In this document: in pieces, positions 1 to 64,000 of the stretch
Layout of the letters: every line of letters begins with the position of its first letter
Position numbering within the stretch: the stretch's first letter is position 1
Origin: Rhizoclosmatium globosum
Lineage: Eukaryota > Chytridiomycota > Chytridiomycetes > Chytridiales > Chytriomycetaceae
Direction: 5' to 3'
Length of the DNA: 64,000 nt
Assembly: GCA_002104985.1 (NCBI GenBank)
Contig: MCGO01000019.1
Coordinates: 248,001-312,000 of the forward strand
Program-made: the position numbers and the translations under genes
The notes under the pieces: model-generated
Databases searched by the model: none
What the model was told of the DNA's origin: nothing
The model's input: the letters and a program-made list of their open reading frames with translations, nothing else

Positions 1-141
1 ACGTGGAAAGGAAAGAAAAATATGATTAACTGATATCATATGTGAATTTGTCATGATATTGTGGCAAAGCTTGTATCACTCTTTTGTTCCACGATTTGGA
101 TCCCGGAACGGAAGGAGGCTTTGAAATCTCATCCAAATTGC

Positions 142-289
142 ATGTCCTGTTCGACAGCATTCACAGTCTGGGACGCCAGCGGTGCCGCAGACTTCAGTCA
201 ATGCTTTGAAGAGAAGTAAGTTATAACGTACTTGTGTTTTGTGGCTGACTGAGTGAAACCCAGCGTCCTCTCAGTTGTTGTGTCATCAG
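142..289 (+). pseudogene. MRP/ABCC transporter, 5' fragment cut off by the transposon
   Basis: This is the N-terminal end of the ABC transporter whose remainder begins at 7418. Exon 1 runs from the ATG at 142 to 215, a 48-bp GTAAGT...CAG intron follows (216-263), and exon 2 starts at 264 and is interrupted after 289. The peptide contains DFSQCFEEN, matching the conserved (D/P)F(T)QCF motif at the start of YCF1/MRP proteins. No in-frame ATG lies between the upstream stop at 43-45 and 142, so 142 is the best start. Past 289 the frame enters the transposon and stops within about 15 codons. Inserted DNA therefore separates the promoter and first 33 codons from the rest of the gene. The identity is firm because the reading frame and the family motif continue exactly across the insertion. 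Confidence 0.85.
278..289 (+). repeat. Target-site duplication, left copy
   Basis: The 12 bases TTGTGTCATCAG are repeated at 7418-7429. In the rejoined transporter exon this sequence occurs once and codes for part of the first membrane segment. Confidence 0.9.
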
Positions 290-295
290 AGCTAT

Positions 296-328
296 TTACA
301 AATGGGGGAAAATGTGGAAAGTGAGTGA
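296..328 (+). repeat. Terminal inverted repeat, left
   Basis: 33 bases around ATGGGGGAAAATGTGG match the reverse complement of 7381-7413 with one difference. Similarity fades over the last few bases toward the target duplication. Confidence 0.9.
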
Positions 329-394
329 TTGAATAGAATAGGAAAACAGAGTAAGTCTGAATAAATATGCCTTGTCTGCTACAGAGTTTGCAAC

Positions 395-480
395 CCTCTC
401 CTTTACAAAACGCACGCGGCGCGCTCGCGCGAGTATACCTCTCCTTTACAAAACGCACGCGGCGCGCACGCGCGAGTATA
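395..480 (+). repeat. Two tandem 43-bp GC-rich units in the transposon's left end
   Basis: Two adjacent copies (395-437 and 438-480) each hold a run of alternating CG that is close to self-complementary, followed by GAGTATA. They sit between the left TIR and the minisatellite. They could be transposase binding sites, but that is a guess. Confidence 0.75.
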
Positions 481-606
481 TGCACCCATGCCTGGCGACA
501 CGCACGTAAATACGTATACGCAGCATTACAAGACGTCTGCTTGTCGGTGTACCCTTCATTTTTCTACCCTTTCTTTCGTCCATCCTTCTGTTATCCATTA
601 AGTCTC

Positions 607-1110
607 TCGAATCAATCTTTCAATCCTTCAATTCACTCACTTGCTCTATTCCGTCTCTCCAATCAATCTTTCAATCCTTCAATTCTCTCACTTGCTCTAT
701 TCCGTCTCTTCAATCAATCTTTCAATCCATCAATCCTTCAATTCACTCACTTGCTCTATTCCGTCTCTCCAATCAATCTTTCAATCCTTCAATTCTCTCA
801 CTTGCTCTATTCCGTCTCTTCAATCAATCTTTCAATCCATCAATCCTTCAATTCACTCACTTGCTCTATTCCGTCTCTCCAATCAATCTTTCAATCCTTC
901 AATTCTCTCACTTGCTCTATTCCGTCTCTTCAATCAATCCTTCAATCTTTCAATCCTTCAATTCACTCACTTGCTCTATTCCGTCTCTCCAATCAATCTT
1001 TCAATCCTTCAATTCTCTCACTTGCTCTATTCCGTCTCTCCAATCAATCTTTCAATCCATGAATCCTTCAATTCACTCAATCCTTCAATTGTTCAATCCT
1101 TCAATTTGCG
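607..1110 (+). repeat. Left subterminal minisatellite of the transposon
   Basis: About ten imperfect copies of a 50-60 bp pyrimidine-rich unit containing CAATCAATCTTTCAATCC and CACTTGCTCTATTCCGTCTC. Unit lengths alternate through loss or gain of a CAATC-type block. Long open frames here are repeat artefacts. The unit is recognisably the reverse complement of the right-hand array at 6640-7165, so the two arrays form a long imperfect inverted repeat. Confidence 0.9.
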
Positions 1111-1149
1111 CAATTTTTCTTTGTCATTTAATCACCTTACCTTCAACGG

Positions 1150-4100
1150 ATGTCTGAACTTTCAAGCAGCCAACCCTGTGAATCATGTGGAATTGAATCG
1201 GGACCCAGGAAGACAGACAGGATTCCAGAAAGAATTCGATTGTGCCAGTCGTGCTGTTACTGCAGATCCTGTCGTGGCACCTTCATCCCAAAACAGCGGG
1301 AAAAGACTTGTGGCTCCTGCTTAGATAATAAGGCGAGAAAGAAAATGAAAGCAGGATCAGAGGTGAATGTCCAGTATAACTGTATAAGTTTTCTGTTGAC
1401 CAATACGAAAGGTGCCTCCCATAATGGGATCACTGCAATCACCCTTCACCTGGAAATACATCCTTGCAATGCCGAATGAGAACTTTAAACAACTTCCAGA
1501 GACGTTTTATGCTAAAGCAGTACCAGAATCAAGTGACACTGCTATCACCTTAGATATTTTGCAGAAGATAGAGGGATTGGGATACCGCTTTAGGTACGTA
1601 GCGTCTCATAGATCACCGCATACTTACTTAGAATAGTCGAAGCACTGGGGGTTTCTCGATGAAGGACGGTGGCCGATCATATTACTTCAGTTGTTTACAA
1701 TCGCTCGAGTTTCACAATGCCAAACATGGCGCAAGGCTCCGGGCACGGATCAATCATATTGTGTCAAATTCGGTTGCCAAACCGCATAAATCTCGTCAAA
1801 GTATGGAGCGGTTTCCATGTGCTGGTCGGCTCATTGTGACTTGCTGTGAAACTCACGTTGAAGTGACTTACAAGCACACCGATCATGCCTACTACCACGA
1901 TTGTAGTCTTCCAGAATCATCTAAATCTGTGATTGAAAAGATGGTGAAAAGTGGACACCAGTTGAATGACATTACACGTGCTGTTCTTGACGGAATTGTT
2001 GGCGAAGTATGATCGTTCTGTTATTCCACTAAGACTGACTATTTAGAATAGGTTAAATTTACAACCAAAACTATTCGAGACTATTATGACCGACTTACTG
2101 AAAAACTGTGGAAGTTGGATCCAAATGATCCTTGGAACTCGATACGCCTCATGGGTGAATCTGAATGTTTGTATTCTGCTTTGAGCAATCCGATTTCTCA
2201 AACTGACTATATTTGATATAGTAGGGAGATCTCTTGTCTCGCGCATTCAGATGGAAAACGTTGAAAACATAAAAATGGAAGCTTTTGTTCTTTCAAATAT
2301 ATTCAAAGAATACGCTAGCAAGGTTTCAGAGGTCGGGATCGATTCAACATGTGAGTTATTGATTAGTTTTTGGTTAATATTCTGAAATCAGTCCAGGGAA
2401 TACAACGTCAAACAACGTTGAACTTTTTGTTGTGATGGGATATGTTCCAATCATTGGTGCAGGAGTGCCGCTGGCATTTCTTTACGTAAAAACATCTATT
2501 CCGGATTACGAGCGCCGCAAACAATTAAAGACCAAAGTTCTCACAAGCTTTCTTTCTCATCTCAGAGATCACGGAGTTTCACCACATACTACCTTGTCGG
2601 ATAAGGATTTTGCCGAAATCAATGCGTTAAAGTCAACCTGGCCTCTGGCAAAACATCAGCTATGTTATTGGCATTGTAACCGCGCCATCAAGATTCGCTT
2701 ATGCTCTCGAGAGAAAGCTCCTCGTAACTACAATGTGGAAGAGGCTCGTGCCTTGTTTTCATTCATTGACAGTGATTTTGTCCCAATTAATCAAGCCACA
2801 AGAATTTGGGAAGACCCACCTTCCACTCCTCTGAAGCCCATTAAGTTACGTATTTCGCCACAATACGTGGATGATGTGGATCCTAGCTCGGAGGGAACTG
2901 AGTCGGAAGCTGAAAAAGATGCAGAAGATGTTCGACAGTGAGTCATGTACTGTTGAGTTAAACCTTATATGTCTAATGCCTCAATATAGCATTATTAAAA
3001 ACACATTCAACAAAGATTACTGTGACATGTCAGTTGCTGAGGTTAAGTCTGTGTTCAAAGCTTTGTCTGATTTCCACGAAGAAATGCGCCTCAACTGCTC
3101 TGATTGGTCATCTGATGAAGCAGATGAATTCCAATTTTTAGAGCTTGCGAATTTAGTTGTGGACCATCACCAAGACCTTTCGAGTGTTTCTAAACGCACT
3201 TCTACGGCACCCAACAAGACTTACGTTTTCTGCCCAGCTCCACACAGGGCACTCATCATGAGGCTCTTTTCAAGACATTTTTGCTTCCATCCTCTGATTT
3301 ACGAGAGAGATATTCAATTCACAACAGGAGAGAGTGTGTGGGTACATGCTGTGAAAGAAATGTACCATCATTGTTATCGAAATCGACTTTGTGAAGTTTG
3401 GGCATACTTGTGGAATGAATGGTATCGACCTGGCCGGTGGGAGCTTTGGATGCGTGCTTCACGTGCCAACTTCATTTCAGAAAAGCGGACTACCATGATG
3501 CTGGAATCATTTTTCCGTGCACTAAAGTGCGTTGATTTATTAGAAGTGCGCCGCCCTCGTCTGGATCGTCTTTTCTTCATTATGTTGCGGAAAACAATTC
3601 CAAGGACAGAATTCAATTATTTGAGGTCAAATTTCCGCCATATCGTTATGACCTCTGCTCAACGAGCAATGAAAAAGTCTTGGATGAATCTTTTACAGCG
3701 AAGAATACTCGGAACTTATCACACAGACGTTACTACATGGTCGTGTAACTGTGGGAGTCTTAAATACAACCCCTATCTTCTATGCAAGCACTTAGTTCAA
3801 CAAGCTACAGTTATGATGACCTGTCAGTACGATACACCCACAAACTCATTAACTTTGGATCAGCGTGCGGCTCTTTTGGATGCCGTTCATGGTTCATTCT
3901 TCCTTACAGTAAAACCTCAAACAATGCAGCCATTCTACAACATTCCCTTATATATGCAATCGACCAAGCAAGCCGGTATATCCAGCGAATCTGCAGAATT
4001 GTTAACTAGTGCAGGATTTCCAAGTGTGAGATTCGATACAGAAGAATCTGTCAATAATACTGTCAATAAGGAACAAATGCTTGCAACATTGCAGAGAATG

Positions 4101-4283
4101 CACGACCTTGTTTCAAGCCAAACCAATGAAACCTTTTTGGCACGTTTGAATAGTGATGTCATTAGCCCAATTCAGGTCTATGAAAGAAAGTTACGCGTGG
4201 CATTGAATCTGAGGAAGCCACGTACTTGGGATGCTAAATATTCAGTTGCGTGGGGTTATGAAGGTGACACAGACGAGGTTTGA
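1150..4283 (+). CDS. Mutator-like transposase, intact, seven exons
   Basis: Transposase expected to cut and join the element's ends in the nucleus. Exons: 1150-1362, 1412-1593, 1637-2006, 2052-2154, 2222-2350, 2397-2937, 2990-4283; introns are 43-67 bp with GT...AG ends and phases agree throughout (2832 nt, 943 aa). Residues 1-71 form a cysteine-rich zinc-binding-like region (CESC, CQSCCYCRSC, CGSC). The MULE core follows: D330 in GIDSTWNT, the GYVPIIGAGVPLAF strand, D401 in LSDKDFAEI, CYWHCNRAI, and E685 in MMLESFFRALK. These fit the MULE DDE layout. A SWIM finger CxCx10CxH follows (C765, C767, C778, H780). An acidic linker lies near residues 500-515. All catalytic residues are present, so the gene is probably active. 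Starting at 1150 keeps the Cys-rich exon; a later start is possible. Confidence 0.88.
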
Positions 4284-4642
4284 ATATGACATTGAAAATA
4301 AATGTTGTTTCGTTTCTTTACCTTTAATCTAAAACGTGACATAATAATGATATTCACTACAAGCGCATGTGATGCTTTGAAATTGTAGGGTGGCATCAGG
4401 CAGGTGACCAGTGGATGTTTTGGGAACAACAAAAGATTAGGTAAAAAAATATATCAGAGAACTTCAAAATTTGATTAAAACATAGATTTGTGTAAACCTG
4501 TAAGTTAATGACCCATTCTCTCGGACAGTGTCCAGAATTTAGGTGGGTGGCAGTCTGGGTGGCAGACGTCAGATGAGCACAACAGGCTGTTGCGGGAGAC
4601 AAATTGCAAAGCAGCAAAAACCTATATATATTTGGCAGAGGA
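4284..4642. other. Spacer between the two transposon genes
   Basis: About 360 bp with no convincing coding content. It should hold the transposase 3' end and the promoter of the second gene. An AT-rich CTATATATAT tract lies only some 12 bp before the second ATG, too close to be a standard TATA box. Confidence 0.5.
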
Positions 4643-6517
4643 ATGAGCGAAGGAACGGAAATGGACCAACAAACTCCTGGAACCGCATCAACTCAACCCC
4701 CTCTTTTGCTGGAGGAAGATATTGATACAGCCTGTGCCATGGATGTAAGGATCTCTTTGATTATTTCTATATCAACGTGTATTCTTCAAGGCTACTGTTA
4801 TGCCAGAAGTTTTCCGCGGGGTGTACACTGAGCTAGCGGAAACAAACGTCAATCATGGAAATCCTTGGATGTACTTTGTCTGTACTGTCCCTTTAGTAGG
4901 TTTGATATTTGGTCAGGACTGTTCATCCAACGCTTCGTTTTAGGTGTTTTGGTCTCTGTGTAACTCCGCCGTTCGCATCACTCCAACGTGGAAACCTGTC
5001 ACAATGATAAGCATTGAGATCGTTGGGCCTCCTGGAACTGGAAAGTCTACCATGATCAAGGAAGCAACAAGAACTTTTGCCAAAGCTGTATAAGTGGCCG
5101 AGAAATGAAATCCTTGTCTGACCTTGTATCTTACCAAACAGAGACGAGTTATCAAGATTGCAAACGGACTTAAGCGCCTACCAAATTCGTTTGATATGGA
5201 TGCCGCTCATATCACTTTTGAGCTATCAGATGTTCCGATCAATATGCTGGCGTTGGAATTTCGCAACCAAAACAATCATGCGCTCAAGTTTATGGATGAG
5301 CTTGGAGTAACGTTGATATCTATTTCTATAGCCCCTAACCTGAGTTATAGCAATTCTGGGAAAAGGCGAAAGACAGAGCCCACGCTTCCCAATACTGCTC
5401 ACTGATTGACTGTCTGCCACTTACACTTCCATCCACACGCCAGAGTAGTCAAATTGAGTCTGAGCCTCTCTCGCAGTTGGAGTATTCTCGCTTTGCAATG
5501 TTTGGCGCGACAACAGTAAGATAAAGTTATCATAAAATTCCTCTAATCTGACTAAATGCTTCTCAGACAAAATCAAAAGTAAACTACACGTCTAAAGCTC
5601 CCATTGTTGATAGTGGATTACTGTATCGTTTCCATACCTACTTACTTGACCCGAAAGCGTTCCTCCCGTTCAATATGGACACTGCAAGAAAGACTTACCC
5701 TCAAAACATCATCCCCTTGATGATTAGTACCATATATCTGCTTTTTAGGGACACGCTTGTGCCTGGTATGTGCCTTGTTTTCCTTCACAGTGGTGCTAAG
5801 AGTCTTACAGGCGGGGAACAATTTGAATTTCGCATTCAAGAAGGCGCTGCTTTTGAAAAACTCGTATTCGATATTCAACAAAAGGAGGGTATTTTACGTG
5901 ATACCAAGAATTACAGTGAACACTATCGTGAGCTTGCAAGCAAACACAAACAATCCCTCGCTGTTTATTCTGTAGCAGTTCACGTTGTCACTTGCTTTTT
6001 TCAACTTTGTGCTCAAAGGTTCAATATTGTTGAAGGAGATCCGACAGAGAAGGGATTCTGGGGTGACATTGATTTATGGGATAATGCTCAGTTGGCAAGA
6101 AAGGCTATTGAACTTGCCAAACACATGAGTTCTCCTACCATGCGCAACAGATTATCTGAAGTATCGTTGGAATCGTTGAATGGAGCCGCCACACTTGTTA
6201 ACGCTACAACCAACAGTATGTTGCATCTTTTGTCTCTTTCAAACTGCAGCACTGGTTATAGTACGAGGTACACATTTCTATTTTTTTTATAAAACTTCTC
6301 TGACTTTACTTATGCAGAGCCAAAGTCCAGTGAATCGGTTGCTGCCAAGAACTTAAGTGGGAAAAAGGTTAAAGCCAAAGCTCGTAAATATGTTCCTTCT
6401 CCATTGCAACCAACCAGAAGCTTTGACCAGGCGGGCGAGGGCAAATTAGCAATCTCGAAACGAACTTGCCGCTCTGTTAAGACATTGGATTACGCTGAAG
6501 ACGGTGATTCCGAATAA
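4643..6517 (+). CDS. P-loop ATPase-like passenger protein of the transposon (DUF3987-like)
   Basis: Predicted exons 4643-4744, 4791-4895, 4944-5087, 5142-5306, 5351-5515, 5567-6215, 6318-6517 total 1530 nt (509 aa) with consistent phases. Walker A is GPPGTGKST at residues 97-105, preceded by a hydrophobic stretch. A candidate Walker B, LKFMDELGQFW, spans the 5306/5351 junction. The C-terminal half has a helical KHKQSLAVYSVAVHVVTCF region followed by an ARKAIELAKHM helix, as in DUF3987 ATPases found beside primase or helicase modules in bacteria and phages. The tail is basic (GKKVKAKARKY) and may be nuclear-targeting. The last intron (6216-6317, 102 bp) is long and may hide an 18-base exon. 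The gene lies between the two minisatellites, so it belongs to the element. The family call is from motif layout only; function is unknown. Confidence 0.6.
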
Positions 6518-6639
6518 TGACCGTGTTGTTATTCAAACCATAATTTATTGTAGTGCTATTTATTTGAAGTGATAAGTGAGCAAATTTATGTGATTGAAGT
6601 GAAATATATGTGATTGAAGTGAATCGACGTTTTGATGAG

Positions 6640-7165
6640 CAAATTGATTGAATTGACGGATTGGATTACAGAGAGGGATTGAACAAAAGACAAAAGTGAG
6701 CGAATTGATTGAATTGACGGATTGATTAGAGAGAGGGATTGAACGAACGATGAAAGTGAGCGAATTGATTGAATTGACGGATTGGATTACAGAGAGGGAT
6801 TGAACAAATGACAAAAGTGAGCGAATTGATTGAATTGACGGATTGATTGGAGAGAGGGATTGAACGAACGATGAAAGTGAGCGAATTGATTGAATTGACG
6901 GATTGATTGGAGAGAGGGATTGAACGAAACGATGAAAGTGAGCGAATTGATTGAATTGATGGATTGATTGATTGGAGAGAGGGATTGAACGAACGATGAA
7001 AGTGAGCGAATTGATTGAATTGATGGATTGATTGGAGAGAGGGATTGAACGAAACGATGAAAGTGAGCGAATTGATTGAATTGATGGATTGATTGATTGG
7101 AGAGAGGGATTGAACGAACGATGAAAGTGAGCGAATTGATTGAATTGATGGATTGACGGATTGTA
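6640..7165 (-). repeat. Right subterminal minisatellite of the transposon
   Basis: About nine copies of a roughly 60-bp purine-rich unit containing GTGAGCGAATTGATTGAATT and GAGAGAGGGATTGAAC. Read on the minus strand it resembles the left array (CCAATCAATC and CACTC-type blocks shared). Minus-strand open frames across it are repeat artefacts. Confidence 0.9.
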
Positions 7166-7325
7166 GGATTGTACGACTGATTGGACTGGGTTGAGAGAGG
7201 AAGGAAAGAGGAGAGGTTGGTGGGGAGGGGGGCATAAAATACGCGAAGGAAGAACAAAAAAATGCGTACGGAATAAGACACCCTGCGTGCGGTATTGCGT
7301 GTGATTTTCGAAACATCATGTGTAT

Positions 7326-7368
7326 ACATCTTCCGCCCCTCGTGAAAGAATGAAGACGCGGAAGATGT
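7326..7368. repeat. Small hairpin near the transposon's right end
   Basis: Perfect 11-base arms, ACATCTTCCGC at 7326-7336 and its complement at 7358-7368, are separated by 21 bases. The hairpin lies about 50 bp inside the right terminus and has no clear left-end counterpart. Confidence 0.6.
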
Positions 7369-7380
7369 GTGTCAACTCAC

Positions 7381-7413
7381 TCACTCACTTTCCACATTTT
7401 CCCCCATCTGTAA
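7381..7413 (-). repeat. Terminal inverted repeat, right
   Basis: Partner of 296-328 in inverted orientation, with 32 of 33 positions identical. Confidence 0.9.
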
Positions 7414-7417
7414 TCAT

Positions 7418-7429
7418 TTGTGTCATCAG
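7418..7429 (+). repeat. Target-site duplication, right copy
   Basis: Identical 12-bp partner of 278-289. The transporter frame resumes here; the apparent GTG start at 7420 is only a valine codon inside the interrupted exon. Confidence 0.9.
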
Positions 7430-10400
7430 CTGCCATCCTCTTTGCAGCTTTCAGATTGACCTACCTCCGTCACAAGAAAGTCATTGAACCTCGTCTTACA
7501 AAATGGCATATCACTGCCAACAGAATGACCTCTTTGCTATCACTTATTGCATCTCTTGCTGCTCTTATCCTTGCCGCCATCTCCTCATCTTCTAGTGGTT
7601 CAGTCACTTTGGCTGCCGCTTTCTCCGTTGCTGCCTCCATCGGTGCAGCTGCTTCCCTCTATGTTGAACACACACGTTTGGCCCGTGCTTCCACTGGACT
7701 CATGCTCTACTGGCTCTTTGCCTTTATCGTATGGGTCATTCGCATCAGAACCCGCTTTGTATTAGGACAGACTGATGCATTGGTCTATGTTTTTATTGTT
7801 CAAGCTGTCTTGAATGCCGTATCATTCATCCTCGAGAACATGACATTCGTGCAAGACTTTGAAACTGGAAAAAGGGTCCGTCCAACTCCTCTTGGTTCAA
7901 ACGTGAACGTCTTTTCTCGTGTAACCTACTGGTATATGCAGCCGCTTCTTGTAAAGGGCGCGCAGAAGGAACTGGAACTCGATGACCTGTGGAAGCCAGA
8001 CCGCAGTCAGTCAAGTTCTGCAATCATTAACCGCTTCCAAGTTCGCTGGAAGGCGGAAATTGAATCTGCAAAAGGCAAGGACAAGAAGCCTTGGTTGATT
8101 CGTGCGCTTTTGTTGGCCTTCTATCCGGCTTTGATTGTCGGCTTCTTCCAGTACTGGATTTCTTTCATCTGTGTGTTTATCCAGCCTATGCTGCTCGACA
8201 GTATCTTAAGTTTTATCGCTGACCCTAATGGAAAGAACTATATGGGATACATTCTTGCTGCTGCCATTTTGCTTAATGGTATACTGAATGTCACAATGAA
8301 TATTCAGCAATTTATTACTTCTTTGGGTGTAGGGTGAGTTTTCATTGAATGTTTAAAATGGGGCTGACGATGAAACAGGTATCAAATTCGTTCAGCCCTT
8401 TGTACCTCCATTTTCCGCAAGTCTCTCAATCTCACCAACACTGCTCGTCAAGCTACATCCACTGGTCATATCAACAACATGCTCGCAGCTGACACCCAAC
8501 ACGTGATGTGGTTCATGGTTGCTTTCTTTGACCCAATCGGTATTCCAGTCAGAATTGCCGTTGCAATTTACTTCTTGTGGCAACAACTCGGAGTCGCTTG
8601 TCTCGCCGGTCTCGGTGTCATTCTCCTCGCGATTCCTATCCAAGCTGCGATTGGTAAAATCCTCATGAATCGATTTGACGAAAAGCAATCCCGCGGAGAC
8701 GTTCGTATCGAAGTCGTGAACGAAACTCTCGCTAGTATCAAGCTGCTCAAGCTTTATGGGTGGGATACTTTGTTCCATAAGAGAGTTAGTGATTCTCGTC
8801 AAGAGGAACTCAAGTCTATAAAGTCTATTGGTATCATGAAGTCATGGGAGACCTTGGTCGGCTCGGTTGCTCCTCTTTTCGTTTCGTTGGCGTCATTCGC
8901 TGTTTACAGTATCATCAACACTGCTCCAGATCAAGCTCTTAATGCTAGTCGTATTTTCGTGTCCTTGTCTCTGTTCAATATCTTGTCTGAGCCCATTATG
9001 TACCTCGGTTGGATTTTCGCAACAGGTTCTGCTTGTTACATTTCGCTGAATCGTATGCAAGAGTTCTTGCTCTTGGAGGAGTTGGATGATTCTAATGTCA
9101 AGCGTGAAATCGCCAAGGATGGAAACGTTATTGCTGTCAAAAATGGAACTTTCAAGTGGGATGCTGCTGCTGAAGAATCCACGTTGAGCGATATTAATAC
9201 GGTGCGCACTAATGTCCACTCTTCGAAACACCTAACCCTCGTCATCTGTAGACTGTTCCTCAGGGATCTCTGACGGCTGTGATTGGTCGTGTTGGAACTG
9301 GAAAGAGTTCGTTCATTTCGTCGCTTCTTGGTGATATGCACAAAGTCAGCGGTGAAGTGCGTGTGTCCGGTTCTGTTGCCTACGTAAGTCAACAAGCTTG
9401 GATTGAGAATGCCACAATCCGTGACAACATTTTGTTTGGATCTGAATACAATGAGAAGAAGTATCAAGGTAAAGACTCACCTTTACCTAAACAATGCCTT
9501 AATCTGTATCTTTAGCTGTCATCGATGCATGTGCTCTCCGTCGAGACTTGACCTTGTTAGTGTCTGGTGACATGACGGAAATTGGAGAAAAGGGTGTCAA
9601 CCTTTCCGGAGGCCAGAAGCAGCGTCTTTCCTTGGCTCGTGCTGTCTACAATGATGCTGAAATCTACCTGTTGGATGACGTTCTCTCTGCTGTTGACGCC
9701 CACGTCGACAAACACATTTTCGACAATGTCATCGGCCCACGTGGAATGCTCAGTGGGAAGACTCGTGTCTTTGTCACTCACGGAGTTCACCATCTTCCAT
9801 CTTGCGACAAAATCATTGTCATCAAGGACAAGACGATCGAACAGCAAGGCTCTTACCAAGAACTGATTGACCAAGAGGGAACTTTCAAGGTCTTGATCGA
9901 AGAGTTTGCTCATGATGTTGTAATGGAGAAGGAGGACGGAGACGACAAGACTGATTCCAAGGATTCTATTGAAACCAAGGTTGTTGTTGATGATAAACAA
10001 GTCAGCGTTGTCAAGGCTGAAGAAGTTGATGAGAAGGAAGAGGAGGGAAAACTCATGACCAAGGAAGAAGCTGGAAAGGGTCTTGCCAAGGCTTCCGTCT
10101 TTGTCAAGTACATGCGGGCTGCTGGAATGTCTTGGGTCATTCTTTCTTTCGTTTTGCTTGTTGGTTCTCAAGTTGCGACTGTCGGAACTGGTATCTGGTT
10201 GACCAATTGGTCCTCTGGTAGTGGAACTAACACTACAGGCTACTACCTCGGCATTTACGGATTCTTGGTCATTCTCGCGTCCACGTTGAGTCTGTTCACC
10301 AACTTGACCATGTATGTCAAAGTTGGGCAAAACGCTGCAAGAGTCCTTCATTCGAATATGTTGGAAGGTGTCATGAACTCGCCAATGTCATTCTTTGACA

Positions 10401-11815
10401 CCAACCCACTTGGACGTATTACCAACCGCTTTGTTGGAGATATCCAGATTGTTGATGAAAGTCTTGTCGAGACCTACGTTGCTTTCTTGACGTGTATCGC
10501 GCAATGTATCGCTACTGTGATTGTAATCTGTTCCGTCACTCCATACTTCTTGGCAGTCATTCTCCCACTCATAGCCGTTTACTACTATCTCCAAAACTAC
10601 TACCTCAAGACCGCTCAAGCGCTCCAGCGTGTATCACGTTTGACGAACTCTCCGATTTACACCTTGGCAAACACAACTTTCACGGGTGTCAGCACTGTGA
10701 AAGCGTTTAACAAAACCGGCAAGTACATTGAGAAAAACAACGAACTTCAGGATGCAATGCAATCGACGTTCTTGACTTCAATGACTGTTGGAAGATGGAT
10801 TCAGTTCCGTCTTGAAGTTCTTGGAGCGTTCATCTCGTTTGGAGCTGCAGTATTTGCAGTTGTTCAGCGAAACAATATCAGTGCTGGTTCAGCGGGTTTG
10901 TCTATTGGTTACGCGTTGCAGATTACGCAGTACTTGTATCAAGCCATGAGAACGTTTGGACAGTTCCAAAATAACGGTGTTTCCTTGGAGCGTATCTTTG
11001 AGTACTTTGAATTGCCAAGTGAAGCGCCTCAAAAGACTGGTTTAGATGACGGAGTTGCACTCGCTGGTTGGCCAAATGAGGGACGCGTTGAGTTCAAGGA
11101 CTTGAAGATGCGTTACCGTGAAGGAACTCCATTGGTGTTGAATGGAATCTCTGTGGATGTCAAGGGAGGCGAAAAGGTTGGAATTGTCGGTCGAACTGGT
11201 GCAGGAAAGTCGTCGCTTTCTGTTGCGCTCTTCCGTTTGTCGGAAGCTGACGAAGGTTCTATCGTAATTGATGGAGTGGATGTTTCCAAGCTCGGGTTGA
11301 ATCTCTTGCGAACCAAGCTCACTATTATTCCACAAGAGGCAGTGTTGTTTGGTGCTTCAGTTCGTGACAACATTGATCCGGGACATTTGTATACAGATGA
11401 CCAGATTTGGAGTGCTTTGGAGGCTTCCCACCTTAAATCTCGATTCGCTGGTCATGAAGAAGGTCTGGAACAGAAGATCAAGTCTGGTGGTGAAAACATG
11501 AGTGTTGGTGAAAGACAATTGTTCTGTCTTGCACGTGCAATTCTCCGAAAGACCAAGATCCTCTTGTTGGATGAAGCAACTGCTGGTATTGATTTGGAGA
11601 CAGACTCTTTGATTCAAGCCACAATTCGTCGCGAGTTTGCTGATTCGACTGTTTTGACGATTGCACACAGAATTCAAACGATTATGGACAGCGATAAGAT
11701 TATGGTGTTGAATGCGGGACGTGTTGAAGAGATGGAGAGTCCAACAGAGCTGATGAAGAATCCAGAGTCAGCCTTTGCTCAACTTGCCGCTGCTGCGGGT
11801 GTAAAAGAAGCGTAA
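7418..11815 (+). pseudogene. MRP/ABCC-type ABC transporter, main part (gene disrupted at 289/7418)
   Basis: A full-type ABC exporter of the MRP/YCF1 class, which moves glutathione conjugates and similar anions across the vacuolar or plasma membrane. Exons after the insertion: 7430-8333 (rest of exon 2), 8379-9201, 9252-9468, 9516-11815. With 142-215 and 264-289 the total is 4344 nt (1447 aa). Order: five-helix TMD0, TMD1, NBD1 (Walker [10 protein letters not shown], signature LSGGQKQR, Walker B IYLLDD), a charged linker rich in K/E/D, TMD2, NBD2 (Walker A GRTGAGKSS, signature MSVGERQ, Walker B ILLLDEATAGID, IAHRIQT switch). The downstream body is undamaged, so the insertion looks recent. A shorter protein from an internal ATG cannot be excluded but would lack the first helix. 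Confidence 0.9.
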
Positions 11816-12093
11816 TTAATCTTAAGACGTCATATTTATGCTCTAAATAAATGCTATGTTTCAAGTAGTAATGTTTTGATAGAGAATTACGTGGAAGCAA
11901 GTCAAGTCTTATGAAAGCAGAAAGTGAGATAGACAAGAGGATTACTCTTGCTTCAGAAGTGTGGAAATTAAGGGGGACACGTTTTTCGTTCAACTCCTTC
12001 CAAAAAAAAGTCACGTGGAGCATTGTCATCCACCCCTTTCGTCGATCTTGAAAAAAACGGGCTGGGGTTCCGCTTGAGCTTGAAATTGATTGG
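11816..12093. other. Intergenic region between transporter and SWI1-like gene
   Basis: About 280 bp holding the transporter 3' end (AATAAA-like CTAAATAAATG near 11841) and presumably the SWI1-like promoter. Nothing else recognised. Confidence 0.5.
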
Positions 12094-12571
12094 ATGGACC
12101 GCAAAACAAACCAAGATGGATTTGGAGGAGCGGGCAAGGGCAGTGGAGTTGGTGGACTGGGCGGAGGCAGCCAGAGCACCACCAACACCAACTTGAACAA
12201 CTTGAACACTACTACTACTACTAGTACTTCTAATAGTGCTGGTGGCATCAACGCCTCAATCATACAGCAGTACCTCCTCGCGCAGCAGCAACAAGCGCAC
12301 ATCCAGCTGCAGCAGGCGCAGTCCCTCGCACAGAACTCGCTTCTGAATCCTCAGTCAAATCCCGCGTCGTCGTCGTCCTCGTTCAACTTGCTCGGAAACA
12401 TCCAACAGCAACAAGGCCTGAACAACTTGGGCCTGGGACAGCTCGCCCAGTTGAACGCGGGAATGAACCCGTTGTTGGGTGGGGCACTCGGGGCATTCAA
12501 CACGAACAACAACTTGTTCGCAAATGCTGCAAACTTCGGACTCCAACAACCAAGTCAGCAACAACAACAGC

Positions 12572-12608
<37 letters not shown>

Positions 12609-15600
12609 GCAACAGGGCGGGGCTAATGCGGGTCGGCCTATCGATCTGCTCAAACTGAACTCTGCGAACGCGTTGCTTGCTGGCGGATCTGCTCTTGCTT
12701 TCAACCAGCAGCAACTCCAACAACAAGCACAGCAGCAAATTCAACAGCAAATGCAACAGCAACTCCAGCAGCAACAGCAAGCTCAACAGCAGGCTGGCAA
12801 TCTCCTTCAACAGCAAATCTTGATGCAAAAACAACTCATGCTACAGCAACAACAGCAACAACAGCAAATGCAAAATAGTCTTCAAAATCCTCCCCTTCAA
12901 AATCCTTTATCTATGCAATGGAACTCTCCCGCAAATAATACCGCGCTGAAACTGCAAAAACCTCCAACAAACTCATCAACACCAATTCAAACTCCTGCTG
13001 CGCTGCCAAACAAAAAGTCAAGCACAGGAGTAGATCCCTCGTTTGACTGGCTATTCGACAATGATTTGCCTGTGGTTTGTGGTTTCTCTGTACATAAAGT
13101 GAGGCTGAACCATTTGAATTTAGAAGCAATCTCCCGGCCTTTCCGGCCTTTCTACAAAACTGCCAACTGGAATTTCTGGTAATAACTCAGAATCTATGAA
13201 TCCAATGGGTGCGATGCAGCAAATGGACTTGAAACGAAAACCTCCTGCAACGGCAACAAACTTATCCGATAGTAAACGAATCAAACCTGATAATCCGCCT
13301 CCTCCTCCTGCAAAACCAGCCACAGCTCCAGCAAGTGATGATGGAATGGAGTTCTTGACATTCGACGCAACACCACCTCCATCAAATTCAACTCCACCAC
13401 AGATGAATAGCGTGAACCAAGAAATGCCTCCCATTGCATCAGTATCTCAACAGCCTGCATCAACATCTTCCAATGTTTCTCAAGCCAATATTACCAACAA
13501 CATCCAACCATCGAAAACATCAACTCCTCCTTCCATTCTTACGCCAAAACCACAAACTTCTTCGGCGTCGGCAACAGTAGCTCCTAATGCGAAACCCCAA
13601 CCCATGCCATCTGCATCAACGCCAATATATCCGTCTTCACAACAAAAGCAGCAACCCAAACAAGATGGACCGCAGACTGCCGAACACTTTATGGAAATCC
13701 TTTCGAAATTAAAAGATGCACACGTAAGCCAAATGCATCAGCTGGAACAACTCAACGGCTCGCTTCTGAAAATATCAACCATCAGTGGCGGAACTCCTCA
13801 AATGATTGCTGCCCAAGAAGCTCTGATTCGCGCGGAAATCGCAAAATGCCATGAAAAGCGAACGAAAATATCACAGCTTATTCATACGACTCTGGGGAAT
13901 CTTGCCAAAGTTGGCGGAGATGTAGCTGCTGCCATGACGAAAATGGCAGGGATTGGTGGAATGGGCGGTGGTGCTGCCGTGTTAGGAGCTATGGGGGCGA
14001 TGGGGGCGATGGGGTCACTTGGGACCGGTAATGCTGGAGCAGGAAATCCTGCTTTAGCTATGTTTCAGCAGCAACAGCAGCAAGCACAGCAGCAGATACT
14101 GTTACAACAGCAAATGATGATGCAGCAACGGCAGCTTCAGCAACAGAAACCGCCGCAGCCAGTAAAAGCTCCAACGCCGCCAGCACCAGTTTTGACTGTT
14201 GATATTCTCTCGAAAGTTGAGTTTGACCATAGGCTGAATCTTTCATGCGATGCAAACGGTGTCTCCAAAGTTCGCGCCCAAAAAATCAATCAGAAGTTTG
14301 TAGACTATTATACCCTCTTTTACGTTGTCTTGGATTTTGGTGGATTTGAAAGGGTGAGGTTTCTTTTCTGGCCTATGATTGTTGAAGTACTAACAATTTG
14401 GTTAGGCATCAACTGAGAGGTCTTGGAAGGCGATTGCAGAAAGAATGCAAATTTTGGCGCCAGTTTCAGCCCCTGGTGCCTTGCGAAAGTATTATGCGAA
14501 CTACCTACATGCGTTTGAGCGAGAAACCTTTCCCAATGCAAAAGATTACAAAGGAGCTAATCCAAGGTGGATACCGCCTGGAATCGTTGGTAAGTTGTGT
14601 CATGCATTTCAATGTTGAACTAACTCTTTGGAAGGTCCGGAAGTTGAAAATGCAAAAACTCCAGAAACTTGGCAAGCTCCTGTTACAACCCCCACTGCTT
14701 CCGTGACTCCAGGCGTTGTTGTTCCGGATTTGAAGTCCAAGCCGCCGATGATGTCAACATTAGCGGCTCGTGCAGCAGTTCCAGGTGGAAAGCTTTTGAA
14801 TCCACTGCAACCTCCTGCCCGAGCGACTTCTGTAACAACTGCCGCTGCACCAATGCAACCAGCAGGAAATTCAGTGCAGCAACAAATTCAAAGGAACCAA
14901 ATACATCAAGGATTTTCCACGTTTGGGCAGCGATCTGTCGGACTGACTGGAAGTCGGTCTTCGTTGCAGGAAGTCGATCGACAGCCACAGGAAACGATCG
15001 ATTTGACCAAAAAGTTCAAACGATATGGGGGTTTGGAAGTTGATAAGCTGCATGGTTTGGTTCATAAACGGAAACGAGTGCTGAAGGGGCAGCTTGGTAA
15101 GTTTAATGGCTTTAATTTACCGCGCTCATACATATTCGAAGGCACTGTTGACTTGTATAATGTGTGCATGTCACTGCAATCGTCGCTGCGTTTGAACGAA
15201 ACTTATGCTCTCAATGTCCTCACTATTCTATCTCACGACCGAGAAATTCTTCTTAAGCTTGCGGATTATGCACCTCTTGGAAACGCGATTGTAAAAGTTC
15301 TCAAAACGACAGTTACTTCTCTCAAAATGTGCTTTTCGGATGAGTACATTGGCTTTCGGACGCTCTTGTATCATGAGTCTGCTGTGGCAACTTGTCTCAA
15401 ACCTGATGCTGGATCTCTTGAGACTTACACGTCCAGTAAACTGGATGAACGCAAGGTTTTGATGGAGAAGCTGCTGGCAGTGTCAACAATACTTCGTAAT
15501 CTGAGTGTCGTTACTGTTGAGAATCAACCATGGCTCGCAAAACACCCAGACTATGTGAAATGTTTAGTTGACGCGTTAAGGATATCGCCCTTCGAGAAAT

Positions 15601-16607
15601 TCCGTGATTCGAAGAACAATAATTTCGACGATGATAGTATATTTGACGAATACGGATTGGATCCTGATGATATCTCTTCACTTGATACACCTTTGGACGA
15701 AGATTTGAAATTGAGTGATGGATTTCGCCGTGCTGAGAAGTTAATGTTTCAGGATGCTGCAACGCTTGTATTGGAAGTCCGAAGAACGGCGTTCGTAGCT
15801 TTGGTCAATGTTAGCGTCCAAGTCAAGCTTGCAAGCGTGTCTGATGCGCAACTTGTCTCTAACATAATATCAGACGCGCTGCAAATACATTCGGATTTGT
15901 TGGAGTCCTGTCATCATACTCCAGCCTCATTGTCCTTGGCTTGGTCGACAAATCCAGGATCCAGCGCGTTTTTGGGCGATGACTTGCAGCCTTGGATGCT
16001 TCTTGATGGACTGTCGAAGTTGACGATTGATATTCACAACATGGACCTGTTTGCCGAATGTACGGATTTGGAGCGGCTTTTGAAGTTGTGCTTGAAAGTA
16101 CTACCACAAACTGGTGGGTTTTCGGCAACTGGCACTCAAGAGGAATTGGTTTGTTGGGAACTTGCTATGTCCTGTTTATACCATCTTGTCGTCATTATTG
16201 ATGGTGCACCTGGGAACGATGCTCGGAATGGATCTGATTCGTCAACTCCAGTTACACCACGTATGCCTCCCATGTCAAAATCTAAGCAGTGTACATTCTC
16301 GAAAGTACCAAGTCTTGTGCCGCTTCTGATTAGTCTCATGAGAAGGCCCGCGCTGCCTGGAATGGTCAACCAAAGTCTGAATCAGCAGTACGACCCGCTA
16401 TGCATCAAAGCCAGTCGCATATTCATGGAGGCGTTACAAAGGGGTGGTGATGAAGCGCGGAGAGTTGTCAAGAAGTTTGAAAGTGCACTGGTTGGGTTGG
16501 CGATTACTGGTCCGGCTCCTGCAAACACTTCTGGGGGTATTAGTGAGGAAGTTTGGCGTCGCGTTGGGGATATTTTGTTTTTGATGAACGATGAGGCGGA
16601 AGTTTAA
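12094..16607 (+). CDS. SWI1: SWI1/ARID1-like subunit of the SWI/SNF chromatin remodeller
   Basis: Nuclear DNA-binding subunit of SWI/SNF. Exons 12094-13071, 13124-14353, 14406-14589, 14635-15096 and 15142-16607 give 4320 nt (1439 aa) in phase. The N-terminal third is low complexity with long glutamine runs (pure polyQ near 12560-12620, more at 12700-12870 and 14060-14150) and Asn/Ser/Gly tracts. An ARID domain spans the 14354-14405 intron: QKFVDYYTLFYVVLDFGGFE, then ASTERSWKAIAERM and LRKYYANYLHAFE. The C-terminal half (from about 15142) has the conserved SWI1/BAF250 repeat region, with YALNVLTILSHD resembling fungal SWI1. The 15097-15141 intron is a multiple of three and open, so it could be retained; I treat it as an intron because it starts GTAAGT and removal restores a family-like sequence. 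Confidence 0.85.
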
Positions 16608-16875
16608 AGGATTACGGCTGTGTAGAATGATTTTTACGTTATACGTTGTTTTGTAAAAAGGCTTTTTGGAAATGAAGCTGTTTATTTATCGTACATTTCG
16701 GGCACTTTCCTTTCAAAAGCAGCAAACAAACTCCATATTTGTTGAGCATTGAAATGAGATGGATTGAATGGAAACTTTAGAACAAATTTACATGAAGTTT
16801 TCATTTAAAATCATATCTTCAGTTTATTATAAGTATATAGAAAGTCACGATATAGATATAGACGCAATAAGGTCT

Positions 16876-18714
16876 TTACAAAGCAAATGGCTCCACGACC
16901 AAATTAATTTGAACATTCTTGTTATCACGTTGAAACTGAGTGGAACTTTGAAGAGCATGCTTCGTCAAACCTCCAGAACCACAGACAAACAAGCCAACTT
17001 CAACAGTAGAGGTATCCAAGTCCACAACGGAAACATGCTTCTGCAAAATCGCGAGAAGGTCTGAACGTTGGTGGTGCAATTGATGACCAGCCAGTCCAAC
17101 TTCCTCCAAATTCTTCTCAGACATAAGTTTTGTAGCAGTAAGGTTTTCGATGGACTCAGGGTCCTGCGCAACAGCATCGCCACGAGTTTCGTAGAGCTCG
17201 ACTGACAAGTTTCCGCCAGTCTGCTTTCCTTTAGCAATCAGCTCTTTGACAAGGGAAAGGTTTTCCATTCCAACGACTCTAGCAGACCAAACCAACAGAA
17301 CCTTTGTGCTTTCATGCGCCAAGATTTTCTCGATTCCTTGAACTGAAGCGGCAAGTCCAGTTCCACCAACGTAGAACACGTACATATCGGGAGTCTTCTT
17401 TCCAGCCACGCCAACGGAATTCAAGAACCCGATTTCACTTCCGAAGGGACCTTGCAAGCAGACTTCAACCTCGCCGACGGTGCCTGCGGCCTTACGTTCT
17501 ACCAACAGAGCCTGCAACTTCCAAGTCCACTCTTTCTGGTTTTCGCTGGCAGTGGCGAACAAGAATGTGACGCTTTCGGCATTGGCACGAACGACGGACC
17601 AGGGGTGGAACTCGTACTTGGATACTTCAGGGAAACAAACTCGCATAAATTCTCCTGGGCGGACGGTTGCGGCTTTTTTCGTTGCGATTGTGAGGGTAAC
17701 GTAGCCACAGTCCTCAAAGATAACGTTCGAGACTTTGTCTCTTGGAGAGTAGCGTGAGTAGAGACGCATGAATCCATCGACGGTGTACATAAAAAGACCT
17801 GGTAACAGAAGGTGGTTAGGAGTTGATGGTGAATTAGTTGAAAGGAGCTTACCAGGAAGAATGTAGTAAATACAGTTGGATGCATGGAAGTATGCGAAGA
17901 GAATGAAGATGAAGACGAGGAAGTGTGTGTAGAAGAACACGTTGAAGTACTTTCGACGGACAAAGTCCAAGGATGTAAGGGTAATAATCAAGAGAGCCGC
18001 AGTTGCTACAATTCCAGTGACTCCAACAAAGTCGTGGTCTCCCCACTCTGGATTTTTTGGAACTCTGATCATGTTGAGAGGGTCTCTGTTGTTAAGGACG
18101 TATTTCATAATTCCATCAACGGTGTGGAAGACAGTCAACCACCAGATAACGCGACCAATCCAAATGTGAACTCGAGCCATGGCAGTGTAAGGAAGGTCAA
18201 AGAATGTGGCGAGGAAAGAATTCTTGGAGACAGGAATCATGACAAAACCCATAAGGACAGCGAGGGCGTCACCAGACACGTTGAAGAGGTAGTTGACAGT
18301 TGAAAACAGATAGTTGATTGTTTTCCCAGGCTTCAGCTTCGCAACCATGTTGTTCCACATCATGAAGAAACCCATCGCAGCACAGCCAGCAGCCACTACC
18401 AACGCCAAAATAAACCAGGTTAGCTCTGCAACGGAAATAGTGGACGTCTTTGTGATTGTACGAGAAAGGATGCGTTGAAGACGAGGGATTCGACGGGCAG
18501 CTTCAGAAACCGCAAGAGTGGCAACCAGGAACGCGTAGTAAAAGATCAAGGAGTATTTCAATGTAGGTCCCATGTTATGCATGTTCTTATCGACACACAT
18601 ATCGGCGAGGCACCAACTACTGTTGTCGATGAGGAACCAGACGAACACGAACGACGCAGGGAAGAAGAAGAGCGACACGGCTCCAAAGACGAGCTGGGAT
18701 CTTGTGTACTTCAT
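16876..18714 (-). CDS. Ferric-chelate reductase / NADPH oxidase family flavocytochrome
   Basis: Membrane flavocytochrome that passes electrons from NADPH through FAD and two hemes across the membrane, typically reducing Fe3+ or Cu2+ for uptake. Two exons, 17853-18714 and 16876-17798, with a 54-bp intron at 17799-17852, give 594 aa. The N-terminal half has several membrane spans with paired histidines in HIWIGRVIWWLTVFH and FFYTHFLVFIFILFAYFH (heme ligands by family analogy). The C-terminal half has the FAD motif FHPWS, the NADPH motif YVGGTGLAASVQG and the terminal FVCGSGG. The open frame extends about 90 codons upstream, but the extension looks like 5' UTR, so I place the start at 18714 (MKYTRSQLVFG), just before the first membrane helix. 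NADPH oxidase is an alternative. Confidence 0.82.
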   Translation of the reverse strand: MKYTRSQLVFGAVSLFFFPASFVFVWFLIDNSSWCLADMCVDKNMHNMGPTLKYSLIFYYAFLVATLAVSEAARRIPRLQRILSRTITKTSTISVAELTWFILALVVAAGCAAMGFFMMWNNMVAKLKPGKTINYLFSTVNYLFNVSGDALAVLMGFVMIPVSKNSFLATFFDLPYTAMARVHIWIGRVIWWLTVFHTVDGIMKYVLNNRDPLNMIRVPKNPEWGDHDFVGVTGIVATAALLIITLTSLDFVRRKYFNVFFYTHFLVFIFILFAYFHASNCIYYILPGKLLSTNSPSTPNHLLLPGLFMYTVDGFMRLYSRYSPRDKVSNVIFEDCGYVTLTIATKKAATVRPGEFMRVCFPEVSKYEFHPWSVVRANAESVTFLFATASENQKEWTWKLQALLVERKAAGTVGEVEVCLQGPFGSEIGFLNSVGVAGKKTPDMYVFYVGGTGLAASVQGIEKILAHESTKVLLVWSARVVGMENLSLVKELIAKGKQTGGNLSVELYETRGDAVAQDPESIENLTATKLMSEKNLEEVGLAGHQLHHQRSDLLAILQKHVSVVDLDTSTVEVGLFVCGSGGLTKHALQSSTQFQRDNKNVQINLVVEPFAL

Positions 18715-19760
18715 AACTTGGTTGGGTCTATGGATTTCACGAAAAGTTAAGCGAGAATGGGGGGATGTGCAAAAAAGGCCATGGAATTTATACGAACAAG
18801 GATAACAATGATTGGTTGGATTGTCGCCCCGTTGGTCCCGATTGGCAGGAAGAATCCGTCGCTGAATAAAAAAATTCATACCAGCTGCTTGCATCACCAT
18901 GGGCTTGGACAGGCTTGCAATCTTATTGGTCAAATCGATCCACGCAATCCCAAATTTTAGTAAGGAGCACAAGATGAGGGTCATAACAGTCGATGTTGCT
19001 TTGCCGAATAACGAAGTTGGACCTTGCAGACACCCCTTTCTTCATTATCTGTATGTAGACACAAGTGTTGTCGTGTGTGGAGTTTGTAGTCGGAAGTATA
19101 GATTTAGCTTTTATGATCCCCTTTCATCGTAGCGATAAGTCTCTGGCGCATATTCAGATTCAAATACGTCAATCAAGACCGACTACTGTAAAAGAAGCAG
19201 GACAGGAATGTATGTTTGCAACATTAATGCCCGTCAAGTTGAGCATAATCAATCAAGAGAAACAAAGACGTCCAAGAAAGCTGTAAAGTCTTGGTGAGCT
19301 GCTGCCATTACTTTGGGAATTGGGAACTCAAGACATTGTGTTGAAAAGGGGTCAGGAAACCACGAGCACTTGAGTATTAACAGAGAGTTCGTTCCTGCAG
19401 CCAGAGAGTTATTTGCGGGGTGATTTTGGACCACTTTCAAAACAAGTTGTTGTTATGAGTTATGGACTTTGGCGTCCAATCAGGGTCAATCCGCGGATCA
19501 GTTGAACCCAGTCGGCTTTCGTTTACTCAAAGATTCGCAGTTTTGATTCGTTGGTGCCGCCATGCTTCAAATTGGAGCACCAGTTTGACAGCCTCTTCTC
19601 ACTCGAGTCTCACTCTCTTCCCGCGTTCTTAAACTGGAACGTTCTCCTCGCCCGAGAACACTCACATTCAAGGTCCAAAGTTCTGCGAGGACGAAAGACT
19701 CGTCATCGATGGTCGTGCAAGTATTTAAGTGATAGATGTGACTTTGTATGATTCAATAAT
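18715..19760. other. Intergenic kilobase between ferric reductase and RPP1
   Basis: Contains the reductase 5' side and RPP1 3' side. I see no tRNA, repeat or protein-like reading frame; the short open frames here lack any family signature. Confidence 0.5.
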
Positions 19761-20787
19761 CTATTCAAATCCAGATAGATCCCCAAAAGAAACAAAATCT
19801 GCGCCTTCTTCGAGCTCCTTGCCTGTTGGAACGTCTCCCATTTTCCACTTGACGCCTTCGGTGAGTGCATCCAATGGTTCAACCGAGACAAATCCTTTCA
19901 GTGTATCTCGTCGAGTAGCTATACAGTTAAAAACGATATCAGTAACTTTGCACCTCTCTTCTATATAATAATAATAATACTCACCGGCATGGTATAGTAC
20001 AGAACGGGGTGAAGTAGTGATGGCATCTCGTGCATATTTATCGGGAAGACCAAATACTTGCAAGAGATTCATGACATCATGTGGACTTCTGAGGTCGAGA
20101 GCACGAATGGCATCACTTGTGACCACCAGATGCTTTCCAGCCGTGACACGCAGAATAGACTGAAGATTACTAATGATATTCCTGCGAGCATTCTGATCAC
20201 GGATGCATGGACCGTAGGATAGTTCGAAGTAGATTCCCTTCTGGATGGCAGTGTTGAGGGTGGTTTTCCTGAGGTTGAACGGCAGCTTTGTCGACAAATC
20301 AAGCTGAATAATGTCGACATCAGCGTTTACGGCCGAGAGCAGGGCCTTTTCCGTGAGTGGTTTGACAGCGAGGACGTCGTAGTTTTGCAGTTTCTGATTT
20401 CCCGCGTCGATTCTGAGATTTGTGTTTGAGTCGTCGAGAACAATTGTGAGTCGTTCGAGGATGCGAAACGTTGTTTGTTTTGCGTCTGATTGAGAGACTT
20501 CGGGTGCGAGGCCGGGTGTTGCACGTGAGTCCCGGAGCTTGTTTGGTTTAAGATTAAGTATTAATTGGTATTTAATTGTGAGTGAGAGAAAGTAGGTACA
20601 TTCGAGAGGCTCTTGACTTCGGTGTTGCGGGCGACTACTGTTACGCCAACTAGACAGAGACAGTGCCCAGTTAGACTACATATGAACCTAATATCTAACA
20701 ATGCTTACATCGCTGCTGCATCTCAAGTGCCGCAGCATACTCGCTGGCCCCGAGGGATCCGGCTGGAAGGTTCAGGTCGAAGAACAT
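19761..20787 (-). CDS. RPP1: RNase P/MRP protein subunit Rpp30 (RPP1)
   Basis: Subunit of RNase P, which trims tRNA 5' leaders, and of RNase MRP. Exons 20709-20787, 20600-20649, 19985-20537 and 19761-19918 give 840 nt (279 aa) in phase; introns are 59-66 bp. The protein begins MFFDLNLP, the usual start of Rpp30 (MFxDLNxP). It continues through VDIIQLDLSTKLPF, AIQKGIYFELSYGP and the strongly conserved SDAIRALDLRSPHDVMNLL segment of the TIM-barrel-like fold, then RSVLYHA. The length matches the family (about 270-300 aa). The last intron contains an in-frame run of tyrosine codons if left unspliced; removing it gives the family-like SVLYHAATRRDTLKGF. Confidence 0.85.
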
Positions 20788-20823
20788 GTCTCTCTTTCTT
20801 TCTTTTTTTTATTATAACCTTCG

Positions 20824-23800
20824 TTACCTCTGCCCCTTCATTAAAAAATCATTCACTAAATGATCTGGATGTCGTGTGAGCAAATCATCCAGTTCTCGCA
20901 GCTTCTTGAGCCTCTCATCATTCAAGGCTTCAATCCCCTTCACGTTCAGTGAGGATCCTGCGGAATGAGGTGGATGCTGCTTATTTGAGGGCCCTCCTCT
21001 CCGTCCGTATTTAGCGAATGCTGAATTTGCTCTTGACGACTGAACACTTGATTCCACTGATTGTACAAATGGCCATTCCTCCTTCTTTTGTTCCTTGAAT
21101 GATCCGTCTGGGAATATCAGTCGCGATTCGGATTGCAGGTTGTCCTAAAAGTTGGTGTTTAAATGAGGATGAATGATGTAAACGTTGCCGACACTAACTC
21201 GAATCTTTTCCAGCTTGTGCTTCTCCTGTCCAAAGAAATCATCCTTCAAATACTTTGTCCTCGCGTCATTATTATCTTGCTTGTGATGCTGTGTTCCATG
21301 CAACGGCATTCCACTGAACCCATCCGTTTGCTTCTCTTGAAACTCATTCATCCAAATGTACGATTTCTTACTCTCCTCCTTCAGTGCCTTGATTTCGCGA
21401 TCTTGCTGCGCCAATATTTCTTTCTGCTGTTCTAGCACAGACGGTATGAAGAATTTGGATTGTTTCAATGAGTGATTCAATTCAGAGTGGTGTGAAGCCA
21501 TGATGTCTTCGAGGACCGTAGGTTTGTTTTCTGGTGATGGAATTCATAAGAACTCATGCTCACTAAATAATTCAACTCAACTCTTTGGTTTCAAGAATAT
21601 AGGAACGGGTGATGACAGGTCGTCCTTGATTTTTGCATCTTCGTCTTCAAGTTCCTACGTATTCCAAATCGTAACATTAGGAAATAATTATCACAAGAAT
21701 TTATACTCACACGCTGAATATTCAGCAACTGCTCCAACACAGCCGTTGTATCCACTTTACTTTCTCTTGGTTGAGTTCTTTGAGATGGAACACCCTCAAG
21801 AGAATCAGAAAACAGTTCCTTTTGTCGTGTCGCTGGACGCGGTGGATGCGCCATTTTTTGAGTCAAAGATTCCGAAAGCTGTTGTGTCATGGCTTCGTTC
21901 AAAGAAACAGGGAACCCTACATTATTCTGTGGCGGCTTCTTCGCACGGAGAGTTGGGATAGGAGGAGAGTTTGATCGGAACGGTGGTGCCTCTACTTCCT
22001 GCTGCTGTGAAACACTGTTTTTTGATCCTGAGTTCCCAGTAGGACCGTTCTTATTCCGTTGTTCAGCTTCTTGCATAGCCTTTTCACGCCTTGCTTCGTC
22101 TTCGCGAGCTTTTGCTTGCTTCTCGGCGAGTTTGCGGTCGTTTTCGGCTTGTGTTTCGGCTTCTTCCTGCGTTGTTCTTCAAGTTCCCGTGCATACCGCA
22201 GTCGGAGAAATTCCTGCTCTTTAACTATCCGTTCTTGTTCTTTGGCTTCTTCGGCTTGTTTCTCGGCGAGAAGTTTTGCTTTCACAGCTTCACGTTCTTG
22301 GACCTGTTTCTTGAGTGCCTCCTTTATGTATTTAAGAAGAGTTAATGAGGTATCATATTGATCTAATATCTGTTACTTGGATTTCTAGCTGTGCTTTGTG
22401 TTTCTGTTCGATTTCAGCACGTTGCCAGTCAGGCATTTGATCCACATTCACTTGACCACGAAGGAATGTTTTTGGTGCATCATGTTTTGGTAGCTGTTGT
22501 TGCTGCTGTTGCTGTTGTCCTCCGTTGGCAAACCCACCAAATCCTGTTGTTGCATAAGACTGTGGCTGCTGAGAGGCAATGCCCATTGCTGGTGCTCCAT
22601 ATGGCTGAGCGAATCCACTTGCGAGTTGAGAAAGGAAGTTCATCCCAAGTTGTTGAGCTATTTGAGATTGGTCTGGGGGATGTTGCATACCACCACCACC
22701 ACCAACACCACCACCACCATATTGATTGGACATATTGTGGGATTGTTGAGGATTATTTGGCTGGTATAAAATTGAATTATTTCATCTTATTCGAACTGGT
22801 TTGTGCTTACATCGCTTCTGGTATTCCGAAGGTTCGTTGACACTGTTCCATCAGAGTTTCGAAGGGGTGCTCCGGCACCTGCTTTCCCCCATGGATTGAA
22901 CTGTTCCATTTCTCTTTCTTTCTAATGATACAAATAACATTGGCCTGTTAGAATGAACAGTAGTTTCCTGATGCATACCTTGATTTCCTCGGCACGTCTC
23001 CTTTGCTTCTCCATATCTTCACGCTCCTTTTTCATTCGCACTTGTTCATTCAATTCTTGAAGATATTGAGATTTCTGAATTGTACGCGTCAACGCAAGAT
23101 CCCATAGTTTTCCTTACATCATGAGTAACATTGATTTGTGAGCCATCCGTCTCCCAAAATGCATACCCTCCTGAGGGTGCGGGTTCTGTCCATAACTGCT
23201 CTTATTCCCAAAATAAGACTGCTCCTGCGGTTGATTATATTGACTGTTTGGGTAAGGGGGCTGTTGACCGACGAGACCGCCATGCTTTCGTTGTTTGTTA
23301 AACGCGTACTTAACAATAAACTTTTAAGTAGTACCTGTATTTGACCATACCCAGGTGACCCATACCCTCCTCCAGTTGGTGCACCACCCGGATTCCGATC
23401 AAATCCTCGATCCGTTCTTTCCGTTCTCGGTCTTGCAGCATCTGTTGTTCTATGGAATCGTCTCAGACTACGCGCAATGAGAATAATTGTAAAAAGGTCT
23501 ACTCAACTAACTCCGCCGCGTATTGCATTGAACGTTGGTTCCTGTTCCCTCCTTCAGGTCCTTGAGAGCCGTGCCGATATTGACATTCCTGTATATTGTT
23601 GTTGTGGAGGCTGAGGCGTGGCGGACTACTTGTTCCGTATGGTGGTTCGCGATTGTACTGCGATTGCTGATTGAACTTTAATGAGTGCATTTCGATCTTA
23701 TTTGAGTAAATACCATTGGGTAAGGATCTTGGTAGGATTGGTAACCAGGATTGTTGGAGTGGTATGGATCATGACTTTGGAACGACGGCTGGTATTGTTG

Positions 23801-24272
23801 ACGTGGGGGTGCGTATCCGTAGTCAGCGCCATTTGAATAATTGTTTTGAGGGTATTTTGGACCAAATGATGGCGGAGGCTGATTAGATCTTTGGGAAGTG
23901 CCATAAGCTCAATTTTCAAGAGTGGAGGAGACCTACGAAATTCCTGGATCATTCCACGATTGGTATGGATGCCTTTTTTGGGATTGCGTGTTTGGTTGTG
24001 TATGGTTGGGCATGGAGAGAAGAAGTCGCGTCCTGACTTTGAATTCAGTCATCTTTGATACTACAGTCTCATCACCTCCTCTCTGATCATAGCGTTCCAT
24101 CACCGAGCTTTCTTTTCCTATCAGGGGATCAGCGATGCTGACAACTAGCTCTCGTTGTTGTTCGCGCAGCCTCCTTAATCGTGGATTTTGTTGAGCTTGT
24201 TGCGCCAAGAATTGCTAGGCCACGGAAGAATCTTAGAACCTCTCCCATCAGCGATGGCACTCATACCTGCAT
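20824..24272 (-). CDS. Coiled-coil protein, probably CSPP1-like centrosome/cilium protein
   Basis: A multi-exon gene read leftward and rich in charged coiled coil, with short introns between about ten exons. Visible segments: LRRLREQQREL near the start (about 24160), a Pro/Gln/Tyr-rich stretch (23500-23990), the helix YLQELNEQVRMKKEREDME (about 23040), then NPWGKAGAGAPLR (about 22880), a Gly/Gln-rich linker (22390-22740), a long KAKLLAEKQAEEAKEQER helix (22060-22340), and a C-terminal LDDLLTRHPDHLVNDFLMKG. The combination of 'YxxELxxQ' helices with NPWGxxGAGAPLR is what I associate with vertebrate CSPP1, which binds microtubule minus ends and cilia. The first exon is uncertain: an in-frame ATG at 24272 is the simplest start, but an upstream exon is possible. 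Exon borders were not all resolved. Confidence 0.55.
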
Positions 24273-24451
24273 TTCTTGCTGTCGCTCCTGCTTCAGGTCT
24301 GCCGTCGGACGTCATCGGTTCCAAACATTTATCAAAGAATTGTCACTGCAAGTAAGTCAACCAAGTAAATAATAGATAGCGCTTTAAATAACAAAGCAGT
24401 CTCAAATAAAATTAGAGTGAAAGGAAAAGAAATAGATGAATTCAAATGAAT

Positions 24452-26420
24452 TTAGTGCTTGGCACCGAATTGAGATTCAGTCACACCAGCACCCAATGCA
24501 GCAGTAGCAGTCACACCTCCCTGGACAGTACGAATCAAGTTATCGTAGTATTCAGCGCCAGACCACTTTTGGTGAGTCAAGGTCTCCACGCCGTTGGCGC
24601 GCTCTTGACGTTGAATACCCTCGACGTAGGCAAGCATACCACGAGCAGCGTAGTCCTTGGCAAAGTTGTCAGAGATGAGAGCGTTGGAGTGGAACTAAAT
24701 TTGAGTGTTAGATTACTCGAATGACAATGACAATAGAATAACAAACAACTTACACCAGCCAATGTGATGAACTGCCAGACGAATCCAAGACGTCCCAACT
24801 CTTCAATGAATCCTCGGATCTGAGCGTCGGTCATACCGGCGGCGTCCCAGTTGAAAGATGGGGACAAGTTGTAAGCCAACATGACGTTGGGGTGAACAGA
24901 GAGAACTCCGGCAGAGAATTCCTTAGCCTGGGAGAGGATTGGCTTAGCAGTCTCCATCCACAAGAGGTCAGAGTATGGAGCGTAAGCAATAGCACGAGAG
25001 ATACAAGCTTTAGTTCCACCCTGGTAACGGAAGTAACCCTCACGAACTCTTGGCTTGTTCCAGCACCAGTATGGGTCGACACCGAAAGACTTGGCAAGCT
25101 TACGAGCCTCGGAGTTTGACAATGAGTTGGCCTTTGCGGTGAACTCGGCAATCTGGGCATCCTTCTTTGGGTTGTTGGAAGCCTTGAGGGCTTCAATGAC
25201 GGCAGCAGAGTAGAGCTTGATTCCAGCGGCAGCAACCCAGTCAGCCTCAACCTTTGCAAGAGCAGGACCGATTTTACCGGCAGCCTGAGCATCCTCCATC
25301 ACCTCGGCAAGAGGTCTCTGGCTCGCGTTAGTGGAACCAAGAATGAAAGCGTGGTCACGACGATCAATGTTGGAAGTGATCAAAGTAGCAGCCTCCGCAT
25401 CAGTTCTGGAAACAATAATGTTTCCACAGCCATGATATCAAACTGAAGACGAACAGCAACGAGACGGTTAATGTGCTCTTGGACAGGGACCAACACCTTT
25501 CCAGCCATGTGTCCACACTTCTTGGTTCCAGCCATTTGGTCCTCCAAGTGGATTCCGGCGGCACCACGCTCAACAAACATCTTGGCAAGCTTCATGGTGG
25601 CAGTGATACCACCGTGACCCGTGTCGGCATCGGCAATAATTGGACGGAGGAAGTCGTGGACTGGTTGGGAGGCACGGGCGGAAGGTGGGAGGGAAAGACG
25701 GGCTTCGCGTTGCTTTCTGTCGTGGAATTGTTGGGCGAGGAAGAGGTGCTCAACCTTGTTTGGAACAGTGTCCATTGGGTAGTCGGCAAGGTCTGGGCCT
25801 GGCTCGTTGGAGGTGGATGCTGTTGAGGAACACTGCCATCCAGACACGTAGATTGTGTCGAGGAACTTGCCCATTTGGATAACCTGTATTTAAGATATTA
25901 GGAATCTGCAGAATAGGTTGTAGAGAGAGAAAGGGGGAAGGAAGGTGGCAGTCCATGTGGCGCGAGGCTCATGGGGGTAGCAGAAATCTGGTGAGTGAAC
26001 GTCAATCCTGAAACAACGGGTGAATCCACGCAAATCCCTTGTCTCATCCCACAGAGTTCAGTGTTCTAGTTGTTGTATAAGTACGTGCCTGGATTGGGTC
26101 AAGGGCTCCGTAAGTTCGAGAAGCAGTCTTGTTTTGGTGGTGGGTCTTGAGCAGGGACCAGAGCTTCTTGGCCTGGGTGTTGGACGCGTAGTCTTGGGTC
26201 ATTGTTCCGCGCTTAACAGCAACTGCATTTAAAAGAGGAAAGGTGGTGGGTTAGAGGCCGTGCTTCAAGGGGGTGCTGCATCAATAGTACCATCAGCAGC
26301 TGAGTATGGTCGGATAATCTGGGCAAATCTCTGAGACTTCCATCCAGCTGAAATCTGAGCAATCTGAGCTTGGAATCCCTTTTCCTCTTCAGCGAGTTGG
26401 GCGGCAGTGAGTTGTGGCAT
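24452..26420 (-). CDS. ICL1: Isocitrate lyase (apparent one-base deletion)
   Basis: Glyoxylate-cycle enzyme splitting isocitrate to glyoxylate and succinate, needed for growth on acetate or lipids. Exons 26291-26420, 26089-26222, 24754-25883 and 24452-24694. Family landmarks: [31 protein letters not shown], the catalytic [32 protein letters not shown], and the C-terminal [12 protein letters not shown]. Between FDIM (about 25430) and SRTDAEAAT the frame slips by one base; adding one base near 25410-25428 restores a 545-aa protein of normal length. The intron at 25884-26088 (205 bp) has acceptor CAG, but the phase requires a GC donor (CAG|GCACGT), a rare but known class. The AKH end resembles a C-terminal tripeptide but is not a clear peroxisomal signal. 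Confidence 0.9.
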
Positions 26421-26727
26421 TTTTGGTGAGAATAGTTTGAAGGAATCTTTTCGCTCGTTCCCCCCGAGTCTCCCCGCGGAACAAACACGTGGGACCGTGA
26501 CGTCATAAAGAGAACCAGGTGTTTTAATAATGGATTTCTCATGGATATGAACAAGAGCAACGGTTTGAATTCTTATGTATGGTTGCATTTGGTCACTTCC
26601 AAAGCAATCGGAAACAAATAAATCAACAGGAAAGCAGGATTCAACATGATCGTTACGACTTCTCTTCATTCTCTAGAATCTACAACAGATCAAAAAATAA
26701 TTAGGGACGTTGTTTATTGGATTTTGG
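26421..26727. other. Intergenic region upstream of isocitrate lyase
   Basis: About 300 bp between the lyase start and the next minus-strand stop. Presumably the lyase promoter; no specific operator recognised. Confidence 0.4.
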
Positions 26728-27650
26728 TCAAGTCCACTTGCTCTTGACAAGAGTGTCACCCATCCCGCTGTTACCCTCCTGAGTGACATCGGGCACATTA
26801 ATATAAGCGCGTAGATTGCGAACAACATCCGGACCAAGTCGCTGAACAAGCGGCGAAGCAGCATCAAATTCATCGCGTTTGCTGCAATCAGAGTGTAAGT
26901 CCACGTTTTAAGAGAATATCAAACTTCAAAGAGAGGTCTTTCAGATTAACTACACGTATTCCGTCCAATGGTGTTCATACATTCACTTGATACGACTTAT
27001 GATCGCCCACTCTCTTCTCACAGAACTCACCACATCTATTCACTTGTATCCATCTCGTCCATATTCTTTCAACGTTCTCCGACATTGATGCCGATAATTT
27101 CCATTCTCATCAAGTCTCATCTGTCTTATCCAGACTACTTTTGCTCTAACAGTCACCGCTCCATAAACTTTGCTCAATCTAATCAGCTCAATTAACATAC
27201 TTTTCGGGAATCTGCTTCCGCTGCCAAGATACTCTTCGAGATCAGCACATCAGTCTTTCCTTGTTGATGGAAGGTAGTTGAAGCATTTGCCTTCACCGCA
27301 GCGGCCTTTCGCGATCTCAGGATAGACAGCATTTCATTATCCTGCGCCGAGCGATAAGAAGAGGAAGTGAGCAAGACGAAAGAACGAGAACCAGGTTTAC
27401 CTTTTTGAAGTCAGCCTCCACTTTCGTTGTTTTGATTGACCAGTTCATTTTGTGAAAGTTTTCTTTTGTTGCGGCGTCGATTTCGGGCGAGTCAGATTGT
27501 TGTTGTTGGATTGGTTGTTGTGTTGAAGAAGAAGAGACAGTTGGGGGCTGGATCGCGCCGAAGAGCCGCGCTTGCCGCCGAGGATGCCGGCGGACTGTGC
27601 ACAACGGTTGGCTGGAGGCGGCGTGCGGCCTTTGAGGACTGGGCTCCCAT
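26728..27650 (-). CDS. Hypothetical protein, possible N-myristoylated start
   Basis: I do not recognise this family. Coding-like pieces on the minus strand: a start MGAQSSKAARR (27650), whose Gly2 and Ser6 fit an N-myristoylation signal; a Ser/Gln-rich stretch leading to DSPEIDAATKENFHKMNWS (about 27430-27500); DNEMLSILRSRKAAAVKAN with LISKSILAAEADSRK (27190-27345); and a C-terminal exon RDEFDAASPLVQRLGPDVV ending VKSKWT at 26728. The N-terminal segment and the Ser/Gln stretch are in different frames, and the 26880-27190 interval does not splice in phase. At least one base error, micro-exon or missed exon is therefore likely. The coding status is supported by the uninterrupted charged helical segments. 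Confidence 0.5.
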
Positions 27651-27750
27651 TCGAAGTGGGTGGTGGTGGTGTTGGTGAAGGAGGTTGATTTCAAACAAAT
27701 CAAAGAACGATCAAATAGTAAATAGAGGAAATAGTTTACTATTAATGCTT

Positions 27751-30582
27751 TCATGAAGGTGGCTGCTGCGCCTTCCAATAGTCGCGATTCGTCTCTAGAT
27801 TCCTGATCGCCTCAAAGTCATACTCCTTGGCTCGAAGGAATACATCCAATGCTTCATACAGTGGAATCACGATATAGTCAACAAATCCAACTTGGCACTT
27901 TGGAATAAATGTCGTTGTCCGATCCATAAACATGGAACGGGATAGCCAGATCGCTTTTCCTCATCTCCTTGTTTGAAAAACTCTTCCATGATTTTGAAAG
28001 CCCATTTCTTGCACACCTCCAATCCTTTGGCCGCGTTCGAAATGTCTCCACATTTGATGAAAATATTGAGGGCCAACTGTCTGTCCTGGGCACTGTTGAA
28101 GTCCAATGCTCCTCCGCCACTACCACCACCACCTCCTCCTCCTGAATTATTGTTGTTGATCAATCCATTCACTTTGATTTTGAATTTGGCAATATATTCA
28201 AAATGGTTGGACATGTCTGTTGTCCGTGTCAGTGTAAACACCAGACACTACTATTTTACAACAATAATACCTGTCGCAAGAACCATGGACACAATTAGTT
28301 GGCGTATCGTCTTTAATTTATCTGCGGGAAGTCTCTTGAAAATATCACAGCCAGGATTATTGATCATAATCTCAAATGCCGTTGCACAGTGATGCGACTC
28401 TAATACGGCAATATCATTGTACCGCAACGCGAGTGGGTGTCCCGTCGATACCAAGTATGCATTAGTACGCCTGGATGATCCACATCATGAATTGCCGCTG
28501 CTATAATTCCTGCAAAAATTTCCTACATTGGGAGGGTTGTTCATGCTGCACAGATATCAGGGAGGCTTACATCTTGCTTAAAACTCCCCTCAAGTCCAAG
28601 AGAGGTCAAGAAAAAGTTCATGGCGTGAAGACATCGGCTGCGTGTAACGCTGAATGATATGGAAGGGGTCTGTATTTGGATTCAATTGTTTTGAAGAAGC
28701 TCTGAACTACTTGTTCATCAAGGTTATAAACTTCTATGAAACCATGCTTCCGGAATGCTGCCATAGCGACTGGTACAGAGGTAATCCTGTAATATTCAAC
28801 TGTCAATCTGACACTTGATCGGCAACACTCAAGAACTCATACCATTTGTCAACCTCTCGAGTTCAAACAAATCAAAATTCCAGGATCCAAATTCTCAAGT
28901 AATTCTGCAATTTTTTGATCATTCGCCTGCATCGTGCGTGGAATCTGAGTAATCACTGGTCCCTTTTTGGAATCTTCCAACGATCCTAACCCCACAGCCC
29001 CATACAAAGACTGACTATCCGTATTCTGCGCAATCATAGCCGTCAACCAAGTCTTAACATCACTATCCACAGCCCCCGCCCCAAAATCCAAATTCGGCAA
29101 AAACAACTGATTCGACGACAAAATCTGCACAACATAATCCAAACTCTCCATCACATCCACATCCAAACTCCTCGCCTCCTGCATCGCCCGAATACTCTTA
29201 TCACTTTCGTGATGGGCGAATCCAGGTCCAAGTTCAGTCTTTCTGATCCCTGCTTCCCACGCAGTTTTGTTTTCATTCTTGGTTCTGTTTTTCGATGCGT
29301 GTGCGTTTGCGGAGCGGGAGAGGAGGTTGATGGCGTAGTCGTGGATGTAGAGTTCGAGAGGAGGAAGCAGGCGCCAAGGAGGAGGATTCCGGATAGGTAG
29401 GTGATTTCTTCGGAGGCGGTTATTTTGGAGGTGTAGCCGACTTGGCAGGTTGTTGCGGTGAGGGTTTTCGAAGCGGATCCTTGGGGATGGAAGAGCATGG
29501 GGCGGTTTCGCGGTAAATTATTCTGGTGGCAGGAGCAAAGGTTGCTGAGTATACATCTGTTGCGAAAATATTGCTTGTGAGGAGGATGAGGCAAATGTAT
29601 ATGACTATAATATTTTTTAGAGATGTTAACCACGAAATCGAGTTGTCACCTATAAATAAGAGTGTCGCTGCAATGACGTGTCTTCTCAATGTTGTAATTC
29701 CAATTTGAATGTTGTTTGTCATCAAGGAAATGAACCTAGGTGGTGGGTGTCAATTCTCAAAATTCGGACAGGAAATCTTACCAGGCTAAAGAAAATATTA
29801 TATGGGCATCTCTTAGCATCAAATGAAATACTGTATAAGGAATAAATGACAGATACAGTGGGGCCATCGTGTTCTCATTACGGAACAGAAAGAGGCGACT
29901 AAGTTCCCAGGCACATAGCTCGTGTATATATCTGTCGAATTAAATCAACGTAGATCAAATAAGCCAAATTAAATAACGCTTACATAGGGGATATGTCCAC
30001 CACCAGATATAAGTCCATTCTGAAAAGTGTAAACAAATGAGCATAATCCCAAACCAAATGTAGTGACACATCATCTATCCAGACAGAAAGTAAGCTCAAA
30101 TATTAGAGAATAAACTCTCTCCTCACTTCAAACTGAATAGGCCCCCGAATAATCTCAAAGCTGTCATCAGACGCACTCGTTGCTTCAGCCGGAGCAGATT
30201 TCAGCTGAACCGAGCTCTGCATCGAGTTACCCGTTGGAGTTTTGGCAAGAGGACTTGTCCCGCCATGCCCGAATTTCACTTCACTCAAGTTTCTTGGAGT
30301 GGACGCGTTTGAGACTCCGACCATCGGTGTCGGTGGTTCGAGGAAAGATGCAGAGTGTTCACTGGATGCTATCGTTGATGCGACAGAGGCATGTTTACTC
30401 ATGGTGGTGATGATGGGCTTTTGTTGGGTGTTTATTGAATTTCGATTGGTTTGCGGCGGGCTTGTAACTTGTTTGGCTGTGGCGATGACTGGAGCTGTTG
30501 TTGTTGCTTCGTTTGATTGTGGAGAAATGGAGGGGTTTGGACGTATGACTGGTGGAAGTCTGCCTGTGGGTCGCGATATCAT
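27751..30582 (-). CDS. Class I cyclic-nucleotide phosphodiesterase with N-terminal membrane region (several apparent frameshifts)
   Basis: Hydrolyses cAMP and/or cGMP. The catalytic half (27751-28810) carries the metal and active-site landmarks: YHSALHAADV, IHDVDHPG, VLESHHC, LATDMSNHFEYIAKF, KCGDISNAAKG and VGFVDYIVIPLYE. Upstream (29370-30000) are hydrophobic helices such as NIIVIYICLILLTSNIFATD and YLSGILLLGACFLL, then a low-complexity N-terminus starting at 30582. The protein is thus probably membrane-anchored with a cytosolic PDE domain. A Gly/Ser/Asn loop interrupts the domain near 28130. Reading through requires adding one base at about 27935, 28472, 28622 and 29370. Each slip falls inside a conserved motif that continues in the next frame, so sequence error is likelier than introns, but four in one gene leaves decay open. 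Confidence 0.75.
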
Positions 30583-30775
30583 CGCCTCCTTTACAGACGT
30601 CGTTTAGATGACAATTCCATTTTCCACTGACAGAAAAAAGCTGTGGGATTGAAAGCCGACATTGCTTTCCTGGAGGAATAATAATTTGGGTTTTGAATGT
30701 TTCAATTAAGATTTTAAATTGACGAATCAATCAGGGTTTCAGCCACTCCGCCACATCCATTCAAAAACAAACCAG

Positions 30776-31985
30776 ATGCCACCCTCCGTTGAGCTACGAC
30801 CAATCACAGCAACTAACGTCGATGCTGTGAATGATTTGCGTCTTAGCCCTGATCAGTACCATGGAATGGTCTACATTCCTTTCGGCGCCTGCATCCGCTC
30901 CTTCCAGCCATCTGTATGGACTCGACTCTTTTGGGACACTGACATCGATAAGCCAGTTGGCATGGTCCAGATCAGCTTGAACGGTGACGCAGACACAAGA
31001 TTGAGGCAATCGGGATCGACGAGAGGTACCAAGGCAAGGGATACGGAAGAGCCTGTATGAACTTGGTACTTCAAGCTGTGAAGGAGTCAGAGGAACTGCC
31101 GGGTTTGAGAAAGGGGATCTTGTTGGAGTATGCTGAACCAACTGACGAATACTGCCCAAGGGACTTTTACTTGGCAATTGGGTTCAGACATACTGGAAAG
31201 CTGGAAGATGAGTTTATTGAGATGTATTATGCTTTTGAGGAGAAGGATCAGAGATCTCCGATTAGTACACCGCCACCAACGTCCAGTAAGCTGGGAACGA
31301 AGCAAGTTCTTATCGCCGAGGAAACTTACTTTGCTAAATATCTGGGAGAAATGCAATTCGAATCCATTACATTGGGAGATTTCGGTCAGGACGACATCTT
31401 TGCTTTCTATTGGTACGATTCTCTAGGCCCAATGGTGAGTAATTTCACAGCAATTACGTCACTTACTTATTTACACGGAAATAGTGTCTGTCAAATGTAA
31501 GATGGCTGAATTGGGCAGTTTACCAACCAAAAGGCAGTGTCGCAGTAAAAGTCCTGTACTCTACAGCTGAAATGACAGAATATAAAGCAATTCTTCAAGA
31601 GGGATTAACCAAGAAGCCGTTTCCAAAGGCTGTTGGATACATTATCCTCAAGGAAATTGAGTGTGGGAAGTATGAGTTGAAACACATGTTCGTGAACCCG
31701 TCCCGTCGTGGTCAAGGTATAGCCAAAAAGGGACTCAGATTGTTAGACCGCGAGGTTGTTGTTTTTGGGAATGAAGTTGAGAGTACCCGTTCAAGTTTGG
31801 GGCTCGCGCATTTGCATGAGAACCAGGGAATGGCTCTGGAAAACTGCCAACCTTTACTGATGAAACTTGGTTTCAAAGTGGATGCAGTTGGACAACTGCG
31901 TTTTAATTCAAACAAGGTACAATCAGGTCCAAAGCTGTTTATGATGCGTATTTTTGGAAGCTGCTTAGCAAAAGATATGGAATAA
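30776..31985 (+). CDS. Protein with two GNAT acetyltransferase domains (apparent one-base deletion)
   Basis: Acyl-CoA-dependent N-acetyltransferase family; the substrate cannot be told. Exons 30776-31434 and 31485-31985 (intron 31435-31484). The first GNAT domain has the CoA-binding loop DERYQGKGYGRA, but in another frame from the start: one base is missing near 31000. Adding it makes exon 1 exactly 660 nt and the protein 386 aa. The second domain (31530-31950) has HMFVNPSRRGQGIAKKGLRLL, again the Q/R-x-x-G-x-G/A loop, followed by LHENQGMALENCQPLLMKLGF, typical of the C-terminal helix and strand. It is divergent from the PDE gene, with about 190 bp between starts. Confidence 0.72.
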
Positions 31986-32350
31986 AAGTCCCGAGTTTGA
32001 TTCTCGTGAATAATCAATAATTTCAAGGTGGCAGCAAATAAATAGCAATGTTGTTTCAGATGAAAGGTTTTCAACTAAATGAACATTTGAAATTGTCCAA
32101 AGTGTAAAGTGGTGCCATTGCCATATTCTAAACCCCTTTCCCTTTCCTTAACGAATCAAGCGAGTGTTTCTGATGAAGAAATCAATTTATTGCATTTGCA
32201 TCAACAGCAGTCACTTATATAGTTAAGAATTCTGAATCCATAACAAATCAATATCAGATTGAAAGGAATAAACTGAAATGTGGTAGAATGTGGAAGAATA
32301 ATATGAGAAAAAAGAACATAACGAATTTCCGATAATAATTAAGCCTGGCC
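31986..32350. other. Intergenic region, GNAT / GPCR 3' ends
   Basis: AT-rich, 365 bp between two convergent genes. Only 3' UTR-like sequence is seen (AATAAA-like motifs near 31980 and 32036). Confidence 0.45.
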
Positions 32351-33567
32351 TCAAACACGGCTACTTGCATCTCCAGTCGTTCCACATCCATTCGTGGATT
32401 CCTTCCTTGAAGACTCTCCACTCTTTTTCAACCCCAAAACTCCCATAATTTCATTCCAATAACTTGTTAGAAAGAAAACAAACGCGTTCCATATTCCCAT
32501 CATACTGAAACTTACAGTCATCCACAGTGCAAGCCACTTTGGAATCATAATGTTGAAATACTGCATTACACGAACAGTAGTGGGTGGAGTCCAAACGACA
32601 ATGAACCCGCCCGCAATCAATACAGCTCGAAACAGAATAGCCTTGATACGAGAGTCATTCAAAACAGATTGTTTTGGTGGTTTAATGACTGAAATAGCGG
32701 TTTTAAGGGTACTTGAGTGTCTTGTGAAAGTTGGTGAAGGTAAAGGAACTGGGGGTTCCTTGTCATTCGAGTCTCTATGGTCAAGTTTCTGGGAGTTTCG
32801 TTGAGTGGTTTGAGAAGTGTCTTTACGCTCAAATACTGGAGTACTGATTTGAGAGGATTTGTACGAGGCTCCATTGTTTTGATCTTGAATGACACCAGCT
32901 GTGGCAGATACTGCGGATACTTTCGTCATGACTCCCAAAACTTTCTGAAAAATAAAACAGTAGAGAATAACAACGAAGATGATATGAATCCTGTTAAAAA
33001 GCATAAAAATCGAGCCTACATGATCGGAAATTTTTACCAAAGCTCAACGTAGAACAAATAAACGCGGTAGTTCTTATCTTTTATCCAGCAGTAAGCGCCT
33101 GTATTCCCAAATACAGTGATTCCTTGCACTTTTTGAACAATGAGGCCAATAGCCATCAAAAGAACAGGAACACCCCAGCCGTATGCATGATAGTACCACC
33201 AATATGAGTTTGCAACGGTTGCACCTTTCAGAACCGTGACATAGCAATGAACTGCAAAATCAAATGATTATTAAATCTGTTTAAGACGCGAAACAAACCT
33301 GAGATCAAAACAGTCCACCCAACAGTGCTATTCAAAAACACCTCGTGCCAAGTCCCGACAGATTGACAAAAACTTGCAGACGGAAATCCAGCGATAATGG
33401 TCCAGTCGATAGCGCAAATGATCTCACTTACGGCGAGACAAACTTGCATGTAGTATAACTTTATGAAACCTGGTAGTGAAAGCAACACAGGCAATCACTG
33501 CGAGATTAATGGGAATTGTAAAAGCCCCTGCCGTAATTAGGGCCAGCTGTTCAGACGAGTACAACAT
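32351..33567 (-). CDS. Seven-helix receptor, cAMP-receptor-like (one apparent frame slip)
   Basis: Likely G-protein-coupled receptor at the plasma membrane. Exons 33299-33567, 33038-33251 and 32351-32990, with two 47-bp introns. Helix-like segments in order: LALITAGAFTIPINLAVIAC, YYMQVCLAVSEIICAIDW, VGWTVLISG with HCYVTVLKG, GVPVLLMAIGLIVQK, YRVYLFYVELWIHIIFVVIL, then a long Ser/Thr-rich cytoplasmic loop, LFRAVLIAGGFIVVWTPP, and WMTVSFSMMGIWNAFVFFL. The pattern AYCWI...R.YLFYVELW is what I associate with Dictyostelium-type cAMP receptors and related fungal receptors. Between helices 1 and 2 (about 33475-33495) the frame changes; total length implies one extra or two missing bases. The ligand is unknown. 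Confidence 0.68.
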
Positions 33568-33759
33568 TGTCTAATGGTGAGGTGGTTGGCGATTCCGATG
33601 GTGATATTAAGAAGATATTGTCTGGGAAGCGCAGGATTTTCCTCGCATTGTCAGGGTCCAAAATACGGTTAAAACAGGATAAGAATGGGATTTACGTTTA
33701 ATGAACTTGCCAAACCCTACCAACCAAATTGATAATTTAAAACTCTAAACCTTATCATC

Positions 33760-34000
33760 TTTTTGGAACAAAGAAATTCAGTAATCTCTGTCCAATAAGA
33801 CGTGAGATAGAACACAAAAGAGTTCCAAATACCCATCACAGAAAGGCTAAACACCATATAAATGGCTAGCCAGTCGCATTATGAAACTGCATTGCACTAG
33901 AAAACAGTGGGTGTAGTCCAAATGACAATAAAACATCCGGCAATTAAAAGTGCACAAATGCCATAGCTTTAACGTGTGCGTCTGACATAGCTGAGAATCC
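33760..34000 (-). pseudogene. Decayed second copy of the seven-helix receptor (3' part)
   Basis: Minus-strand reading gives DAHVKAMAFVH, GCFIVIWTTPTVF and LAIYMVFSLSVMGIWNSFVF in different frames with internal stops. These match helices 6 and 7 of the intact receptor at 32351-33567 (GGFIVVWTPPT and SFSMMGIWNAFVFF). No start or 5' part is visible. It is a relic of a tandem duplication lying just upstream of the intact copy. Confidence 0.7.
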
Positions 34001-34095
34001 TTGATAGTGAATACGCTTGGTCTCCAACCCTTTGAAAATCTGGACCAATATCCAACGTTGCTCTACAGGTAGAATTAAACTGTCCTTCAGCCCGA

Positions 34096-34287
34096 TCAAG
34101 CAAAGGTGCAGAAGTTCGACATTACCCGAAACAGTTTGCCAGTTTTAACTACAGCCGTACTATCGAAATGGAAGTAGGATCGTGCTATATCTACACGTTT
34201 GATGGCAACACGCCGACCTGTGGATCTTTGCACTGCGAGGATAACCTGTGCAACTCCTCCAACTCTCTTTATAGTTGAAATTTTCAA
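34096..34287 (-). pseudogene. Fragment of a protein kinase N-lobe
   Basis: The minus strand encodes GGVAQVILAVQRSTGRRVAIKRV, which resembles the glycine-loop region and the VAIK lysine of Ser/Thr kinases. Nothing corresponding to the catalytic loop (HRD) or DFG motif follows, so it is a short relic or an isolated exon. The match is short, hence modest confidence. Confidence 0.45.
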
Positions 34288-34404
34288 TCATCAACCAGCT
34301 GTTTTTGATTTTGATATCCTGAATTGAAGAACTTGCATCGTGACATTCTTCTTTCTTCCCTTTCTTTGTTAATTCTTTGTTTTATCGTTTTTCTTCTTGA
34401 CCAA

Positions 34405-36749
34405 ATGGCCGACGAACCCCAAAGAGACCACAGAGACCTGAAGGTCAAATCATCGTACGCATCAGGAGCAGTCCTTGTTGGGCCTGATGGCAAACTTGCT
34501 GCGTCGATTGCTGATGCCATCTCTGCCACTGGAACTCTCCTCTCTCCACCAAACAGCAGAGATGTCCAAATCGAGAAGTTCTCCATCCAAGCGTGAGTTT
34601 CTGCCAGAAAGTGGCAGCTGTTTTTAAATCTTAGTATGTAGTTACGGAAAGATGCTTGTCAAGGACTCTGACTTTTCGCTCATCAACGGCCGTCGTTATG
34701 GTCTGATTGCCCCGAATGGTTCTGGAAAGAGTACTATGCTCCACGCTATTGCTTGTGGATTGATTCCAACACCTGCCGCCTTGGATTACTACTTGCTGGA
34801 TCGTGAATTTGGTCCAACAGAGATGACTTCCCTTGAAGCTGTTCTCAACATCAATGAAACTGAGCGAGACGCCTTGACGGATGAGATGGAAGACCTCCTT
34901 GATGACCCAACTGGAAATATGGAAAGGTGTGTGGTTGAGATTTGAAGTACTCAAAACTCAAGTATTGCACTCAGACTTGATGCTATCCAAACTCGTCTAG
35001 CGGAGCTTGAAGTTTCTGGTGAAGAGCGAAATGCTCTCGAAATTCTCAAGGGTCTTGGATTCAGTGATGAGCTCATCGCCACCAAGACCAAGGATCTTTC
35101 CGGAGGATGGAGAATGCGTATTTCTCTCGCCCGTGTTCTCTTTGTGAAGCCTACTTTGATGATGCTCGATGAGTAAGTTCTGGGATATCAATTTAAGTGT
35201 TGAAGTTGTTGACCACATTTGCAGGCCCACCAACCACTTGGATTTGGAAGCTGTCGTTTGGTTGGAGGAGTATTTGGTTCACAACTTGGCTGGTCACACT
35301 CTTTTGATCACTTGTCACTCGCAAGACACGCTGAACGAAGTCTGTACCGATATTATTCACTTGTACCACCAAAAGCTGGATTACTACAAGGTTTGCGCTT
35401 TTGGTTTGATTGACAGGACTTAACCTCTCAACTCAGGGTGACTACAATACTTTCACAAAAGTTCGTGCCGAAAAGACTGCTCTTTTGACCAAACAGGCCA
35501 TGAAAGATGAGAAGAAGATGCAGGCGATTGAGAACAACTTGACAAAGACTGGAACAAAATCTCAAACTCAAGCTAAGCAAAAGCTCAAGAATATGGAGAA
35601 AGAGAAGGAAAAGAAGAAGGAATCCAACAAGGATCTCCAGGAGGAGTTGATTATCGACAAGGAATTCTCAATTCGTTTTGGAGAGTGTGGAGGAGGCTTG
35701 CCACCACCAGTTTTGAAGTTTAACGATGTGTCGTTTGGTTACAACCCAGATAAGCTCTTGTTCAAGGGACTGAACTTCGGTATCGATTTGGATGCTCGTA
35801 TTGCTTTGGTTGGGTGAGTTCCATTGTGAAGGGTTAATTCCAACTAACTTTGCTTAGTCCAAATGGTGCTGGAAAATCAACACTTTTGAAACTCATGCTC
35901 GGAAAGCTTGAGGCGACTTCAGGTTCTGTTGAGCGTCACCACCATCTCCGTATTGGTCAATTCAACCAACATATGGGTGACCAGCTTGATATGGAGCGCA
36001 GTGCAGTAGAATGGCTTTGTATGCACTTCAAAGACATCAAACCACAAGACATGCGTCGCGAAGTTGGAAAGTTTGGTTTGACCGGAAAGTCACAAGTTGT
36101 TCCAATGAAGCAACTCTCTGATGGTCAAAGACGTCGTGTTCTCTTCTGTTACCTCGGTCTTCACACTCCTCACATGTTCTTGATGGACGAACCCACCAAC
36201 GCACTTGATTTGGAAACTATTGATGCTTTGGCTGAGGCCATTAACGAGTATGACGGAGGTGTTATTTTCGTCACACACGACTTCAGATTGATTGACCAAG
36301 TCGCTAAGGAGATTTGGATCTGTAAGGATGGAACCATTGAAGAATTCGATGGAGACATTCATGACTACAAGGCTGCTCTTAAGGCTCAGTACGCCAAGGA
36401 GCGAGCGGAAGCTGCCGCCGCTGCCGGATTAGTCGCTGGTGTTGCCGGTGTGGCTTTGGATGGGAAGGGAGCTGCTAATTCTACCGCTCCAGTCAAGGGA
36501 GAGAAAGCAGACAAGAGCGCGAAGTCTGGAAAGAAAGATAAGAGTGTAAAAGCTCCTAAAGAGGAACAGGATGAAGATGAAGAAGTTGAGGAAGAGGAGG
36601 CTCCTGTGTCGAAGAAGGACAAGAAAAAGGGCAAGGGAGATGACGATGACGATATTCCAGTATCCAAGAAGGACAAAAAGAAGGGAAAAGGTGATGATGA
36701 TGAAGAGGAGGCTCCCTCAAAAAAGGACAAGAAGAAGGGAAAGAAATAA
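34405..36749 (+). CDS. ARB1: ABCF ATPase, ARB1/ABCF2-like ribosome biogenesis factor
   Basis: Soluble twin-cassette ABC protein. ARB1 relatives act in 40S/60S ribosome assembly and export. Six exons (34405-34592, 34642-34926, 34975-35172, 35225-35390, 35437-35813, 35858-36749) total 2106 nt, 701 aa. Cassette 1: Walker A IAPNGSGKST, signature LSGGWRMR, Walker B LMMLDEPTNHLDLEA. Cassette 2: Walker A GPNGAGKST, signature LSDGQRRR, Walker B FLMDEPTNALDLET and VTHDFRLI. A basic coiled linker (KQKLKNMEKEKEKKKES) joins them. There are no membrane helices, as expected for ABCF. Unlike yeast ARB1 the N-terminus is not lysine-rich; instead the C-terminus has a repeated KKDKKKGK / DDDD tail from about 36480. 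GCN20/ABCF1 is the alternative; the LDREF/FGPTEMTSLEAV region suggested ARB1. Confidence 0.8.
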
Positions 36750-36926
36750 GTCCATGCGATGGGAAATAAACCATATATGTTTTTTAACTGCTTATTCTTT
36801 CCCTCAAGTAATAACAATGAATGAAGTACAAGAATAATTAAGGTTTATTTGTTGCGCATCAAAATACAAAGGAGAGAAAATGAAATACTATGATCAAGTA
36901 CAAAATGGGATATCAAAAAACCCTGT

Positions 36927-38996
36927 TTAGAGCTCATCGTGGTCTGGACATCTTCACCGTCGCCTCCAGCGGATCCTCCGTAGAGCTTGGAAGTGATTGG
37001 GTTAACAATGGCCTCCAACTCAGACTTTTGTTCGTCAATGTCCTCCTTAGTGGCGGTGGCGATGTTGGCGTCGACCCACTCGTTGGCCTCCTTGATGGCG
37101 TCGAGAATAGCCTTCTTGTCGTCCTCGTCAATCTTTCCACCCAACTTGTCCTCATCAGTAACCTGTTGCTTGATCTGGTAAATGTAGTTCTCCAAACCGT
37201 TCTTGGCTTCGATCTTCTCCTTCAAGAGTTGGTCTTCCTCGGCGAACTGCTCAGCCTCACGAACCATGCGCTCGATTTCCTCCTCAGTCAAACGTCCCTT
37301 GTCGTTGGTGATAGTGATGGACTCAGACTTTCCAGTTCCCTTGTCATGGGCGGCAACACGAAGGAGACCGTCAACAGAGATTTCAAAGGTAACTTCAATC
37401 TGTGGGGTACCACGTGGGGCTGGTGGGATACCGTTGAGGTCGAACTTTCCGAGGAGGTTGTTGTCCTTGGTGAGTGGACGCTCACCCTCGAAGACTTGGA
37501 TAAGAACGGTTGGCTGGTTGTCGGCGGCAGTAGAGAAGATCTGGGACTTCTTGGTTGGGATCTGAGTGTTACGGGCGATAAGCTTGGTCATGACTCCACC
37601 AGTGGTCTCGATACCGAGGGTCAATGGGTTGACGTCAAGAAGGAGAACGTTGTTGAGTTCATCAGAGTTACCAGAGAGGACACCACCTTGGACAGCGGCA
37701 CCGTAAGCGACAGCCTCATCTGGGTTGATACCCTTAGAGGCCTTCTTTCCGTTGAAGTAGTCTTCCAAAAGCTGGACAACCTTTGGAATACGAGTGGAAC
37801 CACCAACCAAAACAATGTCGTGAATTTCGTGCTTGTCCAAACCAGCGTCCTTCATAACCTTCTCGACTGGCTTGAGGGTCTTCTTGAAGAGGTCAATGTT
37901 CAATTCCTCGAATTTGGCACGAGTGAGGGTCTCAGAGAAGTCATCACCATCATAGAAGGCTTCAATTTCAACCTTGACAGACATTTGGGAGGAAAGGGCA
38001 CGCTTGGCCTTCTCGACCTCACGCTTCAATTTACCCATAGACTTGAGGTCCTTGGTACAGTCCTTCTTGAACTTCTTCTTGTAAGACTTGGTGAAGTGTT
38101 CAATCAAACGGTTGTCGAAGTCCTCTCCTCCCAAGTGAGTGTCTCCGTTGGTGGCCAAGACCTCGAAAACTCCGTCATCGATGGTGAGGACGGAAACATC
38201 GAACGTACCACCTCCCAAGTCGTAGACGAGAATGTTCTTCTCGGAACCAGTCTTGTCAAGACCGTAGGCGATAGCGGCGGCAGTTGGCTCGTTGATGATA
38301 CGGGCAACAGTGAGACCGGCAATGGTTCCGGCATCCTTGGTAGCTTGACGCTGGGCGTCGTTGAAGTAGGCTGGGACAGTAACGACAGCGTGGGTAACCT
38401 TTTCACCGAGGTAAGACTCGGCAATCTCCTTCATCTTCTGGAGAACCATGGCAGAGATTTCCTCTGGAGTGAACTTCTTGTCCTCTCCCTTAACCTTAAC
38501 CTGGATGATTGGCTTTCCATCCTTGGCAACAACCTTGAAGGGGAAGTGCTTCATGTCGTTCTGAACATCCTGCTCGTCAAATCGACGACCAACGAGACGC
38601 TTAGCGTCGAAGATGGTGTTGGTTGGGTTCATTGGGGCCTGGTTCTTGGCGGCATCTCCGACAAGACGCTCCTCATCGGTGAAGGCAACGTAGGATGGGG
38701 TAATACGGTGACCCTGGTCGTTGGCGATAATTTCGACACGTCCGTTCTTGTAAACACCAACACAACTGTATTTGAACTGGTTAGTTAAATTGTTGTAGTG
38801 CATGAGTGAAAAGAGAAGGATGTGCAACATAGCACGTGGAGTAGTATTTGGGAAGGAAATCAGATGCATACCTGTAGGTGGTTCCCAAGTCGATACCAAT
38901 AACTGGTCCCTTAATTCCGTTGTCGTCAGAGTCGGCAGCACGGACAATGGCGGCCAACGCAACCACCACGGTCGAGAAAATAGAGGAAAGCTTCAT
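36927..38996 (-). CDS. KAR2: ER Hsp70 chaperone BiP/Kar2 (HDEL out of frame by one base)
   Basis: Luminal Hsp70 that drives import and folding in the endoplasmic reticulum. Exon 1 (38872-38996) gives a cleavable signal peptide ([20 protein letters not shown]) and [13 protein letters not shown]; a 106-bp intron follows (38766-38871); exon 2 (36927-38765) encodes the rest. ATPase landmarks: [36 protein letters not shown]; then the linker region [11 protein letters not shown] and the substrate domain. As sequenced, the frame misses the end, but one added base near 36942-36946 yields the terminal DHDEL and a stop at 36927-36929. The coding sum (1964 nt) is one short of a multiple of three, which agrees. 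The expected length is 654 aa. Confidence 0.95.
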
Positions 38997-39380
38997 GTTG
39001 ACTGCGAGTAGAAGGAGATGTGAGCAACGAGTTTCAACGAGGCTCAATCGAGGTCTGAGAGTATTCACCTTGAAGGTTTTACAGATGCTTTTTCGTTGCA
39101 GTTCGAATTTGTGCGTGGTTGCTCGACAAATGCCCAAAATCCAGTGTCGAAATCTGATTGGCTGGCATGAAAAACATGAGTTGGCATTTGGAGTTCCACC
39201 CAACCATCCAGCCTGGCATTAACGGATTGGCTAGTCGATTCTATTGAGGTATAGACGTGGCAATCTCAAAGTATACATCTCTTTCCTTCATTTCTGATGA
39301 ACAATCCTTTTCAAATCAAAAGTGGAAAGTAGTTTATTTCATCAAGAAACTCTTTGGGTAATATCGACTTTTCATCACGC
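38997..39380. other. Promoter region of BiP and 3' flank of NDUFS3
   Basis: The BiP 5' UTR and promoter should lie at 38997-39250. I see GC-rich and CCA-rich stretches (CCAACCATCCAGCC near 39200) but no perfect unfolded-protein-response element, so none is annotated. Confidence 0.4.
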
Positions 39381-41062
39381 TTAAGCCTTTGGTGCAGCAG
39401 CCGGGTCAGCAGCAGCAGGTTGAGCTGGCAAGATTTTTGGAGTTGGAACTCCAGGTCCATTTTGCTCCCTAAAGTTGAATTCGTTTAGTCAAATGTGTCG
39501 AATAAATATTTCGCGTTATCAGAAGATGAACTCCGTGTATCGGATAGCTCGGTTGATTCTGATTGTAACTTGAATATCCGACTGACAGCATCGCAATAAC
39601 TGAATCTAGTTCCATGCTCGCTTTGCTCAGATATTCTTTCATCCAATAGTTGTTTTTGCTTGCTATATTTTGAGTTCGTTTGTCCCTTGACCACTGTAGC
39701 TTCCTTCCCCTGCCAGACTCTGTTGGATTTTCCGCTCACAGTAGTGCCTGTTCTCGCTCCATTCGTTTCTGCTGCCGCCAACTTCCTTTTCGTCGTCCAT
39801 TGTTCCCGTCCGTTACGTCACTCACGCCGCACGCTCTTTTGATCTCATTCTGACTCTGTCGGTTTCACTGTTCGCTACGCTCGATCTCTCTGCGACTTAG
39901 TCCATCTCTTTCCGACTCCGTCGGCCGTCGACTGTCAGATTCTTTGCTCGCTCTTTTCGACTTCGTCAATATCTCTCCGACTCTGTCGAGGTCCGACTCC
40001 GTCCAAGTCTGACTTTGTCGGATTCACTACTCGCTCCGCTCCCGCTCTCACGTCTGCTCCCGCTCTCACGTCCGCTCCGGCTCTCACGCCAAATCTGATG
40101 ACACTCCAGACTTACCAAGGAGATTGGTACTCAAACATGCGGAAGGATTGAGCAAGTTCAAGAGGCTCAGCGACAACACGCTTCTTTTCCTCATCATATC
40201 TGACTTCGACGTAACCAGTGAGGGGGAAATCTTTACGGAGAGGGTGCCCTTCAAAACCGTAGTCGGTCAAGATACGACGAAGGTCAGGGTGACCACTGAA
40301 AAAGATTCCGTACATGTCCCACGCTTCACGTTCAAACCAGTTGGCACCGGCAAAGAGTGGGGTAACGGAGGGGACAGGGGAGACTTCGTTTGCGTAGGTC
40401 TTGACTCTGATACGAGTGTTGTATCTGATTGAGAGGAGGTGGTATACAACTTCGAAGCGGTTGGCTCTAGTTGGGAAATCGACACCACAGACATCCACGA
40501 CTTGCTTGAACTGAGTGTTGGTGTTATCTCTATAGTAACAATTTAGATATTTCTTCTATGAGTCGGATGTGTTTATCGATTCTAGTGGACGCGATTGATG
40601 TTTGGAAGATGGGAGGTATTTCGAAGCAGGGGATATTGACTGATGAGTGGATGCAGACGCCATCACATGATTCAATAGGAAGGAGATAGAAATCAGACAA
40701 AGTACCTAAGGAAGGTCATGACAGGGATCAAGCCAGATGGGGCCACGTAGATTGTGAGTTCATCCTTGTAGACAGAGAACTGTTGAACAAAGCGGGGCAG
40801 AGACTCGGCAATGTACTTTCCGAACTCGTGGTATCCGCCTGTTTTGATTGATTGTTTATTTGTTTGATTGTTTGATTGTTTGTTGCTTAAGAGGAGACGC
40901 ACCTTTCGCGGAGGCAGTCGATGCAGCTGGTTGAGCAGGCGACGAGAAGCGGCGCACCGAAGCGAGGGCCGCGCGACCGCCAAAGCCAGCGCCAATCGAA
41001 GGTGTCGCTGTCGCTGGTGCCGAAACAAGCGCCCGGAGTGTGGCCCGTGAAAACAAAGTCAT
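39381..41062 (-). CDS. NDUFS3: NADH:ubiquinone oxidoreductase 30-kDa subunit (NDUFS3)
   Basis: Core subunit of respiratory complex I in the mitochondrial peripheral arm. Exons 40903-41062, 40706-40838, 40116-40529 and 39381-39468 total 795 nt (264 aa) in phase. Residues 1-50 are an Arg/Ser/Ala-rich presequence ([17 protein letters not shown], cleavage near RRFSS). The complex I 30-kDa core follows: [88 protein letters not shown]. The last intron (39469-40115) is 647 bp, more than ten times the usual size here. The first intron (40839-40902) holds a TTTGATTG minirepeat. It is divergent from bL31m with only 71 bp between start codons. Confidence 0.92.
39469..40115 (-). repeat. Oversized repeat-containing intron of NDUFS3
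   Basis: A 647-bp intron in a genome where most are near 50 bp. It contains a run of CTCCGACTC(C/T)GTCG-like units (39895-40025) and about three 18-bp units of CGCTCTCACGTC-type sequence (40038-40090). It may be an expanded minisatellite or an inserted non-autonomous element; I find no clear inverted repeats or target duplication. The short minus-strand open frame inside shows no family signature. Confidence 0.55.
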
Positions 41063-41133
41063 TTGGTTTTTGGGTGTTGTTTTGGGTTTGCTCTTTTTGT
41101 TTTACGAAGAAACAGATCAGAGAAAAGAAAGTG
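41063..41133. promoter_or_regulatory. Shared divergent promoter, NDUFS3 / bL31m
   Basis: Only 71 bp separate the two start codons, so both mitochondrial genes must initiate within or close to this segment. No TATA box is seen. Confidence 0.5.
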
Positions 41134-41525
41134 ATGCCTCGAGTCTCTTCACTTGCCTCAGTGCCAAAGTTTGCAAATCCACACTTCTTTCTGCAGAAGG
41201 TGGTTCATTCAGACGGCTCTTCTTTTACTATGCGCGTTACTACTCCAAAGGTACAATCCTTCCTCCTTCGCACTATCGTCTCACTCACCCAACTTCGCAA
41301 AAGGCTCTGCTGAAACTCACAAAAGACACAAGGAATCACATTCTATGGAACCCTTCAACAAATGCTATTGATGATCGCACGGGTGAACTCTCAAAGTTTG
41401 CCTCTCGTTTCGGTGACTTGTCGTCATTCGACGATCTTGCGGCAGAGCCTACTGCTCAACCAAAGAAGAAAGCTGCTCCAGCCCCAGTTGCCCCAGTTGC
41501 TGCTGCTGGAAAGAAGAAGAAATAA
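41134..41525 (+). CDS. Mitochondrial ribosomal protein bL31m
   Basis: Large-subunit protein of the mitochondrial ribosome. Exons 41134-41250 and 41304-41525 (53-bp intron) give 112 aa. An N-terminal region with HSDGSSFTMRVTTPK is followed by LTKDTRNHILWNPSTNAIDDRTGELSKFASRFG, split by nothing and typical of bL31m (HxLWNP and the F..RFG box). The C-terminus is an Ala/Pro-rich linker ending in a lysine run. It is transcribed away from NDUFS3, another mitochondrial gene, from a shared short promoter. Confidence 0.78.
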
Positions 41526-41716
41526 AGCTGCATATACTCTGTAGTCTTTCAAATTCCAATTCATTTCTTTCCACTGTTCTTCTGTGCAACACTTCATTCA
41601 ATTCGATGCATTTCGCTTGAATAACTGTATTCCATGTGTCAAAGTCGAATGGTTTGGAGTTACTGCTCTTTGTTTGCTTTTTTATCAGAACTCTTCCTTG
41701 AAAACTCACACAGAAG

Positions 41717-42415
41717 ATGGTACGTCTGTTGTTTTGACCGGCCCACTGTACCTCCAGTTGCTACTTTCTCAATACGAAAGCTGACATTCGTCTCCACTCT
41801 AAGGGCCGTACACATCCGCTCTCCCTCCGACTGCGAGGTTTGATCAACTGGCCCTCAAACGTCCGCCATCCCGTCCTCGCTTCCTACGTCCGCCACATTT
41901 TCCAAAACCAGCTCGTGGCTGAACCAGGCATCCGCGCCTCGACCACTGGTCTCTGGGTCAACGTAACTGTCTTTGGCGAAGACCACTCCAAACTCTTGCA
42001 ACACCCCAAAATCAGCGGCAGTTCCCCGGAACAGCGGTCAATCAACTTCAGCAGCGTCAGTATCGTTGATGCACTTGGAAGAGGCGAAAGACGTATCTCT
42101 GAGTTGGCTGGAAGCAAAAGCAAGAAGGAGTTCCACAAGGCTTTGTTTAAAGATGTTCCTCAAACGGAACTAGTGAAAGAAAGAACCCAGGAAAAGTATA
42201 ATGGTACCAGTCCTCTCCTTGCGCGTGCCCAAAAAGACGGTGTGTTGGATGCTCTTCAAGTGTACCGTGACGTTCCTATCCATTTGCAAGTCAATATCAT
42301 TCGAAACCCTATCCTCAATGCCGAGATTCTTGCTCAATACGTTGCCAAACAACTATCCCAAAACAAACAACTCCCCCGTATCTACAAATCACTTTTAGGA
42401 AAGTTGACAGCTTGA
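41717..42415 (+). CDS. Nuclear-encoded mitochondrial ribosomal protein uS3m-like
   Basis: Probable small-subunit protein of the mitochondrial ribosome. The first coding exon is the ATG alone (41717-41719); an 84-bp intron (41720-41803) follows, then 41804-42415, in total 204 aa. The start GRTHPLSLRLRGLINWPSNV matches the uS3 opening (G.K.HP...RLG...W.S). The C-terminus HLQVNIIRNPILNAEILAQY with VAKQLSQNKQLPRIYKSLL matches the uS3 KH-domain strand and following helices. The middle is lineage-specific. In most fungi this protein is encoded in mitochondrial DNA, so a nuclear copy is notable. It is the third consecutive mitochondrial gene here. Confidence 0.6.
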
Positions 42416-42620
42416 TATTTCCATCAATCAAATAAAGTAATGGACGTGTTTTTTGATGTATTTATTTCCTTAGAAGTTCTCACCCTCAACACCACGTCTT
42501 ATTTGATGCTTGCAGGTGGCTGCAGCTTTTCAGGATTGACATTATAGTGAAAGACATGACAGAGGTAAGAAACATGGAATAACATGTAGATGTATTAAAG
42601 AAGTCAATAAAAACTTTTCT

Positions 42621-45600
42621 GCTTCCTTGAGTGAGTCCGGCCAAAAGCTAAAACCACTCAGAATGTATTGTTAAAGGCTGCCCCATCACATTCTGCACCA
42701 ATTTGGGTGTCTTTTGTGCTTCCTTGAGTGAGTCCGTTTTTTCACTTGCACACCAAGAACCACACACTGCCAAAAGCTAAAACCACTCAGAATGTATTGT
42801 TAAAGGCTGCCCCATCACATTCTGCACCAATTTGGGTGTCTTTTGTGCTTCCTTGAGTCAGTCCGTTTTTTCAGCAGTCACTTGCACAGAACCAACCACA
42901 CACTGCCAAAAGCTAAAACCACTCAGAATGTATTGTTAAAGGCTGCCCCATCACATTCTGCACCAATTTGGGTGTCTTTTGTGCTTCCTTGAGTCAGTCC
43001 GTTTTTTCAGCAGTCACTTGCACACCAAGAACCACACACTGCCAAAAGCTAAAACCACTCAGAATGTATTGTTAAAGGCTGCCCCATCACATTCTGCACC
43101 AATTTGGGTGTCTTTTGTGCTTCCTTGAGTCAGTCCGTTTTTTCAGCAGTCACTTGCACACCAAGAACCACACACTGCCAAAAGCTAAAACCACTCAGAA
43201 TGTATTGTTAAAGGCTGCCCCATCACATTCTGCACCAATTTGGGTGTCTTTTGTGCTTCCTTGAGTCAGTCCGTTTTTTCAGCAGTCACTTGCACACCAA
43301 GAACCACACACTGCCAAAAGCAAAACCACTCAGAATGTATTGTTAAAGGCTGCCCCATAATTCTGCACCAATTTGGGTGTCTTTTGTGCTTCCTTGAGTC
43401 AGTCCGTTTTTTCAGCAGTCACTTGCACACCAAGAACCACACACTGCCAAAGCAAAACCACTCAGAATGTATTGTTAAAGGCTGCCCCATAATTCTGCAC
43501 CAATTTGGGTGTCTTTTGTGCTTCCTTGAGTCAGTCCGTTTTTTCAGCAGTCACTTGCACACCAAGAACCACACACTGCCAAAAGCTAAAACCACTCAGA
43601 ATGTATTGTTAAAGGCTGCCCCATCACATTCTGCACCAATTTGGGTGTCTTTTGTGCTTCCTTGAGTCAGTCCGTTTTTTCAGCAGTCACTTGCACAGAA
43701 CCAACCACACACTGCCAAAAGCTAAAACCACTCAGAATGTATTGTTAAAGGCTGCCCCATCACATTCTGCACCAATTTGGGTGTCTTTTGTGCTTCCTTG
43801 AGTCAGTCCGTTTTTTCAGCAGTCACTTGCACACCAAGAACCACACACTGCCAAAAGCTAAAACCACTCAGAATGTATTGTTAAAGGCTGCCCCATCAAT
43901 TCTGCACCAATTTGGGTGTCTTTTGTGCTTCCTTGAGTCAGTCCGTTTTTTCAGCAGTCACTTGCACACCAAGAACCACACACTGCCAAAAGCTAAAACC
44001 ACTCAGAATGTATTGTTAAAGGCTGCCCCATCACATTCTGCACCAATTTGGGTGTCTTTTGTGCTTCCTTGAGTCAGTCCGTTTTTTCAGCAGTCACTTG
44101 CACACCAAGAACCACACACTGCCAAAAGCTAAAACCACTCAGAATGTATTGTTAAAGGCTGCCCCATAATTCTGCACCAATTTGGGTGTCTTTTGTGCTT
44201 CCTTGAGTCAGTCCGTTTTTTCAGCAGTCACTTGCACACCAAGAACCACACACTGCCAAAAGCTAAAACCACTCAGAATGTATTGTTAAAGGCTGCCCCA
44301 TCAATTCTGCACCAATTTGGGTGTCTTTTGTGCTTCCTTGAGTCAGTCCGTTTTTTCAGCAGTCACTTGCACACCAAGAACCACACACTGCCAAAAGCTA
44401 AAACCACTCAGAATGTATTGTTAAAGGCTGCCCCATCACATTCTGCACCAATTTGGGTGTCTTTTGTGCTTCCTTGAGTCAGTCCGTTTTTTCAGCAGTC
44501 ACTTGCACACCAAACCACACACTGCCAAAAGCTAAAACCACTCAGAATGTATTGTTAAAGGCTGCCCCATCACATTCTGCACCAATTTGGGTGTCTTTTG
44601 TGCTTCCTTGAGTCAGTCCGTTTTTTCAGCAGTCACTTGCACACCAAGAACCACACACTGCCAAAAGCTAAAACCACTCAGAATGTATTGTTAAAGGCTG
44701 CCCCATCACATTCTGCACCAATTTGGGTGTCTTTTGTGCTTCCTTGAGTCAGTCCGTTTTTTCAGCAGTCACTTGCACACAAGAACCACACACTGCCAAA
44801 AGCTAAAACCACTCAGAATGTATTGTTAAAGGCTGCCCCATCACATTCTGCACCAATTTGGGTGTCTTTTGTGCTTCCTTGAGTCAGTCCGTTTTTTCAG
44901 CAGTCACTTGCACACCAAGAACCACACACTGCCAAAAGCTAAAACCACTCAGAATGTATTGTTAAAGGCTGCCCCATACATTCTGCACCAATTTGGGTGT
45001 CTTTTGTGCTTCCTTGAGTCAGTCCGTTTTTTCAGCAGTCACTTGCACACCAAACCACACACTGCCAAAAGCTAAAACCACTCAGAATGTATTGTTAAAG
45101 GCTGCCCCATAATTCTGCACCAATTTGGGTGTCTTTTGTGCTTCCTTGAGTCAGTCCGTTTTTTCAGCAGTCACTTGCACAGAACCAACCACACACTGCC
45201 AAAAGCTAAAACCACTCAGAATGTATTGTTAAAGGCTGCCCCATCACATTCTGCACCAATTTGGGTGTCTTTTGTGCTTCCTTGAGTCAGTCCGTTTTTT
45301 CAGCAGTCACTTGCACACCAAGAACCACACACTGCCAAAAGCTAAAACCACTCAGAATGTATTGTTAAAGGCTGCCCCATCAACTCTGCACCAATTTGGG
45401 TGTCTTTTGTGCTTCCTTGAGTCAGTCCGTTTTTTCAGCAGTCACTTGCACAGAACCAACCACACACTGCCAAAAGCTAAAACCACTCAGAATGTATTGT
45501 TAAAGGCTGCCCCATGATACTCTGCACCAATTTGGGTGTCTTTTGTGCTTCCTTGAGTCAGTCCGTTTTTTCAGCAGTCACTTGCACAGAACCAACCACA

Positions 45601-48600
45601 CACTGCCAAAAGCTAAAACCACTCAGAATGTATTGTTAAAGGCTGCCCCATGATACTCTGCACCAATTTGGGTGTCTTTTGTGCTTCCTTGAGTCAGTCC
45701 GTTTTTTCAGCAGTCACTTGCACACCAAGAACCACACACTGCCAAAAGCTAAAACCACTCAGAATGTATTGTTAAAGGCTGCCCCATGATATCTGCACCA
45801 ATTTGGGTGTCTTTTGTGCTTCCTTGAGTCAGTCCGTTTTTTCAGCAGTCACTTGCACAGAACCAACCACACACTGCCAAAAGCTAAAACCACTCAGAAT
45901 GTATTGTTAAAGGCTGCCCCATGATACTCTGCACCAATTTGGGTGTCTTTTGTGCTTCCTTGAGTCAGTCCGTTTTTTCAGCAGTCACTTGCACACCAAG
46001 AACCACACACTGCCAAAAGCTAAAACCACTCAGAATGTATTGTTAAAGGCTGCCCCATGATACTCTGCACCAATTTGGGTGTCTTTTGTGCTTCCTTGAG
46101 TCAGTCCGTTTTTTCAGCAGTCACTTGCACAGAACCAACCACACACTGCCAAAAGCTAAAACCACTCAGAATGTATTGTTAAAGGCTGCCCCATGATACT
46201 CTGCACCAATTTGGGTGTCTTTTGTGCTTCCTTGAGTCAGTCCGTTTTTTCAGCAGTCACTTGCACACCAAGAACCACACACTGCCAAAAGCTAAAACCA
46301 CTCAGAATGTATTGTTAAAGGCTGCCCCATGATACTCTGCACCAATTTGGGTGTCTTTTGTGCTTCCTTGAGTCAGTCCGTTTTTTCAGCAGTCACTTGC
46401 ACACAAGAACCACACACTGCCAAAAGCTAAAACCACTCAGAATGTATTGTTAAAGGCTGCCCCATGATACTCTGCACCAATTTGGGTGTCTTTTGTGCTT
46501 CCTTGAGTCAGTCCGTTTTTTCAGCAGTCACTTGCACAGAACCAACCACACACTGCCAAAAGCTAAAACCACTCAGAATGTATTGTTAAAGGCTGCCCCA
46601 TGATACTCTGCACCAATTTGGGTGTCTTTTGTGCTTCCTTGAGTCAGTCCGTTTTTTCAGCAGTCACTTGCACACCAAGAACCACACACTGCCAAAAGCT
46701 AAAACCACTCAGAATGTATTGTTAAAGGCTGCCCCATGATACTCTGCACCAATTTGGGTGTCTTTTGTGCTTCCTTGAGTCAGTCCGTTTTTTCAGCAGT
46801 CACTTGCACAAACCAACCACACACTGCCAAAAGCTAAAACCACTCAGAATGTATTGTTAAAGGCTGCCCCATGATACTCTGCACCAATTTGGGTGTCTTT
46901 TGTGCTTCCTTGAGTCAGTCCGTTTTTTCAGCAGTCACTTGCACACCAAACCACACACTGCCAAAAGCTAAAACCACTCAGAATGTATTGTTAAAGGCTG
47001 CCCCATGATACTCTGCACCAATTTGGGTGTCTTTTGTGCTTCCTTGAGTCAGTCCGTTTTTTCAGCAGTCACTTGCACAGAACCAACCACACACTGCCAA
47101 AAGCTAAAACCACTCAGAATGTATTGTTAAAGGCTGCCCCATGATACTCTGCACCAATTTGGGTGTCTTTTGTGCTTCCTTGAGTCAGTCCGTTTTTTCA
47201 GCAGTCACTTGCACAAAGAACCACACACTGCCAAAAGCTAAAACCACTCAGAATGTATTGTTAAAGGCTGCCCCATGATACTCTGCACCAATTTGGGTGT
47301 CTTTTGTGCTTCCTTGAGTCAGTCCGTTTTTTCAGCAGTCACTTGCACAAACCAACCACACACTGCCAAAAGCTAAAACCACTCAGAATGTATTGTTAAA
47401 GGCTGCCCCATGATACTCTGCACCAATTTGGGTGTCTTTTGTGCTTCCTTGAGTCAGTCCGTTTTTTCAGCAGTCACTTGCACACCAAGAACCACACACT
47501 GCCAAAAGCTAAAACCACTCAGAATGTATTGTTAAAGGCTGCCCCATGATACTCTGCACCAATTTGGGTGTCTTTTGTGCTTCCTTGAGTCAGTCCGTTT
47601 TTTCAGCAGTCACTTGCACACAAGAACCACACACTGCCAAAAGCTAAAACCACTCAGAATGTATTGTTAAAGGCTGCCCCATGATACTCTGCACCAATTT
47701 GGGTGTCTTTTGTGCTTCCTTGAGTCAGTCCGTTTTTTCAGCAGTCACTTGCACACCAACCACACACTGCCAAAAGCTAAAACCACTCAGAATGTATTGT
47801 TAAAGGCTGCCCCATGATACTCTGCACCAATTTGGGTGTCTTTTGTGCTTCCTTGAGTCAGTCCGTTTTTTCAGCAGTCACTTGCACACCAAGAACCACA
47901 CACTGCCAAAAGCTAAAACCACTCAGAATGTATTGTTAAAGGCTGCCCCATGATACTCTGCACCAATTTGGGTGTCTTTTGTGCTTCCTTGAGTCAGTCC
48001 GTTTTTTCAGCAGTCACTTGCACACCAAGAACCACACACTGCCAAAAGCTAAAACCACTCAGAATGTATTGTTAAAGGCTGCCCCATGATACTCTGCACC
48101 AATTTGGGTGTCTTTTGTGCTTCCTTGAGTCAGTCCGTTTTTTCAGCAGTCACTTGCACACCAAGAACCACACACTGCCAAAAGCTAAAACCACTCAGAA
48201 TGTATTGTTAAAGGCTGCCCCATGATACTCTGCACCAATTTGGGTGTCTTTTGTGCTTCCTTGAGTCAGTCCGTTTTTTCAGCAGTCACTTGCACAGAAC
48301 CAACCACACACTGCCAAAAGCTAAAACCACTCAGAATGTATTGTTAAAGGCTGCCCCATGATACTCTGCACCAATTTGGGTGTCTTTTGTGCTTCCTTGA
48401 GTCAGTCCGTTTTTTCAGCAGTCACTTGCACACCAAGAACCACACACTGCCAAAAGCTAAAACCACTCAGAATGTATTGTTAAAGGCTGCCCCATGATAC
48501 TCTGCACCAATTTGGGTGTCTTTTGTGCTTCCTTGAGTCAGTCCGTTTTTTCAGCAGTCACTTGCACAGAACCAACCACACACTGCCAAAAGCTAAAACC

Positions 48601-51600
48601 ACTCAGAATGTATTGTTAAAGGCTGCCCCATGATACTCTGCACCAATTTGGGTGTCTTTTGTGCTTCCTTGAGTCAGTCCGTTTTTTCAGCAGTCACTTG
48701 CACACCAAGAACCACACACTGCCAAAAGCTAAAACCACTCAGAATGTATTGTTAAAGGCTGCCCCATGATACTCTGCACCAATTTGGGTGTCTTTTGTGC
48801 TTCCTTGAGTCAGTCCGTTTTTTCAGCAGTCACTTGCACAGAACCAACCACACACTGCCAAAAGCTAAAACCACTCAGAATGTATTGTTAAAGGCTGCCC
48901 CATGATACTCTGCACCAATTTGGGTGTCTTTTGTGCTTCCTTGAGTCAGTCCGTTTTTTCAGCAGTCACTTGCACACCAAGAACCACACACTGCCAAAAG
49001 CTAAAACCACTCAGAATGTATTGTTAAAGGCTGCCCCATGATACTCTGCACCAATTTGGGTGTCTTTTGTGCTTCCTTGAGTCAGTCCGTTTTTTCAGCA
49101 GTCACTTGCACACCAAGAACCACACACTGCCAAAAGCTAAAACCACTCAGAATGTATTGTTAAAGGCTGCCCCATGATACTCTGCACCAATTTGGGTGTC
49201 TTTTGTGCTTCCTTGAGTCAGTCCGTTTTTTCAGCAGTCACTTGCACAGAACCAACCACACACTGCCAAAAGCTAAAACCACTCAGAATGTATTGTTAAA
49301 GGCTGCCCCATGATACTCTGCACCAATTTGGGTGTCTTTTGTGCTTCCTTGAGTCAGTCCGTTTTTTCAGCAGTCACTTGCACAGAACCAACCACACACT
49401 GCCAAAAGCTAAAACCACTCAGAATGTATTGTTAAAGGCTGCCCCATGATACTCTGCACCAATTTGGGTGTCTTTTGTGCTTCCTTGAGTCAGTCCGTTT
49501 TTTCAGCAGTCACTTGCACACAAGAACCACACACTGCCAAAAGCTAAAACCACTCAGAATGTATTGTTAAAGGCTGCCCCATGATACTCTGCACCAATTT
49601 GGGTGTCTTTTGTGCTTCCTTGAGTCAGTCCGTTTTTTCAGCAGTCACTTGCACACCAAGAACCACACACTGCCAAAAGCTAAAACCACTCAGAATGTAT
49701 TGTTAAAGGCTGCCCCATGATACTCTGCACCAATTTGGGTGTCTTTTGTGCTTCCTTGAGTCAGTCCGTTTTTTCAGCAGTCACTTGCACACCAAGAACC
49801 ACACACTGCCAAAAGCTAAAACCACTCAGAATGTATTGTTAAAGGCTGCCCCATGATACTCTGCACCAATTTGGGTGTCTTTTGTGCTTCCTTGAGTCAG
49901 TCCGTTTTTTCAGCAGTCACTTGCACACCAAGAACCACACACTGCCAAAAGCTAAAACCACTCAGAATGTATTGTTAAAGGCTGCCCCATGATACTCTGC
50001 ACCAATTTGGGTGTCTTTTGTGCTTCCTTGAGTCAGTCCGTTTTTTCAGCAGTCACTTGCACAGAACCAACCACACACTGCCAAAAGCTAAAACCACTCA
50101 GAATGTATTGTTAAAGGCTGCCCCATGATACTCTGCACCAATTTGGGTGTCTTTTGTGCTTCCTTGAGTCAGTCCGTTTTTTCAGCAGTCACTTGCACAC
50201 CAAGAACCACACACTGCCAAAAGCTAAAACCACTCAGAATGTATTGTTAAAGGCTGCCCCATGATACTCTGCACCAATTTGGGTGTCTTTTGTGCTTCCT
50301 TGAGTCAGTCCGTTTTTTCAGCAGTCACTTGCACACCAAACCACACACTGCCAAAAGCTAAAACCACTCAGAATGTATTGTTAAAGGCTGCCCCATGATA
50401 CTCTGCACCAATTTGGGTGTCTTTTGTGCTTCCTTGAGTCAGTCCGTTTTTTCAGCAGTCACTTGCACACCAAGAACCACACACTGCCAAAAGCTAAAAC
50501 CACTCAGAATGTATTGTTAAAGGCTGCCCCATGATACTCTGCACCAATTTGGGTGTCTTTTGTGCTTCCTTGAGTCAGTCCGTTTTTTCAGCAGTCACTT
50601 GCACAGAACCAACCACACACTGCCAAAAGCTAAAACCACTCAGAATGTATTGTTAAAGGCTGCCCCATGATACTCTGCACCAATTTGGGTGTCTTTTGTG
50701 CTTCCTTGAGTCAGTCCGTTTTTTCAGCAGTCACTTGCACACAAGAACCACACACTGCCAAAAGCTAAAACCACTCAGAATGTATTGTTAAAGGCTGCCC
50801 CATGATACTCTGCACCAATTTGGGTGTCTTTTGTGCTTCCTTGAGTCAGTCCGTTTTTTCAGCAGTCACTTGCACACCAAGAACCACACACTGCCAAAAG
50901 CTAAAACCACTCAGAATGTATTGTTAAAGGCTGCCCCATGATACTCTGCACCAATTTGGGTGTCTTTTGTGCTTCCTTGAGTCAGTCCGTTTTTTCAGCA
51001 GTCACTTGCACACCAAACCACACACTGCCAAAAGCTAAAACCACTCAGAATGTATTGTTAAAGGCTGCCCCATGATACTCTGCACCAATTTGGGTGTCTT
51101 TTGTGCTTCCTTGAGTCAGTCCGTTTTTTCAGCAGTCACTTGCACAGAACCAACCACACACTGCCAAAAGCTAAAACCACTCAGAATGTATTGTTAAAGG
51201 CTGCCCCATGATACTCTGCACCAATTTGGGTGTCTTTTGTGCTTCCTTGAGTCAGTCCGTTTTTTCAGCAGTCACTTGCACACAAGAACCACACACTGCC
51301 AAAAGCTAAAACCACTCAGAATGTATTGTTAAAGGCTGCCCCATGATACTCTGCACCAATTTGGGTGTCTTTTGTGCTTCCTTGAGTCAGTCCGTTTTTT
51401 CAGCAGTCACTTGCACAACCAACCACACACTGCCAAAAGCTAAAACCACTCAGAATGTATTGTTAAAGGCTGCCCCATGATACTCTGCACCAATTTGGGT
51501 GTCTTTTGTGCTTCCTTGAGTCAGTCCGTTTTTTCAGCAGTCACTTGCACACCAAGAACCACACACTGCCAAAAGCTAAAACCACTCAGAATGTATTGTT

Positions 51601-54600
51601 AAAGGCTGCCCCATGATACTCTGCACCAATTTGGGTGTCTTTTGTGCTTCCTTGAGTCAGTCCGTTTTTTCAGCAGTCACTTGCACACCAAGAACCACAC
51701 ACTGCCAAAAGCTAAAACCACTCAGAATGTATTGTTAAAGGCTGCCCCATGATACTCTGCACCAATTTGGGTGTCTTTTGTGCTTCCTTGAGTCAGTCCG
51801 TTTTTTCAGCAGTCACTTGCACAGAACAACCACACACTGCCAAAAGCTAAAACCACTCAGAATGTATTGTTAAAGGCTGCCCCATGATACTCTGCACCAA
51901 TTTGGGTGTCTTTTGTGCTTCCTTGAGTCAGTCCGTTTTTTCAGCAGTCACTTGCACACCAAACCACACACTGCCAAAAGCTAAAACCACTCAGAATGTA
52001 TTGTTAAAGGCTGCCCCATGATACTCTGCACCAATTTGGGTGTCTTTTGTGCTTCCTTGAGTCAGTCCGTTTTTTCAGCAGTCACTTGCACACCAAGAAC
52101 CACACACTGCCAAAAGCTAAAACCACTCAGAATGTATTGTTAAAGGCTGCCCCATGATACTCTGCACCAATTTGGGTGTCTTTTGTGCTTCCTTGAGTCA
52201 GTCCGTTTTTTCAGCAGTCACTTGCACACCAAGAACCACACACTGCCAAAAGCTAAAACCACTCAGAATGTATTGTTAAAGGCTGCCCCATGATACTCTG
52301 CACCAATTTGGGTGTCTTTTGTGCTTCCTTGAGTCAGTCCGTTTTTTCAGCAGTCACTTGCACACCAAGAACCACACACTGCCAAAAGCTAAAACCACTC
52401 AGAATGTATTGTTAAAGGCTGCCCCATGATACTCTGCACCAATTTGGGTGTCTTTTGTGCTTCCTTGAGTCAGTCCGTTTTTTCAGCAGTCACTTGCACA
52501 GAACCAACCACACACTGCCAAAAGCTAAAACCACTCAGAATGTATTGTTAAAGGCTGCCCCATGATACTCTGCACCAATTTGGGTGTCTTTTGTGCTTCC
52601 TTGAGTCAGTCCGTTTTTTCAGCAGTCACTTGCACACCAAGAACCACACACTGCCAAAAGCTAAAACCACTCAGAATGTATTGTTAAAGGCTGCCCCATG
52701 ATATTCTGCACCAATTTGGGTGTCTTTTGTGCTTCCTTGAGTCAGTCCGTTTTTTCAGCAGTCACTTGCACACCAAGAACCACACACTGCCAAAAGCTAA
52801 AACCACTCAGAATGTATTGTTAAAGGCTGCCCCATGATACTCTGCACCAATTTGGGTGTCTTTTGTGCTTCCTTGAGTCAGTCCGTTTTTTCAGCAGTCA
52901 CTTGCACACCAAGAACCACACACTGCCAAAAGCTAAAACCACTCAGAATGTATTGTTAAAGGCTGCCCCATGATACTCTGCACCAATTTGGGTGTCTTTT
53001 GTGCTTCCTTGAGTCAGTCCGTTTTTTCAGCAGTCACTTGCACAGAACCAACCACACACTGCCAAAAGCTAAAACCACTCAGAATGTATTGTTAAAGGCT
53101 GCCCCATGATACTCTGCACCAATTTGGGTGTCTTTTGTGCTTCCTTGAGTCAGTCCGTTTTTTCAGCAGTCACTTGCACACCAAACCACACACTGCCAAA
53201 AGCTAAAACCACTCAGAATGTATTGTTAAAGGCTGCCCCATGATACTCTGCACCAATTTGGGTGTCTTTTGTGCTTCCTTGAGTCAGTCCGTTTTTTCAG
53301 CAGTCACTTGCACAGAACCAACCACACACTGCCAAAAGCTAAAACCACTCAGAATGTATTGTTAAAGGCTGCCCCATGATACTCTGCACCAATTTGGGTG
53401 TCTTTTGTGCTTCCTTGAGTCAGTCCGTTTTTTCAGCAGTCACTTGCACAGAACCAACCACACACTGCCAAAAGCTAAAACCACTCAGAATGTATTGTTA
53501 AAGGCTGCCCCATGATACTCTGCACCAATTTGGGTGTCTTTTGTGCTTCCTTGAGTCAGTCCGTTTTTTCAGCAGTCACTTGCACACAAGAACCACACAC
53601 TGCCAAAAGCTAAAACCACTCAGAATGTATTGTTAAAGGCTGCCCCATGATACTCTGCACCAATTTGGGTGTCTTTTGTGCTTCCTTGAGTCAGTCCGTT
53701 TTTTCAGCAGTCACTTGCACACCAAGAACCACACACTGCCAAAAGCTAAAACCACTCAGAATGTATTGTTAAAGGCTGCCCCATGATACTCTGCACCAAT
53801 TTGGGTGTCTTTTGTGCTTCCTTGAGTCAGTCCGTTTTTTCAGCAGTCACTTGCACACCAAGAACCACACACTGCCAAAAGCTAAAACCACTCAGAATGT
53901 ATTGTTAAAGGCTGCCCCATGATACTCTGCACCAATTTGGGTGTCTTTTGTGCTTCCTTGAGTCAGTCCGTTTTTTCAGCAGTCACTTGCACACCAAGAA
54001 CCACACACTGCCAAAAGCTAAAACCACTCAGAATGTATTGTTAAAGGCTGCCCCATGATACTCTGCACCAATTTGGGTGTCTTTTGTGCTTCCTTGAGTC
54101 AGTCCGTTTTTTCAGCAGTCACTTGCACACCAAGAACCACACACTGCCAAAAGCTAAAACCACTCAGAATGTATTGTTAAAGGCTGCCCCATGATACTCT
54201 GCACCAATTTGGGTGTCTTTTGTGCTTCCTTGAGTCAGTCCGTTTTTTCAGCAGTCACTTGCACACAAGAACCACACACTGCCAAAAGCTAAAACCACTC
54301 AGAATGTATTGTTAAAGGCTGCCCCATGATACTCTGCACCAATTTGGGTGTCTTTTGTGCTTCCTTGAGTCAGTCCGTTTTTTCAGCAGTCACTTGCACA
54401 GAACCAACCACACACTGCCAAAAGCTAAAACCACTCAGAATGTATTGTTAAAGGCTGCCCCATGATATTCTGCACCAATTTGGGTGTCTTTTGTGCTTCC
54501 TTGAGTCAGTCCGTTTTTTCAGCAGTCACTTGCACACCAAGAACCACACACTGCCAAAAGCTAAAACCACTCAGAATGTATTGTTAAAGGCTGCCCCATG

Positions 54601-56003
54601 ATACTCTGCACCAATTTGGGTGTCTTTTGTGCTTCCTTGAGTCAGTCCGTTTTTTCAGCAGTCACTTGCACACCAAGAACCACACACTGCCAAAAGCTAA
54701 AACCACTCAGAATGTATTGTTAAAGGCTGCCCCATGATACTCTGCACCAATTTGGGTGTCTTTTGTGCTTCCTTGAGTCAGTCCGTTTTTTCAGCAGTCA
54801 CTTGCACAGAACCAACCACACACTGCCAAAAGCTAAAACCACTCAGAATGTATTGTTAAAGGCTGCCCCATGATATTCTGCACCAATTTGGGTGTCTTTT
54901 GTGCTTCCTTGAGTCAGTCCGTTTTTTCAGCAGTCACTTGCACACCAAGAACCACACACTGCCAAAAGCTAAAACCACTCAGAATGTATTGTTAAAGGCT
55001 GCCCCATGATACTCTGCACCAATTTGGGTGTCTTTTGTGCTTCCTTGAGTCAGTCCGTTTTTTCAGCAGTCACTTGCACACCAAGAACCACACACTGCCA
55101 AAAGCTAAAACCACTCAGAATGTATTGTTAAAGGCTGCCCCATGATATTCTGCACCAATTTGGGTGTCTTTTGTGCTTCCTTGAGTCAGTCCGTTTTTTC
55201 AGCAGTCACTTGCACACCAAGAACCACACACTGCCAAAAGCTAAAACCACTCAGAATGTATTGTTAAAGGCTGCCCCATGATATCTGCACCAATTTGGGT
55301 GTCTTTTGTGCTTCCTTGAGTCAGTCCGTTTTTTCAGCAGTCACTTGCACACCAAGAACCACACACTGCCAAAAGCTAAAACCACTCAGAATGTATTGTT
55401 AAAGGCTGCCCCATGATACTCTGCACCAATTTGGGTGTCTTTTGTGCTTCCTTGAGTCAGTCCGTTTTTTCAGCAGTCACTTGCACAGAACCAACCACAC
55501 ACTGCCAAAAGCTAAAACCACTCAGAATGTATTGTTAAAGGCTGCCCCATGATATTCTGCACCAATTTGGGTGTCTTTTGTGCTTCCTTGAGTCAGTCCG
55601 TTTTTTCAGCAGTCACTTGCACACCAAGAACCACACACTGCCAAAAGCTAAAACCACTCAGAATGTATTGTTAAAGGCTGCCCCATCACATTCTGCACCA
55701 ATTTGGGTGTCTTTTGTGCTTCCTTGAGTCAGTCCGTTTTTTCAGCACTTGCACACCAAGAACCACACACTGCCAAACGCAAAAACCACTCAGAATGTAT
55801 TGTTAAAGGCTGCCCCATCACATTCTGCACCAATTTGGGTGTCTTTTGTGCTTCCTTGAGTCAGTCCGTTTTTTCAGCAATCACTTGCACACCAAGAACC
55901 ACACACTGCCAAACGCTAAAACCACTCAGAATGTATTGTTAAAGGCTGCCCCATCACATTCTGCACCAATTTGGGTGTCTTTTGTGCTTCCTTGAATCAG
56001 TCC
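42621..56003. repeat. 13.4-kb satellite array, about 136-bp monomer, roughly 98 copies
   Basis: Head-to-tail monomers run without interruption; successive copies of GCACCAATTTGGGTG are 135-136 bases apart (for example 46067 and 46203). Two spacer variants, CACACCAAGAACC and CACAGAACCAACC, are intermingled and often alternate. The first full units carry CCATCACATTCTGC, the bulk (about 45510-55600) carries CCATGATACTCTGC, and the last units revert through CCATGATATTCTGC to CCATCACATTCTGC. The first unit is shortened and the last diverges at 55995-56003. No gene is present; long open frames are periodic artefacts. This is typical of centromeric, pericentromeric or other heterochromatic satellite; which one cannot be told here. 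Confidence 0.97.
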
Positions 56004-56800
56004 AGCTGAGTTGTCTCCATTTAAAAAGGTTGTCCAGAGCAGTTAATGCTTCCACCAAGAGTATTACTAAGTATTTTCAAGAAATGATTTCCCCCAAATG
56101 GAGATCAATCTTTGTGGAGTATATTTAACTTGCACACATTGTTAATAGAAGTCATGACCAAGTCTCGGTTTAAGAACAGTGTACATGATTGGGTTGTGAT
56201 TGAATTTGCTGAAGATGAGGACAAGACAGAAGATCAGATCAGCGGCAGATAATTAATATTTATTCATATAATATGCCACTAAACAACAGCCACACCAACA
56301 TCCACTGCTTCCAACATCCAACCCCACACCAGCTAAAATAATTCTACCAAATATAGCTTCTAATCAATGCCGTCCAAGTATACGCTGCCACTGTCTCCAC
56401 TTTCAGATTGACATCAAAGTTTTTGTTCGCAAACACAGCTGCATTGCAACATTGTTGTTTAAGGCAAAGAGATGTTAAAGTGGTAAGGTTTGACATGCCG
56501 TGTGTAGTTGGATTGACACTGTTATTGTGTCACTTTTCTTTCTTTTTCTCTTGAAATATTAACCATCACAAGTAAGAACTCTTCCTTCTCACCCCTGAAA
56601 ACCATCTTGAATATTCCGACTATTCGGTAGAATATTCAATAGTCTTGTGCAACGCACTTGGCAAGCACAATTTTGAGGACGGCAGGGGTGTCTTTCATTC
56701 AATAATGACATACTCACGCAATATTTGTGCTGGTGATACAATACGCAATGGAGAGTCAATCAATTCAAGAGAATCACAGGGCAATGTGCATCAGAAGGGC
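56004..56800. other. AT-rich non-coding flank of the satellite
   Basis: No recognisable gene, RNA or repeat. The open frame beginning at 56645 has no family features and extends into the inverted-repeat element. Confidence 0.5.
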
Positions 56801-56814
56801 TGCTATTGTTTTTG

Positions 56815-58070
56815 GTTCAAATATGGATGTTTTGACAATGGAAGATTCTATTTGGGACCCCCCCTCCCAAACAAGCACATATCCTCCCCCTCCCAAATAG
56901 TCTTTGGATGCTTATTTGAGTCGTACCATTGTTTTAATCGTACAAAGTGTTATAACATTTCTATTTCAATCTGGACTGTTTCTGGACTTAACTTTATTGG
57001 AGTTCTTGGTTTTCGTTACTTCCTTTTTAGCTCTTGTCTTAATTGATTCCACAGAGCTGTTTTTGCGCCTTAGAAGAAGGTCTTCCTTCTCCGCGTTATA
57101 GAGGTGAATCAAAGGTTTGTTAAATTGGGAGACTAACTTGAATATGCTAACTTACCACAAGATCTTCCCAAATTTCCCCAAATCTTTCGATGCTGCTATT
57201 AAATACAAGCTGTAACTTATTCCGTCAAATTGTTGATGATAATCAATGCGAGAAATGGAGGGTATGAGGACTTGGCGCTTTGTAAAAAGGATGCTCGGCC
57301 AGGAATAATCAAAGAATTGATGGCAGATGTGGTAAAGTTCAGTTCCATTAGTTGAAAATGGCTTGCATGAAGGTAGACATTGAAGAACCTCTCACAGTCG
57401 GAATCCATGAGAGACTTACTTAACTAGTCATTGCTTTTAGCCTTCAGCGAGTAACATTGTATTAAATTCTTGAAGGGTGTGGTTTCACTTGCCTTTTCTA
57501 CGTTGTTTATATAACGGCTTTCATATAAACTGAACAGGCTTTAAATCTTGCTTTTTAGCATGAGCATTGTAAAGGACTGTGAGAGGAAGAGATGATGCGC
57601 ATGGAACACGTCAATCTTTTGTTTCCAGAGCAATCTGTTTTAGTAGTCAGAAAACTCGTCAATAATTGAGATGTATATCATGCTGTTGTTAGACAGAGGG
57701 CACACGAATTCAATGTGAGTACGTGAGATCCAACTCCAGTTTCAGCGTCCAGGCTGAGAAATGCCTTTTCAATTGTTGGCAGCATAACATTGATCCAGCC
57801 ATTGGTGTGCTTTTATCTTGTTGCAAGCGATACCTGCCACCCACCTGAAAGAGACTCATTCGTCCAAACTTTGTGCACAACAAATTGGTCAAAATTCAAG
57901 AAGATTATAAGGTTTCTGTCTTTGTTTTGTTTATTATACAATTAAAACAATGGTACGACTCGATCACGCATCCAAAGTGGGGGAGGACATGTGCTTGTTG
58001 CATTGAGGGGCTCAAATAAGGGCAGGACAGGGGGTCCCAAATAGAATCTTCCTTTGACAATCATTCAAAC
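56815..58070. mobile_element. Element or relic with about 130-bp inverted repeats
   Basis: The segment 56830-56965 (AAGATTCTATTTGGGACCCC, CAAGCACATATCCTCCCCC, CTTTGGATGC, GAGTCGTACCATTGTTTTAAT) recurs in inverted orientation at about 57930-58065 with small differences. The intervening roughly 960 bp shows no protein family. This arrangement fits a non-autonomous DNA transposon or foldback relic; the boundaries and target duplication are unclear. Confidence 0.65.
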
Positions 58071-58074
58071 AACC

Positions 58075-59223
58075 AACCAGACGGTAACTTGCTATTCAAC
58101 AAGCTTGCTATAACACACCTACAACAATTTACTTAGTTGAGCAAATGAGCTGCCGAGCATAACAAGTTTGAGCAGTTTCCTTGAGAGTACCTTATCTTCT
58201 TTGACGAAGCCGCTTGGAATGAAAAGTTGTTGCAAAGACACTTTGGAATTTTGGTAATAGGCCACTGTGCTGCTATCTCTGCCCCGTTTGTGTGAGGTAC
58301 TTGGTTTTCCATAGTTGCTGTCACAAGCCTTTCTCATAGCTTCTTAGAATTATCTGTCAAAAAAGGAGCTCTCAATGGGGATGAAGCTAATCCTTTTACA
58401 TTGGATGTATTGGTATATAGTGATTCCTTGATGCAACTACTTCTTCATTGATTCAGAGCTTCCAATATGCAATTGTTATCTGGGACCTAATTTAATCAGT
58501 ATACATGATAATGCATCTGCCTTTTCTCCCTCACTTGTTGATTCTTGTTACCAATATTGCTATTACAGATGAACAAGAAACTCTTCTCTACACCCAGACT
58601 TTATCACGTTGCTAGCCTTGGGAAGTTTTGAACCTCATCAAGTTGGAAGGTTTATTCTGAGTTTAGCTTATGCTGTAACTTCTTGTGATAACTCCTTTAT
58701 TTACGGCACTGCAAAAAGATGGGAAGAGAAAGGAAAAGAAAGATCTCAGTAGTAGTTCCCATACAAAGCACAAATCGTTTAAGGCATCATGCATTTCATC
58801 CCAAACATTCAAGGAACAGATGCAACACACAACAGCAAAATTTTAGTTGGCCAAAGATCTCAAGAAATGGCTTATCAAAGTCCAATTCAAAATCGTTCAC
58901 ATTACTTTCCAACTCCTAACCCACATAGGTGACTTTATAAATCATTTTCGGACAAAAATATTCATGGATTTGTAGCCATTTCTTTTGTCCATTTTTGCTA
59001 CTTTTGGTTTCTGAAAAAGGCGCAATTTGGCAGTACCACTCTGGGTTGAGATTCACACCCACAATTATTTGCAACATTTTCAAATAATTTGATATATTAT
59101 TTCATTTGTCTTCCCATCAAATCATTTTGGGGCCTTTGCATTGATTGTGTGCACAAGATTGAATAAATAGTTCCAAACCTTTGCATCTACATATGTGTAC
59201 TTCTTTTTTCGAATCTTAGCAGT
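58075..59223. other. Gene-poor AT-rich stretch
   Basis: No coding potential or RNA gene recognised; simple AT-rich sequence between two mobile-element remains. Confidence 0.45.
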
Positions 59224-59226
59224 TAA

Positions 59227-59690
59227 GAGGCTGTTTCAAGTATTTTCTCCCATCTCTTTTCTTCAAAAAATCAGACCTCTTTTCTTTTCCTGTTGCAAGT
59301 ATGTATATAAACAACAATGTTACCACACCTTGGCTCTCTATATCCAACGTATCTAATTACACTTGAATGGTAACTACATCATATGGCATCAGCATATGTG
59401 AGAGAAAGGACTTTCTCAAATACTGCCACAGATCACAATAATCCTACCGCAATAGCAGAGTTAATTTCTACTGAAGGATAAGCTGATTCATGGGGTGAAG
59501 ATATGATATGTTGATGGATTTTCAGTGGAAAAGGGGAGAAAAAGAGGTGAATTTGGAAAAAGAGGAAACAAAAGAGGTTCAGAACCTCTTTTCTTTTTGC
59601 AGGAAAAATAGCACCTCTTTTATGGTGGCAGCCAATCAGATTTTTTCTTTGAAAAAAAGAGGACCTATTAAAAATACTTGAAACAGCCCC
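59227..59690. mobile_element. Tourist-like MITE (PIF/Harbinger type)
   Basis: A 464-bp segment begins GAGGCTGTTTCAAGTATTTT and ends with the inverted equivalent (AAAATACTTGAAACAGCCCC). It is flanked by the trinucleotide TAA on both sides (59224-59226 and 59691-59693). A 3-bp TWA duplication with GGGC-like termini is characteristic of PIF/Harbinger MITEs. There is no coding content; subterminal CCTCTTTT-type blocks also recur in inverted orientation. Confidence 0.7.
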
Positions 59691-59935
59691 TAAGATGTAC
59701 ACATATTCTGTGCCCCAATATTTTCAAGACTTTATAAGTCAATATGTGGAATCATTTTAAGAAAAAGAATGAGTCTTCTTGAATATAAACCTCTCCTAAT
59801 AAGTAAGACAGAATAATATGAAATGTTGATGAATTTGTGATTGTTACTTTGTTTATTCTATTTGCGACCCCTTCCCACCTCCTCAATAATAGCCACAGCC
59901 ACAACCACCACCACCACCACCATCTCACGCACTCC

Positions 59936-60700
59936 TCACTCATCAAAATCACCACCATTGCTGCGACCAAGGAGTTCATCACTGGTGCTGTTGCTGCTGT
60001 TGCTGCTGAAGCTGCCACCACCAACTCCATCACCTTCAACATCAATCCCATCAGATCTTGATTGAATGTTACCACCATTTCCTTCGTGGATATCTGCAGT
60101 TGTCGATTCGATCGAGGTCTGTTCGTCTTGAGTGGGCTGTTTAGTGTATTGTGAGTGCTTTGTTGTTGAGTTCACATCACCACTCACCTCTGCCACACTG
60201 CCATTAAACACATCTTCTCCAGCCGCATCGCGCGCTAAAGCAAACGCAATAGCTTCGTTGTATTGGAGTCGGTGGGTTGGTTCCATGGCATTGACCTGGG
60301 CTATGAGGGCTGAGAAGCGAGCCCAGTACTTTGAGTCGTCTTTGAAGCGACAATCTTTTGAAGCGTATACCTTTAATAAAGAAGGGTGAGCAACTTAAGA
60401 GAAAGGGATGTGTTACCAGCAGTCTTGTTTGGAAGTCTGAGCTGTCAACATCCAATTTGACCCAATTCAGAGCAATTGTGCCCTTGAATATACTTTCTTT
60501 GCTGTAGCAAGGTCGAATTTCTTTGATGCCAAGGTAAGCAACTAGAGGGGTTCTGTCAGAAAGGGTGCAAAAGTGAAAACCACCTGCCACTCTCTTTAGA
60601 CTGGATTTCAGTGACGAGATTTGTCTTGAAATATCGTTTGAGCAATCGCGAGAGCTGCAGCTGAGAAGGGCTTTGCAGGTGTAGGGACTTCAGGATGGTT
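59936..60700 (-). CDS. Unrecognised multi-exon gene, 5' end unclear
   Basis: The minus strand holds a coding-like exon at 59936-60370, a 46-bp intron (60371-60416), an exon at 60417-60552, and a possible further exon at about 60616-60700. Conserved-looking text: YLGIKEIRPCYSKESIFKG, TIALNWVKLDVDSSDFQTRL, then SKYWARFSALIAQVNAMEP and YNEAIAFALARDAAGEDVF, followed by a Ser/Thr/Gly-rich acidic tail encoded over GCTGTTGCTG-type repeats. I do not recognise the family. The 5' side runs into the retrotransposon remains at about 60740, so the gene may be truncated. Confidence 0.45.
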
Positions 60701-60769
60701 CTATGCAATAGGTAAGTCCCAACCAACACAGGGAACTCACTTACCAGCAAATATTCCAGACAAAAACAA

Positions 60770-61210
60770 ACTGTCCAGAGCCACAATATGGAACAGGGTT
60801 TTTAATTAGCCCAGGTGGAGACGCCTGGGTTAACCACAACTCAATTTCTGAACTCCCTACACCGACAACCTGGCAGCCACGCTTCCCAATAATCATTGAT
60901 AATGGAAGCAACACCAGTATCCTCAAAACAACCACATACTTTACCAACATCAAGCGGGAACACTCCAACGTTCAAACATCATCCAAGAGCGCACCTAGTC
61001 TCAAGGCACTAGGAACTGGAAATGCTGAGATTACTCTCTCCAACGGTCACAAGATCACCCTCAAAAACGCAAAATATGCACCTGACGTAACAACTCACCT
61101 CCTGTCAACAAACGACATAGAGAACAGTGGTTACCACTTTGTCTCAATAGGCAAATACCATCAAAACATACTCCTCCCCCATAACAAAAAACCACTACTA
61201 ATAACTTAAC
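60770..61210 (+). pseudogene. copia protease-region remnant
   Basis: Encodes IIDNGSNTSILKTTTYFTNI, then LGTGNAEITLSNGHKITLKN, YAPDVTTHLLSTNDIENSGY: the copia protease with its downstream strands. The catalytic triplet reads DNG rather than DSG. The frame stops near 61206. Confidence 0.6.
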
Positions 61211-61302
61211 ACAACAGGCAACGCGCCTTGACACATCCTGAAAACAATCAGTAGCAACCCAAATGATAAACACCCAATCATTGCCACAACCACAAAGATA
61301 TT

Positions 61303-62456
61303 TTGGACTGCACTTCCTGCCAACAAAAGACACAGAAAGAATCCAAGTACCCACAAGTGATTATGCGCTCATTACAGCCAAACTCACAGACCATCAAAAT
61401 TCCAGCAAAGGATTTAAACTGTGAAATCTGCCATCAATCCACAACAAACCATGCCCCAATTAAGGGGAAGCCCTCACAAACCTACCCAGTAGGACGATTC
61501 TGGTCCTTTGATGCCCTAAGCATCTCACCACCGCACAATAACCTCATCCCATACACCACTGGAGGATCAGACCAAGGCTCCGGCTTCTTCATCAAGTATG
61601 ACCATGAACACAAGGATGAAACCCTAGTCATGGCCATGAGAATACTTGAAAATGCCATTGAAGTACATGGCCACAAACCAAAATATGTGCGAGTTGACGG
61701 TGATCTGGGAAACTCCCTTGCATTCCGCAAATACTGCAAAGCCCGTGGCATAGAGCTACAAGTCACTGCGCGCAAGACACCATCATCTGACGGAAAGATT
61801 GAGCGTGCATTCCAAACTATCACAAAGATGGCAAGAGCACTCATGATACAAGCTAAGTGTCCACTTAACCGCTGGGGTCTAGCCCTGGATCATGCTGTCT
61901 ATCTCAAAAACATCCTGCCAGTAGTATCCCGGAACATCAAGTCCCCATATGAACTCTACTATGGGATGGCACCACTTACAAGCCACATCCGAATATTTGG
62001 ATGCCAAGTCTGGTACCTACTCAACGCTACCGACACAACCTCCAAAATGGACCCAGGGCAAGAGTTGCCGCTTATGTTGGCTGCCAGTCACCAAGCCTTG
62101 TCAAACTAATTGACATTGCAACCGGCAAGCTACTCATACGCAATTTCAGAGACTGCAAGTTTGACGAAACTAAATTCCCTGGAATCCCAACCGCACATAA
62201 TGCCCCATACACACAAGACCCAGAAACCCCTGGACTCTTTATACGCAATGTGGACAATACAGACTCCACAACCCTTGACGCCAAAGTGATGTCAGCAGTA
62301 CTTAAACGAATTGCAATCAAGCAAGCCACATTATCTGATGCAACACTCGACGCACTACGCCGCCATGAACCACCACCACCACCAGCAAAAGCTGTCCAAA
62401 AAGTCATCAAACTAATAGAGTCAAAGAACCCACCAAAGGAGAACTTAAAGGTCTGA
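61303..62456 (+). pseudogene. copia integrase, broken by a frame slip at about 62055
   Basis: CEICHQSTTNHAP is the end of the pre-integrase zinc region. The core follows with FWSFDAL (first Asp), VRVDGDLGNS (second Asp) and SSDGKIERAFQTITKMAR (Glu), then NRWGLALDHAVYLKNILP and YELYYGMAPLTSHIRIFGC. After TTSKMDP the sequence continues as ARVAAYVGCQSP in another frame and runs to 62456. Confidence 0.8.
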
Positions 62457-62769
62457 TCAACCAAACTCAACTCCCCGCCTTGACCCTACACAAACATCTG
62501 CGGATTTAAGGCCAAATCCTAGCACTACAAAATTGGGACAAACACAACAAAAACCCACTCCGCCACCCCTATGCACTACACTTCAGCGCGACGCATAAGC
62601 ACATGGCAAACACATGACATGAGAATCATGCACAAACCCATCAACCCACCAACCTGTTTGTACATACCTTAAGAACAATTAACTAAATACCATCACCAAA
62701 CAGGTAGCACCAGCCAAACAATCAACCAAAGCAAGAAAAACTCCCTACCCCATCCCCACTCATAAGCCC

Positions 62770-64000
62770 CCAACTCAAAAATCTGCCCTGCTGAACTGGG
62801 CACTACAGACCTTTGACTCAGTGGCAGAAGAATATACACAGCACTATCATGGCACCATCAACAACGACCCAACCTCACTACTTTCTGTGCTTGACCCAAC
62901 CAACACAGAGGCAGTCACAGAGTTTGGAGAAGAACGGCTAGCCAAACAAGCAGACCCACTAACACGCAAAGAAGCAATGTCCAGACCTGATAAGGCTGAC
63001 TGGGTAACTGCCGAGGCTTATGAACTCAAACAGCTCCAAGAGAATGGAACCTTCACACTAGTGGACAAACCCCCTGGATCAAATGTTGTTGGATGCAAAT
63101 GGGTATACAAACTGAAATTGCACCCAGACGGCAAGATTGAACGCTACAGAGCACAACTTGTTGCCAAGGGATTCACTCAAAGAGAAGGCTATGACTTCAA
63201 CCTCACATACTCACCAGTATTCCGCTCTGCAAGCTTTAGATGGTTATTGGCACTTGCAGCATTGAATGGATGGTCCACATCAATGGCCGACATCAGCTCT
63301 GCATACCTTTATGGTGAACTGCAAGAAACCATCTACATGCGACAACCACCGGGACATGAAAATGGTAACCCAAACCAAGTCTTAAGACTACACAAAAGCC
63401 TCTATGGCTTACGCCAAAGTGGCAGATGCTGGAATACACGCCTCACAACATATCTGAAATCAAAAGGCTACATCCAATCCAAGAATGACCCAAGCATATT
63501 CTACCAAAAGACCATTAACGATGTAGTATACATTGGGCTCTATGTGGACGACTGTGTCTTTGTAGGCACACCTGATGCAATTGCAACAGCAATAACTACC
63601 CTCAAGTCTGAGTTCAAACTACGAGACTTAGGGAAACTTACTTACTGCCTTGGAATTGAAATTGAGCACCAACCACAAGGAATCTTCATACACCAAACTG
63701 CATACATCAAGAAAATACTTGACAGATTCCGCACACACTTTGACCCAACAAACAAGGGCTCAAAACGCTCAATACCAATGCCAGCTGACACTAAAATTAC
63801 CCCCATCCACATACCAGAAGCTCCGTTCTCTGACCCAAAACTGTATCTGGAAGCCATTGGATGCCTGAGCTATGCAGCAATCAACACAAGGCCTGACCTT
63901 GCAACTGCAGTCAGTTACTTCTCACCTTTTCACAATTCCCAGCCCAACGCCACTGGGATGAACTCATGCATGTGTTTCGGTATCTTGTTGCAACTCCAGA
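62770..64000 (+). pseudogene. copia reverse transcriptase, partial
   Basis: Open frame from about 62770 with WVTAEAYELKQLQENGTF, GCKWVYKLKLHPDGKIERY, QLVAKGFTQREGYDF, HKSLYGLRQSGRCWN and the catalytic YVDDCVFVG, then DLGKLTYCLGIEI and GCLSYAAINTRPDLATAVSY. Near 63950 the frame slips by one before the HWDELMHVFRYL segment. RNase H would follow outside the window. Confidence 0.85.

Follow-up and report, generated by a model that had tools for sequence, protein, structure and literature searches.

Does a P-loop ATPase gene that lies beside a Mutator-like (MULE) transposase gene belong to the transposon, and what could it contribute? We examined a 64,000-nt window (the whole stretch of DNA analysed; positions 248,001-312,000, forward strand, contig MCGO01000019.1, assembly GCA_002104985.1) from Rhizoclosmatium globosum (Chytridiomycota; Chytriomycetaceae), whose coordinates are used below. 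MULEs characteristically have terminal inverted repeats (TIRs) and duplicate a long stretch of target, usually 8-11 bp, and the original prediction placed both genes within one set of these features.

Positions 290-7417 are a single insertion, with TIRs, a target duplication and a near-identical empty site elsewhere in the assembly (Table 1). The TIRs are 42 nt each and 90% complementary; they form one of two inverted pairs of at least 40 nt reported in the 64-kb window, and a chance origin was set aside. The duplication is up to 12 bp, possibly shorter, as the outermost element bases are ambiguous. At the empty site, on contig C41, 199 of 201 bases match the joined flanks, with two mismatches and no gaps. 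Syntenic blocks on C41 (12,773 bp at 95.7% and 11,816 bp at 96.5%) have their borders at window positions 289 and 7418 and share 12 bp on that contig. Five other paralogous loci tested in the same alignment, from 17 match rows, all cross the junction uninterrupted, at 73-90% identity. The element splits an exon of an ABC transporter gene (TMD0_ABC, E=9e-12), whose frame is continuous without the element and one duplication. The empty site led us to set aside an assembly join or an ordinary host gene and, together with the TIRs and duplication, bears out the predicted arrangement: one insertion unit holds both genes, with intact reading frames.

Table 1. Features of the element and its borders, in window coordinates.
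Feature	Position	Strand	Details
Left target-site duplication TTGTGTCATCAG	278..289	.	Up to 12 bp; identical to 7418-7429; once in C41 empty site
Left terminal inverted repeat	296..337	+	Element start about 290
GC-rich 43-bp tandem pair	395..480	+	2.0 copies; repeat search
Left subterminal tandem array	602..1106	+	Periods about 51, 59, 110 bp; inverted relative to right array
MULE transposase gene	1150..4283	+	7 exons, 946 aa
Transposase exons	1150-1362, 1412-1593, 1637-2006, 2052-2166, 2225-2350, 2397-2937, 2990-4283	+	Splice model
DUF3987-like P-loop ATPase gene	4643..6517	+	8 exons, 509 aa; equals BCR33DRAFT_784344
ATPase exons	4643-4744, 4791-4895, 4944-5087, 5142-5306, 5351-5515, 5567-5765, 5811-6260, 6318-6517	+	Model equals public protein
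Right subterminal tandem array	6636..7156	+	Periods about 61, 121, 125 bp
Right terminal inverted repeat	7372..7413	-	Element end about 7417
Right target-site duplication	7418..7429	.	Same 12 bp as 278-289; C41 empty site
Remainder of split host exon (ABC transporter, TMD0 region)	7430..8337	+	TMD0_ABC match, frame continuity, paralog matches

The transposase model has a Cys-rich N-terminus and no internal stop, and exceeds the cut-off for Pfam MULE (PF10551; E=4.3e-10, 40.4 bits versus 27.6). Public annotation (BCR33DRAFT_784343) lacks the first 75 residues of the 946-aa model. Catalytic residues D333, D404 and E688 and a SWIM-type C768xC770 ... C781xH783 finger agree with the complete transposase that had been predicted with numbers three lower (D330, D401, E685). 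The protein is 29-37% identical to eight others, with relatives in Trametes, Lentinus, Tulasnella and Bondarzewia. In the nine-sequence alignment, D404, E688 and CxC..CxH are invariant, and D333 is present in all eight rows that reach that site (one is too short). Scans of viral contigs with the transposase and with its alignment gave no match.

The second gene was likewise found to be intact and spliced. Its product carries the anticipated Walker A (GPPGTGKST, residues 97-105) and a DE pair at 169-170, and with a 45-nt intron removed the model is identical to the public protein. We ran two protein-database searches with the ATPase: the first limited scoring to the 8000 candidates with the most words in common, and the second used residues 145-330 against swamping by P-loop words. 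From 5.8 billion proteins only the ATPase itself was returned, and the database held no detectable chytrid relatives of either protein beyond the two genes themselves. In phages, tblastn of the ATPase gave no match; one viral-contig match (L044) fell within a tape-measure-like phage gene and was rejected as chance. A single-sequence structure model of the 509-aa protein (pLDDT 32.5) was discarded. Judged from these searches, the pairing of this ATPase with this transposase type appears to be known from one element.

Both genes were found once each in the 57-Mb assembly. A search for several insertions gave one full copy plus a lone TIR-like end at C1:993102, located with a TIR pattern and then extended. 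The pattern gave 3 matches at up to 3 mismatches, close to the 2 given by a reversed control pattern; the lone end is credible because its extended identity is 97% over 39 bases. Mobility of this MULE rests on the empty site, and a single full copy is compatible with MULE status. We found neither a multicopy transposase always lacking the ATPase gene nor another copy of the ATPase as an ordinary host gene outside such elements.

In Pfam, the ATPase matched DUF3987 (PF13148) best. Since its 20.3 bits fall below the curated cut-off of 27, we do not file the protein as a family member. Profile-profile alignments with DUF3987 gave Prob 94 (E=1.4e-7, 265 columns) and Prob 92.6 (E=4.4e-7, 299 columns), keeping the order of Walker A, an acidic motif, a glycine-arginine motif and a C-terminal lysine segment. 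Six controls, a GTPase and a helicase included, scored at most 30.2, versus 61.8 for the ATPase. When the P-loop was masked, the ATPase score dropped to 30.1 (E=0.0043), still in register over 212 columns, versus 30.2 over 19 columns for an unrelated helicase control; much of the DUF3987 signal appears to come from the P-loop. Compared with 10 bacterial proteins alone, the whole ATPase gave Prob 23 (P=0.00087), residues 130-509 gave P=0.36, and residues 60-260 aligned out of register. Compared with the ATPases of two other transposons of this genome, C27 and C212, it gave P=0.0097 and P=0.037, respectively, and P=0.002 over 42 columns with both. The DUF3987 relationship rested initially on the P-loop and was retained only once relatives had turned up in C27 and C212. 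We regard a remote relationship of the ATPase to the DUF3987 (YfjI) ATPases carried by mobile DNA of bacteria as supported, though short of proof.

The C27-type and C212 ATPases score 76.2 and 45.4 bits with DUF3987, both above the 27-bit cut-off. Clearer DUF3987 genes adjoin transposase genes at five of eight loci (the five that were read), a count that omits 27 of 38 rows, which resemble other integrase-like genes only weakly (identity 37% or less). Further DUF3987 genes lie within C301:146-152 kb and C101:65-70 kb. One transposase-linked relative occurs as four near-identical copies, one of them damaged in the ATPase gene. The C27-type element has rve (21.5 versus a cut-off of 32.6 bits) and H2C2 (15.9 versus 25.5) matches that are both below threshold, and we term it integrase-like only, without assigning it to Ginger, IS481EU or IS3EU. 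The KDZ domain of the C212 element is also below its cut-off (22.1 versus 26.6 bits), its ends, TIRs and a target duplication were sought and not found, and we term it KDZ-like only. A search of 8 other MULE matches and 25 other KDZ loci revealed no DUF3987 gene, a point against a shared module. Candidate rows at C373 and C190 showed no related protein by eye and were dropped. Because relatives above the cut-off accompany two further kinds of transposon in this genome, a helper module common to different transposase superfamilies, not a stray passenger, is supported, if not proven. Taken jointly with this DUF3987-related helper-module reading, we lean, modestly, towards the MULE being a recent two-gene insertion that owns its second gene.

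A bacterial DUF3987 member (L097), modelled from an alignment, is predicted to have an MCM-like AAA+ fold, as 50 of 50 rows in a fold comparison (a VIA-align re-ranking) were MCM by title. Of 39 loci available for that alignment, 23 were checked, 22 were stop-free and 21 were used; the other 16 were deliberately left aside as close relatives, short matches or sequences from plant-associated genera. In that alignment the chytrid ATPase is correctly positioned only near the P-loop, and none of our claims about it draws on this alignment; what was modelled as MCM-like is the bacterial member alone. For DUF3987, a bacterial family still uncharacterised, the predicted fold offers a useful lead; its members are predicted to be helicases for the replication of mobile DNA in an excerpt of PMC5862659.

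Several other explanations bear on this module. The protein could be a P-loop ATPase outside the assigned families, its DUF3987 signal being mostly P-loop, which we consider doubtful, if the most plausible of the alternatives. It falls below the Pfam cut-off, AAA_30 (E=0.0038) and AAA (E=0.0058) score nearly as well, and the match is weak without the P-loop; against this, the long alignments keep the order of all four motifs, the controls reach at most about half the ATPase score, and the masked protein stays in register. A captured passenger, taken from the host or another mobile element and having no role in transposition, seems to us somewhat less probable. MULEs are known to capture genes, and Pack-MULEs carry gene fragments. 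The single occurrence of the ATPase gene would fit such capture, as would the basidiomycete transposase relatives, for which no partner was detected in protein-database searches. However, the 8-exon gene is intact, no host source copy was detected in the assembly, and its clearest relatives adjoin other transposases, once as the four near-identical copies, a pattern unexpected for inert cargo; one of the four has a damaged ATPase gene.

The original prediction also drew a functional parallel with the Tn7 and Mu ATPases. TnsC, MuB and IstB are AAA+ proteins too, and an ATPase beside a DDE transposase in one element could bind target DNA and recruit or activate the transposase as they do. This parallel found no support: the best Pfam match is DUF3987, a bacterial member of which is modelled as MCM-like. 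IstB, TniB, TnsC and MuB were not listed in Pfam, PHROGs, NCBIfam or PDB-sequence searches, although absence from these lists excludes nothing, and the bacterial relative drew MCM titles in all 50 fold-comparison rows, with room for an unlisted family. We regard a target-choice ATPase as improbable. Improbable to a greater degree is a regulatory or anti-silencing factor that shields the element from host control, comparable to TET/JBP in fungal transposons or to VANC, the anti-silencing factor of VANDAL MULEs. Neither a chromatin nor a methylation domain appears among the Pfam matches, and ATPase motifs are present instead; such accessory genes do recur across fungal transposon superfamilies, according to an excerpt of PMC12730594.

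If the ATPase is a helper module, the subterminal arrays are candidate sites of action. They share six 12-mers in inverted and none in direct orientation (200 shuffles: mean 0.03, maximum 1). The right array starts 119 bp past the ATPase gene's final base, and tandem arrays lie beyond the 3' end of the ATPase gene in all three elements (MULE, C27-type and C212). The ATPase would form a ring and be loaded at or near the element ends, perhaps on these iteron-like arrays, where it would melt or translocate DNA and assist in pairing or processing the ends or in copying the element, with cutting and joining left to the transposase. Helicase action at the arrays is conjecture. A possible analogue comes from island Rep helicases, whose binding sites are short repeats directly downstream of the helicase genes (excerpt of PMC7581432). 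A bolder proposal is that an MCM-like DUF3987 helicase module of bacterial mobile-DNA origin is common to at least three unrelated chytrid transposase types (MULE, integrase-like, KDZ-like). It would load on iteron-like arrays near the ends and give cut-and-paste elements the means to copy themselves or unwind their DNA, making them partly replicative. This we consider unlikely as a whole.

The usual view of eukaryotic DDE transposons is that they rely on the host for replication and repair. If the helper-module reading is true, some would bring their own DNA-melting engine, a replication-helicase-family ATPase common to unrelated transposases in one genome. Our element resembles the fungal SWIM-finger MULE branch in its MULE domain, D/D/E, CxC..CxH, TIRs and long duplication, and differs from that branch as known so far in its P-loop ATPase gene, inverted subterminal arrays and chytrid host. 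To our knowledge, mudrB is unrelated to this ATPase. MuDR (mudrA/mudrB), Mutyl/MutB and MULE-Co are likewise MULEs with a second gene; PMC6446971 lists a second ORF for MULE-Co (unknown), for Mutyl (MutB) and for further elements, names no ATPase among them and does not use that word in its main text. Measured against the partners named there, the expectation that the second gene is unlike known MULE partners is supported. We found no counterpart in print in the open-access literature, outside which lie most subscription journals and Repbase reports. The DUF3987/YfjI ATPases of bacterial plasmids, prophages and phages share motif order, a remote profile match and a link with mobile DNA with the chytrid ATPase, whereas the latter is below the family cut-off, has a DDE transposase as partner and lacks most of a post-P-loop stretch present in most aligned bacterial members. 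The bacterial representative is predicted to share its fold with the replicative MCM helicases and with MCM-like helicases of mobile elements (SCCmec Cch, DUF927). The chytrid protein is known from sequence alone; its subterminal arrays might serve like the Rep-helicase repeats in the excerpt of PMC7581432. A parallel in distribution is one accessory family, the TET/JBP dioxygenases, which are spread over unrelated fungal transposases (excerpt of PMC12730594). The chytrid ATPase and its relatives appear to show the same spread across transposases and differ in enzyme class, host lineage and likely function; they would extend the rule that accessory genes move between fungal transposon superfamilies.

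The Mutator-like transposon (MULE) at 290-7417 is one insertion. Its ends are inverted repeats of 42 nt that are 90% complementary, TTGTGTCATCAG flanks it on the left and right, and another contig of the same assembly, C41, carries the empty site, to which the joined flanks align at 199 of 201 bases with no gaps. The C41 syntenic blocks around this site (12.8 kb at 95.7% identity and 11.8 kb at 96.5% identity) break off and resume at the element, with a 12-base overlap between them. Whether C41 represents the other haplotype or a segmental duplicate, the insertion conclusion is the same. More widely, C41:30-60 kb and C101:230-268 kb, the latter on the contig that holds the window, are syntenic, with identities of 95-97% in long blocks and 89-95% in shorter stretches; given this synteny, the assembly seems to contain two haplotypes or a large duplication there. 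The insertion target was an ABC transporter exon, and all five further paralogous transporter loci that we aligned are uninterrupted. A lone copy of the terminal inverted repeat (TIR) on contig C1, which matches the element's right end at 97% over 39 bases and for which no partner end was found in the 9.5 kb compared, is either a remnant or a cut-down copy of the MULE.

These data show that the element, originally predicted to be a two-gene MULE, is a single mobile unit with two intact genes. The transposase gene (946 aa, seven exons) encodes a MULE domain with D333, D404, and E688 and a SWIM-type CxC..CxH; its public annotation lacks the Cys-rich N-terminal start. The nine database matches are this annotation and eight proteins with 29-37% identity, six of which are named basidiomycete proteins and two unnamed. 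The ATPase gene (509 aa, eight exons) has Walker A and DE motifs, and its product is identical to the public hypothetical protein BCR33DRAFT_784344. In the assembly, we found each gene only once. The ATPase gene has a third-codon-position GC of 0.42, the transposase gene 0.41, and the host exon 0.48, values that would weakly fit a common home of both element genes.

Protein-database searches with the window ATPase recovered only itself, and its best Pfam match, to the DUF3987 ATPases of bacterial mobile DNA, fell under the family cut-off. After this weak match, we sought other DUF3987-like genes in the genome and used them as bridges to align the window ATPase to the family. Clear DUF3987-like genes were of two kinds. 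On contig C212, a spliced, minus-strand DUF3987 gene (45.4 bits, cut-off 27) adjoins a plus-strand KDZ-like transposase gene (22.1 bits, cut-off 26.6); we looked for outer ends of this element and found none. The second kind, typified by C27, pairs integrase-like ORFs on one strand with a DUF3987 gene (76.2 bits) on the opposite strand, and is present as near-identical copies on C27, C73, C368, and C146 (97.6-99.7% in the main aligned blocks). In the C27 copy, where ends, duplication, and host frame were checked, CACGTG flanks both ends, a likely 6-bp duplication, and the host reading frame is continuous once the element is left out. The C73 copy lacks ~170-180 bp within the ATPase gene, and at a fifth locus, C113, fragments of the transposase occur with no ATPase detected.

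Coordinates of features in the window and on other contigs
Feature	Position	Remarks
Lone TIR copy	C1:993102-993126	
Inverted tandem arrays enclosing both C212 genes	C212:308462-308787 and 314104-314771	coordinates approximate
C27 element	C27:52645-57090	4,446 bp
C27 inverted repeats	C27:52639-52665 and 57070-57096	24/27 matching
C27 array	C27:52806-53355	ATPase stop codon at 53416
Additional DUF3987-like matches	C301:148346-149726, C101:67054-68434, C52:95696-95947	29-38% identity to C27-type ATPase; C301 and C101 match rows identical
KDZ domain and weak MULE-domain match	C3:24436-24935 and 28225-28461	<4 kb apart, within C3:24.4-28.5 kb; two neighboring transposase types
Satellite array	42640-56003	13.4 kb; 136-bp unit, ~99 copies, 97% match
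Inverted-repeat element	56882-57990	~1.1 kb; next to satellite
Arms of that element	56902-56945 and 57934-57977	44 nt, 86% complementary; further inverted similarity beyond, by eye

With the bridges, the window ATPase aligned to DUF3987 over 265 columns of the ATPase module (E=1.4e-7; score 61.8, 30 shuffles ≤21.8) and to 31 bacterial sequences plus two bridges over 299 columns (E=4.4e-7; score 58.4, 40 shuffles ≤23.1), each E-value being that of a single profile comparison and not of a database search. Six controls (GTPase, helicase, AbpA, integrase, transposase, and reversed protein) scored at most 30.2. When the bridges were left out, probabilities were 23 (P=0.00087) with 10 bacterial proteins and 65 with 31; single bridges gave P=0.0097 and P=0.037.

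We lean toward a recently inserted MULE whose second gene is its own and encodes an MCM-like helper module shared between transposase superfamilies. An unlikelier reading is that the second protein is a P-loop ATPase of unassigned family, with a DUF3987 signal that is mostly P-loop. Removing or masking the P-loop lowered the score to 30.6 or 30.1, close to that of the helicase control; as the masked score does not exceed that control, we gave the helper-module reading slightly less weight and the unassigned ATPase slightly more. The P-loop-less protein still aligned over >200 columns in register, compared with 19 for the helicase. With the smaller bacterial set, it was unrecognized without its P-loop, and residues 60-260 were out of register. 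Because scores are weak without bridges or P-loop, we call the protein a remote, putative DUF3987-like ATPase and do not claim family membership. Our results support the view that the second gene encodes an ATPase of a helicase family, relatives of which are repeatedly found with other transposases.

An ATPase was detected with one of nine MULE-domain rows in the assembly (the window's), and a DUF3987 gene at one of 26 KDZ loci (30 rows; C212) and at four of five C27-type transposase loci; all three counts are lower bounds, since divergent DUF3987 genes can escape the searches. Given the low MULE and KDZ counts, the module looks optional rather than standard to either group. Two other MULE families, in which unassigned reading frames precede the transposase, occur as near-identical ~4.1-kb copies at C1:54-66 kb, C368:189-199 kb, C39, C149, and C201 (partial); no ATPase relative was detected at these copies.

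How might the ATPase contribute? We infer that it acts with the DNA of the element's ends. All three elements (window, C27, and C212) have a tandem array past the 3′ end of the ATPase gene, starting 119 bp from the gene in the window, ~60 bp away in C27, and 0.1-0.6 kb away in C212, depending on the true gene end. A ring ATPase loaded at such an array could open or pair the ends or allow element copying. In staphylococcal islands, short-repeat origins are described directly downstream of rep genes (PMC7581432).

Our searches of the open-access literature gave no report of a eukaryotic DNA transposon that carries a DUF3987 or MCM-like ATPase; judged by titles, the papers found there that name DUF3987 concern bacteria, archaea, and phages. 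Second ORFs in MULEs are already known (PMC6446971), and TET/JBP helper genes are described as common to several fungal transposon superfamilies (PMC12730594).
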